DNA of 64,000 nt from Zygnema cylindricum (taxonomy: Eukaryota; Streptophyta; Zygnematophyceae; Zygnematales; Zygnemataceae), in NCBI GenBank assembly GCA_037447655.1, contig JBBHKE010003315.1, positions 64,001 through 128,000 of the forward strand. Reading direction: 5' to 3'. Positions 1 through 64,000 of this stretch are shown piece after piece (position 1 is the stretch's first letter; every line of letters begins with the position of its first letter). A program made the position numbers and the translations under genes. The notes below the pieces were generated by a model that did not search any database, had not been told where the DNA came from, and was given only the letters and a program-made list of their open reading frames with translations.

Positions 1-541
1 ATTTGCGAATTTGGCACGTCGCATGTCATTGCGTGACATCGTAGACGTGCAGCCTTGCAGCCGTGGCTGCACGACATGCCTTTGCGCAAACCTCTCCCGT
101 ACGGCCGCCATGACTTTACAGATTTTTTACCTTCGCATATTTTTCAAATTTGTGTGAAATGACACTGCAACATCGAGACCCCAGCAAAAGAAAAACCGTA
201 CAACATGCAAGCGGACAAAAAAACAACCCTGTGATTTTATTTGTCGTCAAAAACTTTTAAAAGCTTTTCACACGTGAGAGTATGTTTTCCTATTGGTTTT
301 ACTTTGCTTAAAACACATTGCCGATGTGATTTATGAAAAAATTATAGATGACGTGACAATGGGTCGAAAAAACGCAAAACGACAAATTTTCGTACATCCT
401 AAGTTTGCGGATAACGCAAATTGTAATCTACGAATTTGCGATTTCTTACTACGGCTGCAACTTAGGTAGTACGACGCTAAGTTACAAAAGATAAGGACAT
501 AAAAAAACTCGTACTTAGCCACATGGGGCGGTACCCTTAAT
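1..541 (+). mobile_element. Short TIR element, copy 1 (right part)
   Basis: This stretch is repeated, with divergence, at 1252-1762. The shared parts include the segment with GTCATTGCGTGACATCGTAG near the left and the terminal segment reading GCCACATGGGG-GTACC-TTAA at 510-541. That terminus resembles the inverted ends of copies at 1009-1762 and 1790-2475. The left end lies outside the window. No transposase coding is visible, so it is best described as a non-autonomous DNA element; hAT-like is only a guess from the GGG-type termini. Confidence 0.55.
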
Positions 542-1008
542 GTTTCTCCACCACTTACAACATCGTCTCTCTATGCACACATGTTAATATTCGATTGGAG
601 ATTAACCAATCGGAAGGTGATATCTTGCTTTTCAATCGCATCCTTTTCGACTTACCAATCCAAGAAGTGTAAACAAAAGAAAGATGGTTCAAAGTAGCGA
701 AAAAATCGTGAAAAAAAAATAGCGGTATCACGTAGGTTAATATTCGATGATGAAAATTTACAAATAATCTTCGAACGCAAAGTCTAAAGGCAATATCTGT
801 ACCAACGGAGGTAATTAATGACTCGTACTGAGCGCATTCGTACAGATTGCATTGGAATGTACTATTGTACTATGTGGAGTTTTTTTAACAACAGAAAGGA
901 TGCGGTAAATTTTCATGGTGGGAGCATGTCTGGATAATTTTGGTGGACTCGCATCCACCCCTGGCGAAAGGCACATGATCCTATACGTACGACGCGTAGG
1001 CACTTAGG
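542..1008. other. Intergenic, no gene seen
   Basis: No coding region is supported. A short motif (GTTAATATTCGAT) occurs twice, near 584 and 736. Nothing else was recognised. Confidence 0.4.
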
Positions 1009-1762
1009 GTATAGCCCCATGAAATTGTAATTTAGCGAACTTACTTTGTTTTTTAGCGCGGATCTGGCTGATCCGGATTTCAGGTCTCTCCATGTGTTTT
1101 CTCGAAATTGTTACTTAGCTTTGTATACTTTGACAATTGTATACGTCGACAATGCCTGTGACGGCTGTCAAAGTGTACAATCAATCTTGCCGCACCGTAT
1201 TTTTCAAAATTTTGTGAAGCGCCGCAACTCGCAAGACACATTATAATTTTTGAAACGATTAGGCATGTCGCATGTCATTGCGTGACATCGTAGATGTACA
1301 GCCTTGCAGCCGTGGCTGTACGACATGCCTTTGCGTAAACCTCTCCTGTCCGGCCGCCATGACTTCGTATAGTTTTCACCTTCGCAAATCCTTTACGTGA
1401 AATGACACTGCGCTATTGAGACCCTTTCACTAAAAACAATACAAGATGTAAGCGGACAAAAACAAACAACCCTGTGTTTTTGTGAATATATGTTTTACTA
1501 TTTGTCAAAGCTGTTTTACTTTATTTACAGATCACCCATGTGATTTATGATAAGTTTGAAGATGATGTGACAGTGGGTCGAAAAAGCACAAGACGACAAA
1601 TTTTCGTACATCCAAAGTTTGAGGATAACACAAATTATACTCTACAAATTTGCGAATATTTCGTATGGTTGCAACTTTAGCAATACGATGCTAAGTTATA
1701 AAGGAAAACGACAAAAAAAAAACCCGTATTTAGCCACATGGGGTCGTACCTTTAATCGCGCA
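1009..1762 (+). mobile_element. Short TIR element, copy 2 (full length)
   Basis: The left end (TTAGGGTATAGCCCCATG, near 1014) and right end (CATGGGGTCGTACCTTTAA, near 1738-1757) are imperfect inverted repeats. The interior matches copy 1 from about 1252 onward, and its left third matches 42834-43170. It is about 750 bp with no credible ORF, so it would need a transposase from elsewhere. Confidence 0.6.
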
Positions 1763-1789
1763 TTCATTCTGGATTATAATTATTTTTTA

Positions 1790-2475
1790 GGCGAGAACTA
1801 CGTCTCCATGTGCAAAAGTAAGGGTTATTTTTGTCGTGTTATTCTCAAACTTAGTGTCGTACCGCGTAAGTTTCAACCGTACACAAAATAGAACAAGGAG
1901 AAATATATTTTGCGTCATTGTCGGTTGTAGAATGTCCTACATGTTGTTGTCTTGTGTTTTTCGACCCACGGCCATGACAAAATCGTCATCTTCAAAATTT
2001 TATTTAAAACACATCGTTGGTGTTTTTTACAATAAAGTAATTTCGCTAGACAAATAACAACACATATTTCCACGTATTGAAATTTATAAAAAAAATCAAA
2101 TGAATTCAAGCGACGACGAAAAGAATATGATTTGCTATGATTTGCCCGTTTGTGTTTAGTACAGTGACGAAAAAAAACACAATTTACTTTGTTTTGTCCA
2201 TTTGCATCCATTACGTAATTTTTTTAGCAAAGGTCTTAAGATACCATTTCACGTCAACCGCACAGCAAACGCAAAGGCGAAGCGCATATCCTTCAACTGT
2301 GAAATTGCACAGACTGGAAGGCGGTACGTCTACAATGTCACGGATAGTCATGCGACATCACAATCAGTTACAAAAAAGAATGTGCATCATCACAGATTCT
2401 CGATGTTAACAGTCGTCACGGGTATTGTTTGTGGATGCAATCGTCAAACCCTTAAGGCTAAACCTCCATCAGGCG
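1790..2475 (-). mobile_element. Short TIR element, copy 3 (inverted)
   Basis: This is the same family as the preceding copy in opposite orientation. The end with CTCCATGTGCAAAAG lies at about 1804-1818; the other end (CCCTTAAGGCTAAACCTCC) is at about 2449-2467. The reverse complement of 2215-2400 matches the left third of copy 2, including the GTGACATTGTAGACGTA segment. Short ORFs across it overlap on both strands and look like chance. Confidence 0.55.
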
Positions 2476-2998
2476 AAAAATGAGGCTCATTACCATGAAA
2501 ATATAATTTCCGTACTGAAAATTCTATGGGCTCCATTGCCACACAGAAATCGCAGATCCAAAGAAACTTATCTAGATAGTGCCGACTCCAAGTTGATACA
2601 AACCTAAATGACTGACACCATGACAGTCAAAACCCCAATAATGATTCACCCTTTTGAAAACAAAACCTTCTGTGTGCTCAGTTCCACCACAGAATGCAAA
2701 GCTTGAACATGTGATTTGGACAATATTCCCCACTTTGACTTTCCCATATAAATACCGCCACCCTGGCAAGAAAAATCTCAGACCCACTACACCCATGTGT
2801 ATTGTGGACTCCCCTTAGTCTGCAGCAAAAAGAATCACTGAAATTGCTCACCCGAGCATTAACTTATGGCCAGCCAAGAATGGCCTATAAGTACAGAAGC
2901 ACTGTGGGAGAGAGGCGGTTACCTTGATTTTTTCTAAGTTCTAAGCTCCCTCTCTAAACCTACTACTAGTGTACCTTAACCAATCAAATGAGTGTAAG

Positions 2999-3046
2999 GT
3001 ACAAGAAGGTACAAGTAGCACTGTACTTCTTGTACGACCATAGTAC
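2999..3046 (-). promoter_or_regulatory. Five-fold GTAC array in LTR
   Basis: Five GTAC cores lie in 48 bp, spaced (reverse strand) N7-N5-N10-N6, the same as in the other LTRs of this family. GTAC is the core bound by SBP-domain transcription factors; binding here is inferred. Confidence 0.6.
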
Positions 3047-3335
3047 GGCATGGTCGCTCCCCTAACGGGTGTTAGTTCTTGAGCCGTAGTTGCTCCCCTC
3101 GTAATATCCGCTATCTAACCATATCATGCCACGTGTCGTCCGCCAACATTGGCTTGGAAACCGCCAAATGTCCACTCCGATGCTTCTGCTCCACTGTGAG
3201 ACGTCGGATCTGAAACCGACAAGTTATCGTGTCCGTTTAAATAGAGTGTCGTTTTGTTTCGTAATCTGCAAAATAAAGTATGTAGATTGGTACCGCGTTT
3301 AAATAAAATTATAACTCAATATACGTGTCGTTTTG

Positions 3336-3408
3336 TCTACGCCTTAGTGGATAGGGCAAAGTGTTACGTCACTTTGTAACCCTATGTTCAAATCCCGTCT
3401 GTTACCAA
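3336..3408 (+). promoter_or_regulatory. tRNA-like Pol III module, antisense to LTR
   Basis: An A-box-like CGCCTTAGTGG and a B-box TGTTCAAATCCC (3384-3395) lie about 40 nt apart, followed by TTTT at 3412-3415. The D-arm-like GGATAGGGC is tRNA-Arg-like. The acceptor stem is not convincing, so it is a tRNA-derived promoter module rather than a tRNA gene. It is antisense to its host LTR, as in every other copy. Confidence 0.6.
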
Positions 3409-3550
3409 TAATTTTAGATTACTCCTTTCAATATCTCTCTCTCCCTCCTTGCGTGGTAATTATTTAAATTAAAATCTAACCAAACATTGTTATCTCTCGA
3501 TCTACACATATAGGTTAGTTTATTAGTCTATATGACCTATCCACAGACCC

Positions 3551-3675
3551 AGGGGTGCAGTCAAATTGTCAGTTTGCCTTCTTGGACAGCAGTGGTTGTG
3601 GCTTAAAGTGGGTTAGTTAAATACTATCTAGAGGCTTCCTGTATTCTGTGGTCCGATGGAGGACACAGAATTGCA
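3551..3675 (+). mobile_element. Copia LTR 3'-end fragment
   Basis: It is nearly identical to the last 125 bp of the LTRs ending at 13117 and 18498, from the GGGTGCAGTCAAATTGTCAG block to GAGGACACAGAATTGCA. No primer-binding site follows, so it may be a solo LTR remnant or a recombination scar with the inverted LTR to its left. Confidence 0.75.
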
Positions 3676-4320
3676 CACTCTGAGTATATAACTTAGGACT
3701 TAGACAATTTTGTAGTATCCAGTTTTGGGAATATGATTTTCTAAGGGCAGTTTTTGGGAAACTTCCAGACATCATATCTTATGGTTTACTGGGTCATTTG
3801 GGCTGCAATTTTAGGAATTGTCAGTTTATTGTATTGTGTATCACTGTGGGAAATTTTAAGCATATTGGCTTTCTAAGTCATATTTTGTGTCAGATCTAAG
3901 TTGGCTGTTGAGTAGGTACTTTGATAGTTTCTGCTGTTTTTCATGTCTACTTCCACTACTACTGCTGGTTCACCGCCTGCAACGGTGGTTGTAGAACAAC
4001 ATACACCACTCTATTTAAGAGACAACGTACTTTCATTTTTTACGGTTTGGAAATTAGCCCTAATTAGAGTAATGAAAAATATAGAATACACTACGCTATT
4101 TACGAATTTAAAAAAAAACGGAAAGGAATTAGCCGATAGTACGCTAATAGCGATTGGCAGTGTAGTGAACTTGAGAACCGCATATAGGCGGTGCAGTGAA
4201 CTAAAAAACCACATATAGTGTTTCCTTACATATTATGCAATGTTGGGATGTTGCCTTAACTATATTCCTTTCTTTGGCAGTTTTTAGTTTGTGGCCGGTT
4301 TGCTGGATCTGTAATCTACT
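3676..4320 (+). other. Unassigned leader-like sequence, MITE inside
   Basis: T-rich sequence with a short ORF starting at 3943 whose N-terminus (Ser/Thr-rich, then PPATVVVEQ) could be the start of a retrotransposon gag. It is cut by the insertion at 4004-4162. No family motif is visible. Confidence 0.25.
4004..4162. mobile_element. 159-bp MITE with TA flanks
   Basis: One end is CACCACTCTATTTAAG, the other GCTAATAGCGATTGGCAGTG; TA lies on both sides (4002-4003 and 4163-4164). The reverse complement of 61778-61926 has the same two ends and similar interior, so this is a repeated unit. TA duplication fits Tc1/mariner-type targeting. Confidence 0.6.
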
Positions 4321-4369
4321 TTTTTTTTCCGTGGTTCATTTACGGTAGAAACTTTGTTTAGCTGCCCGT

Positions 4370-4609
4370 ATGCGTTTTTTTTTTCCTGGTTTTTTTTTCT
4401 TACGGAATGTCATCCTACGCCGTGTCAGTTCGCTAAAAAAATTCGTCCCGCGGCGTGCACTGTACTTTGATCTTACGTCAGAGTCAGACGTTTGTACCGG
4501 AGTGTGCACGACGCACACACATACAGTATTCCTACGTTGCGTGAGTTTTGTGCCAAGTTTTGTGCGCCTACCAAAGGCCTACCATAAAACAACCTACTTT
4601 TGAACTATG
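4370..4609 (-). mobile_element. Foldback-family element, partial
   Basis: The end ACCTACTTTTGAACTATG and the preceding CCTACCAAAGGCCTACCATA match the termini of the copies at 59996-61334 and (inverted) 4835-5397. The left part is missing. The open reading frame across it is also open in other copies but is frameshifted among them, so it is not called coding. Confidence 0.6.
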
Positions 4610-4616
4610 TTGTGTA

Positions 4617-4699
4617 CCCTAAAAACCCTATTTACCGTAAAGTACGCTAATTGTTTCATTACGCTATCTATTTTATTACGCTAATAGCGATTCACGGTG
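4617..4699. mobile_element. MITE remnant
   Basis: The right end ACGCTAATAGCGATTCACGGTG is followed by TA, as in the MITEs at 4004 and 61778; the left end is poorly conserved. About 83 bp remain. Confidence 0.4.
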
Positions 4700-4834
4700 T
4701 AGTTAATGATTCGTACGAAAATTTTGCGACTAGATTTTAATTTTGAAACTGAAAATCAATATTTCGTACAACAAAATGTCAAAAAGGCGCCGCAAATTTT
4801 TAAGGTCAGCGGATGTCATAAGGAGCGTACGAAA

Positions 4835-5397
4835 CATAGTTTAAAAGTAGGCGTTTTTATGGTAGGCGTTTGGTAGGCGCACAAACTTGGCACAAAACTC
4901 GCGCAGATGAGGCATATTGTATGTGTGTGCGTTGTGCACACCCCGAACGTACGAATCTGACATATGATCATAGTACAGCGCACACCGCCGGACGATTTTT
5001 TTAGCGAAGATGACATTCCGCGGGAAAAAAATCCCGGAAAAAAAAAAAAAAAAACGCGGACGTAAGTCCTATCGTTAGTTGTGTTATGGGCTTTTCATGT
5101 GATCTTCTTAGATCGCTACTTTGATCAGCGAACGTCCGATCGTCCAAATCTGACAGTTTAATTAAAAAGTTCCTCAAAACTCACGGAAAAATAAAAATTT
5201 CTCCGAATGTTTTTCTAAATTTAGACATGACATTTAATTCTCTATCGATCGATGTGCAACTCAACCCTGTTATTATTATTTTTCTTTTTGCGACCAATAC
5301 AATATAGGTCTTAAGGCCATATGCCCATATTGTATGTACCATATTGCGTACAATAGTCATATTGAATGGGCCTACTTTCACCTACTTTTGAACTTTG
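4835..5397 (+). mobile_element. Foldback-family element, single copy
   Basis: The terminal inverted repeats are CATAGTTTAAAAGTAGGCG at the left and the complement of CACCTACTTTTGAACTTTG at the right. The interior matches 60693-61334, including the A-run near 5035-5055 and the GATCTTCTTAGATCGCTACTT block. Flanking 8-mers (GTACGAAA, GTCCAAAC) agree at only five positions. 5398-5639, to its right, shows no recognisable feature. Confidence 0.6.
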
Positions 5398-6122
5398 GTC
5401 CAAACAATGTCGTACCCGCGCCTGTGTTAATACACAAGCCAGTGCTCAGAGATGATTCTGGGCGTCCGATGTGAATTTTGGCGTGCGTCACAAATGTGAT
5501 GTCTATAGTCAGATGTTGACCGGTCCCGCAAAAATTGTACACATACAGCGAAATAGGTACGACACTGTTGACGATGAAAGTTCCATCAAACGAAAAATGA
5601 TGTTGTTTCCATAATTTCTTACTTTGACGTACCATGTTGTATTGTGAAATTCTATAGGCTCCATTTCCCACAAAATCGCATATCCAAAAGAAGCTAATCT
5701 AAATAGTGCCGACCCCAAATTGATATAAACCCAAATGAATGATCCCTTGACAATCAAAACCCCAATACAGCTTCACCCCTGTGAAGAGAAGACCTTCTGT
5801 GTGCTCAGTTCCACCACAGAATGCAAAGCTTGAATATGTGTTTTGGACAATATTCCCCACTTTGACTTTCCCACTGAATAAGTGCCACCCTGGCACGCAA
5901 AGACTCTGACCGACTACACCCGTGTGTAGCTTGGACTCCCCTGAGTCCGCAGCAAAAAGAATCACCGAATTTGCCCACCCGAGCATTAAGTTATGGCTGG
6001 TCAAAGATGACATTTATAGTTACAAGCTCTCTTAGAGAGAGGTACCTAAATATCAATAAGTCTTGGTCTGCCTACTCACGACTACCTATTACTAAACCAT
6101 AGTCCAATAATAACACTATATA

Positions 6123-6170
6123 GTACAAGAAGGTACAATGGGAGATGTACTGATTGTACGACCATTGTAC
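6123..6170 (-). promoter_or_regulatory. Five-fold GTAC array in solo LTR
   Basis: Five GTAC cores with the family spacing (N7-N5-N10-N6 on the reverse strand). Confidence 0.6.
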
Positions 6171-6460
6171 GACATGGTCTACAAGGTGACACCTGTCAAA
6201 TCGGGAGCCATGGTTCCTCCTCCCATCTTTTCCGGTATCAAATAATATGACGCCACATGGCACCGCGTGATGCTATCTCTGAATGCCGCCAAAAGCTCAT
6301 TTTGCGTGGCGGCTACAATGCTGGCCGTTTGATAATAACATATTTTACACAGTTCATATTCACGTAGATGCATGAATTGTTCCTCTTCGTTAGTCTGATA
6401 TTAATTAGCTGTCACTTTAATGTTTATTGATCTTTGAAACCCGTCACGTGTATTGTTTCG

Positions 6461-6535
6461 TTAATGCCTTATTGGATAAGGCATACCACTACAAATATTT
6501 CCATAGATCCTGGTTCAAATCTGGTATAGAGCAAC
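6461..6535 (+). promoter_or_regulatory. tRNA-like Pol III module, antisense to LTR
   Basis: A D-arm hairpin GCCTTATTGGATAAGGC resembles plant tRNA-Arg. A B-box TGGTTCAAATCT lies at 6511-6522, and TTTT at 6536-6539 would terminate Pol III. It is antisense to the LTR. Confidence 0.65.
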
Positions 6536-6624
6536 TTTTGGTTATTTGTTAGTTGTTTAGAATTCTCTACTTGTACATTTATAAATACCTATTCTACCCT
6601 ACACATTTCATCGTTGACTCTAAG

Positions 6625-6700
6625 CTATAGGCTAAAGCTAACGGCTATTGAGGATGGTAGGTACCAAAATCAAATCATGATTTTGGCAGTCCTCTTTTGG
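6625..6700 (+). promoter_or_regulatory. Second, degenerate tRNA-like module
   Basis: The AAAGCTAACGGCTAT and AAATCAAATCATG blocks resemble the modules at 11462-11548 and 49728-49800 and the AGAGCTAACGGCTA part of the type in LTR1. The B-box is decayed. It lies closer to the LTR start than the first module. Confidence 0.4.
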
Positions 6701-6838
6701 TACAAACTACGAATTAGCCAATCCTCTTTAGACAGCCATGGCTCTATCTCTCTCTGGTCTTCAGTGACTGCAACAAGTATGGGGACCGGAGAGAGTTGAG
6801 CGAAAAGCAGGCTGCCTTTGCTGACTTACTCTATTTAT

Positions 6839-7013
6839 TTTTCCAATACAGACCTAGAAAATACATAAATTTCAACATATTGTTTTTTTAGGGTTCGTAA
6901 AAAGAGCAACATTATTGAAGTACCGACTATTTTTCCAATACAGACCTAGAAAATACATAAATTTCAACATATTGTTTTTTTAGGGTTCGTAAAAAGAACA
7001 GCATTATTGAAGT
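6839..7013 (+). repeat. Tandem duplication across an LTR terminus
   Basis: About 85 bp containing the last 40 bp of the solo LTR plus downstream flank (TTTTTTTAGGGTTCGTAAAAAG) are present twice in direct orientation, at about 6839-6922 and 6928-7013, with two or three substitutions. The duplication postdates the LTR insertion. Confidence 0.8.
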
Positions 7014-7152
7014 ACTCACCATGATTCTCCGAGGGTTTGGGCGCAAACATAGACCGTTCGATTAGATGTCGGTCCTCATCCGCGAAGCCATTGCTCCATC
7101 CAACTGTGTTCGGCTGCCACCTCGGGGAAGTGGCGAGTCAACGAGGAGAATT
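7014..7152. other. Short unassigned stretch
   Basis: No feature recognised; it carries the rest of the flanking sequence before the next TIR element. Confidence 0.3.
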
Positions 7153-8111
7153 AGGGTAAGTCCCCATGTATTAAAGTATCGACTTTAATTTGTCCTTTTC
7201 ACCCAAAACGCAGTTCCGTACGAGAAATACTTTAGCCGTACAAAGAAATCAATTTTTTAAAAGTACAACAAACTTCAAGTCGATACTTTGGATGTACTTC
7301 ATGTTTGTCGTCATGTGAACGCATTTTGACGTTTTCTTTTTTTCGACCCCTGGGCAAGAGAATCCAGCCCGTAAAAAAACTTCATCAAAAATCACCTCGC
7401 GACCTGATTTCAGGGAAAGTACCACCCAAAAAACGAATGAAAATTGACCCACGCACGCGCCACACGAGTGGGAACTTTTTAGGACGAGGGAGAGTACTCG
7501 CTATTTTTCTCCCTGCCCGTCACGTGCATGTACGGAAAAGACGAGGATGTACGCAAAAAAAATCTACAGGGGTCTCGGACCTCTAATTTCCCTCATGGGT
7601 CCTCGGTAGAATTTTGCATCGTCGTCGCCTCTCCCCTCTCCCTCTCACACTATCACTTTTATCTCACACTTTTAAGAATGAGGCACGACAAAACTGGTAT
7701 GAAATGAAAGATATTTGAAAAATAATTATTTTGACTACCTTTATGTATGTTTTTATGGCAAGTAGAGCGAAAAAAGTAGAGAAAACGAAATCGGGTATCC
7801 ATGGCCGAAAGTTCTTGAATCTGTGACGTCACAAGTGAGTGTGACGTCACAATGTTACAAAACCCTACATATCTGCCACGTCACAAAATTACAAAAATCT
7901 AGACGGCTACACTGTCGCTGTTTTTGTTGGCGTCTTCATTTTCATAGTCGTCGTCAACCGTCACAAAATTGTACCTACTTCTACAACCGTCACATGCCAA
8001 AGTTTCGATTTCATTTTCGCACATAGGGACGCTTTTCAAAGTAGTACGGAACACGTCACTACAGTCCAAAATACTTTTTCAAAGTATCGCTTACATGGGG
8101 ACGTACCCTTA
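7153..8111 (+). mobile_element. GGG/CCCCATG TIR element, copy F1
   Basis: The left end AGGGTAAGTCCCCATGTA and the right end TACATGGGGACGTACCCT are inverted. The interior shares blocks with 8111-9044 and, inverted, 57889-58791 (a GGGTCTCGGACCTC-type block followed by CTCATGGGTCCT). No transposase ORF survives; short ORFs are not shared between copies. Confidence 0.65.
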
Positions 8112-9044
8112 GGGCGTGTCCCCATGTGTTGAAGTAAGGGTTTTTTTCCGTCGTTTTCACTGAAAATGGGACTTCCAACGAGAAAATATTACGCCGTAGG
8201 AAAAATGGGCAAAAACACAAGTACATTTTGCGTCATCTTAGAACTTGGAAGGTACGGCAATTTGGCGTTATTATCATCGCGACCCACTTCCAGCTCATCT
8301 TCACACTTGCACTGAAATCAAATCGCGACCTGATTTTAATCAAAATACTACCCTATTGACGAATAGAAAACCTGGATTGCACGCGTCAAACGTTTTCGAA
8401 AAAAATTGCACGAAAGAAAGTACATGCTATTTTTTTCACTGCTTCTCACGCGCATGCACATAAGAAAATGACAAACATGTACGGAAAAAAAATTGCAGGG
8501 GTCTTGGACCTCCACTTTCCTTCATGGGTCCTTTGCAAAATTTTACGCCGTCCTCGTCTCTCCCCCTCTTTCTCACTCGACCACTCCTCTTTCTCTCTTA
8601 TGTACACGAGATGCAGCAATAATAGTATCAAATGAAAGATATACTTTTTTTCTTTTTTTTTTAATATTTTTGGTCTATGTTTGATGGCATATCGAATGAT
8701 AAAATATAAGAAAACGAAATAGGGAAACCATGGCGGAAAATCTACGTACTGATGACGTCACATGGTAGCATAACTGCGCTATGTCACAAAACCCTAAACA
8801 TCTACAACGTCACAAAAACCTCGACGTCTACAACCGTCGCCGTTTTTAGGAAGTTTCGTAGTCGTCTACATTTCGTTTCGTAGACTATCGCACATTTTGT
8901 AGACGTCTAACTGTCACATATTCGAAGTAAATGAACGCGCAAGTAACGATTGACATAGGCACACTTTTGAAAGTACACCGTAAAATCTGCGGTAAATTCC
9001 AAAGTAACGTTTCAAAGTTTCGGTTACATGGGGACACGCCCTTA
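8111..9044 (+). mobile_element. GGG/CCCCATG TIR element, copy F2
   Basis: The left end AGGGCGTGTCCCCATGTG and right end CATGGGGACACGCCCT are nearly perfect inverted repeats. It abuts F1 head-to-tail with the shared base run CCCTTAGGG at the junction, suggesting insertion of one copy into or beside the terminus of another. Confidence 0.7.
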
Positions 9045-9690
9045 GGATGGTATAGGCTCGTGGGACGACGACAACCACCCAAAGTTTGACACGTCATGAA
9101 GGAGGTCCTACTGACAAGGTGGAGGGGAATCCAACAAAATCCAATAGAAAGTCATTGCCGAAATATCCTGCCACGATCCTTTTGTCTTTTCCTTCATTTT
9201 CGTGGTTTCCCGCGCTGCCAGTTTTCGTTTCGAAAAGACAAACGATGAAAAGCAGCCGTTAAAAAACAAAAAGAGCGTCTGCGAAAAAAATAAGGGCTCC
9301 AGACCTCCAGTGGTATGTTGACATTGTAAGGAAAATTTGTACAATGGTATAGCACGAAAGTACACATTTTACAATGAAATTGCACGGTAAATCTTTGACG
9401 ATTCTCAATATAAAATATTTAAACTACGTGGTACCACTCAATGTGGAACACGTATTCAAAAGCTTGCTGACAGATAATACCAGATGGCGGCCCTTAGATG
9501 TATGGCCCCTATATGTCCGTACAATTACAGAAAACTCCCGATGAAGGCAAGGCCGGACTTCCATTACGCGGTTCCAGAAATCCTACGGACACGTTTTAAG
9601 CAGTGGTATCTTTCAGAATCTTACATTATGTTGTCCACTTAACAAACTTTCACCTACGTATTTTATTATTATTTGTAAAACATAGGTTTA
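9045..9690. other. Intergenic, no gene seen
   Basis: No supported feature. ORFs on the reverse strand here are short and without recognisable domains. Confidence 0.4.
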
Positions 9691-9739
9691 TGTGCAGTCG
9701 TTAAAAATCCGCAAAGATTCTTCAAAGCCTAAAATTTTA

Positions 9740-9900
9740 GTGTTGGGTATCGAGGACCTTTTGCCGATATTAGATATATATCGAGTTTCAGGTACCCGAT
9801 ATTCCATATATCAATTCGATATATCGAAAAGAAAAATTGCGATTTATCTCCAATATATCGCCAATATATCCTATCGCCAATGTATCGAGGCATTAGAAAA
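9740..9900. repeat. Cluster of ATATCG/CGATAT words
   Basis: At least ten TATCG or CGATA words, including palindromic CGATATATCG, fall in about 150 bp and then stop. It looks like a degenerate short-period repeat; no known element was recognised. Confidence 0.5.
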
Positions 9901-10737
9901 AAAGAAAAAAAATCACAGGTCTCCAAAGTCACGCGCCTTCGGACAAGATGGCCGTAATTTTTTTGCCGAAAAGAAATACGGTTTTTTCCTGAAAGTCAAC
10001 AAAGTGAAGGAGATCTTTGAGGTACATTGACGCGGTACACTTGCGAAGTACACGTACGTAATACGCAAGTACGGATTTCCATAAGAAAATGGTCGGTTCT
10101 CAAATCTTTGACGATTTTAGAGATTTGATCGTCAACTTACAAGGAACCACTCAAATCAAAACACATATGTAAAAACTTGTTTACAGAATATACGCGATGT
10201 TAACCAAGGCCTCTGCAATACATCAATTTTGTTGTTCGTACTATTACAAAGACCTCCTCATGTAACCATACCCCCAAATAAGTAATTTTATGAAAGGAAT
10301 TGCTAATCGCAAAGAAGATTTTTGCTGCGCGCAAGTAGTTGTCAGAAATTGTATATTTGAAGTATAGTTTCGTACAAGCTACGTACCTTTAAGTTCATAT
10401 TTGACGGTCAATCCGTCGAACAACTTTGACTGGCGAAATATTGTAACGGCGGTTAAAAAACTGACGAGCTTGCGAACATCGACCGTCATGAAAAAAAAAA
10501 CAATTCACACGGCCGGCGCAGGTTTACTATAACAAAATTGAGGCAGCCACATATATATAAAATGGTTGCGCGCAGGTAGTTACTCACTTCACGTGAGCTC
10601 CATTGTGAAAACACACATCGAAAATGTGAATCAATGTGAAGAACTTGTTCAATGTAAGAATATTAATTCGTAAATAGTGTGGCGCAATCAATGTGAAGTA
10701 CGTTTTAGATAATCAATGTGAAGTAAGTTAGAATATG
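9901..10737. other. Intergenic, no gene seen
   Basis: AT-rich. Small direct repeats of AATGTGAA occur near 10627-10730. No coding or RNA gene is supported. Confidence 0.4.
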
Positions 10738-11025
10738 AGTTTTGGACACATTCACCCACTTTGACTTTCCCTTAGAAATGCAGCCACCTTTGCAAGCAAA
10801 AAGTTTGATCAACTACACCCTTGTGTAGCATACACTCCCCTGATTCCGTAGTAAAAAGAATTAGTGAAAATGGTCAAGTAAATTGATAGTTATGGCTGGC
10901 TAAAGTTTGTTTTTTATACAAGATGCCCTCTGGGAGAGGCGGCTACCTTCCAAAAATGTTCTAAGTCCTATCTCTCTCTAAGACTCTATCTTTTTGGCGT
11001 ACGACACCAATCACTTTGCTGTGCC

Positions 11026-11073
11026 GTACATAAAAGTACATGTGTCGGTGTACTTTTTGTACGACCATCGTAC
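11026..11073 (-). promoter_or_regulatory. Five-fold GTAC array in LTR
   Basis: Five GTAC cores at the family spacing; intervening bases differ from other copies. Confidence 0.6.
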
Positions 11074-11461
11074 GATATGGCCAAAATGTCGACACATGTC
11101 ACATCCGGATTTGTTCCCGTAATCTTTGGAGTCGCCGCAATCTAATGTTGACATGCCACGTGTCACTTGACGTAGCCATGACCGTAAAATGCCAAAAGTA
11201 CATATTCCACGATCGCGGCGCCTATCGTGGCCGTCCGATCGAATCTGACTATATTTATAGCCGTTTAAAATAGATGCGCGGTATTTGTTTTGCGGTCAAA
11301 ACAAATGCGCGGTATCTGTTTCATAGAATTCATAAAATCGTACTCTGTACTATGTATAATTGTATCTTTGCACTACGTTTATATTCCCGTTTAATGAACT
11401 AGTCTACGTGTAACTATTTAAATATTTATCAAACCCTACACGTGCTAGTACTAGCTCTAGA

Positions 11462-11541
11462 CTAAACGGACAAAGCTAACGGCTATCGCAATCATGACAG
11501 ACGGCAAGCACCAGGATCAAATCATGGGTCTGTCAACATTC
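11462..11541 (+). promoter_or_regulatory. tRNA-like module, antisense to LTR
   Basis: The AAAGCTAACGGCTATCG block and a weak B-box AGGATCAAATCA (11512-11523) are followed by TTTT at 11543-11546. It is decayed but in the same position and orientation as other modules. Confidence 0.45.
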
Positions 11542-11731
11542 ATTTTAGTAAACCTACCATTTATCTACACCTGTCTCTCTTGAGAGCTTAGGCAGCCATG
11601 GCTCTAGCTCCCTTTCCAGCCTTCAGTGACTACAACAAGTGTGGGGGCTTGGAGAAGGGAGTTAGAGGCAGACTGCCTCTGCTCTTTTTTCTATCCTAAT
11701 AAAGACCTAGAAAATACTCAAATACCAACAC

Positions 11732-12075
11732 TCTCCTTATTTTATAGTCACTTCCTTTCAATTCTCACAAACAAATAAACAAACATTCCATTTTTTTTCC
11801 CTTTTCCTTTTCCTTTTATAAAACTTTAAGATAACACCCTTATATTTAAAAATGGTCCATTAAATGAGTTGAAGTAAACATTCCATCTTGCTGATCATAC
11901 ACTTTATTTAGCACCCCACTCTCATAAGTCCGAGCAAAGATATTATCCACCTCATCTCTTTCCCATCCACACAAAAATCTGATTTCCCTCTTGCAATTCA
12001 ACCAGCAAGCCCCATCTCCAATCTGCAACACACACCCAGATGCTAACTGTTTTACAGGTACACCTTCATAGATGA
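11732..12075 (-). pseudogene. Tail of reduced Copia polyprotein (element D type)
   Basis: Read on the reverse strand, this encodes a tail homologous to the C-terminal part of the 669-residue protein of element D: it shares YEGVPV, LASGCVLQIGDGA and NCKRE, then diverges, and ends with a lysine-rich run. In full-length relatives the matching region is RNase H (TSGYVLYVGEGACCWSSKQQ), so this is the same shrunken RNase H relic. It continues into the LTR at 11731. The upstream part is lost where element A begins at 12076. The reading frame continues into LTR1 by chance. Confidence 0.75.
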
Positions 12076-12283
12076 TGTTGAAATAAGTAGTTTTTAATAT
12101 ATTTTCTAGGTCTAAATTTATTAGAAAAGAAAAACTAGGCAGCCTGCCTCTATCTCTTCTCTCTCTCTCGCCCCCATACTTGTTGTAGTCACTGAAGGAG
12201 AGAGAGAGAGAGAACAATGGAGCCATGGCTGCCTCAACTCCATAGGAAGGACTAAAGAGTGGCTTAAGCCACTCTCAACAAAA

Positions 12284-12372
12284 GGTTGAGTCCGGAAGGA
12301 CTCGAACCCCCGACCGGTAGAGCGCGGCGTAGCCGTTAGCTCTAACCAGTCTGTCGTAGAAGTCCGTTAGGA
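12284..12372 (-). promoter_or_regulatory. Antisense tRNA-like Pol III module (type I)
   Basis: On the reverse strand: an A-box-like ACTGGTTAGAGC (12350-12339) and a perfect B-box GGTTCGAGTCC (12307-12297), then TTTT (12283-12280). The T-stem can form with two G-U pairs. The acceptor stem does not pair, so aminoacylatable tRNA is unlikely; a Pol III promoter is what is conserved. Confidence 0.7.
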
Positions 12373-12736
12373 GATATAGGGTTTCATTACTATTTAAACT
12401 ATTGTAATGTACTAGATTCATTTAACTGAAACTCTTAACGCCACGCATAGATACAGTTCTATAAATTACGAAGTACTGTACTTGTTTGAAATGGATATCG
12501 CGCATTTTGTTTCGAGAGCGAAACAAATATCGCGCAAGTATTTATTACGGCCGAGATTGAATTTCACGTCAAATCTAACGGCGCACATCATCGCCGAAAT
12601 CCCGGAATGGTCATTTTGGCATTTAGTGACGTGGCATGACCTAGCGCCACGTGGGAAGACATCATTCGGTCGCGGGAATTGCGAGGAACGTACGGACGAG
12701 TGGAAAGTGGACACGCGTCCACTTAATGGTCTAGTC

Positions 12737-12783
12737 GTACAGAGGCCGTACAAAAGTACATCGGCAGTAGTACTTTCTTGTAC
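12737..12783 (+). promoter_or_regulatory. Five-fold GTAC array in LTR1
   Basis: Spacing N7-N4-N10-N6, about 110 bp upstream of the TATAAAT box. One base shorter than in other LTRs. Confidence 0.65.
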
Positions 12784-13097
12784 TATACAGTTTTTTGATT
12801 GGTTCGTACAGGCATTAGATAGGAGCTGTGAGAGGGAAGTAGGAAAAACTAGGACTTAGGAAAATTTAGGTAGATAGTCCTCTCACTGAGAGTTTGTATA
12901 AATTGGCATCTTTGCCACCCTATAACTTATCGCCTGGTTGGCCTTTTTCAGTGACTCTTTTTTCTACGGACTCAGGGGAGTTCAGGCTACACACGGGTGC
13001 AGTCAAATTGTCAGTTTGCCTTCTTGGACAGCAGTGGTTGTGGCTTAAAGTGGGTTAGTTAAATACTATCTTGAGGCTTCCTGTATTCTGTGGTCCG

Positions 13098-16000
13098 ATG
13101 GAGGACACAGAATTGCAGGTTATAGGCCCACCCTCTAGGGTGCCCACCTTTAATGGATCTGGGTTCATCTATTGGGAAGCCATGATGATGGGAGCTTTGT
13201 GTGAAAAACGATACTGGGGTATCGTCAGTGGACAAGTGAAACGTCCACCTTCGCGAACTCCACCAGGATTTGGGGGAGTAAGGTTTTCTGCAACAACGGC
13301 TGCCTCAGCGAAGGAGGCAGATGATGGGGACAGTAGTGTGTCCGAAAAGGAGAAAGGGAAGGAGACACCCCTCACTCCTATTGCCACAGTATCGGGAGCG
13401 GCGACCGTGAAGACCGTGGAGAACGATACTCAAATGTGGGAGGATGTAAACATGGCTGCAAAGAACTTCATTCTAAGGCACCTCACTCAAGGTTTGGCCA
13501 CTCCTCATCTTCACATTTACAAGGCCGAGGAGTTGTGGGAGAGTGTGGTGGAGATTTATAGAGCTGGAACTATTCAGGAGCTCCAGTTGGCTGAGCAAAA
13601 GCTATTGAGTTACACTTACAAAGGAGGAAAGATGTTAGATTACTGTAAGGATCTTTTTTGTTTGTATATGGAAATGGAAAGTGCCGGGTGGACAAGTACA
13701 ATGAAAATGAAAGTTAACACCCTTATCATGAAATTACCAGATGAGTTCGAAAACATAGTGTACCGAGTACAGGGATTGCCTGATAGTTCATGGAAATGGA
13801 ACACAGTAGTCATGATGATACTTGTGCAGGAAAACACAATGGAGATTAGGAGAGGAGGAAAGAGCATTCAAGCTCTAGCAGCAAGAGGGGACCGATGGGG
13901 GAAGGACCCGAAGAAACCTTATAGAGGGGAAAAAGATCATTCTAGAGGACAGAGGCCCCCAAAGGGTCTTTGTCATTATTGCAAAAAGTAGGGACACTTT
14001 ATCGCAGATTGTGTCAAGCTATCAGAGCTGAGGCTCCAAGAGAACCGTGGAGGGGGTCTTCCGGAGGGAAGAAAAAGGCACTTGTGGTTACAAAAGTGTC
14101 AGGAGAAACCGAGGATGAGTCCTCTGAGGAGGATGGGGAGATTCTTCTTTACGAGAGTCTGGAGGAGAAGGAGATTCCTCGGAGGCAGAAGTGTGCCCTT
14201 GGAGCAATCTGGGAAGCTCCACAGGAAGGATGGATCATCGACTCAGGTGCATCCATGCATATGTGTCGTGATAAAGAACTCTTCACTAAGTTAAGAAAAA
14301 TTCCTACCGTAGAGATAGAGTATGGGGATGGGAGGGTGGTTACTACAGATCTTGTGGGATCAGTAGATTTGATAGTCTTAGTGGAGGGTAAGACTTCTAT
14401 ACTTACATTCTCAGATGTACTTTACATTCCTTAGCTGAGTAAAAATCTTGTCTCTACGTCTGTGTTAGATGACAATGAGTTTGATACCTTAACTAGAAAG
14501 GGAGTCTTTACAGCTAAGTATGGGGATGAAATTTACTTCACAGCAGATAAGGGTAGCCAAGGAATGTTTAGGCTTAATCTGAGTAATGAAAAGAAGAATG
14601 CTTACTATGTTGGTGTTCCTAAGATGATGATTTGGCATAAGCGGTTGGGGCATGTGCATTTTGATAGGTTAAGGGAAATGAAAAAAGTTGGGGTAGTAGA
14701 TGGCATTCAGTTTGGGGATAATGAAATGATGGATGGTTGTAGTGGTTGTGCTCAAGGTAAGGCTCATAAACTTCCCTTTCCCAAAGCCACGATATATAGA
14801 GGTGAGAGTGTGTTAGATTTGGTCCACACAGATATTTGGGGACCTGGAAAAGTACCTTTGGTTGGAGGAAAGAGGTTTATGATGACAGTAACTGATGACT
14901 GGTCTAGATACTCTAGAGTCTACTTTGTGAAAACAAAATCTGAAGCATCAACTTACTTCAAAGAATATAAAGCTTGGAGTGAAAAGTTGCATGAAACCCC
15001 CATTAAGAGGATAATGAGTGATAATGGGGGGGAATATACCTCTAACGAGTTTGAGGAATATCTGAGAGATGAGGGAGTGCAGCACCAGAAAACTGTACCA
15101 TATAACGCGGAACAAAATGGGATAGCTGAGAGGCTGAATCGAACACTAGGAGATAGTGTACGCAGTATGTTGGCTGACAAGAAAATAAGAAAGAGATTTT
15201 GGGCAGAAGCAATGAACTGTGCCAACTACATCAAGAATAGAGTCCTTACCTCAGCTGTAAAGGGAGTGACACCTTAAAAGATATGGGTTGGAAGGAAACC
15301 AGATATCTCACACCTTAAAGTATTTGGTTGCCAAGTTTACAGTCTTGACACGGATAGGAAAAACTAGAAACTAGATGCTAAGGGAAAACATGGATACTTT
15401 GTGGGATATGATGAGGATGTTAAGGGATATAGAGTCTATGACTTAGCAAAGAAAGATATCATTCTGGTCAATCACTTAGTTGTCATGGATGAAGGGAAGT
15501 CATTTGACCCCTTCAAATATACAAAGAAGATAAGGATCTGATTTGAGTCCGAAAGTGAGGAGAACTTGGTCGTTCCCGAAAGGGACATGAGTGAAAGCGT
15601 GATTACAGATTCAGGGGAGATCTAAGATACAAAAGACTCACCGAAAACCTCACATACTCCTATGGACTTCGAGGAGATAGAAGAAGCGGGACAAGAACCG
15701 GTTTCCATGGACAGGGGAGCCGATGAGACAATGAGAAGAAATCTAAGACTTCCATCCATTCTTGCTTCGGAGTTTGAGAAAGCAAGGAGGAGCAGCAAAA
15801 GGATACATGAAAAACAAGCTGCCCATAAGGTAACTAAGCTATCTCATTAGATGAGCCTCAGTCTTACTTAGAGGCAGTGAATAGTCTAGAGAAAGAAAGA
15901 TGGATTAGAGCCATAAATGATGAGATGGATTCTATCATGGAAGCAAATACTTGGGAACTAGCGGATTGCCCTCCAGACCGAAAACTTATTGGATGTTAAT

Positions 16001-17442
16001 GGGTATTTAAACTAAAACTGAACCCAGAAAATAACAATTGAGAGGTATAAGGCTCGATTGGGAGCGAAGGGGTTCACCCAAAAAGAGGGGATTGACTATG
16101 AGGTGACCTTTGCTCCAGTTGTTTGGTTCCCATCGGTAAGGATTCTCCTCAGTCTGGCCGCAGCGGAAGACATGGAAATATACCAGATGGACATTAAGAC
16201 TGCATTTTTTAATGGTGTGTTAGAGGAAGAAATTTTTATGAGGCAACCCGAGGGGTTTGTGGAAGAAGGAGAAGTGAGCAAAATCTGCAGGCTCATAAAG
16301 TCCTTATATGGACTGAAACAGGCTCCTCGACAGTCGAATAAGAAACTAGATGAGTTTCTCACCGATCTGGGATACATCCGGATCAGCTCTGACCATTCTA
16401 TCTAAATGTTTGAAGATGAGAATGATGTCATTTTTATTGCAATATATGTGGATGATCTGCTTGTGTTAAGTAAGTCTTTGGAGAATATCAATAGGCTAAA
16501 GAAAGATCTTAGGGACAGATTTGATATGAAGGATTTAGGGGAGGCAAAATATATTTTGGGGATCCAAATGGAGAGAGATAGGGGGAAGAAGATTATCAGA
16601 CTTACTCAGAAAGAAACAATAGGTAATATGCTTGAAAAATGCCATATGGAAAATGGTAACAGTTGTACCACTCCCATGGACTTGAAAAAAATAATTGATG
16701 GGAGTGTAGAAAGAGGAGTGATGATCTTAGATGATCAGATGAGTCCAGAGGAGAGAGAGTTTATGAAGTATATCCCTTATAGACAGGTCGTAGGAAGTTT
16801 AATTTATTTTATGAACTGTACCAGGCCGGACATAGCGGCAACAGTTGGAGTACTCAGTAGGAGTCTTAATGATCCTAGGTAGAGAGACTGGGAGGCAGCC
16901 AAGAGAGTCATGAGATATCTGGTTAGAACCAGAGAATTATAGTTGCATTTGGGAGGGGAGCACACTGATATCACCACTTGGATTGATGCCAATTATGGGG
17001 ATGCACCTATGAGAAGATGCACTTCTGGATATGTTTTGTATGTGGGGGAAGGAGCTTGTTGTTGGAGCAGTAAGCAACAAAAGGTAGTTGCTGTCTACTA
17101 TGGAGGCTGAGTATATGGCGTCTTGTTCTGCAGTAAAAGAACTAATGTGGGTGAAGTCATTGTTGCAAGAACTGGGATATATGAAGGAAGGAGTGCATGA
17201 AATCTTATGCGATAATCAAGCTGCATCGCAATCGCAGCCAATCCAAAACATCATTTCAAAGCAAAACATATGGACATAAGATTGAGCTTCGTAAGAGAAA
17301 AAGTTGAAAATAAAATTTTAAATCTTGTGTATAGACCTGATGAAGAAATGGTGGCTGACATGATGACCAAACCTGTGCCCTCTCCTAAATTAAAATATTG
17401 TCGGGAGAAATGCGGGTTAAAAGAAAAATTAAAATTTGACTA
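13098..17442 (+). pseudogene. Copia element A Gag-Pol, decayed
   Basis: The polyprotein starts at an ATG inside LTR1 (MEDTELQ) and reads through the primer-binding site. Order: Gag (to about 13960); CCHC zinc knuckle CHYCKK with a stop at 13988; frameshift near 14055; protease with WIIDSGASMHM at about 14235; stop at 14432; integrase zinc region (HKRLGH, CSGCAQGK) and catalytic core (HTDIWG, MSDNGGEY, QNGIAERLNRTL); stop at 15275; RT with YVDDLL near 16448; RNase H to 17442, with the SDASYGDA motif changed to IDANYGDA. There are at least eight stops or shifts, so it is inactive. Domain order integrase before RT makes it Copia. Confidence 0.93.
13118..13132 (+). promoter_or_regulatory. Primer-binding site of element A (one mismatch)
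   Basis: GGTTATAGGCCCACC differs by one base from the family site GGTTATGGGCCCACC, which is complementary to the anticodon arm of plant initiator tRNA-Met. It directly follows the LTR. Confidence 0.8.
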
Positions 17443-17664
17443 GAAAATAAGGGGAGTGTTGAAATAAGTAGTTTTTAATATATTTTCTAGGTCTAAATTT
17501 ATTAGAAAAGAAAAAGTAGGCAGCCTGCCTCTATCTCTTCTCTCTCTCTCGCCCCCATACTTGTTGTAGTCACTGAAGGAGAGAGAGAGAGAGAGCAATG
17601 GAGCCATGGCTGCCTCAACTCCATAGGAAGGACTAAAGAGTGGCTTAAGCCACTCTCAACAAAA

Positions 17665-17753
17665 GGTTGAGTCCGGAAGGAGTCGAACCCCCGACCGGTA
17701 GAGCGCGGCGTAGCCGTTAGCTCTAACCAGTCTGTCGTAGAAGTCCGTTAGGA
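17665..17753 (-). promoter_or_regulatory. Antisense tRNA-like Pol III module (type I)
   Basis: Near-identical to the module of LTR1: one substitution in the T-arm region (GAGTCG instead of GACTCG on the + strand) weakens the B-box. Confidence 0.68.
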
Positions 17754-18117
17754 GATATAGGGTTTCATTACTATTTAAACTATTGTAATGTACTAGATTC
17801 ATTTAACTGAAACTCTTAACGCCACGCATAGATACAGTTCTATAAATTACGAAGTACTGTACTTGTTTGAAATGGATATCGCGCATTTTGTTTCGAGAGC
17901 GAAACAAATATCGCGCAAGTATTTATTACGGCCGAGATTGAATTTCACGTCAAATCTAACGGCGCACATCATCGCCGAAATCCCGGAATGGTCATTTTGG
18001 CATTTAGTGACGTGGCATGACCTAGCGCCACGTGGGAAGACATCATTCGGTCGCGGGAATTGCGAGGAACGTACGGACGAGTGGAAAGTGGACACGCGTC
18101 CACTTAATGGTCTAGTC

Positions 18118-18164
18118 GTACAGAGGCCGTACAAAAGTACATCGGCAGTAGTACTTTCTTGTAC
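18118..18164 (+). promoter_or_regulatory. Five-fold GTAC array in LTR2
   Basis: Same sequence and spacing as in LTR1. Confidence 0.65.
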
Positions 18165-18498
18165 TATACAGTTTTTTGATTGGTTCGTACAGGCATTAGA
18201 TAGGAGCTGTGAGAGGGAAGTAGGAAAAACTAGGACTTAGGAAAATTTAGGTAGATAGTCCTCTCACTGAGAGTTTGTATAAATTGGCATCTTTGCCACC
18301 CTATAACTTATCGCCTGGTTGGCCTTTTTCAGTGACTCTTTTTTCTACGGACTCAGGGGAGTTCAGGCTACACACGGGTGCAGTCAAATTGTCAGTTTGC
18401 CTTCTTGGACAGCAGTGGTTGTGGCTTAAAGTGGGTTAGTTAAATATTATCTTGAGGCTTCCTGTATTCTGTGGTCCGATGGAGGACACAAAATTGCA

Positions 18499-20868
18499 AT
18501 GGGGACAGCAGTGTGTCCGAAAAGGAGAAAGGGAAGGAGACACCCCTCACTCCTATTGCCACAGTATTGGGAACGGCGACCGTGAAGACTGTGGAGAACG
18601 ATACTCAAATGTGGGAGGATGTAAACATGGCTGACAAGAACTTCATTTTGAGGCACCTCACTCAAGGTTTGGCCACTCCTCATCTTCACATTTACAAGGC
18701 AAAGGAATTGTGGGAGAGTTTGGTGGAAATTTATAGAGCTGGAACTATTCAGGAGCTCCAGTTGGCTGAGCAAAAGCTACTGAGTTACACTTACAAAGGA
18801 GGAAAGATGTTAGATTACTGTAATGATCTTTCTTGTTTGTATATGGAAATGGAAAGTGCCGGGTGGACAGGTACAATGAAAATGAAAGTTAACACCCTTA
18901 TCATGAAATTACCAGATGAGTTCGAAAACATAGTGTACCGAGTACAGGGAATGCCTGATAGTTCATGGAAATGGAACACAGTAGTCAGGATGATACTTGT
19001 GCAGGAAAACACAATGGAGATTAGGAGAGGAGGAAAGAGCATTCAAGCTCTAGCAGCAGGAGGGGACCGATGGGGGAAGGACCCGAAGAAACCTTATAGA
19101 GGGGAGAGAGATCATTCTGGGGGACAGAGGCCCCCAAAGGGTCTTTGTCATTATTGCAAAAAGCCGGGACACTTTATTGCAGATTGTGTGAAGCTATCAG
19201 AGCTGAGGCTCCAAGAGAACCGTGGAGGGGGTTCTTCCGGAGGGAAGAAAAATGCACTTGTGGTTACAAAAGTGTTAGGAGAAACCGAGGAAGAGTCATC
19301 TGAGGAGGATAGGAAACTTCTTCTTGACGAGAGTCTGGAGGAGAAGGATATTCCTCGAAGGCAGAAGTGTGCCCTTGGAGCAATCGGGGAGGCTCCACAA
19401 GAAGGATGGATCATCGACTTAGGTCCATCCATGCATATGTGTCGTGATAAAGAACTCTTCACTAAGTTAAAAAAGATTTCAACTCTAGAGATAGAGTATG
19501 GGGATATGAGAGTGGTTACTATAGATCTAGTGGGATTAGTAGATCTTAAAGTCTTAGTAGAGGGTAAGACTTCTATACTTACATTCTCAGATGTACTATA
19601 CATTCCTCAGCTGAGTAAAAATCTTGTCTCTACGTCTGTGTTAGATGACAAAGAATTTGATACTTTCACTAGAATGGTAGTCTTTACAGCTAAATATGGG
19701 GATGAAGTTTACTTCACAGCAGATAAGGGTAGCCAAGGAATGTTTAGGCTTAACTTGAGTAATGAAAAGAAGAATGCTGACTATGTTGGTGTTCCTAAGG
19801 TGATGATTTGGCATAAGCGGTTGGGGCATGTGCATTTTGATAGGTTAAGGGAAATGAAAAAGCTTGGGGTAGTAGATGGCGTTCAGTTTGAGGATAATGA
19901 AATGATGGATGATTGTAGTGGTTGTGCTCAAGGTAAGGCTCACAAACTTCCCTTTCCCAAAGCCGCCACATATAGAGGTGAGAAAGTGTTAGATTTGTTC
20001 CACACAGATATTTGGGGAATTGCAAAAGTACCTTCGGTTGGAGGAAAGAGGTTTATGATGACAATAACTGATGATTGGTCTAGATACTCTAGAGTCTACT
20101 TTCTCAAAAATAAGTCTAAAGCATCAACTTACTTCAAAGAATATAAAGCATGGAGTGAGAAGTTGCATGAAACCCCATTTAAGAGGATAAGGAGTGATAA
20201 TGGGGGGGAATATACCTCTAACCAGTTTGAGGAATATCTAAGAGATGGGGGAGTGTAACACCAGAAAAATGTACCATATAACCCGCAACAAAATGGGGTA
20301 GCTGAGAGGTTGAATAGAACACTAGGAGATAGTGCATGCAGTATGTTGGCAGACAAGAAAATAGGAAAAAGATTTTGGGCAGAGGCAATGAACTGTGCCA
20401 ACTATATTAAGAATAGAGTCCTTACCTCAGCTGTAAATGGAGTGACACCTTATGAGAGATGGGTTGGAAGGAAACCAGATATCTCACACCTTAAAGTATT
20501 TGGTAGCCAAGTTTACAGTCTTGACACGGATGGAAAAACTGGAAACTAGATGCTAAGGGAAAACCTGGATACTTTGTGGGATATGATGAGGATGTTAAGG
20601 GATATAGAGTATATGACTTGGCAAAGAAAGATATAATTCTGGTCAAACACTTAGTTGTCATGGATGAAGGGAAGTCATTTGACCCCTTCAAATATACAAA
20701 GAAGATTAGGATCAGATTTGAGTCCGAAAGTGATGAGGATTCGGTTGTTCCCGAATGGGACATGGGTCAAACCGTGATTACAGATTCAAGGGAGATCCAA
20801 GATACAGGAGACTCACCTGAAACCTCACATACTCCTATGGACTTCGAGGAGATAGAAGAAGCGGGATA
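18499..20868 (+). pseudogene. Copia element B Gag-protease-integrase
   Basis: A deletion relative to element A joins the LTR end directly to the GGGGACAG segment of gag, removing the primer-binding site and about the first 70 Gag codons. From there a long frame runs to a stop at 20256: rest of Gag, CCHC knuckle (CHYCKKPGHFIADC, near 19147), protease region, integrase with HKRLGH, CSGCAQGKAHK, HTDIWG and RSDNGGEY. The protease signature is changed to DLGPS from DSGAS. Integrase continues after the stop (AERLNRTLG), then shifts frame near 20545 and stops at 20868. The LTR ATG at 18479 is out of frame with gag, so normal translation is lost. Confidence 0.9.
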
Positions 20869-22610
20869 AGAACCGGTTTCCATGGACAGGAGAGCCGATG
20901 AGACAGTGAGAAGAAATCCAAGACTTCCATCATTCTTGCTTCGGAGTTTGAGGGAGGAAGGAGGAGCAGCAAAAGATTACAGGAAAAACAAGCCGCTAAT
21001 AAGGTAACTAAGCTATCTCACCCTAATGAGCCTCTGTCTTACTCGGAGGAAGTGAATGGTCTAGAGAAAGAAAGATGGATTAGAGCTATAAATGATGAGA
21101 TGGCTTCTATCATGGAAGCAAATACTTGGGAATTAGCAGATTGTCCTCCAGACAGAAAACCTATTGGGTGTAAATGGGTATTTAAACTAAAACTGAACCC
21201 AGATAATACCATTGAAAGATATAAGGCTCGATTGGTAGCGAAGGGGTTCACCCAAAACGAGGGGATCGACTATGAGGAGACCTTTGCTCCAGTTGTTGGG
21301 TTCCCATCAGTAAGGATTCTCCTCAGCCTGGCAGCAGCGGAAGACATGAAAATCCACCAGACGGACATTAAGACTGCGTTTCTTAATGGTGAGTTAGAGG
21401 AAGAAATTTCATGAGACAACCCAAGGGGTTCGTGGAAAAAGGAAAAGAGAGCAAAGTCTGCAGGCTCATAAAGTCCTTATATGGACTGAAGCAGGCTGCG
21501 CGACAGTGGAATAAGAAACTAGATGAGTTTCTAACCAGTCTGGGATATATCCGTATCAGCTCTGACCATTCTATCTATGTGTTTGAAGATGAGAATGGTG
21601 TCATTTTTATTGCAATTTATGTGGATGATCTGCTTGTGTTGAGTAAACCCTTGGAAAAGATCAATAAGTTAAAAACAGATCTTAGAAGCAGATTTGATAT
21701 GAAGGATTTAGGGGAGGCAAACTATATTTTGGGGATTCAAATTGAGAGAGATAGGGGGAAGAAGATTATCAGACTTACTCAGAAAGAAGCAATAGGTAAT
21801 ATGCTTGAGAAATTCCAGATGGAAAATGCTAACAGTTGTACCACTCCCATGGACTTGAAAAAAGTAAGTGATGGGAGTGTAGAAGGAGTGATGATCTTAG
21901 ATGATCAAATGAGTACAGAAGAGAGAGAGTTTATGAAGACTATCCCTTATAGACAGGTCGTAGGAAGTTTAATCTATTTTATGAATTGTACCAGGCCGGA
22001 CATAGCGGCAGCAGTTGGAGTACTCAGTAGGAGTCTTAATGATCCTAGGAAGAGGGATTGGGAGGCAGCCAAGAGAGTCATGAGATATCTGGTAGGAACC
22101 AGAGAGTTATGGTTGCATTTGGGAGGAGAGCACACTGACATCACTACTTGGAGTGATGCCAGTTATGGGGACGCACCTATGAGACGATGCACTTCTGGGT
22201 ATGTGTTGTATGTTGGGGAAGGTGCATGCTGTTGGAGCAGTAAGCAACAAAAGGTGGTTGCTCAGTCCACTATGGAGGCTGAATACATGGCCTCTTGTTC
22301 TGCTGTGAAAGAGTTGATGTGGGTCAAGTCCTTGCTGCAAGAACTGGGGTATATGAAGGAGGGAGTGCATGAAGTGTTTTGTGATAATCAAGCGGCCATA
22401 GCAATTGCAGCCAATCCAAAACATCATTTTAAGGCTAAACATATGGACATAAGATTAAGTTTTGTAAGAGAAAAAGTTGAGAATAAAATAGTGAATCTTG
22501 TATATAGATCTGATGAGGAAATGGTAGCGGACATGATGACCAAACCTGTGCCCTCACCAAAGTTAAAATACTGTAGGGAAAAATGTGGATTAAAAGAAAA
22601 ATTAAAATAG
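20869..22610 (+). pseudogene. Copia element B reverse transcriptase-RNase H
   Basis: After a stop at 20868 and another frame change, RT resumes (KPIGCKWVFKLK near 21160, DIKTAFLNGELEEE). One further shift near 21410 leads into an uninterrupted 399-codon stretch to 22610 holding YVDDLL (near 21620), the TRPDIAAAVGVLSRS box, and RNase H motifs SDASYGDA, TMEAEYMA and CDNQAA. The C-terminal half keeps all expected catalytic signatures, so decay is recent or patchy. A polypurine tract follows at 22617-22628. Confidence 0.9.
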
Positions 22611-22833
22611 ACTAGAAAATAAGGGGAGTGTTGAAATAAGTAGTTTTTGTATTTTCTAGTTTAAAATAAATTAGCGGAAACATATATAAGAAATGATGGC
22701 AGCCTGCCACCATCTCTTCTCTCTCTCCCCCATAGTTGTTGTAGTCACTGAAGGAGAGAGAGAGCGATGGAGCCATGGCTGCCTCAGCTCCATAGGAAGG
22801 ACTAAAGAGTGACTTAAGTCACTCTCAACAAAA

Positions 22834-22920
22834 GGTTGAGTCCGGCAGGACTCGAACCCTCGACCGGTAGAGCGCGGCGTAGCCGTTAGCTCTAACCAGT
22901 CTGTCGTAGAAGTCCGTTAG
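22834..22920 (-). promoter_or_regulatory. Antisense tRNA-like Pol III module (type I)
   Basis: B-box GGTTCGAGTCC and A-box-like ACTGGTTAGAGC are intact; the T-run is TTTT at 22833-22830. An adjacent palindrome (22806-22825) has a compensatory G-C to A-T change compared with LTR1. Confidence 0.7.
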
Positions 22921-23254
22921 ATAATATAAGGTTTCATTCATATATAAACTGTTGTATAGTACCGAAATGATCTAACTGGAATATGAAACGAAACCAACAT
23001 AGAACTTGTTAAGGTTTAGTGCGAAACGTCATTTCGCACGAAACAAATGAAACAGACACTTTGAACGGTCGACATTTAATGTCGCATTTAATCCGACGGC
23101 GCACGTCGTCGCCGAGATCGCGGAATGGTCACTTTGGATTTTATGGACGTGGCATGACGTGGCGCCGCGTGGAAGAATAACATTCGGTCGCGGGAATTCC
23201 GGAGGAAATACGGACAAGTGGAAAAATGACACGCGTCCACTCAAGAGCCTTGTC

Positions 23255-23302
23255 GTACATCGGCCGTACAGAAAGTACATCGGCCATAGTACCTTTCTGT
23301 AC
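23255..23302 (+). promoter_or_regulatory. Five-fold GTAC array in LTR3
   Basis: Spacing N7-N5-N10-N6; a sixth GTAC follows downstream in GGTTCGTAC. Confidence 0.65.
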
Positions 23303-23721
23303 TTTACAGTAATACGATTGGTTCGTACTTTAGTAGATAGGGGTTGTGAGAGGGATTTAGGACTTAGGAAATATTTGGTAAACAGACACCTCTCTCTAAG
23401 AGAGTTTTGTATAAATTGGCATTTTTGCCGGCTCATAACTTATCGCCTGGTTGGCCGTTTTCAATGATTCTTTTTGCTACAGACTCAGGGGAGTCCAGGC
23501 TACACAGGTGTGCAGTCAAATTGTCAGTTTGCCTTCTTGGGCAGAAGTGGTCATGACTTAAAATGGGTTAGTTAAATACTATCTAGAGGCTTCTTGTATT
23601 CTGTAGTCCAATGGAGGACACACAATTGCAGCTGTCCGATCTGCATAAAGTATTTACAAGAAGTCATCTGTGCGTCAAACTCGCCGCTAAAAAAGAAGCA
23701 AAAAAAATGAAAAAATAAACC

Positions 23722-24201
23722 TGTAACAAGGTTACAGAAAAGTGTACAATATTGTTAGAGGCGAGGCTGTTGTGATTACAGTTCCAGAGCTGCGCAGCTG
23801 CTACGCTAGAGTAGGGCAGCGGAGCAACCTAGCAACTTAGCAGCGTAGTATAAAACCCAGCGTAGCAGCATAGCAACGCCGCAGAATATAGATTGAACTG
23901 CCTAGTTCTAAAAGGATAGTTTCGATAGATCTCGGTTGACCGTGAAGGTCCATGTGTACATTTGTATAGTACAAGGTTGACTAGCAGATGGACAATTGAA
24001 ATAGGAAAGTAGACTTGGTCAACAGGTAGACTCTTTGAGTAGACTTTCGCAGCGAGCATTCAACTTTGTAATCTCCTCCCGATTAATAAAGCCCAACTTG
24101 GATCTGTGATTGTTGTGTGACTCTGCTGTTGTTACTAGGGGATCCTTGGAGCTTTCTGCTGTCCATTGTGGAGTGTTGTGAAGTATTTTGTTCCTTTTAC
24201 A
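23722..24201 (+). mobile_element. Gypsy 5' LTR
   Basis: TGTAACAAGG...CCTTTTACA, 480 bp. It contains a low-complexity region built of GCAGC/TAGCAAC words and the AATAAAGCC segment near 24086. It matches 42228-42707 with scattered substitutions. Confidence 0.92.
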
Positions 24202-24202
24202 A

Positions 24203-24214
24203 TGGTATCGGAGC
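24203..24214 (+). promoter_or_regulatory. Gypsy primer-binding site
   Basis: TGGTATCGGAGC, one base after the LTR, is complementary (with one difference from the usual TGGTATCAGAGC) to the 3' end of initiator tRNA-Met. This is conventional full-tRNA priming, in contrast to the Copia family around it. Confidence 0.85.
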
Positions 24215-24452
24215 AATCCCTAGTGACTCGACAGCATAAGAGAACACGGCGTTGTAGAAATTAATGGTTTTTAAAGTATTTTCTAGGTCAGAAATAAGAA
24301 AGAAGCCGAGGCAGTCTACCTTTAACTTCTCTCCAACTCTCAAACTTGTCCCAGCCACTGAGAAATTGGAGAGGAAGCTAGAGCCATGGCTACCTAGGCT
24401 ATCGTGAGGTTTACGGGAAATATATATTGGGGGTTTATTAATTAAAAAGATA

Positions 24453-24534
24453 TGCGGCGGCCCCAGGATTTGAACCTAATACCTGCCGGACGGCAAGCTG
24501 CCGGTAGCCGGTAACCTTAACCGTTATGTCTTGA
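24453..24534 (-). promoter_or_regulatory. Antisense tRNA-like Pol III module (type II)
   Basis: Reverse strand: CATAACGGTTAAGG near the A-box position and a perfect B-box GGTTCAAATCC (24474-24464), then TTTTT at 24448-24444. The body differs from types I and III apart from the promoter boxes. Confidence 0.65.
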
Positions 24535-24911
24535 AGTAGTGTTATATACTATACAGTTTGATAACTATTTATTCATTAATACGTAGGATAAATCATTTAA
24601 CTATAATTGTTTACGGAATACATAGAACCGGTAGTGTAAAAGTACGAATTAGGGTACGGATAAGAAATCAATACCGCGCATTGATTTTGTAAAGCGAAAC
24701 AAATACCGCTAATGTATTTATTACGGCTCCGATCAAATGTGAATTTAATCGGACGGCCAGAATTAGCGCCGAGATCTCGGAAGAAGAATTCGGCAGTTTC
24801 TGGGCATCGCCACATCGGATGACACGTGGCGAAATTACATTGGATCGTGGTATCTCCGGAGATTACGGCACCGAATCCGGATATGACATGTGTCGACATT
24901 TAGGCCATGTT

Positions 24912-24959
24912 GTACAATTTTCGTACATAAAGTACACCGGCGACTGTACTTTTGTGTAC
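24912..24959 (+). promoter_or_regulatory. Five-fold GTAC array in element C 5' LTR
   Basis: Spacing N7-N5-N10-N6. Confidence 0.65.
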
Positions 24960-25275
24960 AGAGGAGAAATCTGATTGGTTCCGTACATCAGTAGATAGAG
25001 TCTGTGAGAGAGATAGGACTTAGAAAAATTAGGAGATAGGATCCTCTCTCCCAGAGAGCTTCTGTACAAAAGGTCAACTTTGACCCTCCATAACTTACTG
25101 CTCAGGGGAGCAAATTCAGAGATTCTTTTTGTTATCAACTTAGGGGAGTCTTCCCTTCACAATGGTGCAGGTGGTCAGAGTTTTAGCCAGCCATGGTGGC
25201 ACTTATTTTTGCTGAAACACAAAGGGGTCAGGATTATCCTAGAGGCTTCTTGGAAGCTGTCCACTCTGAGGACTT

Positions 25276-26238
25276 ATGGAGGTCTCAGAGTTTCAGGTTA
25301 TGGGCCCACCCTCTAGGATACCAATCTTTAATGGAATTGGCTTCATTTATTGGGAAAGTATGATGATAGGAGCTCTATGCGAAAAAAGGTTTTGGGGGAT
25401 AGTGAGTGGGCGGTTGGGGCATCCATCAAGTCTTAGAATTCCTCCAGGGTTTGGAGGAAGTAGATTCACCAGGAAAGAGGATCCACCTTCAACGGAGGAA
25501 ATAAAAGAAGGAGAGGTGGTGGGGAAAGGAAAAGAGAAGGAGACGACCACACCAATAGCAACTGGTTCGGCATTCATGTCACCTATTCCGAGGAACGAGG
25601 AGAATGATATTGAAACCTGGGACTTCAACAATATGGCGGCAAAGCACTTCATCCTACGCCATCTCACTGAAGGACTTGCATGTCCTCATTTGCAGGTAGA
25701 AAGGGCATCCGTCCTTTGGATGGCTCTCATAGAGATGCACCGAAGTGGTACGATTCAACAACAACAGTTGGCTGATCAGAAAGTTAAGAAGTATGTATAC
25801 AAAGGGGGAAATATGTTGGATTTTTGCAATGAGCTTGCTACACTCTTCATTGAGCTAGAGAGTGCGGGAAAAGATTTTAGTGAAAAAGAAAAGGTTAACT
25901 GTTTACTGATGAAGTTACGTGATGAGTTCAAGAACATAGTCAACCGTGTGCACGACTTGCCAGACTCAAGGTGGATGTGGAACTCAGTGGTAGGGATGAT
26001 TCTCGTTCGAGAGAATTCGATTGAGATCCGAAGGGGAGGAAAGAGTGGCCAAGCCTTGGCAAGAGCGACTGATTGGAGGAACAAGGATTCCCGAAAACTG
26101 GTCAAAAACTATGGGGGTAGGGAGCAAAAAAAACAAGCCGAGGAGTTCGAACCAAGGCTCCCAAAGGTTTATGTCATTTTTGTAAGAAACCAGGGCACTA
26201 TATGGCAAGGTGCACTAAGCTTACCGAGCTTCGGTTAA
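25276..26238 (+). pseudogene. Element C Gag
   Basis: The ORF starts at an ATG in the LTR (MEVSEFQVMGPPSR) and contains the family Gag segments: FIYWESMMIGALCEKRFWGI, the WDFNNMAAKHFILRHL region and the KKYVYKGGNMLDFCNEL helix region. Near 26170-26200 the CCHC knuckle is in a different frame from the upstream Gag, and the frame runs to a stop at 26236. Gag packages the element RNA into cytoplasmic particles. About 320 codons, close to the Gag part of its relatives. Confidence 0.88.
25296..25310 (+). promoter_or_regulatory. Primer-binding site of element C
   Basis: GGTTATGGGCCCACC, perfect complement of the anticodon stem-loop segment of plant initiator tRNA-Met. It is in frame within gag (encodes V-M-G-P plus the next residue). 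Confidence 0.88.
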
Positions 26239-29200
26239 AGGAGGGGCAGACCGGTGGTACCGCGAGAGGAAAGAAAAAGGCCCTTGTCACACAGGTACTT
26301 GAGGCGGAATCCGAGGACGAGGACGATGAGCTTCTTTTGGATAAGGAGTTGGAGGCGAAAAATGAGGTCGAAATTCCACGAAGGCAGAAATGTGCTTACG
26401 GTGGATTGAAAGGTGAAGCAGGCTGGATTATAGATTCAGGTGCCTCCATGCACATGTGTAAGGATAGGCACCTGTTCACTAAGATAATAAAAGATTCCCA
26501 CCGTAGAGATAGAGTACGGGGATGGGAGGATAGTCACCACTACTCTTGTAGGATCGGTAGATCTGAAAGTGTTAGTAGAAGGAAAGACATCCATATTAAC
26601 ATTCTCCGATGTATTGTTTATTCCGGAGCTGAACAAAAACCATATCTCTACATCTATATTAGATGATAAGGGTTTTTTCACTAGCACTAGGGAAGGAGTC
26701 TTTACTGCTAGTTTTGAGGAGGATGTCTATTTCATTGCTGAGAAAGGTAGCCATGGGATGTTTAGGCTGATTTTAAGTAATGAAACGAAGAAACTTTATT
26801 ATGATGGTGTTCATGATATTATGATGTGGCATAAGAGGCTTGTGCATGTGAATCTAGATAAGTTAAGAGAGATGAAAAAGATGGGAGTGGTGGAAGGGAT
26901 TCAGTTCAGTGAGAGTGATGATATAAGTGATTGTAGTGGATGTGCTCAAGGTAAAGCACACAGGTTACCCTTTCCTAAAACAGCCACCTATAAGGGAGAA
27001 AATATTCTAGATCTAGTACACACAGATATTTGGGGACCGGCAAAAGTGCCCTCACCAGGGGGGGGAAGAGATTTATGATGACTATAACTGATGATTGGTC
27101 TCGGTATTCCCGTGTGTATTTTTTGAAAAACAAGTCTGAAGCTCAGGATTGTTTTAGACAATATAAAGCGTGGAGCGAAAAACTCCATGAAACTCCAATC
27201 AAGAGAGTAAGGAGTGACAATGGTGGAGAGTATACTTCTAACCAGTTTGAGGATTTTCTCAGGGAAGATGGGGTCCAACACCAAAAGACAGTTCCAGAAA
27301 ATCCGGAACAGAATGGGGTAGTTGAAAGGTTAAATAGAACACTAAGTGATAGTGCTAGAAGTATGTTGTCAGATAAAAAGATAGGAAAAAGGTTTTGGGC
27401 AGAAGCAATGAATTGTGCTAATTACCTAAAAAATAAATTTTTTACTTCAGCAATAAAAGATCAAACACCTTATGAGAGATGGACAGGCCGGAAACCAAAC
27501 ATATCTCACTGAAAGGTTTTCTACAGTCAAGTATTCAGTCTAGATACTGATCGGTCTAATTGGAAGCTAGATCCTAAAGGAAAACCGGGATACTTATTAG
27601 GATATGATGAGGATGTTAAAGGATACAGAGTTTATGATCCAAAAAGGGAAGATATAATCTTAGTAAAGCATCTAGTAGTTAGGGATAGAGGAAAGTCTGT
27701 GTATCCTTTCAAATATACAAAGTCAGTAAAAATTAGATATGTGTCAGAAAATTCCGATGACTTTGAGCTTCCTAACTATCCATGTTTTAGAGAAGATGAC
27801 ATTCTTGCAGGTACAAATCAGACCGAAAAAGACTCGGTTGGGGAAACTCCAGTGACAATTCTACCCGAAGCGGAAGACGTGGTGGAAATTGATTCGGAAT
27901 CAAGGGATAAGGGAGAAGCCGAGTTTGTTCAAAAGAATCCACGAGAACCATCTACTCGTGCCTCAGATTTTGAGGGGGGAAGGAGAAGCAGCAAAAGGTT
28001 GCAAGAAAAACATGTTAATAACAAGGTAACAAAACTATCTCATCAAGATGAACCTCAAACTTATGGAGAGGCGATGACGTGTCCAAAAAGAAACCGGTGG
28101 AAGACAGCCATCAATGAGGAGATGGCCTCAATTATGGCAGCCGATACTTGGGAGCTGGTGGATTGCCCACCTAACCGAAAACGAATCGGTTGTATGTGGG
28201 TTTTCAAATTAGAACTGAACCCAGATAACACAATCGAGCGCTACAAGGCCCGATTAGTGGCAAAGGGATTTACACAAAAAGAGGGAATTGACTACGAGGA
28301 AACCTTTGCCCCGGTCGTCAGATTTCTCTCCGTCCGCATACTTCTCAGCCTGGCAGCAGCGAAAGACATGGAAGTACACCAGATGGACATCAAGACAACC
28401 TTTTTCATGGAGAATTGGAAGAGGAGATCTTCATGCGACAACCCGAAGGGTTTGTGGAGGAAGGAGAGGAGAGTAAGGTATGCCGACTTATTAAATCTCT
28501 TTATGGTTTGAAACAGGCGCCTCGACAATGGAAGAAGAAGCTTGATGAGTTTCTTACCGGTCTGGGATATATCCGGATCAGCTCAGATCACTCAATCTAT
28601 GTTTTTGAAGATGAGGAAGGTATCATATTCATTGCAATTTATGTTGATGATTTGCTTGTTTTAAGTAAATCAATGGAAAAAAATAATAAACAGAAAACTG
28701 ATCTTAAGAGGAGATTTGAAATGAAGGATATGGGTGGAGCAAAATATATTTTGGGAATTCAAGGGGAGAGAGACCGAAAAAGAAAAATTATAAGATTGAC
28801 TCAAAAGGAAGCAATATAGAACATGCTTGAAAAATTTCAAATGGATAAAGCTAATAGTTGTACAACTCCAATGGAGTTGAAGAAGGGAAGTGAGGGGAGT
28901 GAGGAAGAAGGAGTCATAGTCTTAGAAGAGAAATTATCTCCAGAAGAACAGAAGTTCATGCAGACTATTCCTTACAGGCAAGTAGTGGGAAGTGTAATCT
29001 ATTTTATGAATTATACCCGGCCGGATTTAGCTGCAGCTGTAGGAGTGCTGAGTAGAAGTCTAAATGCTCCCACTAAGAAGGATTGGGAGGCACCTAAGAG
29101 AGTTTTTAGATACTTGATAGGAACTAGGGATCTATGGGTGCATTTGGGTGGGGAGATTACTGACATCACTACTTGGAGCGATGCTAGTTATGGTGATGCT

Positions 29201-29632
29201 CCTATGAGGAGATGCACTTCTGGATATGTATTATATGTGGGTGATGGGGCTTGCTGTTGGAGTAGCAAACAACAAAAGTTATTGCTCCGTCCACCATGGA
29301 GGCTGAATATGGCCTCTTGCTCTGCTGTAAAAGAATTGATGTGGGTCAAGTCTTTGCTTAGTGAGCTTGGTCACCTTAAAAGTGGTGTGCAGAAAATATT
29401 TTGTGATAATCAAGCAGCAATTGCTATTTCTGCCAATCCTAAACATCATTTTAAAGCCAAACACATAGATATTAGACTCAGCTTTGTTAAAGAGAGAGTA
29501 GAAAATAAAATAATCAGTTTAGAGTACCGACCAGATAATGAGATGGTAGCAGATATGATGACCAAACCTGTGCCTTCCCCTAAGCTAATTTTCTGCAGGG
29601 AGAAGTGTGGTCTGAAATTAAAGATTGACTAG
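26202..29632 (+). pseudogene. Element C Pol (protease-integrase-RT-RNase H)
   Basis: Protease WIIDSGASMHM is at about 26424. Frameshifts occur near 26490-26570 and 27045-27075. The integrase has HKRL-H, CSGCAQGKAHR, HTDIWG, RSDNGGEYTSN and VERLNRTLSD; a stop ends it at 27510. The linker holds the DEDVKGYRVYD segment. RT (DYEETFAPVV, frameshift near 28410, YVDDLL near 28648) has a stop at 28817. RNase H runs to 29632 with SDASYGDA and CDNQAA; the MEAEYMA segment is altered by a small deletion near 29280-29310. A polypurine tract (ATTATGGGAG) precedes the 3' LTR. Few lesions, but not functional. Confidence 0.9.
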
Positions 29633-29849
29633 AAAATTATGGGAGTGTAGAAATTAATGGTTTTTAAAGTATTTTCTAGGTCAGAAATAAGAAAGAAGCC
29701 GAGGCAGACTACCTCTAACTTCTCTCTCCAACTCTCAAACTTGTCGCAGTCACTGAGAAATTAGAGAGGAAGCTAGAGCCATGGCTACCTAGGCTATCCT
29801 GAGGTTTACCGGAAATATATATTTGGGGTTTATTAATTAAAAAGATATG

Positions 29850-29930
29850 CGGCGGCCCCAGGATTTGAACCTAGTACCTGCCGGACGGCAAGCTGCCGGT
29901 AGCCGGTAACCTTAACGGTTATGTCTTAAA
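29850..29930 (-). promoter_or_regulatory. Antisense tRNA-like Pol III module (type II)
   Basis: Same as the module at 24453; B-box GGTTCAAATCC intact, TTTTT at 29843-29839. Confidence 0.65.
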
Positions 29931-30296
29931 GTAGTGTTATATACTATACAGTTTGATAACTATTTATTCATTAATACGTAGGATAAATCATTTAACTATA
30001 ATTGTTTACAGAATACATAGAACCGGTAGTGTAAAAGTACGAATTGGGGTACGGATAAGAAATCAATACCGCGCATTGATTTTGTAAAGCGAAACAAATA
30101 CCGCTAATGTATTTATTACGGCTCCGATCAAATGTGAATTTAATCGGACGGCCAGAATTAGCGCCGAGATCTCGGAAGAAGAATTCGGCGGTTTGTGGGC
30201 ACGATGACACGTGGCGAAATTACATTGGATCGTGGTATCTCCGGAGATTACGGCACCGAATCCGGATATGACATGTGTCGACATTTAGGCCATGTT

Positions 30297-30344
30297 GTAC
30301 AATTTCCGTACATAAAGTACATCGACAACTGTACTTTTGTGTAC
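30297..30344 (+). promoter_or_regulatory. Five-fold GTAC array in element C 3' LTR
   Basis: Spacing N7-N5-N10-N6. Confidence 0.65.
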
Positions 30345-30698
30345 GGAGGAGAAATCTGATTGGTTCCATACATCAGTAGATAGAGTCTGTGAGAGAGATA
30401 GGACTTAGAAAAATTAGGAGATAGGATCCTCTCTCTTAGAGAGCTTCTGTACAAAAGGTCAACTTTGACCCTCCATAACTTACAGCTCAGGGGAGCAAAT
30501 TCAGAGATTCTTTTTGCTATCGACTCAGGTGAGTCTTCCCTTCACATGGGTGCAGGTGGTCAGAGTTTTTGTCTGCCAGGGTGGCAGTTATTTTTGCTGA
30601 AACACAAAGGGGTCAGGATTATCCTAGAGGCTTCTTGGAAGCTGTCCACTCTGAGGACTTATGGAGGTCTTAGAGTTTCACGCGTATCCACCACGGAA

Positions 30699-31218
30699 AT
30701 GTTAGCGCAAGTTCTCCGGGAGTTAGAAAACGTAAGACTACAGAATGCTCAACTGAGCAACATCGTTGCAACCTTCGAATCTCGTCTTGGTGAACGACCT
30801 CGTGGAGGTATGGAGAGGGACTTAAGGAGACCGAAGTTAAGACTTCCCGACGAGTTTGACCCAGCCAGGCACAAAAACCTTGACGCGTGGGTGTTCTCCA
30901 TTGCGAATTATCTCGAAAATTTTCCTAGTCTATCAGACAGTGAGAAGATTCACTACACCGGTGGTCTTCTTAAAGGGGCGGCGGGAGCATGGTCGAGGAC
31001 AATGGTGGGAAATGATGAGATAACGACGGTTTGGGCTCTTTTCATTCAACTCCTCCGTGACTCTTGGCAACTTGTCAATAAGGTTAAGGCTGCAAGGGAT
31101 AAGATCGCGAATTTGAAGCAACGAACCTCGATGTTACAGTATACGCAGCGGTTCTTAGAGTGCAAAGTTCAAATACCCATGATAACGGAGGATGAAGCTG
31201 TGGATCGCTACGTGAACG
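30699..31218 (+). pseudogene. Gypsy Gag, first part
   Basis: The likely start is ATG 30699 (MLAQVLRELENV), giving an N-terminal coiled-coil-like region and then the retrotransposon Gag domain: LPDEFDPARHKNLDAWVFSI, the GGLLKGAAGAW segment and QRTSMLQYTQRFLECKVQIP. Gag forms the particle capsid. The frame is interrupted after RYVN by the solo LTR at 31219 and resumes at 32222. Apart from the insertion this part has no stop. Confidence 0.85.
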
Positions 31219-31428
31219 TGTTGAAATCACTAATTTAGGGAAGGTATTTTCTAGGTCTTAATAAGGAAAAATAACTAAAAGAAAAAGCACAGGCAACTTG
31301 CCTCCACCTTCTCTCTCTAGCCCCTACACTTGTTGTAGTCACTGAAGGAGAGAGAGGGCGGTGGAGCCATGGCTACCTCAGATCCATAAGCAGGACTAAA
31401 GAGTGACCTAAGTCACTCTCAACAAAAA

Positions 31429-31514
31429 GACTGAGTCCAACAGGACTCGAACCTCTGATCGGTAGAGTGAGGCGTAGCCGTCAGCTTTTGCCAGTCTGTC
31501 ATAGTAGTCCGTTA
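31429..31514 (-). promoter_or_regulatory. Antisense tRNA-like Pol III module (type I)
   Basis: B-box GGTTCGAGTCC intact, A-box region partly decayed (CTGGCAAAAGC), TTTTT at 31428-31424. The neighbouring hairpin at 31399-31418 keeps its 8-bp stem. Confidence 0.62.
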
Positions 31515-31841
31515 GGATACACAATGTTTGATATCTATTTAAGCATTAGCGAGATCATTAATTCGTTCAACGGAACAATAAATTATAGACATAGAAACTA
31601 GTTGAGTTTTAGTGCGTACGAAACAAATGTGCCGAACATTTATTATTTTGGACGGCGAACATTAAAAGCCGGTTTGGATCTGACGGTCAGCATCATCGCC
31701 GGAATCTTCGAATAGCCACCTTGGCGGTTTTCGGACGTGGCATGACCTGTGACACGTGGCAAGATATTATTGGGAAGGAGGGATCCCGGGGAGCATGACG
31801 ACAATTTCGAAGGAGACAGACGTCCCCTCCATAGACTTGTC

Positions 31842-31889
31842 GTACACCAGCCGTACAGAAAGTACATCGGCCGTAGTACCTTTCTGTAC
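31842..31889 (+). promoter_or_regulatory. Five-fold GTAC array in solo LTR
   Basis: Spacing N7-N5-N10-N6. Confidence 0.65.
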
Positions 31890-32221
31890 TATACAGTCTT
31901 GTGATTGGTTCGTACATCACTAGATAGGGGTTGTGAGAGGGGTTTAGGACTTAGAGGTTTGAGGAGGTAGCCGCCTCTCTCCCAACAAGCTTGTATAAAT
32001 ATTGACATCTTTGCCACTTGATAATTACTTGCTTGGTTGGGCATTTTCAGTGATTTTTTTTGCTGTGGACTCAGGGGAGTCCAGACTGCACAGGGGTGCA
32101 GTCAGATTGTCTATTTGCTTGCTTGGGTGGCAGTGATCCAAATTGAAAGAGGGCTAGCCAAAAGCTATCTAGAGGCTTCCTGAATTCAGTGATCCAATGG
32201 GGGACACAAAATTGCAGAAGG

Positions 32222-32505
32222 AGCTTAAAGCATCCATTCCGAGGGATGTGGAGCAATGGCTAGCTCGGGAAAATACGACACCTTGTCTCTCGGCAATCAT
32301 TCAGTTTGCGGAACGGACCGATTCGGTAGACTTCACCTTCTGTAGACCCTACCATTATGGGTCGAGTCGCGGCAGAGGAGGTCGACGAGACGATGGTCTA
32401 ACCCCCATGGAGCTCGAAGCAATTGGTGAGGATAAGGAAGTGGTCAATGTGTTGTGGAAGAAGAAGAAGAGCACCAAGGCCAACAACAATGACTTGTCCC
32501 CCTAA
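32222..32505 (+). pseudogene. Gypsy Gag, second part
   Basis: Continues Gag in frame after the solo LTR (ELKASIPRDVEQWLAREN, then the YHYGSSRGRGGRRDD basic Gly/Arg stretch). A stop at 32503 interrupts the frame just before the zinc knuckle. Downstream, in the same frame, the knuckle reads CFQFGSSDHIARECP near 32540: the second Cys of CCHC is replaced by Phe, so nucleic-acid binding would be impaired. Confidence 0.8.
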
Positions 32506-32973
32506 GAGCTCCAACAGAGGAGGCAAGACGGCTTATGCTTCCAGTTCGGTTCCTCGGACCATATAGCCCGAGAATGCCCAAAAAAGAGAGGTCATAAGAG
32601 GGGCAAGCTTAACGTCACGAGGTTAGCTAGTGAAGGAGGAGACCCTCTAATATTTCAAGGTCGAATCGGAGTGAGCGCAACTAGCTTCAAGGTGGACTCT
32701 GGCGCATCGGGGAACTTCATCAACGAGGTGACGGTGAAAAAGTTGAAACTTCCTCTGGTGGTGCTAAAGCATCGTCAATCAGTGCAATTGGCCGACGGAA
32801 GCTCCCTACCCATTACTCATCGTACTCCGAGGTTACGCGTCGAAATTAGGAGGTTCCACTGGTATGACACCCTTCATGTATTACCTCTTGGAGACCATGA
32901 GGTAATCTTAGGGAAGCCGTGGCTACAAAAGTGGAATCCGATGATCGATTGGAGAGGTGGCAAGATAGAGTGA
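32506..32973 (+). pseudogene. Gypsy aspartic protease region
   Basis: VDSGASGNFI near 32692 is the retroviral-type aspartic protease active site, followed by LADGSSLPI and the [15 protein letters not shown] flap/C-terminal segment typical of Gypsy protease. It is in frame with Gag apart from the stop at 32503, and ends at a stop at 32971. The next domain is in another frame. Confidence 0.82.
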
Positions 32974-32991
32974 AAAAGGGTGAAAAAGAGT

Positions 32992-34358
32992 TTAATGTAA
33001 AAGCGGGAGCGGCTGGTGAGGGAGCGGAAGAGGGACGCATACTTTCCGCCTTACAGCTAAAGAGGGCACTCAAGAAAGGGGAGACAATGGGTATGGTTGT
33101 CGTCCAACCTATGGAGGAAGCGAAGGAGTCGGCCTTACAGCTAAAGAGGGCACTCAAGAAAGGGGAGACAATGGGTATGGTTGTCATCCAACCTATGGAG
33201 GAAGCGAAGGAGGGGAATCCGGAAGGATTGAGGAAGAAAAATCCCGACTTCGACCCAAAAGAAAATGACGACACCGAAAATACTTCCGTAGAGGCTCTAG
33301 AAGTCGTGACAAAACTTCTCGAGGAGTATGTAGATGGCTTTCCCCCGAAGCTCCTAGAAGACTTACCTCCGAAGCGCGAAGTAGACCATAAGATAGAGCT
33401 TGTTCTCGGAGGGGTACCCCCAGCTAATCGGATGTACAAGATGAGTTACACCGAATTGGACGAACTCAAAAAGCAACTTGCGGAGTTGGTCGAAGCCGGA
33501 GCAATTGAACCGAGCAAGTCACCGTATGGAGCCCTCGTTCTCTTTGTAAATAAGAAGGATGGAGGTTTTCGTATGTGTGTGGAATACCGAGAGCTAAATA
33601 AGGTAACGGTGAAAAATGCGTACCCTGTACCGAGGATAGACGAATTGTTGGATCAACTATGAGGCGCTAAATATTTTTGGAAGATAGACCTTCGAAGCGG
33701 TTATCACCAAATCAAAATTGTCGAAGAAGATGTTGAAAAGACGGCATTAAGAACTTGGTACGGTCATTTCCAATTTTGGGTTATGCCGTTCGGTTTGACC
33801 AACGCACCAGCAACCTTTATGCATTTGATGAATTCCATCTTTCGGCAATATTTGGACGCGTTTGTAATCGTCTTTCAAGACGACATCTTAGTGTATAGCC
33901 GAAAGCTGGATGATCATATGGAGCATCTACGGACGGTCCTACAAGTCCTTCAGGAGAACGAGTTGTACACAAAAAGGAGTAAATGTGATTTTTTGAAGGA
34001 GAAAATTGTGGTTTTGGGCTATGTGGTGAGCCGGGATGGGATCGTAGTGGACCCGAACAAAACTACGGCAGTGAAAAAGTGGCCGCAACCGACAAACATT
34101 ACGAAGTTACGAAGCTTTCTAGGATTATGCTCCTACTATCACCGTTTTGTTGAAATTTTTGCAAAAATTGCTGCACCACTCACAGACTTACTTAAAAATG
34201 TCGTACCCTATGAGTGGAAAACAACACAAGGGGCAGCCTTTGACACGCTAAAGGAGCCGTTGGTTACCGCCCCTGTGTTAGCTGTTCCCGAACCGGAATT
34301 ACCTTGGACGATAATCACCGACGCTAGCGATACGGCTATTAGAGCGATCCTTATGTAG
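32992..34358 (+). pseudogene. Gypsy reverse transcriptase
   Basis: The linker carries a perfect in-frame 84-bp (28-residue) tandem duplication at 33048-33215. RT motifs follow: [40 protein letters not shown]; stop at 33660; then [25 protein letters not shown] and the catalytic segment near 33875, which reads FQDDILVYS. The Asp pair is kept, but Gln sits where Ala, Val, Ile or Leu is usual. [11 protein letters not shown] and the start of RNase H follow, ending at a stop at 34356. Confidence 0.9.
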
Positions 34359-34769
34359 GATCACGGAAAAGGCCTTCAACCCATTGCCTACGACAGTCGA
34401 AAACTAAAGGCAGCGGAACTTAACTGCGCCACACATGAAAAGGAGACAATCGCAATTATTAACTCGCCGGAAGTCTGGAAATATTATGTTCAAGGGAAGC
34501 GGATCACGATCATCACTGATCACCACGCCCTAGAATATCTCCAGACACAGCCGAAGTTGTCCAAGAAACACGTTCGATGGATGACGTTTCTTCAAACATT
34601 CAGACCGGAGTTAACTATTGAGTACAAACCGGGCAAGACAAACCCGACGGATGCGCTATCGAAAAGACCCATAGTAGCTACGCTAATGACGGAGCAACGT
34701 TTGCAAGCATCGCAGGATATAAGCGAAAGCTCTGCGAAAAAGGACATCGCAGCGATAGACACAGCGTAG
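34359..34769 (+). pseudogene. Gypsy RNase H
   Basis: In frame with [12 protein letters not shown] (just before the stop at 34356), then AYDSRKL, THEKETIAII, ITDHHALEYL, and the VRWMTFLQTFRPELTIEYKPG segment with DALSKRP near 34655. Motif order fits Ty3-type RNase H. It degrades the RNA strand during reverse transcription. Confidence 0.85.
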
Positions 34770-35072
34770 GGTCCGAAACTCAACGCAGTGACCACTATGG
34801 TATAAGTGGACAACCGGTGGTTAAGTAGGATCAAAGCCGCTTACGACGACGACGAGAAAATCAAGGAACTAATCAAACGGAAAGTATTAGTTCGAACCGC
34901 CAATGGTATGTGGCAGTATAGACCGAGTCAGACAACCAAACTTTACGTTCCGACAAACTAGGAGTTATGTCATACGATACTTAAGATGAGTTATGACGAG
35001 CGTTTTGTGGACATTTCGGGCGAGATAAAACAACTGCATTTGTCGCTGAGGCGTACTATAGCCCGAACATGA
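34770..35072 (+). pseudogene. Gypsy integrase N-terminal part
   Basis: The frame continues with KAAYDDDEKIKELI and contains two stops. The HHCC zinc region can be read by one frame change (HTILKMSYDER, then CGHFGRDKTT and YYSPN) up to the point where element D is inserted at 35073. The zinc motif ends beyond the insertion (TCDYGNQNK near 39290) with Gly in place of the last Cys. Confidence 0.75.
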
Positions 35073-35276
35073 TGTTGAAATTTATGTATTTTCTAGGTCT
35101 GTGTTGGAAAAATAAATAGAGTGTTGAAAAGAGGTGACTAATAGTTCACTTCTATATTTTAGTTAGAATGTAAAGAGAGAGAGAAAGAGAGGACCAAAGG
35201 CACGCCATGGTTGCCGCATCATTTAGAAGGAGGAAGAATGAATTAGAAAGTATTTTACTAGTTTTAGCAAAATACT

Positions 35277-35352
35277 GCCGCTGGCCGGGTTTGAACCGGG
35301 GTCTGTAGGCTACTAAAATAGACCAACGCCTTATCCATTAAGTTACTTACGA
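35277..35352 (-). promoter_or_regulatory. Antisense tRNA-Arg-like Pol III module (type III)
   Basis: Reverse strand: TAACTTAATGGATAAGGC matches the A-box/D-arm of plant tRNA-Arg, and CGGTTCAAACCC is a good B-box; TTTT follows at 35272-35269 within a hairpin. The T-stem forms four pairs; no clear acceptor stem. Confidence 0.72.
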
Positions 35353-35640
35353 AACGATACACGTGACGGGTTTCATAAATATATAAACATTAACAAAACA
35401 GCTAATTAACAGCAGACTAACCAAAAGGAGCAATTTCTGCATGTACGCGAATCTGAACCGTGTAAAATATGTTTTGATCGGACGGCCGGCATTATAGCCG
35501 CCACGCGAAGTGAGCTTTTTGGCGGCATACGGATATAGCGTCACGCGGTGCCACGTGGCGCCACATTATTTGATACCGGAGAAGATGGGAGGAGGAACCA
35601 TGGCTTCCGATATGACAGGTGTCACCTTGTAGACCTTGTC

Positions 35641-35688
35641 GTACAATGGTCGTACAATAAGTACATCGCCCATTGTACCTTCTTGTAC
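35641..35688 (+). promoter_or_regulatory. Five-fold GTAC array in element D 5' LTR
   Basis: Spacing N7-N5-N10-N6. Confidence 0.65.
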
Positions 35689-36147
35689 TTTATAGTGTTC
35701 CTATTGGACTAGGGTTTAATAGTAGGTAGTCGTGAGTAGGCAGACCAAGACTTAGTGATATTTAGGTACCTCTCTCTAAGAGAGCTTGTAACTATAAAGG
35801 TCATCTTTGACCAGCCATAACTTAATGCTCGGGTGAGCAAATTCACTGATTCTTTTTGCTGCGGACTCACGGGAGTCTAAGCTACACAAGGGTGTAGTCG
35901 GTCAGAGTCTTTGCGTGCCAGGGTGGCACTTATTCAGTGGGAAAGTCAAAGTGGGAAATATTGTCCAAAACACATATTGAAGCTTTGCATTTTGTGGTGG
36001 AACTGAGCACACACAAGGTCTTCTCTTCACAGGGGTGAAGGTATATTGGAGTTCTTATTGTCAAGGGATCATTTATTTGGGTTTATATCAGCTTGGAGTC
36101 GGCACTATCTAGATTAGCTTCTTTTGGATCTGCGAATTCTGTGGGCA

Positions 36148-38133
36148 ATGGAGCCCATAGAATTTCAGGTTATGGGCCCACCATCTAGGGTGCCTATGTT
36201 CGATGGAACAGACTTCACTTATTGGGAGTTTATTATGGAGGGATTGCTTTTCGAGAAGCACTTATGGGGAATTGTTTCGGGACATGTGAGATGTCCACCA
36301 CCTGGCTTTGGAGGAGCTTACTGTGGAGAACCATCTGAGGCAGCCCAGAATATCAACCGGAGTTCAGATGCAACGAAAGGTGAAGGGAAAAATATTGTGA
36401 TGGAAGGGGGAAAAGGGGAGAATGATAAAGGGACACTTATGGTGAGGGGAGCTATGCTCTTCGCCACAGCTCCACTTAGAGGGGTTATCAGTAAAACTGA
36501 AGAAAATGATAGTAAAATTTGGGAGTATAAAAACACTATAGCAAAACATCTCATACTTAGATATGTGTCTAAGTCCATAGCTATCACTCTTTTAAGTCTT
36601 ACTAAGTCTTCGGAAATATGGGAAACACTAAGGCAGATTTATAAGAGTGAGACTATTCAGAGGCAGCAGTTAGTAAAACAGGAAATAGAGGCCTATGTTT
36701 ATAAAGGCGGTAACATGATAGAGTTTTGCAATGATATTGCTGCGTTATATGTGGAGCTTGCTAGTGCGGGGTATGTAGAATCTGAGGAGAGAAAGATCAA
36801 TACACTACTCATGAAACTCCCAGATGAGTATGAAAACATCATTAATCGTATGCAGGCAATGGATGGCTCCTCATGGACTTGGAGCTTTACCATGGGGATA
36901 ATTCTTGTGAGGGAAAGCACTTTGGAGCTTCGTAGGGGAAGTGAGAGGGTAACTGCCTTTACAGTTGGTGGTGATTGGCGGAAGCGTGATGAGAGGAACG
37001 GTGGTGATTGGCGGAAGCGTGATGAGAGGAACAGCGGTGACGAGCGGAAGCGTGATGAGAGGAAGAAAGACGAAGGTAAACCTTATCGGAACTTTGGTGG
37101 AAAGAGAGGGAGAGGAAAAGAAAGGAGAGCTTTGAAAAATGGTGTTTGCTTCTTTTGTAGGGAACCGGGTCATTATATAGAGGAATGCCCTTGTTTGGAA
37201 GAACTTAGAAGTTGGGAAGAGGATGAAGAGGATGAAGAAATTTTGGAGCTTCTTCACATCGGTAGAATGGAGAAGAGAGAGAAGTACACAGAAATTACAC
37301 GGAAGCAACGATGTGCTTTTGGAGGTATAAGGGAAGTAAGAGGAAGGGAGGTACTTGAGGGAGTTAGAAATGATGAGGATGTGAAAGAGTGTAAAAAGTA
37401 TGACTTAGAAATGAGAAAGTCAAATCTAGGATACATAAATGAAAAAGGGAAAAATAAAAATAAAGAGGATAATTTTATAAATATTTTGGAAATAGAAAAC
37501 TGGTTGGAAAGGGAGACTTCAACGGATTTGGAGGAAAGGGGAGAAGTAAAACTAGAGGGGTTTTTAAAGGATAGGGGAGAAAAGAAATATTTAATGAAAA
37601 GTTTAGGGGAGGAGAAATACTCTTTGGGAATCATTATAGAAAATGATAGTGGAAAGAATTCCATGGGAGAGAGTGAGGAAAATTCAGAAAATGGGGTGAG
37701 TATCATGGATAAAAATATGAGCTCGGAAGATGTAGATTTTACGAGGAACTTAGTGGGGAATCTTGATATAACGATAAATATGGGGAGTAATGGGTTTGAC
37801 ATCACTAATGAGAGTGATGGCATTTATGAAGGTGTGCCTGTAAGAGGGTTAGCATCTGGGTGTGTGTTGCAGATTGGAGATGGGGCTGGCTGTTTGAATT
37901 GCAAGAGGGAAATTGGATTTAGTGAGGATGGAAAAGTAATGAGGTGGATAAAGTATTTTCTCGGATTTATGAAAAATGGCATGCAAAATAAATTTTGTGA
38001 TGTAATTATTATTTCGGTTCATCTAACACACTTCTTTAAATACAAGGGTATTCACTTAGAGTTTAATAAGGAGAAAAGAAAGAAGAAAAAGAAAAAGAAG
38101 AAAAAAAAAAAATTTGTGTTTAGTGGGAGTTGA
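36148..38133 (+). CDS. Element D Gag with residual Pol, single intact ORF
   Basis: The ATG in the LTR (MEPIEFQVMGPPSR) opens a 661-codon frame without stops. The Gag part is collinear with elements A and C. Then come three tandem GDWRKRDERN-like repeats (36967-37065), a good CCHC knuckle CFFCREPGHYIEEC (residues about 334-347), and acidic sequence. After that, short pieces match Pol of relatives in order: DEDVKECKKYDL (integrase-RT linker), GEEKYSLGI (RT), ASGCVLQIGDGAGCLNCKRE and the MRWIKYFLGFMKNGMQNKF stretch (RNase H). Protease, integrase core, YVDD and RNase H acidic motifs are absent. It ends in a Lys-rich run. Probably a capsid protein of a non-autonomous element using another element's Pol. 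Confidence 0.88.
   Translation: MEPIEFQVMGPPSRVPMFDGTDFTYWEFIMEGLLFEKHLWGIVSGHVRCPPPGFGGAYCGEPSEAAQNINRSSDATKGEGKNIVMEGGKGENDKGTLMVRGAMLFATAPLRGVISKTEENDSKIWEYKNTIAKHLILRYVSKSIAITLLSLTKSSEIWETLRQIYKSETIQRQQLVKQEIEAYVYKGGNMIEFCNDIAALYVELASAGYVESEERKINTLLMKLPDEYENIINRMQAMDGSSWTWSFTMGIILVRESTLELRRGSERVTAFTVGGDWRKRDERNGGDWRKRDERNSGDERKRDERKKDEGKPYRNFGGKRGRGKERRALKNGVCFFCREPGHYIEECPCLEELRSWEEDEEDEEILELLHIGRMEKREKYTEITRKQRCAFGGIREVRGREVLEGVRNDEDVKECKKYDLEMRKSNLGYINEKGKNKNKEDNFINILEIENWLERETSTDLEERGEVKLEGFLKDRGEKKYLMKSLGEEKYSLGIIIENDSGKNSMGESEENSENGVSIMDKNMSSEDVDFTRNLVGNLDITINMGSNGFDITNESDGIYEGVPVRGLASGCVLQIGDGAGCLNCKREIGFSEDGKVMRWIKYFLGFMKNGMQNKFCDVIIISVHLTHFFKYKGIHLEFNKEKRKKKKKKKKKKKFVFSGS
36168..36182 (+). 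promoter_or_regulatory. Primer-binding site of element D
   Basis: GGTTATGGGCCCACC, perfect match to the anticodon-arm complement of plant initiator tRNA-Met; translated as part of Gag. Confidence 0.88.
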
Positions 38134-38366
38134 AAAGAAAGTAGACTAGAAAATAAGGGGAGTGTTGAAATTTATGTATTTTCTAGGTCTGTGTTGGAAA
38201 AATAAATAGAGTGTTGAAAAGAGGTGACTAATAGTTCACTTCTATATTTTAGTTAGAATGTAAAGAGAGAGAGAAAGAGAGGACCAAAGGCACGCCATGG
38301 TTGCCGCATCATTTAGAAGGAGGAAGAATGAATTAGAAAGTATTTTACTAGTTTTAGCAAAATACT

Positions 38367-38442
38367 GCCGCTGGCCGGGTTTGAACCGGGGTCTGTAGGC
38401 TACTAAAATAGACCAACGCCTTATCCATTAAGTTACTTACGA
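38367..38442 (-). promoter_or_regulatory. Antisense tRNA-Arg-like Pol III module (type III)
   Basis: Same sequence as in the 5' LTR, both promoter boxes intact. Confidence 0.72.
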
Positions 38443-38729
38443 AACGATACACGTGAGGGTTTCATAAATATATAAATACTAACGAAACAGCTAATTAACA
38501 GCAGACTAACCAAAAGGAGCAATTTCTGCATGTACGCGAATCTGAACCGTGTAAAATATGTTTTGATCGGACGGCCGGCATTATAGCCGCCACGCGAAGT
38601 GAGCTTTTTGGCGGCATACGGATATAGCGTCACGCGGTGCCACGTGGCGCCACATTATTTGATACCGGAGAAGATGGGAGGAGGAACCATGGCTTCCGAT
38701 ATGACAGGTCTCACCTTGTAGACCTTGTT

Positions 38730-38777
38730 GTACAATGGTTGTACAATAAGTACATCGCCCATTGTACCTTCTTGTAC
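38730..38777 (+). promoter_or_regulatory. Five-fold GTAC array in element D 3' LTR
   Basis: Spacing N7-N5-N10-N6. Confidence 0.65.
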
Positions 38778-39263
38778 TTTATAGTGTTCCTATTGGACTA
38801 GGGTTTAATAGTAGGTAGTCGTGAGTAGGCAGACCGAGACTTAGTAATATTTAGGTACCTCTCTCTCTAAGAGAGCTTGTAACTATAAAGGTCATCTTTG
38901 ACCAGCCATAACTTAATGCTCGGGTGAGCAAATTCACTGATTCTTTTTGCTGCGGACTCACGGGAGTCTAAGCTACACAAGGGTGTAGTCGGTCAGAGTC
39001 TTTGCGTGCCAGGGTGGCACTTATTCAGTGGGAAAGTCAAAGTGGGAAATATTGTCCAAAACACATATTGAAGCTTTGCATTTTGTGGTGGAACTGAGCA
39101 CACACAAGGTCTTCTCTTCACAGGGGTGAAGGTATATTGGAGTTCTTATTGTCAAGGGATCATTTATTTGGGTTTATATCAGCTTGGAGTCGGCACTATC
39201 TAGATTAGCTTCTTTTGGATCTGCGAATTCTGTGGGCAATGGAGCCCATAGAATTTCACATGA

Positions 39264-40440
39264 CCCGGGATATTGCGGAGTATGCCCGGACGTGTGACTA
39301 TGGTAACCAAAATAAATCGTAATCGGGTCACCAAGGTCTGTTACAACCCCTTCCAATACCATCTGTTCCTTGGGAGGCGATTTCGATGAACTTCATCATT
39401 GCTCTTCTGTTGATTTGGGAAGGCTATGACTCCATCTTCGTCGTCGTAGATTATTTGACGAAAATGGCCTATTTCCTACCCACGACAACTACAGCCACAC
39501 CGCGAGATGTGGCACTCTTATTCTTTCCGGAGATATTCCGCCATCACAGACTCCCGAAGAGGATCGTCAGCGACCGTGATCGAAAATTTGTGAGCCATTT
39601 TTGGAGAAGCCTATTTGAGCTGTGTGGAACGCAGTTGGCCATGTCCACGGCTTATCACCCTCAAACCGATGGTCAGACCAAAAGGGTGAATCGGACTTTG
39701 GAGGAGGCTTTGTGGGCTTATGTATCGGTGCACCAAACGGATTGGGTGAACTATTTTACGGCAATTGAGGTGGCGTACAACAGAGCGGTGCACTCGTCCA
39801 CGAACGCTACGTCATTTTCCCTCAATGGACGACAACCCACCTTACCTCAAAATTTATTGGCAGCGAATAGCCCTACACATGCAGCTCTGGGATTCGCCAA
39901 ATCGCTGCACGCGAATCTGCAAAAGGCGGCGAAAGCGCTCTAGCTTGCAAAGGACCGTCAAAAATCGCTGGCCGAAGCTCATCGGAAGGACATCATATTC
40001 AGCGTGGGTGATAAGGTTCGCCTTAATATGGCAAACTTGTCATTACCGGGTGCCCTCTCCGACAAATTGGCACCAAAATTTACGCGCCCGTTCACTGTTC
40101 TGTCAAAGGTGGGAGAGGTGGCGTATATGTTCGATATACCCAAGGACTGGCATATCCACAATGTCTTCCATGTTTCCCTCCTCAAGCCGTTTCGCGACCC
40201 CGATTCAGTTTTTCCTAATCGACGGCCGAATACCCCTTTACCGCCCATTCACGGTACATCGAACGAGTACGAAGTGGAGGAGATCCTTCACGCACTTGGA
40301 ATTCTCACTCCACCCAATATTTGGTGCATTGGAAAGGCTACGAGGTTGAAGACGACTCTTGGGTGGATGAGGCGGATCAACATTCCCCTAAATTGCTCCG
40401 CCGGTTTACGCAGAGTGCAGACACTCGTCTTAACCAAAAA
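39264..40440 (+). pseudogene. Gypsy integrase core, C-terminal domain and chromodomain
   Basis: The first codons end the zinc region; a stop lies near 39320. The catalytic core follows: VVVDYLTKMAYF (first Asp), IVSDRDRKFVSHFW (second Asp) and TDGQTKRVNRTLEEAL (Glu). A stop at 39941 is followed by the C-terminal module (FSVGDKVRLNMANLSL, HNVFHVSLLKPF). The chromodomain begins EYEVEEILHA and, after a frameshift near 40310, continues HWKGYEVEDDSWVDEADQ. A chromodomain after integrase marks a chromovirus, which tends to target heterochromatin. Confidence 0.9.
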
Positions 40441-42183
40441 GGCAATCTCAGCGGACGCGATAAAGGAACAAATCGTAGTATCGCAACTATCGCGATCATA
40501 TTGGGGACGCAGCAAAGAAACGCATCAGCGATGTTAACAGACCACAACGCTATAGTTGCGCAGCCACTGAAGCGTAGCATAGTTGCGGTGCCGTCAGAGG
40601 ATCGCAGCGCCATCGCTGCGCTGACAAGATATCGCAACGGCGCAGTTGTGTTTCACCACATTGGTGATGACGAACTCTCGGCTCCGTCGCTACAGCACAG
40701 TTTATTAAATGTCGGACGTTGCGATACCCTCGCACGCTGCGACGGTTGGAATGGTCCAACAGTAAAACTCTCAACCTTCGCGGTTACGACTTCTATCAGC
40801 CTTCACGAACCACCTAGTCAAAGTAGTTTGGAGAGTGTTTCGCTCTGCACAGCCAGCCTACCTTCCCTTTTCGAACTACTGGAACTATCGTGCACAACAG
40901 TATCCATGGCGTCGTCATCCTCTCCACCACCGAAAAGGAGGAGACTTTTACGGGTAGGGCAAAGAGACGTGCCCCGTCCGGATAGATTACTAGTGGCGGC
41001 GGAGGCCATGGTAGAGGCAGACCGGAGGAGGAAGGTAGAAGCAAGATGGGAACCGGAAGAGACAGTCAGTAGCGAGGCAAGGCCAGCGGAGACCAGTGGA
41101 AGGGAGGGGTCAAAAAATTCACATGACCGTGAGTACAACCCACTCCAAGAGGAGGACCGGAGGACGAGGAAAATCACGAGCTCTCAAACGCTGAGGAGCT
41201 GGAGCGAGAACCAACACCTCTACCGATAGAGGAGCGGGGCTCTGATCTGGAGGTGATGAGGGACCTAAATAAAGAGAGTACCGCTGACGAGTAGTCTTCA
41301 GAGAGCTCCAAAATGAAGGCCGAGGTGCAGTACCCAAGTGGGCATGATGTGTTCATCCTCCGACAAGAGGAAGGGGAAACAAAGAGAGAAAGGGAACAAG
41401 AAGAAGAAATTCCCGACTATTTGTTTCCACTTCCCATCGACCCCCAACATTTGGATCTCACTTTCAGTTTTTCTAAACGCTACCACTGAGATCCTTTGGA
41501 GTGGCCAACGACATGGAGTACAGGAAAATCGGGAGATCCTATCCACATTCCTGCTAGTGTGCCGTCGCACCCGCCATGGAATTTCATGAGGACGAAAGAC
41601 TTGGGGAAAAAATCACAAGGGTTATGTGCAATTAGATCCTCATGCATTACCATTCGTAGAGGTGGTCGAGGACCACTACCGGTACAGGGTGGACGTACCC
41701 AGGTTACTTCGCCATTATCACCCGTGAGATGTCCGTCTTCACGACATCATCTCTCGGGCGGAGTTTACACCCTAGGTACGGACACTCAAGTTGGCCGGAA
41801 AAACGCTCTGCAGCGGGCACGAGCTCGTTGGAAACACGTTTCCTTCAAATTAAGGAAGGTACCTCGGTGGGAACCGGCCGACGAAGTTGCCGAAGGAGCA
41901 CAACAAATTGAGGAACCCGAAGCTCCCCAAGTCCCGGTACCCGAAGAACTTGCACCAGCCGCCATTTCGCCACAACCTGAGGCACCCGCGGCCGTACTGG
42001 AGGAAGGGGAGGACCAAGTTCGGAACGGATCACTCGGAGACGCTTAGCAGCGGCGGCGATCACATTGCACTATTGGAGACTCGATGCGAGCAACAGCAAA
42101 AGCAACTCGACACCCTGCGACAGGAATTCGAGGAGTACCGTGGGGAGACAAACGGCATACTCCGACAACTTCAGTTTCCGTGA
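40441..42183 (+). pseudogene. Gypsy post-integrase ORF, unknown function, broken
   Basis: About 1.7 kb separate the chromodomain from the 3' LTR. A candidate start at 40906 gives SSSPPPKRRRLLRVGQR, a basic patch resembling a nuclear localisation signal. Coding-like sequence then continues in another frame from about 41178 (acidic, EEGETKREREQEEE; then DYLFPLPIDPQHLDL), and 41496-42047 is an open Pro/Glu/Ala-rich stretch. The last part, in yet another frame (42050-42183), is a predicted coiled coil (ALLETRCEQQQKQLDTLRQ). I do not recognise the protein. It could be an accessory ORF or captured sequence. Confidence 0.5.
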
Positions 42184-42227
42184 GTAAGTAAGGTTCAGCG
42201 GGACGCTGAATCCTTAGTGGGAGGCAC

Positions 42228-42707
42228 TGTAACAGGGTTATTGAAAAGTGTACAATATTGTTAGAGGCGAGGCTGCTGTGGTTGCGGTTCCAGAGCAACG
42301 CAGCTGCTACGCCAGAGTAGCGCAGCAGAGCAACCTAGCAACTTAGCAGCATAGTATAGCAACGCAGCGTAGCAGCATAACTACGTCGCAGAATATAGAT
42401 TGAACTGCCTAGTTCTAGAAGGATAGTTTGGATAGATCTAGGTTGACCGTGAAGGTCCATGTGTACATTTGTATAGCACTGGGTTGACTTGCGGATGGAC
42501 AGTTGAAATAGGAAAGTAGACTTGGTCAACAGGCAAACCTTTTGAGCAGACCTTCGCAGCAACATTCAACTTTGTAATCTCCTCCCGATTAATAAAGCCA
42601 AACTTGGATCTGTGATTGTTGTGTGACTTTGTTGTTACTACGAGGGGATCCTTGGAGCTTTCTCTTGTGCATTGTGGAGTGTTGTGAAGTATTTTGTTCC
42701 TTTTACA
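42228..42707 (+). mobile_element. Gypsy 3' LTR
   Basis: TGTAACAGGG...CCTTTTACA, 480 bp, partner of the 5' LTR, with visible divergence showing that the Gypsy insertion is older than those inside it. Confidence 0.92.
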
Positions 42708-42833
42708 TAACCGCTTAGTTTTTACACTCCCTTAGGGTGTGGTTATATAAGGAGGTCCTTGTAATAGTACAGACAACAATATTTCTCTATTACAAAGGCC
42801 TAGGTTACATCGCGTAACGTCTGTAAATAAGGG
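42708..42833 (+). other. Flank of Gypsy, possible LTR remnant
   Basis: GGGTGTGGTTATATAAGGAGGTCC followed by ACAACAATATTTCTCTATTAC looks like a TATA box and leader of some LTR. Only this end is visible; 23631-23716 would be its other side before the Gypsy insertion. Confidence 0.25.
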
Positions 42834-43170
42834 TGCGTCTCCATGTACTTGAAACTTAGAGAATTTACTTGTTTTTTTAGCGCAGATTCGGCGAACCCGG
42901 ATTTTTAGTGTCTCTATGTGTACCAAACGAAGTTGTCACTTAAAGGCGTGACGATTGTATACGTTGACAATGCTCATGACGGTTGTCGACATGTACAATT
43001 TGTGATGACGCACGTTATTTTTTGTAACTGCTTGTGACGTCGCATGACTTTTCGTGACATTGTAGACGTATCGCCATATAGCATGTGTCGCTTCACGGTT
43101 GAAGAAGATGCAATTTGCCTTTGCGTCTCTTGTCCGCTCGACGTGAAATGGCATCGGATCTTGAGACGTG
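42834..43170 (+). mobile_element. Short TIR element, left part
   Basis: Begins AGGGTGCGTCTCCATGTA and follows the left third of the element at 1009-1762 (TTTACTTG, TTTTTTAGCGC, CCGGATTT blocks; GTGACATTGTAGACGTA near 43054). The right end is missing. Confidence 0.55.
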
Positions 43171-44630
43171 TCGAGCGTGCCTGAGAAACATTAAAGAAGG
43201 GCACCCAGCCCGGAGTCGTCGGCATAGGAGTCCTGCAAATAGCCCCCAAATGCGAGTGCTTCCCACAAAAAATGATCATGCCCACTGCTGCCCACATCCC
43301 TCCCATAAATATGTATGCCAAATAGGAGAGACACTTGGACCGGGGAAGGGAAAGAGAGCATGGGAAAACGAAAGTAATCCCCTCCCCCTTCTTTTCCCCA
43401 CATAGCCGAGAAAAGGGATTGGGGTCTCGGTAATCGGGCTGGTATCCTAGTTTTGTGATTTGTCTACGGGAAATCTATCACACTTGTTCCCTCAAATCCC
43501 ACTGTCCTGATCAAAAGGGGTTTAGTTTACTCCGGAACGGTCACTCCAAAACAAAAAAGAACTCTAGACTAAGACACAAGTGCACTACCACTTAGAAATA
43601 TATAGATAAATAGGATTGGCTTTCCAAGTTTAACAATATCACCTTGCCTCAGAAAAGAGAATAAAAGATAGAAAATGTAAAAAATAGCGAAGCAAGCTTA
43701 ACATACCCAAATAATCAACAATGACAATGAGAAAAAGGCGACCCCTCTCTTGATAGTATCGTGAATACGGATGGAGATCCTTCAACCTCCGGTGTCCGCA
43801 ACTCGGAACCGACTAGACTCTTCTCGGTTTCAAACAGCAAAAATTCCAAAAGTCACCCAAAAAGCAGATAGTGCCAACTACCCGCCCGAACTTTGATTCT
43901 CACAAAAGACAAATCCAAAACCAAGATGGCAATAAAGTTAAAACAAACAAAGATTCTCCAAAAGAAGGTTTGTTGGAATTTCTGAGGGTTTTTACTAGAG
44001 ATAGTATTGAAAAGCAACCTGTCTCTTTCGGCCCCAAGTGCCTTATACATCAAAAGTTTGTCCAATCTCAGGCCCAAAAGTAAAGGCTATGCTATTAACC
44101 AATCAGCAACAAGCAAGTGTAATTAAACTGACATATGACAAATTAATTCGTACTACACTCAGAGCAAAAAGTTATGCTTCTGACTGCAGCTAGATCCGCG
44201 GCCGGAATTTATTATTTAGTCCACTATTATAAGACAAAGTACTAAAAATTACACGGAAGTGCCAGACTTTGACCTAAGGTAATTAATGGACCAAAAGTCA
44301 GGTGAACCTGAACTAAATTTCTACGGACAACTAACAGCATAATCTAGAGGACAATCCGGAAAGTTACGTGGCGATCCACAATGTACCCTCCAAAAGGGCT
44401 CGTAGCAACTAATCCCATGTTACGGACTTGCAATCTTTGAGGCGAAACAACTTGGTCGTCCGGCCTCCGTTAGGCGCGAAGTAAAGTGCGTTCCGCGCAC
44501 TTTAGAGAATCCAAGGAGCAGATCCGGCTTGGTGCACTCAATCCTCCGTACTCTAGGGACCGTACAAGGGAAAAGAGCCTGGAAATCCTTAAGGATATAA
44601 AGGTGTGCCTGAAAAGCACATGAGCTTGAC
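43171..44630. other. Unassigned sequence
   Basis: No gene recognised. Short ORFs lack domains. A hairpin with a 9-bp stem (TAAAGTGCG and its complement) lies at 44482-44504. The right edge is where element E is cut off. Confidence 0.35.
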
Positions 44631-47600
44631 ATTCCCACCAGATATCTCATGACTCTCTTGGCGGCCTCCCAATCTCTCTTCTTAGGATGGTTAAGACTCC
44701 TACTAAGGACTCCTACTGCTGCCGCTATGTCCGGCCTTGTATAATTCATAAAGTAGATCAAACTTCCTACGACCTATGTATAAGGAATAGACTTCATAAC
44801 CTCTCTCTCCTCTGGACTCATCTGATCATCTAATATTATCACTCCTCATTCTACACTCCCATCACTTACTTTTTTCAAGTCCATGGGAGTGGTACAACTG
44901 TTCGCCTTTTCCACTTGGATTTTCTCAAGCATATTACCTATTGCTTCTTTGTGGGTAAGTCTGATCATCCGTTTCCCCCTATCTCTCTCCATCTAGATTC
45001 CCAAAATATATCTTGCCTCCCCTAAATCCTTCATGTCAAATCTGCTTCTAAGTTCTTTCTTTAACTTATTAATCTTTTCCAAAGACTTACTTAATAGAAG
45101 CAGACCATCCACATAAATTGCAATAAAATGACATCATTCTCATCTTCAAATATATAGATAGAATGGTTAGAGCTGATCCGAATATATCTCAGACTAGTAA
45201 GAAACTCATCTTGTTTCTTATTCCACTGTTGGGGAGCCTGCTTCAGTTCATATAAGGACTTTATGAGTTTGCAGACTCTACTCTCTTCTCCTACCTCCAC
45301 AAAGCCCTCTGGTTGCCGCATGAAAATTTCTTCCTCCAACTCACTATTGAGAAAGGCAGTCTTAATATCCATCTGGTGTATTTCCATGTCTTCCGCTGCT
45401 GCGAGACTGAGGGGATTCCTTACTGAAGGGAACCGAACAACTGGAGCAAAAGTCTCCTCATAGTCAATCCCCTCCTTTTGGGTGAACTCCTTTGCTACCT
45501 ATCGAGCCTTATATCTCTCAATGGTATTATCTGGGTTCAGTTTTAGTTTAAACACCCATTTACACCCAAAAGGTTTGCTGTCTAGAGGACAGTCCTTTAG
45601 TTCCCAAGTATTTGCTTCCATGATGTAGGCCATCTCATCATTTATATCTCTAATCCATCTGTCTTTCTCCAGATTGTTCACTCCCTCCGAGTATGACTGA
45701 GGCTCATCTGGGTGCAATAGCTTAGTTACCTTCTTAGCGGCATATTTTTCTTGTATCCTTTTGTTGCTCCTTCTCCCTCCCTCAAACTTCAAAGCTCGGA
45801 TGGAGGAAAGTCTTGGATTTCTCCTTACTGTCTCATCGGCTCCCCTGTCTATGGAAGCCGGTTGTGGTTTTCCTCTTCAGTCTCCTCGAAGTCCATAGGA
45901 ATATGTTAGGTTTCTGGTGGATCTCGTGTATCTTGGATCCCCCCTGAATCTACAATCCCTGTTTCGCTCATGTCTCTTTTGGGAAAGATGGAGTCCTCCT
46001 CACCGTCACACTCAAATCTGATTCTTATCTTATTGGTATATTTAAATGGGTCAAATGACTTCCCTTCTTCCATGACAACTAGGTATTTGACCAAAATGAT
46101 ATCTCTCTTTGCTAATTCATATTCTCTATATCCCTTGATATCTTCATCATATCCTACAAAGTATCCAGGTTTTCCCTTAACATCTAGTTTCCAGTTTTTT
46201 CTATCTGTGTCAAGACTTTAAACTTGGCTATAGAATACTTTAAGGTGAGAGATATCTGGTTTGCTTCCAGCCTATCCCTCATAAGGCGTCACTCCCTTTA
46301 CAGCTGAGGTAAAGACTCTATTCTTAATGTAGTTGGCACAGTCATGGCTTTTGCCCAAAATCTCTTTCCTATTTTCTTGTCGGCCAACATACTGCATGCA
46401 CTATCTCTTAGTGTTTGGTTCAACCTCTCAGCTACCTTATTTTGTTCCGAGTTATATGGTACCGTTTTCTGGTGCTGAACTCCCTCATCTCTCAAGTATT
46501 CCTCAAACTGGTTAGAGGTATATTCCCCCCCACTATCACTCCTTATTCTTTAATGGGGGTTCCATGCAACTTTTTACTCCATGATTTATATTCTTTGAAG
46601 TAAGTTGGTGTTTCAGACTTTGTTTTTAAGAAGTAGACTTTAGAGTATCTAGACCAGTCATCGATTATTGTCAACATACACCTCTTTCCTCTAACCGAAG
46701 GTACTTTTGCAGGTCCTCAGATATCTGTGTGGACAAGATCTAATACTTTCTCACCTCTATATGTGGCGGCTTTGGGAAATGGAAGTCTGTGAGCCGTACC
46801 TATAGCACAACCACTAGAATCATCCATCATTTCATTATCCCCAAACTGAATGCCTTCTACTACACCAAGCTTTTTCATTTCCCTCAACCTCTCAAAATGC
46901 ACATGCCCCAATCGCTTATGCCAAATCATCAACTTTGGAACACCAACATAGTAAGCATTCTTGTTTTCATTACTCAAGTTAAGCCCAAACATTCCTTGGC
47001 TACCTTTATCTGCGGTGAAGTAAACTTCATCTCCATACTTAGCTGTAAAGACTCCTTTTCTAGTGAAGGTATCAAACTCCTTGTCATCTAACACAGACGT
47101 CGAGACAAGATTTTTCCTCATCTGAGAAATGTAGAGCACATCTGAGAAGGTGAGTAAAGGAGTCTTACCCTCCACTAAGACTTTCAGATCTACCGACCCC
47201 ACTAGTTCTATTGTAACCACTCTCCTATCCCTATACTCTATCTCTACAGTAGGGATTTTTCTTAGCTTAGTGAAGAGGTGATTATCATGACACATATGCA
47301 TGGATGCACCTGAGTCGATAATCCATCCTTCTTGTGGAGCTTCTCGAATTGCTTCGAGAGCACACTTCTGTTTCCGAGGGATCTCCTTCTTTTCCAGACT
47401 CTCATCGAGTAGAAGCTCCCCATCCTCCTCCTCAAAGGACTCATCCTCGGTCTCTCCTCTCATTTTTTTTACCACAAGTGCCTTCATCTTCCCTCCGAAA
47501 GAACCCCCACCACGGTTCTCTTGGAGCCTCAGCTTCGTCAAGTTGACACAATCCCCAAGAAGTGTCTCGGCTTTTTGCAAAAGTGACAAAGACCCTTTGG

Positions 47601-48457
47601 GGGGCTCTTTCCTCTAGACTGATCTCTCTCTCCTTTTGATGGTTTTTTCGGATCCTTCCCCTATTGATTTCCTCCTGCAGCTAGAGCTTGGATGCTCTTT
47701 CTTCCTCTCCTAATCTCAATTGTGTTTTGCTACACAAGTATCATCCGGGCCACTGTGTTCCACTTCTATAAACTATCAGTCATTTCCTGTACTCGGTACA
47801 CTATGTTTTCATACTTGTCGGGTAACTTCATGATGAGAGTGTTAACTTTCATCTTCATTGTACCTGTCCACCCGACACTCTCCATCTCCATATACAAACA
47901 AGAGAGATCATTACAATAGTCTAACATCTTCCCCCCTTTGTAAGTATAATTCCCTAACTTTTGTTCAGCCAACTGGAGCTCCTGAATAGTACCAGCTCTA
48001 TAGATTTCCACTAAAATCACCCACAACTCCACAGCCTTGTAAATGTGAAGGTGGGGGGTTGCCAAAGCCTGAGTGAGGTGTCTTAGAATGAAGTTTTTGG
48101 CAGCCATGTTGATGCGTTCCCACGTTTGGGTATCGTTCTACGCGGTCTTTACGGCCGCAGATCCGGGTGCCGTGGTAATAGGAGCAAGAGGCGTCTCCTT
48201 CCTTTTCCTTTTTTCGGATACACTCCTGTCCCCATCATTTGCCTCCTCTGTCGTAGGTGTTGCTGTAGAAAACCTTATTCCACCAAACCCTGGTGGAGTT
48301 CCCTGAGGTGGACGTTTCCCTTGTCCATTGACAATACCCCATTATCGTTTTCGCACAAAGCCCCCATCATCATGGCTTCCCAATAGATGAACCCATATCC
48401 ATTGAAGGTGAACACCCTAGAGGGTGGGCCCTTAACTTGCAATTCTGTGTCCTCCAT
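44631..48457 (-). pseudogene. Copia element E Gag-Pol, reverse strand, 3' truncated
   Basis: Start ATG at 48457 in the LTR (MEDTELQ). Reading leftward: Gag to about 47650 (MAAKNFILRHLTQ, YKGGKMLDYCNDL); damaged CCHC region; protease WIIDSGASMHM near 47315; integrase HKRLGHVHFERL, CHTDI-type HTDI near 46720; further integrase NQTLRDSACSMLADKKIG near 46410; linker with RIRFECDGEEDS; RT MDIKTAFLNSELEEEIF near 45370; RNase H-proximal TRPDIAAAVGVLSRS near 44730. Frameshifts and stops divide it into at least seven pieces. Similarity stops at RYLVG (44631), so RNase H and the 3' LTR are lost. Confidence 0.9.
48423..48437 (-). promoter_or_regulatory. Primer-binding site of element E (two mismatches)
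   Basis: Reverse strand AGTTAAGGGCCCACC against GGTTATGGGCCCACC. Confidence 0.75.
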
Positions 48458-48738
48458 TGGACTACAGAATTCAGGAAGCCTCAATAATTTTTAGCTAACC
48501 CACATTCAGCCACAACCATTGTTTCCCAAGTAGTTAAATTGACAACGTGACCACATCTTTGTGCAGTTTGGACTCCCCTAAGTCCATAGCAAAAAAAATC
48601 ACTAAAAACGGCCAACCAGCCGATTAGTTATGAAATGACAAAAATGCCAAATTTATACAAAACTCTGTAAGTGTGAGAGGTCCCTACCTACCAAATTCTG
48701 TAAGTCCTAAACCCCTCTCACAACCCAACTACTGTAGA

Positions 48739-48786
48739 GTACAGAAAGGTACTACAACCGATGTACTTTTTGTACGGCTTGTGTAC
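48739..48786 (-). promoter_or_regulatory. Five-fold GTAC array in element E LTR
   Basis: Exact N7-N5-N10-N6 spacing on the reverse strand. Confidence 0.65.
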
Positions 48787-49130
48787 GAGAAGGCTATTGA
48801 GTGGACGCGTGTCCGCTTTTAACTCGTTCTTGTGTTCTCCGAAATTCCCGCTACCGAATGTTATCTCTCCACGTCTCGCCAGATCACGCCACGTTCAAAA
48901 ACCACAAAGGTGACTATTCTGAGATTTTGGCAGCGATATGTGTTGTCAAATCATAAACCGACATGTAATATTAGTCGTCGAAACAAATGTCCGATTCATT
49001 TGTTTTGTGTGAGAAAATGCTCGCACTATATATTACTTAGTTCTATGTTCTTTCATTTGTCATTCCGTTAATCAGATTCAATATCAAAACACAGTTTAAA
49101 CAAATATCACACCCTATCTATGTTAACGAA

Positions 49131-49209
49131 CTCCTACGACAGACCGATTAGAGCTGACGGCTACGCCTCGCTTTGCCGGTCGAAGGTTCGAGTCATGCCG
49201 GACTCAACC
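49131..49209 (+). promoter_or_regulatory. tRNA-like Pol III module, antisense to LTR (type I)
   Basis: A-box-like ACCGATTAGAGC, B-box AGGTTCGAGTCA, then TTTT at 49210-49213. The hairpin at 49218-49237 keeps an 8-bp stem. Confidence 0.65.
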
Positions 49210-49419
49210 TTTTGTTGAGAGTGACATTAGTCACTCTTTAGTCCTGCCTTTTGAACTAGGATAGCCATGGCTTAACCACCCTCTCTATCCTTCAGTGACT
49301 AGAACAAGTATGGTGGCTAGAGAGAGGAGGTGGAGGCAGGCTATCCGCCCTTTTATTTTTCCTATGTTACTAATCTATTTTCACCTAGAAAGTACCTTAT
49401 AAATCTAGTAATTTCAACA

Positions 49420-50016
49420 TACCACGTGTCACTTGACGTGGTCGTGACCGAAAACCGTTAAAACACCTATTCCGCGATCTCGGCACCTATCGTGGCCGTC
49501 CAATCAAAATCGGCTTTCAACTCTAGCAGTCGAAAACAAATGCACGGTATTTGTTTCGTCGTCAAAACAAATGCGCGGCATTTGTTTTGCGAAGTACCGT
49601 AAGTCGTACTTATACTCTAACTGTGTCTATGTGCCACAAGTCTATTCGTGTCGTTAAATGAATTTATCTATGTTTACATCTTTATATATTTAACGAACCT
49701 TATAAACCTCAGCACTGGTCCTAGACTATAGGTTAAAGCTAATGACTACTGTTGACTTTGACGGGCGGTTGGTACCAAGATCAAATCCTGGGTCCGTCAA
49801 GTAAATTTTGGTAAACCTACCAAAAACTACTGCCTGTCTCTCTCTCTGGACAGCATAGGCAGCCATGGCTCTAGCTCCCTCTCTAACTTTCAGTGATTGC
49901 GACAAGTGTGGGAGTTGAAGACAGGAGTTAGAGGTAGATTGCCTCTGTTTCTTTTTTGCATTTTATTTTACATTTTTCGACCAAGAAAAATACTAAAATA
50001 ACCATTAATTTCTACA
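49420..50016 (-). mobile_element. Copia LTR fragment, reverse strand
   Basis: Starts inside the CCACGTGTCACTTGACG block shared with 11140-11160 and ends at TCTACA, the inverted LTR start. It abuts element E, which probably inserted into it. Confidence 0.75.
49728..49805 (+). promoter_or_regulatory. tRNA-like module, antisense to LTR fragment
   Basis: GGTTAAAGCTAATGACTA and B-box-like AGATCAAATCC, then TTTT at 49806-49809. Similar to 11462-11541. Confidence 0.5.
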
Positions 50017-50017
50017 C

Positions 50018-50242
50018 GTTGCTATTGAAGCCAATACGAAACACCATTTTAAAGCAAAACACATGGATATTAAGCTAAGATTTGTTAGAGAGAAAGTGGA
50101 AAATAAAATTGTCAAATTGATGTACAAACCAGATGGGTAGATGATAGTCGGTATGATGACAAAATATGTCCCGTCGCCTAAAATTATTTATTGCAAAAAG
50201 AAAGTGGGCTATAACTCAAAAGTGACTAGGAATTAAAGGGAG
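50018..50242 (+). pseudogene. Copia RNase H C-terminal fragment
   Basis: Encodes the tail of RNase H of this family (KHHFKAKHMDIKLRFVREKV, ENKIVKLMYKPDG), then an in-frame stop and MIVGMMTKYVPSPK, where relatives have MVADMMTKPVPSPK. Ends with the polypurine tract AATTAAAGGGAG before an LTR. The rest of the element is gone. Confidence 0.85.
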
Positions 50243-50899
50243 TGTTGAAATAAGAAAACTGTAATTCCTATCTTACTTGTAGTTCTTATGGTTGAGACAG
50301 GATTGAAGCTGCACAAGAAGGGAAGCCATGGCTATCCATGGTAGTCAAAGCTAACGGAGGGAGAGAGAGTGAATCACACCAAAAGGGTTGACGTGACATG
50401 AATTTTTTCGTAGGTCTTACATAGTCAGATTAGTTTTCTACCTTATCCACTAAGTCGTATAAGAGTCGTTACGGATGCAAGGTTTGATACGGTAATAAAC
50501 ATCACTGTGCGGATTATACCAACCAAACTAGCACACATAAAGCAAAAATACGGCCCGCCCCATAATCGGACAAGCGCCAAAAAAATATACAATTTGATCG
50601 AAAGGCTCGCGTGAGCGCCGAAAGACCGGAATGGTTATTTTGGCGGCTTACGCCCAAGGAGCAACAAAATGACACGTGGCCACATTTCATTGGACGTCGG
50701 AGAAGGAGGAGACAAAACCATGGTGTTGGACATGGATGCTATCACGAGTGGAGTAAGGCCCTCACTGGGGTGAGGTTGGTCAAAATACTTGTCTGTCTGG
50801 GTGGTACATACTTCATTAGAAAGGCACCTATCCAAATATTGCCTAAAGGCTTTATATAAGGTGTGCATTCTGTGTACCTATAGAGGTCACAAAATTACA
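50243..50899 (+). mobile_element. Copia LTR, internally deleted
   Basis: Starts TGTTGAAATAAG after the RNase H fragment and ends CAAAATTACA near 50899. At 657 bp it lacks the GTAC array and the TATA region; a decayed tRNA-like segment (ACCTTATCCACTAAGT complement) remains near 50386-50480. Confidence 0.7.
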
Positions 50900-51439
50900 C
50901 CAACCTGTTCCAATTGACTTATGGGTCCACTTTCGAAAGAGTCAAAACCCTCTCCTTGCTTTATTTGCCATCTCCGTGTTTCAATTGAGTTCGAGACTTT
51001 TGTGTTTTACCCTGTTTTTTTTTTGGCTTTCGGCCCTTTTCTACACGCGGAGGGTTGTTTCTGTTTCCATCATTTTTTTTGTGTTTCTTATCCGGTGATT
51101 AGTGCCAGTCTCATTGGAATACTCTTAATTCTTTCGTTCTCGCCAACATGTTCATTCTACGATTCTTGTCTTATCACCTCGTTGGCTCATTTCAGTGTAC
51201 CTCTTATTTCTAGTTGCCCTACCTACCAATAGCATGCATGGGTCGGCCCTTGATTGATGTACTGCCGTCTATGATCAATTTGTGTTTTCTAAATTAGAGG
51301 TGTGCTCCTTAATCCCCCACCTAATCATGTCATCACTTAGACCCTTCGTGAAATCCTTGGGCATGTCTCCATTTTTTTAACATAAGGTGTGTTCCCTTGG
51401 TTCTTACTTCTTTGGTGTACATCTTGTATCCCATCTTAA
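50900..51439. other. Pyrimidine-rich unassigned sequence
   Basis: T/C-rich. One ORF at 50921-51232 has no recognisable domain. No feature supported. Confidence 0.35.
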
Positions 51440-52000
51440 ATGTCTTTGATTGCCCTCCCTTTGCCTCCGGGTGTATCGATGTCCTTTCTCCACCGAAAGG
51501 TATAACGGATTTTGTAAGCTGTACTTTTTTCTTTATCCAACCATTGTTCCTTTGTCACCAACATCACAAGCTTGTTCAAGTGGTGCACTCGTTGGCTTTT
51601 GCAATGCGGACTGGGGGGGGAATCTCGATACCCGTCGTTCCACTTTTGGTGTCTACTTCTCTCTCGGAGGAGCTATAGTCTCTTGGGCCTCCAAACAGGT
51701 CCTACCGCTGCTCTGTCCTCCACAGAGGCTGGGTATATGGCAATAACACATGTTGCCAAGGAAGCTATCTGGCTCCGATCCTTCCTTTTCAAAAATCGGA
51801 TAAGTGTGTACGGAAAAAAGTTGTTTTAAGTGGCAAAAAAAATATTAATGCTAATAACGATATTTGGTGTATTGCGGCAGGTTCTCTCACCTTCTGAAAC
51901 TACCATATTTCTCTCCAAATGGCAAACTTCCTCACCAAGTCTCTCCATTGACCTCAGTTCAAATTACATCGAGCTTCTGGTCTTACCTTATAGCAAAGAG
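51440..52000 (+). pseudogene. Fragment of a different Copia RNase H
   Basis: GFCNADWGGNLDTRRSTFGV and LGGAIVSWASKQ near 51590-51700 match the conserved core of ordinary plant Copia RNase H (DADWAG-D-RRSTSG, ISWSSKKQ). After a frameshift, TEAGYMAITHVAKEAIWLRS follows near 51725. The region near 51915 could encode the MADFLTKSL-like end in another frame. It is not the lineage of elements A-E, whose motif is SDASYGDA. Both ends are lost. Confidence 0.8.
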
Positions 52001-54370
52001 GTGCAGTGTTAGAAGAGTAGTCTTTGATAAAAGTTTATTTTCTGTTAAATTTTTTTAAATATCGAAATTCAAAATTATATCATCTAAGATTTCGATATTC
52101 AAAATTCTCCAAACAGTGGCTTTTGATATTCAAAATTCTCCAAACTGTGCAGTCTGTCCTAAAATCTTGGATTTCAAGATTTTTATATTTTTGTGTTTTA
52201 CAGTCAATGTTTTTCTACGTGATAAGAATCCGGTCAGGATCTGTTTATAAATTTTGACTGTGTCTCTTGGTCGAAAGGCCAGTGCCTCTTCATAACAAGA
52301 TAGTATGTTTAGTTGTCGAGAGGTTGCTCCCTAATTTCATGCATGCCTTAAACAAGCGCTTCGCCTTTATATCTTATTGGTGAGGGCGGGTATTGTTATA
52401 ATTGATAAATTTACATTTTTTGACATAACCACAGTCTTTGATACCCCACTTGCCATAAGAATCATTAGCTCATCAGACCACTGCTTCAATAGTTTAGTTC
52501 TATAAAAAAGGGTCATTTTGTAATAGAGAGTCGTCTTTTGAAAATGTATTTTACTTAGCCGGTAACTTACCATTTTTCTCGCGCGTGGAGACTTTCGTCT
52601 TTCATTCGCGTTGTGTTTCCTCCTCCACTATTTTAGGAGATTGAAATGGCACCTCCATGTTCTCTAGTTATTGTTTTATCGTGACTTATATATTTTTGGG
52701 CCCCATCGACGTCTCGGATGTTTTTGCCATGGGGCGGCGTGTGCTATTCTTCTCATGGGGTGAGGAGGATTGCCACAATGAGAGAGGGAATGGTGGGAAC
52801 ATTGTGGAATCGGAGTGATGGCTAATTAGCGTGTAGATTGACTGCACGTTTGGATTTTTACATCAGTTCGGGTCAATTGTTTGTACATTCGATGCTGTCA
52901 GGTTGAAACGTGTACGTTTCGTTCGATTTGTAGTGATGCGTGGAAACTTACTTACGGCTTACCACACTGTTTCGGGCTTGGTCATGTTACAAGTATTTAA
53001 TTTTCGTAGCGTATAAGAAGGGCACGTTTTTATAATCATGTAAAATAGGTTTTTTCATATAATACAGAGAGAATCAATATGAGTATAATTTGGCTTAATG
53101 TATTGATATTTGGTCGGTGTATGATGTGTGGGCGTGAGATTCTCTCGCGTATGGTTTCCCTTTTGTAGTTAGTTGAATTTATCATTCTTACCAGAGTTCT
53201 CCTCGTTTTTAGTCTCTTGTTTAAATCAATGTCTAATTTTTCTCTATGTTTTCCCTTACAAGCCTTATCCTTCTTTGCATCTTCGGCTTCACTTTCCGAT
53301 TTGTTGCCAAAATTACACGTATGATCCAGTTCCTCTTTCACGACCTTTTCTATCCATTCCTCTTTAGGATTTGATTTCCCCCCTCATTGTATTTGCCAAT
53401 TCATCTGCAAAACCTTTAACGTGAAACATCCAAACCGACGTTTCCCCCAAATTGTCTTCTTCGAAAGGGTCAATCCAAAGTGCCTCCTCATACTCCACAC
53501 CTCTAAAAATGAATGCTTTCTCACTTGGCTCTTGGGATTGCCCTTAGGGAGACGGTTAGTTTTTCGAAGGCTCTGCTGGGTTTTGAAGACTGGTCAATAG
53601 GTAAAGGTGTATTGTTTTTTCTTCCTTCTCATGCTTTTGCCTCACATCACTCACAAAATGGAGCTCTATATTGGTATGATACCAATTGGTGGGATCATTC
53701 ACAAGAACATAACACTCACAAAGTGTGCAACCACTCCTACACAAGCGAGAGCATCACATAAATTACATCACCATGTGCACTCCAATCTCAACCAAAATAC
53801 ACCTACATTAAACTAAACATTTTCCCACTCTTACAATGTTTTTCACCCATTACGTACTCCTAGTGATGCAGCTCAAAACTTGATTCTCCACTAGCTCCTC
53901 CACTAAAAGAAAGATGACACGCTTTGACCACTCCTTAAATCGTTAATGAATTGAACATTACATTGCAAAGGGTATACACACTTTCCCTAAACAAACGGAA
54001 ATGAAACGAAATTACACCAGTACACTGTGAATCGCTATTAACATTAATAACGCTATTTTGGCACCGCTAAATATCGACTCAACTGCGTATCATTCATTAA
54101 TGTGAACCTCAGGACTACCATTCGGTAAGATCATTCCATTATCAACAAATATTGTGATAAAATACTAAATAGTTTATTTGTTTACCGCTGATTTAACGGG
54201 AAAAACTCGCAAACTGCGTTATATGTAATAGTTTTTTGTTATATTATGTACGGAATAGTACGTAAGGAAATTCATTAACGATTTTTTGCGATTTGATCAA
54301 AAGGTTCAATGCGTTTGTTACGTATAAATCGTCACGTACGGTACGTTCGCACTAATCGCCGTGAACAACT
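52001..54370. other. Intergenic, no gene seen
   Basis: AT-rich. A short direct repeat (ATATTCAAAATTCTCCAAAC) occurs at 52093 and 52126. A near-palindrome ATTGGTATGATACCAAT lies near 53671. No coding region with a recognisable domain was found on either strand. Confidence 0.4.
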
Positions 54371-54477
54371 ATGCGGCATTTCAAACGTCAAAGTTCAAGC
54401 CGTGGAGGTTTTGCCGCTTGGTTGTCGGCTACGAATGAGGTGTCGGATTTACACGTACGAATTGACATAGTCTATTC

Positions 54478-56346
54478 ATGTTTGTACTTTCTATGGGGGA
54501 GGTTTTGTACCGTCTTGTGGCTCGATCAATGTGTCTACAACTTCAAGGGGCGTTTCACGATTATTTTTCCCCTCATCAATTTGGTGTCGCTACACGGGGC
54601 GGTTGTGAGGCAGTCGTCCATGGTTTACGTGCGACAATGGACCTCCACCCAGATTGGGTCGTTCTCCAAGTTGATATTGCTAATGCTTTTAATACTGTGG
54701 ATCGTAACGCCATCTTCCGCGAGTTGCGACAAGCCCCCCCTCCTATCAACCAACTTTTCCCTTTTGTTCGCACCTTTTACTCTTCGCCCAGCTCTCTTGT
54801 TTACTCCCTTGGTGGCCCATTGGGAGATGTTGCCACTTTGGACTCAGTCACCGGTACTCGTCAAGGGGACCCTTTGGGAGCCCCTCTATTTGCTCTGGCC
54901 CACTTACAAGTCTTACGAGCATCCGCGACCGCTTTCCCCAATTGTTTGTTCCCTTCGGTGGCGGATGACACACATATTATCGGTCCACCAGACCAGGTGG
55001 TTCCTGCCTTCCACTACTTTTCTGACCAACTTTCAAGAATAGGTCTGTCAGTCAAAATCCCTAAATGTGTTGCGTGGTCACCAATTGGCCTACCACGAAA
55101 CTTCCCTCTTCCTCCGGGCTTTCGTGTTTGTACGCCTCAAGAGGGTTTAAGGGTTTTAGGTTCTCCAATTGGCGCCCCTGAATTTGTTCACCAGTTTGTT
55201 ACGGATGCTTTATTGGACGACCTTTCTCACTGTGAGGACCTTCCAAAAATGCATGATTCCCAAGTGGCTTTTGCGATTTTAACTCGTTGTTTTTCGCAAC
55301 GTCCCTTGTACTTGGCTCGCACTCTTCCCTCGAGTTCTTCTTTCCTTTCCTCACTTTCGGATTTTGATAATCGTTTGTTTGCGATTTTGCATCAACTTGT
55401 TAGGCATGGTATTTTTGATCGCCCGGAAGGGCTTCTCGCTCGTCGCCAATCCGCTTTACCCGTCTCTTTTGGGGGTCTTGGTCTGTGTCCTACAAAGACC
55501 ATAGCACCGGCCGCTTACTTGGGTAGTTGGGCTCTAGTTGCATCCATCATTAGTTCGAGGTTTGTGGTGGACGATAATCCAATCTTGGCCCATGCGATCT
55601 CTACCGTTGACGAGGGTTCTTTCTCATTTCAAGAATCGTTATTGTCTACTCGTTTACTTTTGCCAGCTGAGGCCCAAGCTGCCATCCCTCCATTCTCTTC
55701 CCTCCTTACCAGCAGTCATTCCCGGGTACAACAACATATCACCGATAAGGTTGTCGCCGCTGACTTTAACAACCTACTTGAGGCGCTACCTACGGCTGAA
55801 GCACGGGCTCGACTGCGCTCTTGTTCAAGACCTGGTGTTGGGGCTTGGCTCGTCGCTACTCCAATTTTTGCCTCACTTCGTTTATCTTCTCAACAATTTT
55901 CTTGTGCACTCCGTTTACGTCTTGGCTTGCCACACCCTTCCCTTTTGGGTAAGCCTCGTTGCGTCTGTGGCCAATCTATAGATGAGCAAGGCGTCCATTT
56001 GCTTCGTTGTTCACATGGTGGAGAACGTACATCGGCGCATGATATGGTTCGAGATGCAGTCGCCTCGGTTGGTAGTGAAGCCGGGTATACGGTAAAACGT
56101 GAGGTGTCGCATATCCTCCCGCCATGTTCTCAATCTCGAGGAGTGCTCGGCCTTCGCGTGGACCTTGTGTTTTTGCAAGGTGCACAAAGAACATTGGAGG
56201 ATGTAGTTTTGACCGACCCAACGGGATCCCATGTTTCAACGCGTGTGGCATTACATACTGGTGTTGCGCTCAAGATGCAGCGGCTTCTAAAGAACGCGAT
56301 TACGCTCATCGGGACCGAGGCGACAACTTCATACCTTTTGCTTTAG
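54478..56346 (+). pseudogene. LINE-type reverse transcriptase with zinc/endonuclease tail
   Basis: The frame opens at GEVLYRLVARSMCLQLQGAF, which lies well inside an RT domain, so the element is 5'-truncated. RT motifs: VLQVDIANAFNTV (motif A Asp), GTRQGDPLGAPLF (motif B), SVADDTHIIG (motif C, ADD), then thumb. Near 55940-56090 a PRCVCGQ...HLLRCSHGG...HD pattern is a CCHC-type zinc motif, followed by RVDLVF and a later Asp-containing strand, compatible with a restriction-like endonuclease. This architecture (RT, then zinc finger and endonuclease) belongs to early-branching non-LTR elements. A frameshift near 56260 ends the frame at 56344. Confidence 0.85.
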
Positions 56347-56609
56347 AGATATTTGTGATATTGGACTCGTCGTTCGATAAATTCATCCGCGATTGTGCTC
56401 GACGGTCGTGTGAGGCTCGAGGACTTGGCAGCCCTCCCTTGGCTCTCATGTCAACCTTTTACCGCCAACGTATCTCTGTTGCCCTTCAACATTCTCAAGC
56501 ATCTGCCGTTATCCGACAGATCACGATGGTGAACGATGGTCGAGGCCTGCGAGACTTACCTCCTCGCCACCCGGTGCACATTGAAGATATTTGTTCCTCA
56601 AACCATTAG
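56265..56609 (+). pseudogene. C-terminal continuation of the LINE ORF in another frame
   Basis: AAASKERDYAHRDRGDNFIP and LDSSFDKFIRDCARR in the next frame are the expected continuation of the protein, showing that one frameshift near 56260 split the ORF. It ends at 56607. A T/G-rich 3' tail follows to about 56780 without a clear poly(A). Confidence 0.75.
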
Positions 56610-56780
56610 TGTAGTTTTGTTTTAGGCTTTGGGCTGACGGCCCTTTTTTGTCATCTAGAGCTTTTGTATAGTGTAGTTTTAAGTGCTTTTGTAGTTTAAT
56701 TTTAGTGTTTGTTTTTTGTTTCCAATGTTTTCTATGCTTTCTTTTGCTCTTAGGGTTGGTTAGCATTTACAATTTCAGTA

Positions 56781-56966
56781 CGTACTTTTGGATTTACAAA
56801 TCTAGCCTTTAGTGGTAGTGAACACTTTTCCTTTTCAATCAAGTTTTGTACTTTGATGGTTTAACCATCGCGTACGTACTTTTGGATTTACAATTCTAGC
56901 CTTTAGTGGTAGTGAACACTTTTCCTTTTCAATCAAGTTTTGTACTTTGATGGTTTAACCATCGCG
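56781..56966 (+). repeat. Two-copy tandem repeat, 94-bp period
   Basis: Units start CGTACTTTTGGATTTACAA at 56781 and 56875 and are almost identical. They lie just after the LINE tail and may be its 3' terminal repeat. Confidence 0.8.
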
Positions 56967-57014
56967 TTTTTCATAATAAAATCTTTCCCTTTTTCTTTTC
57001 ATTACAGTACAGTA

Positions 57015-57213
57015 CACCGTCGATCGTATTTAGCGTGTAGAAATTATTAGAGTAAAGAAAAATTTAGCGTCATTATTTCTAATTCAGTGCCAAGAGACGT
57101 GGCAATTTATGATCCACGTCATTAAATAGCGTCATTTATTCTATTTAAGGTTCAAGGGTCAAAATTTAGGGGCGCCGAATTAGTGTTCAACACGCTAAAT
57201 ACGATCGACGGTG
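57015..57213. mobile_element. 199-bp MITE with perfect 23-bp TIRs
   Basis: The TIRs begin CACCGTCGATCGTATTTAGC at 57015 and mirror exactly at 57191-57213. TA flanks both sides (57013-57014, 57214-57215). Ends are related to those at 61778 and 62232. Mariner-type TA targeting is the likely class. Confidence 0.8.
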
Positions 57214-57413
57214 TACTTCGTTCTATGTAAGCTAGTCTCTAAAAAAGTGAGCCTAGTGTCAAATTTAAGGTTTTTTTTATATCATTTTCCTCCACATTTA
57301 AATGTGTAATGAGATTATCTTATGGAAGACACAAAATGTGTAACAAACATAGTAAAATTGGTGTTATATTTAAACTTCGAATATTCTCTAGTTTGGTATC
57401 TTCCTCTTTTTGA

Positions 57414-57888
57414 CCCTTTGCCATGTCATATGAGCTCGTCTTCAAACTTCAATTGAAATCGATTTGAACAAGTGAACAACGAACATGATTACGTTTTCGC
57501 AAGTGCCATATATAGTTTAGCATTTTTGCACGAGGGAGAGTACACGCTAATTTTTTTTGCTCTTCACGCAACTATACGGAATGGTAACAGGAAGGGTCTC
57601 CAACCTCCATTTTCATTCACGGGCCCTTTGCAAAAGTCTACGTCGTCTTTGTCTCTCTCCCTCTCTCATACATTACCACTTATTTTTGCCTTTCAACGGA
57701 ATGGAACAAAAAAACAACGATAAAAAATGAAAGAGCTCTCGATTTTTTTTTTAATACCTTTGGGCGTGGTTTGATGGCAAAGCGATTAAGAAAAGACAAA
57801 AAAATCAAAATTGAGAAGCCATGTTTGGAATTAGTGTCGTTAACGCTGTCGGACAAATTTTGTAGATATCTACAACCTTTAAAGTCCT
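57414..57888 (+). mobile_element. F-family TIR element, partial
   Basis: Shares the GGGTCTCCAACCTCCATTTTC block and following TCTCTCTCCCTCTCTC with F1 and F2. The left end is missing; the right end may be shared with the next copy. Confidence 0.5.
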
Positions 57889-58791
57889 AACGGGGTGTCC
57901 CCATCTAATCGATACTCTGAAGAAGTACTTTCGATTTTAGTGAAGAGTCTCCATACAGCTTAAAGAGCGTCCCAATGTGCAAAAATGAAATCGGAACTTT
58001 GAAATGTGACGGTTCCTACAATTAGCGACTTCTACAAAAAAAGTGACGGTTGTGGACGTCTATTTTTTTGTGACATTCTAGATGTTTAAGGTTTTGTGAC
58101 ATTGTGACGGCATGCTCACTTGTGACAACGTCGACGTCACTGATTCAAGAAATCTCGACCATGGCTTCCCGATTTCGTTTTTTCGACTTTTCTCTCTCGA
58201 CTTGCCATCAAAAAATACCCAAAGGTAGTCAAAAAAATTAATTTTCCAAAGATCTTTCATTTCATACTAGTATTGTCATGTCCCATTCTAAAAGGTGTGA
58301 GATAAAAGTGATAGTGTGAGAGGTAGAGGGGAGAGGCGACGACAACGTAAAATTTTGCAAAGGACCCATGAATGAAAGTGGAGGTTTGAGACCCCTGCAA
58401 ATTGTTTTCCATACATGCGCGTGACGGGCAGGGAGAAAAATAGTGAGTACTCTCCCTTGTCCTAAAATTCCCCCACTCGTGTGGTGAGTGCGTGGATCGT
58501 TTGTCATTCGTTTTTCGGGTGATACTTTAAGTAAAATCACCTCGCCATATGATTTTTAATAATGTTTTTTTATGACCTTGATTCTCTTGCCTGGGGTCGA
58601 AAGGAAGAAAACGCCAAAATGAGTTCACAAGACGACAAACATGGAGTACATTAACCGTATCGAACTGACGTTTTTTTTAACTGTGGTAAAAGTAATTTAT
58701 TTCCGTATGGCAAAAGATCTTCTCGTTGGGGACTGGATTTTAGGGGAAAACGACAGATAAAAGTAGATGCTTTAATACATGGGACACCCCC
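57889..58791 (-). mobile_element. GGG/CCCCATG TIR element, copy F3
   Basis: Ends CGGGGTGTCCCCATC (57890) and ACATGGGACACCCCC (58791) are inverted. The interior is the reverse complement of F1-type sequence, including the block beginning GAAAGTGGAGGTTTGAGACC at 58373. Confidence 0.65.
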
Positions 58792-58940
58792 TAATTTACG
58801 ATCTCACATTTGAACAGTATGAAAAGTATCACGGAGAATCGTCACTAAAATACTGAAGTTACATCTTTAAGTTTTGGACGATTAGATAAAGTCGTCTCAA
58901 GCTGACACCGTACAGAACTCGCAAAAAGGTCGCTCCAGAA

Positions 58941-59200
58941 CATAGTTCGAAAGTAGGCGTTTTATGGTAGGCCTTTGGTCGGCGACTTTAGCGTAAGTTG
59001 TGTTATGGGCTTTTCATGTGATCTTCTTCGATCGCTACTTTGATCAGCGACAGTGCGATCGTCCGAATCTGACAGTGTATAAAAATATTTTTGGTCCGAG
59101 TGTTTTAATTGGTCCAATTTTTGGTTCGAATGTTTTAATTGGTCCGAATAGGTCCGAATACAATATGGGTCTTAAGGTCATATTCATAGTTGTTCAAATC
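58941..59200 (+). mobile_element. Foldback-family element, truncated
   Basis: Starts CATAGTTCGAAAGTAGGCG and follows 60693-61334 with an internal deletion (the A-run segment is missing); fades near 59200. Confidence 0.55.
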
Positions 59201-59249
59201 GCGCGATTTTTTCCTTTTTTCTGATTAAAACGTATAACTCGTGACTTTT

Positions 59250-59470
59250 GAATAAATCGGAAAAAAACGCATGTACTTTCTGTCCTGTAAACTGAACGGA
59301 TAATTTACAGAAACTGTACGGTATGTACAGTAACTGTACGGATTTGTCCCAAAAAAGTACGGAATTTGACTAATAGATACGTTGCACTTCGTATTACTTT
59401 CTGTCCGGTAAACTGAACAGAAATTTAACTGGAAACGTACGGAATTGTAACAAAATTGTACGGACTATGA
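59250..59470. repeat. Diverged direct repeats rich in GTACGG
   Basis: TACTTTCTGTCCTGTAAACT near 59274 and TACTTTCTGTCCGGTAAACT near 59394 head two roughly 120-bp units with many GTACGG words. No known element identified; 59471-59987 holds nothing recognised. Confidence 0.4.
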
Positions 59471-59995
59471 CGAAAAGAGACGGGAACTGTACGGAAAATG
59501 TGCAAACTGCGGGATGTGTAAAATATATTTTTGTTTACATGTACAGTAAGGGTATCGAACAAGCCCCCATACAAGTGTGGGACCTTCGGCACCTCGCGGC
59601 ACCTCGCGCCGACATTTCTTACCTCTTGGGATCGGGTACGAGAAATAGGGTTTTGGGGTTTGGGTTGTTGCGGACGCAATCCACACCGTCCGATTATTAT
59701 TCTAGTACAGTAAATTCCATAGGTTTTTGCGTTTGCGGTGCACGCTGGGTAAAATTTGACGTTTTGTGATTAGTAATTAGTGATGCCACGTTTCGACAAC
59801 TCCATGAATTAAAAAAAAAACCTACCGCTTGTCTGTCACCTTGTCGCTTTTAAATTTCGAATCTAAATCTTGAAAGCGTACGGAACGGCAAGTCGGTTAT
59901 ACTCGTGACGATTGCATAGAGAAGCCGTTTAAGAAAATGCACCTGCAAATCATAATTTTTACACGTGTGGTACACTTCGAATGAAAACTATAAAC

Positions 59996-61334
59996 CATAG
60001 TTCAAAAGTAGGTGAAAGTAGGCCCATACAGTATGCCTATTGTATGCAAAACATACAATATGCCCTTAAGACCCATATTGTATTGGTCGAAAAATGAAAA
60101 TAAAGGTTAAGAGGGTTGAGTTGCACATCAATCGATAGAGAATTAAACGGCATGTCTAAATTTTGAAAAAAATTGGGACAAAAAATATTTTTTCTGTGAA
60201 TTTTGAGGTGTTTTTTATTTCAACCGTCAGATTTAGACGATCGAACGGTCGCTGAATCAAAGTAGCGATCTTCAGAAGATCACATGAAAAGCCCATAACA
60301 CAACTTACGATAGGACAATTTGTCATATTAGCGTCTGCAATTTTGAAGGCCACACTAAATAAAGCCTCAAATTGACCAACCAGGTTGCCTGTCCGCGTTT
60401 TTTTTTTTTTTTCCGGGTTTTTTTTCCGGCGGAATGTCATCCTACGCCGCGTCAGTTCGCTAAAAAAATTCGTCAGGTCGCGTGCGCTGTACTATGATCA
60501 TACGTCATATTCGTACGATCGTACAAGAGTGTCCGCAACTCATACCCATACAATATGCCTACTCTACGCGAGTTTAGTGCCAAGTTTAGTGCGCCTACCA
60601 AAGACCTACCATAAAAACGCCTACTTTTGAACTATGGTTTACGCCTACTTTTGAATTATCGTTTACGCCTACTTTTGAACTATGGTTTATAGCATAGTTC
60701 AAAAGTAGGCGTTTTTATGGTATGCCTTTGGTAGACGCGCAAAACTTTGCACTAAACTCGCGTAGAGTAGGCAGATTGTATGGGTGTGCGTTGTGGGCAC
60801 TCTTGTACGATCGTACGAATCTGACGTATGATCATGGTATTGCGCACGCCACCTGACGAAATTTTTTAGCGAACTGACACGGCGTAGGATGACATTCCGC
60901 GGGAAAGAAAACCCGGAAAAAAAAAAAAAAACGCGGACGAGCAACCTGGTTGGTCAATTTGATGCTTTATTTAGTGTGGCCTTCAAAATTGCAGACGCTA
61001 ATATGACAAATTGTCCTATCGTAAGTTGTGTTATGGGCTTTTCATGTGATCTTCTTAAGATCGCTACTTTGATCAGCGACCGTCCGATCGTCCAAAAATC
61101 TGACGGTTTAAATAAAAAACACCTCAAAATTCACAGAAAAAATGTTTTTTGTCCGATTTTTTTTCAAAATTTAGACATGCCGTTTAATTCTATATCGATC
61201 GATGTGCAACTGAACCCTGCTAACCTTTTTTTTCATTTTTCGACCAATACAATATGGGTCTTAAGGGCATATTGTATGTTTTGCATACAATAGGCATACT
61301 GTATGGGCCTACTTTCACCTACTTTTGAACTTTG
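59996..61334. mobile_element. Foldback element: two 640-bp arms in inverted orientation
   Basis: Left arm 59996-60636 and right arm 60693-61334 are near-complete reverse complements, separated by 56 bp made of partial end repeats (ACGCCTACTTTTGAA). An 8-bp direct duplication CTATAAAC flanks the whole unit (59988-59995 and 61335-61342), so it inserted as one piece. No transposase is present. Transcription would give a long hairpin. Confidence 0.85.
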
Positions 61335-61400
61335 CTATAAACGGCCTGGAGACAATCGTGTCGCATGTTATATGGAATATAGTGTTGATGGAGTAGAATT

Positions 61401-62664
61401 AGGGTAACCTCCCATGAGGCGTTCCCAGTAATCGTACGAACTCGTTTACTGGCGGTAATATTTGTAACACCCTTCCATCAAGTTGTGGCAGTGAAGCTAA
61501 ATTTGCTGACGTGTTAGATTACGAATGGTACCACGTAGGATCCTGTTGAGCCGCCCGGGAATAATCATCATTTCCAAAAGGACAAAATCGCAACAGCGTA
61601 TGTGTACGGGCAGACGCCGATTAAAATATCTTAGTAGCGTCACGCTAATGTACAATCTGAACTTTCTTAGGGTTGTCGTCATACCAACGGCCACGAAAAC
61701 AGTTGCAAAATTAAAGTTTGTACAAATGTCGAAGAATGTACCATTTGTACGTGAATGTACCATTTGCAACTACAGTACACCGCCAATCGTTATTAGCGTT
61801 GTGTACGCTAATTCCGTCCCGCTTTTTTTTTTTATTATTCTCCATTAGTGTAGTTCATTCTATTTTTTTCTTTATTCTATTTATGGTTATTTTCAGTATG
61901 TTTTATCTTAAATAGAGTGGTGTACGGTCAGTGTCAGACCGTACATAAATGTACCTTTTTAAGTTAAAAAGTACAATAAATTAGTTTTAGTAACCGCGGA
62001 GGCATGAGAATGTGCGTTCTAAAAAGGGAAAAAAACCAGGTCGTAAAAAATCCCGTTTGTACGATTTATGTACGATTTGTCAGATTTTGTACGGATACTG
62101 ATATTAGAGTAAGCATGTTTGCGACCGACAATTGTTTTTTCAAAGATCCAAATTACCATAATCAAACAATTAGAATGTATGATTTTTTCCAATACGCTAA
62201 AAAAACTTACACGCTAATAACGATTGGCGGTGTACTGTACCTGTACTTGATTTTGAACATTTATGAAGGAGGCGTGACAGGATTTCCTACAACCAAGATT
62301 TTGTCGTCGAACAGGCTGGCTATGATGTCAGACGGTACAATTCATTTGCCACATGTAAGTTTAGAGCTTCACGTCCGTCGTGGATCGACTCTGACTTTAC
62401 AAGTGGACCAAAAAACGCGTCCAGTAAGCGCAAATTGTCTTCCTAAGGACAGTCTGAGGAGACTAGCTACGTACTAGAAACAAGGCGTTTGCGTCGAAAA
62501 TTGAGAATCGAACAGTGGTAGTTTTCGCCAAGAAGTCTGGAGAATCTCAACGAATATTTAGTAAACAACTTTTGTAATAAAAAAAAAAAAACAGTACGAC
62601 TTAGTACGGAAAGGTACTTTCTCCAGTAAACAACCCCACTTTTCGCCTGATGGAAGGTTACCCT
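61401..62664. mobile_element. 1.26-kb TIR element containing a nested MITE
   Basis: Left end AGGGTAACCTCCCATGAGGCG (first 20 bases considered) and right end CGCCTGATGGAAGGTTACCCT are imperfect inverted repeats, related to the 2449-2480 terminus. A MITE at 61778-62232 sits inside. Confidence 0.6.
61778..62232. mobile_element. 455-bp TIR element with TA duplication
   Basis: CACCGCCAATCGTTATTAGC at the left is mirrored at 62212-62232. TA lies at 61776-61777 and 62233-62234. The left 150 bp correspond (inverted) to the MITE at 4004-4162. Confidence 0.75.
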
Positions 62665-62826
62665 TAGACGTTGGTCAAAACCAGAATCTTGAATGCAGAT
62701 TTTAAAATGACAGCATTTTTAAAAACAACAGTGACTGAAATTGACCGTAAATAATAATCATCGCAAATTGAATTAAATAACTTCTTTTCTGCAAGAATAC
62801 TACGATGTGGATCATTACTTATTCTG

Positions 62827-63362
62827 GACCGCAAATCGTTATTAGTGTCAAAGTTTAAATAGTGTTGAAGAAAATTTACCAAAATTGATGCTAATTAAGA
62901 ATTTGATTTTTTCTTTAAATGGTGTATTCTAATTTCGGCTTAATGCTAATTTGGAACAGCAAAAATGGAATATTTGCCGTACAATTACATACGTTAAAAT
63001 ATGTATCCGTACAAAATATTAGAAATCGTACGCCGTCGTGGAACTTAAATATCCGTACTTGTCAGACTAATTTAGGTGTCGAACTAATCCCGTTTTTTGA
63101 GCGCACTTTCATATGCATGCGCGTCTGATTTAATTCATTTGTTGTAAAATTTTCCCTTGAAAAGATACATTTATGTACGGTCTGACATCGACTGCACACC
63201 ACACTATTTATATCTTATTGTACTTTAGTTCTTTACGCTAGTTTGTACGGTACCTTAATTAACATCAAGGAAAAATTAAAATCATGTATCCTGTTTGAGG
63301 AAAAATATCATAATTTTAAGAACCCAAATTAGAGACTTTAACACTAATAACGATTCGCGGTG
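62827..63362. mobile_element. Related TIR element, inverted copy
   Basis: Left ACCGCAAATCGTTATTAGTG and right CACTAATAACGATTCGCGGTG mirror each other. The stretch at 63160-63200 is the complement of 61920-61960, so it is an inverted, diverged relative of the preceding element. Confidence 0.6.
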
Positions 63363-64000
63363 TATAGGCTTTGTCGATCTGTTTTTGACTTTTTGGTATA
63401 ATTTCCTTCAACATTTGCAAATAGTCAAATAATAAATAATAAAATTTGCCAGCCAATAGCTTAACTCAAAATATCACCACGCTGGAAGTATAAATAGCAA
63501 TAAAATAGAAAAGGTTCAAATGGTTGAAACAAAAAAGACATCCCGCAATACCTCCAGTTTGAGATACCCTTTTGAAACATCCTTGCTAAATTTCCTATTG
63601 CTTCCTAAAGATGATAATAGTGTTTGTGTTTTTTGTCCGAGAAGAATTTAACTTTCCATATAATCATGTCCTTGATTTAAAAAAACAAATGCTTGCTTAT
63701 GTTATTTATTCTTATGTTTATTTTTTTCGTCTTTTGTATTTGCTCAGCTTCATAGATCTTTTGTCCCGATTGTCACAAACGAACAAAGATAAAAAAAAAA
63801 CTACAAAAAGATGTGACCATTCTAAATTGTTAAATCGACAAAACATTTTTTTTTTTGCAACTTTTCAATGTCACAGACTCATAAGATGGAAATTTGACAT
63901 TTTTATCGACACTTCTTATATATACTTTCTCACAACAGATAATTTTTTGGTAAAAATAAATAAATAAACAACAAATAAAACGATAAACAAACACAAAATA
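63363..64000. other. AT-rich end of window, no gene seen
   Basis: Strongly AT-rich with many A and T runs. A 118-codon frame at 63611-63967 has no domain or compositional sign of coding and is left out. Confidence 0.45.

Follow-up and report, generated by a model that had tools for sequence, protein, structure and literature searches.

Why should the long terminal repeats (LTRs) of a Copia lineage carry, turned against their own direction and always near the same place, what resembles a tRNA-type promoter of RNA polymerase III (Pol III)? The question is raised by a stretch of 64,000 nucleotides of Zygnema cylindricum (GenBank assembly GCA_037447655.1, contig JBBHKE010003315.1, positions 64,001 to 128,000), hereafter the window. 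A preliminary description of the window, made from its letters, had proposed that its Copia LTRs share an antisense tRNA-like unit in which promoter boxes rather than tRNA function are kept. The answer developed below is that the unit is probably a selected, tRNA-derived antisense Pol III unit located in the U3 of an autonomous Copia lineage.

Much of the window is occupied by paired and nested LTRs of one Copia lineage, whose elements measure ~6.4 kb, hold gag-pol domains and end in LTRs of ~1 kb. The features of these elements on which the argument draws are the following.

12076..13117, plus strand: LTR A1 of a Copia element, 1042 bp, TG...CA
12139..12232, no strand: inverted repeat near the LTR start, containing the GAGCCATGGCTRCCT motif (sequence)
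18471..20255, plus strand: open reading frame (ORF) with copia gag, Pol beta-barrel, gag-pre-integrase and integrase core domains, between LTRs A2 and A3
21411..22607, plus strand: ORF with an RVT_2 reverse transcriptase domain, between LTRs A2 and A3

LTR A1 has a twin with 99.5% identity at 17457-18498, and both belong, with the LTR at 22629-23630, to a tandem LTR-internal-LTR-internal-LTR array (12076-23630) whose internal parts measure 4339 and 4130 bp. Among the A and B elements, internal parts span 4130-4350 bp and contain gag, integrase (IN) and/or reverse transcriptase (RT) domains. The order gag, integrase, RVT_2 between A2 and A3 is the copia order, and places the element among Ty1/copia elements. 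The autonomous Copia context claimed in the preliminary description is thus borne out by the gag, integrase and reverse transcriptase domains between the LTRs; judged by its coding content, the lineage appears autonomous in kind, with frames split over several ORFs, and we claim no intact or active copy. The C element at 35073-39258 has CATGA on both sides, a 5-bp target-site duplication, and an exact duplication of this length was absent from 8 other spans (several of them solo, nested, or one base off). Its internal part of 1995 bp holds a gag domain only and its LTRs are 99.0% identical, so it can be considered a recent, non-autonomous but coding element.

The long inverted repeat near the LTR start is present in most sub-families, and its core motif is more highly conserved than the Pol III-like unit; further down LTR A1, a TATA box was judged by eye near 12895. 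An open frame with a gag domain begins upstream of the LTR end. Immediately after the LTR, the same stretch, GGTTATRGGCCCACC, stands at 13118-13132, 25296-25310 and 36168-36182; we take it to fit the anticodon region of initiator tRNA-Met and presumably to be a half-tRNA primer site, and Drosophila copia primes from a half-tRNA. Twenty-two viral contigs with this primer-site 15-mer were regarded as chance matches, and a relative of the lineage was confirmed in no viral contig. Outside the genome, reverse transcriptase identity did not exceed 47% among the best 120 of 1522 matches, and the gag ORF had zero relatives at E<=1e-5. The window also contains a near-palindrome of ~1.3 kb at 59996-61334 (92% identity to its own reverse complement), a 622-aa ORF at 54478-56346 that is non-LTR reverse transcriptase-like by eye, and ORFs at 30465-31238 and 32919-33662 that by eye resemble Gypsy gag and pol pieces.

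Recognized by the general definitions of the A-box and B-box, the unit of LTR A1 is composed as follows.

12280..12399, minus strand: Pol III-like unit of LTR A1, from T-run to TATA-like word (profile match at 12281-12399, and alignment)
12390..12399, minus strand: TATA-like word, antisense GTTTAAATAG (sequence)
12346..12358, minus strand: A-box-like word, antisense TACGACAGACTGG (alignment)
12298..12308, minus strand: B-box, GGTTCGAGTCC (sequence)
12280..12283, minus strand: T4 run, terminator-like (sequence)

The preliminary description had put this unit at 12284..12372 and built it from an A-box, a B-box and a T-run; its interval holds the A-box and the B-box and the three components were all recovered, with the T-run falling just outside at 12280-12283 and the TATA-like word, which precedes the A-box by 41 nt, having been missed. 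At each of the 13 LTR positions that it had listed, a profile of the unit matched in antisense; the profile was made from 22 LTRs, 9 of them from the window, whose matches therefore arise partly by construction. The further units in the window are given below, and rest on profile matches unless stated otherwise.

17662..17780, minus strand: unit in LTR A2
22831..22949, minus strand: unit in LTR A3
31426..31543, minus strand: unit in LTR A4
49094..49212, plus strand: unit in LTR A5, minus-strand element
24445..24571, minus strand: unit in LTR B1
29840..29966, minus strand: unit in LTR B2
35274..35388, minus strand: C-type unit in LTR C1, with tRNA-Arg-identical bases at 35320-35340
38364..38476, minus strand: C-type unit in LTR C2, with tRNA-Arg-identical bases at 38410-38430
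6422..6538, plus strand: C-type unit in LTR C3, minus-strand element
6581..6697, plus strand: second unit in LTR C3, D/E-like by eye
3297..3401, plus strand: degenerate C-type unit beside the minus-strand LTR piece 2519-3055 (weak match, E 4e-5)
11417..11545, plus strand: unit in LTR D1, minus-strand element
49681..49808, plus strand: unit in truncated LTR E1
50440..50490, minus strand: fragment of a C-type unit

The degenerate unit at 3297-3401 lies at the expected distance from its LTR piece. LTR C3 (5645-6868) holds two different units ~160 bp apart within 6422-6697, and this C-type and D/E-like pair, standing side by side, looks like the gain of a second unit.

Is the unit a peculiarity of the window or a property of the lineage? 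The assembly covers 352.8 Mb in 2689 contigs, and the GAGCCATGGCTRCCT motif, which lies outside the unit, occurs in it 10,590 times (5322 + 5268), versus 22 (10 + 12) for the reversed pattern. LTR pieces were fetched at the first 80 of 100 listed GAGCCATGGCTRCCT places; taken in contig order they come from contigs C1-C30, and some are the LTR pairs of one element. The unit was present in 79 of these 80 pieces (profile, E<1e-10), and the sole piece lacking it, L087, is split near LTR position ~213 by a C-type element. As a second sample, 20 stretches of 10 kb (200 kb in all) were selected regardless of content, on contigs already known to hold an A-type LTR. LTR models excluding the unit and the unit profile matched the same 8 of these 20 stretches, with 16 unit matches, all antisense to the LTR, of which 14 lie within aligned lineage LTRs and 2 (L032) beside aligned LTR pieces. 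From this sample 14 LTR starts were matched, 13 of which entered the 22-LTR set, the 14th ending at the stretch edge; the best B-box-like word fell inside the unit in 20 of the 22 set LTRs, and outside it in L033b and L046, which show a degenerate unit in the alignment. Other Copia elements, recognized by eye at L029 and L030, gave no unit-profile match at E<=1e-3. A host AP2/ERF ORF of the random 200 kb (L042) had its four best matches in Closterium (75-78% identity across 15-16% of the query), which places the host near that streptophyte alga; a large subunit of RuBisCO was looked for and not found, as would be expected of an assembly without the plastid. The lineage-wide presence beyond the window that had been foreseen was accordingly found in both samples. 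A tRNA-derived SINE with copies outside LTRs was considered and rejected, as 16/16 matches in the random 200 kb lie in or beside lineage LTRs; rare free copies of the unit elsewhere are possible.

The unit sits ~205-330 from the LTR start and is antisense in every case seen, with the antisense order TATA-like word, TAACA-like word, A-box with a D-arm-like stretch, B-box and T4. All spacings derive from one alignment. The TATA-like word starts 41 nt from the start of the A-box in 96/100 units; the B-box starts 49 nt after the A-box start in 22 of the 100 and 55-57 nt after it in another 66; and a T4 follows at no more than 30 nt from the B-box in 93, as compared with a T4 in 21% of 1197 control windows. 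The interval between T4 and the LTR inverted repeat is variable, with 21 lengths. The predicted antisense RNA would be 87-102 nt long, with a median of 98 (93 units). The best B-box words in the 80 pieces were GGATCAAATCC (22), GGATCAATTCC (12) and GGTTCGAGTCC (7), and many B-boxes have GGATC in place of GGTTC, a form which we take to resemble the T-loop of the eukaryotic initiator tRNA. With A-box, B-box and T-run in order and at gene-like spacing, the unit has the layout of a type 2 Pol III gene. Rigid spacing is nevertheless not special to the Pol III boxes, because another conserved word upstream lies 28 nt from the TATA-like word, also in 96/100 units.

Twenty host tRNA loci served for comparison, 19 of them measured for layout and 16 used in sequence comparison. 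In the 19 measured genes the best TATA-like word is scattered, starting at -11 to -60, and a T4 lies downstream in 13, so that the unit and the host tRNA layout match loosely; the upstream layout of the unit is presumably nearer to that of a textbook plant tRNA gene than to a fixed host pattern. The distance from A-box to B-box start, 49-57 nt in most units, is 5-13 nt longer than the 44 nt of one host tRNA-Arg counted by eye. Set against the window, the random sample and the 80 pieces, the 16 host tRNA sequences gave their best match, of 21/21 bases, between positions 13-33 of tRNA-Arg(TCG) and the units of C1 and C2 (E 5e-4). Between A-type units and the T-arm of a tRNA-Asn, identity was 74-86% across 21-31 bases (E 0.04-0.34); such matches say little by themselves, because others of equal strength occur outside the units. 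A tRNA gene or pseudogene was rejected, the cloverleaf going unrecognized by tRNA models in the sequences tried: ARAGORN reported 0 tRNAs in the window, Rfam gave no match above gathering score in the window, and its tRNA model, run on the window and one C-type unit with a cutoff of E<=10 and on 20 of the 80 sampled pieces with one of E<=1, produced no match either.

Chance was assessed in several ways. Scanning the window for boxes (B-box of 10/11 or better, A-box of 8 or better, T4 required) gave 13 sites, against a mean of 2.0 and a maximum of 6 in 100 shuffles; these sites include family copies that are not independent, and a few lie outside LTR units. For 35 LTRs, hand-picked for diversity from 102 aligned, the joint box score was 19.4 in antisense, 13.4 in sense and 13.7 in shuffled sequence; antisense exceeded sense in 34/35, and 73/2100 shuffles reached the observed score. 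Among 69 representatives, the box columns hold 1.25 bits and the remainder of the local U3 stretch 0.73, and 0/264 circular shifts were as high; L087 and L123, split by insertions, were excluded from this and later analyses. When 17 LTRs are considered over their whole length, with windows of 13-20 bases taken around each box, the conservation percentiles are 0.35 for the T-run, 0.47 for the A-box, 0.73 for the B-box and 0.93 for the TATA-like word: the boxes are local peaks, and other parts of the LTR are equally or more conserved. In one young family, a set chosen by its similarity in this very region, variable sites number 2/38 in the boxes and 13/213 in their neighbours.

These figures bear on the simplest alternative, that a tRNA-like piece hitch-hikes in the LTR as an inert relic, without any use. 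The boxes have decayed in some copies, such as that at 3297-3401, and the use of the unit is deduced from sequence, both of which such a relic would accommodate; what makes it improbable is that the boxes remain local peaks of conservation among sub-families with a mean LTR identity of 61%, and that the unit persists in all but one of the 80 sampled pieces. The preliminary description had itself named boxes decaying as fast as their neighbours as the contrary outcome, and across families this is not so, given the circular shifts; its view that promoter boxes were kept without the tRNA fold agrees with boxes that are locally conserved and fit no tRNA model.

Whether the antisense strand in particular is favoured was approached through predicted folding, for which 52 of the 56 non-A units had a T4 in range. 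Mean fold z-scores were -2.71 (20 A-type) and -1.54 (52 others) in antisense, -2.18 and -1.17 in sense, and -0.84 and -0.59 in control pieces; antisense was the more stable strand in 13/20 A-type units and 27/52 others. Helix alignments exclude C1, C3, L123 and L094, with near-identical units merged. A structure picked out by eye, which contains the T-arm and its flanks, gave in the 56 non-A units a covariation of 0.239 versus 0.134 when shuffled (0/500 as high), and slid versions of it gave 0.06-0.10. In the same structure, pairs changed on both sides were 8 versus 7.1 in shuffles (194/500), and the pair-type count was reached by 41/500 shuffles. This covariation is owed chiefly to two columns that show two alternative pairs, so few events may lie behind it. 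RNAalifold found no structure on the 56-unit alignment. The A-type hairpins pair in 90% of cells, and showed no covariation beyond shuffles. Wobble pairs as proof of an antisense RNA were unsupported, since the counts of G-U versus A-C (35 vs 39; in further sets 11 vs 16, 2 vs 7 and 12 vs 4) favour no strand; a count of 149 G-U against 62 A-C for the antisense structure, with 70 against 69 for the sense one, came from a badly grouped set and was set aside. A folded RNA product is possible on these models, and its predicted stems look to us too short for an ordinary plant miRNA precursor.

Such strand neutrality gives room to a second alternative, in which the conserved feature belongs to the sense strand, as a Pol II regulatory sequence or a 3' U3 RNA structure that is box-like through tRNA descent. 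The strand tests giving antisense no preference, the sense RNA folding nearly as well and the equally rigid spacing of the neighbouring non-Pol III word are all as it would predict. We nonetheless hold it to be unlikely: the high box score is confined to antisense in 34 of the 35 LTRs, 93 of 100 units have a T4 where a terminator would be expected, and sub-families have different B-box words that mostly fit the consensus.

The preferred explanation, a selected antisense Pol III unit, would begin with a Copia ancestor whose U3 acquired, in antisense, either a tRNA gene or a SINE of tRNA origin. The cloverleaf would then have been lost, with the TATA-like word, A-box, B-box and T-run retained by selection in many sub-families and, by extrapolation, in thousands of LTR copies. 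We infer transcription of the unit and selection for its use by Pol III: TFIIIC would bind the A and B boxes, TFIIIB would be placed at the TATA-like word, and Pol III would make an antisense RNA of ~87-102 nt terminating at the T-run, before the LTR edge. This RNA, or the act of making it, may serve the element, either as a partner of its own U3 RNA or by keeping the LTR open. That a T-run and a TATA-like word are retained besides the A and B boxes argues for transcription rather than TFIIIC binding alone.

Under a variant compatible with the preferred explanation, what is selected would be the complex of TFIIIC, TFIIIB and Pol III and not the RNA, the complex keeping U3 nucleosome-free or shielding the downstream Pol II promoter from silencing. 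tRNA genes and SINEs can act as boundaries. A tRNA-derived boundary has a precedent in the B2 SINE, in the part of the source covered (PMC8136502). The unit does lie inside the outer edge of the 5' LTR and ahead of the TATA box seen by eye near 12895, and its boxes are retained though no tRNA model fits. On the other side, the T-run is also kept, which a mere binding site does not need, and so is the TATA-like word, whereas solo B-boxes, which are TFIIIC-only sites, are without TFIIIB in the part of the literature covered (PMC5391098). A boundary of this kind is conceivable, if rather doubtful. We regard with slightly less reserve, and still tentatively, the proposal that each LTR also encodes a two-hairpin antisense RNA of ~90-100 nt, made by Pol III and acting in the life cycle of the element.

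A further suggestion is that Pol III factors at the unit lure the elements' own integrase, with the result that copies accumulate within one another. The integration of Ty1 is drawn to Pol III genes, and six junctions in our material read as nested insertions into lineage LTRs (L002, L038, L087, L123, window 49420). They are, however, spread along the LTR, at positions ~213, 285, 406, 475, 597 and 651, though with six cases a preference could escape notice. A whole-genome search for an LTR start placed 60-90 nt upstream of the TATA-like word found 6 matches and its reversed control 1; by eye, 2 of the 6 were LTR-like. Such a lure is the least credible of the readings weighed here, and we consider it very improbable.

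The present elements can be set beside several known systems. Helenus elements (TRIMp3; Kojima, 2024), in the part of the source covered, are short non-coding TRIMs with a tRNA-like sequence in their LTRs; they agree with our unit in having tRNA-derived A and B boxes inside the LTR, with tRNA function mostly lost, in many families, and most fungal Helenus also have anticodon-loop primer sites (PMC10886601). They measure 311-1263 bp and are non-coding, whereas the Copia lineage is ~6.4 kb long, with gag-pol and an antisense unit (PMC10886601, part covered): our elements share the tRNA-like A and B boxes in the LTR, and those of the A and B types are not non-autonomous, short and non-coding. The word "antisense" occurs 0 times in the main text on Helenus (PMC10886601), and its author holds, in the portion covered, that autonomous partners must use Pol II and that a long shared LTR stretch is unlikely (PMC10886601). 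Cassandra TRIMs, also from the plant lineage, resemble the Copia lineage in their conserved Pol III promoter and terminator in the LTRs, and form tandem LTR-internal-LTR arrays like that at 12076-23630 (PMC7215508, part covered). Cassandra is non-autonomous with a 5S-type promoter, according to the same part of that source (PMC7215508), as opposed to the tRNA-type boxes here, and the absence of Rfam matches above gathering score in the window extends to a 5S rRNA-type promoter.

Bovine and simian foamy viruses, in the part of the source covered, carry Pol III miRNA cassettes in their LTRs: here too an autonomous LTR element has a short Pol III unit in its U3, with a hairpin RNA product that in some is two-hairpin (PMC7693620). 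They are mammalian retroviruses whose cassettes are shown expressed, in the same portion (PMC7693620); the unit described here is antisense, tRNA-like and known from its sequence. The novelty claimed in the preliminary description stands in a narrower form: among the matches listed from open-licence titles and abstract starts, none reports an antisense tRNA-type unit in an autonomous LTR retrotransposon, while tRNA-like Pol III boxes in the LTRs of Helenus (PMC10886601) and U3 cassettes in foamy viruses (PMC7693620) are already described in the parts covered. If each LTR were a gene for such an RNA, its ~ten thousand copies (extrapolated) could be the largest Pol III template family in the genome, and a plant-lineage, separately evolved counterpart of the foamy-virus U3 cassettes. 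Should the unit work, Copia elements would be a large hidden source of short RNAs, and small-RNA and tRNA surveys of such genomes may contain a large LTR-borne component. The different box words per sub-family, together with two units in one LTR, make the gain and replacement of units traceable. An autonomous lineage with a complete backward Pol III unit in U3 would join TRIM-type Pol III LTRs and Pol II autonomous elements. The C-module of TRE5-A in Dictyostelium is, in the text covered, another case of a retroelement that retains its own antisense promoter, with an advantage given as unknown (PMC4559204); TRE5-A is a non-LTR element, for which that text describes no tRNA-type Pol III promoter (PMC4559204), and a unit such as that of the Copia lineage would give a testable model for why a retroelement retains an antisense promoter.
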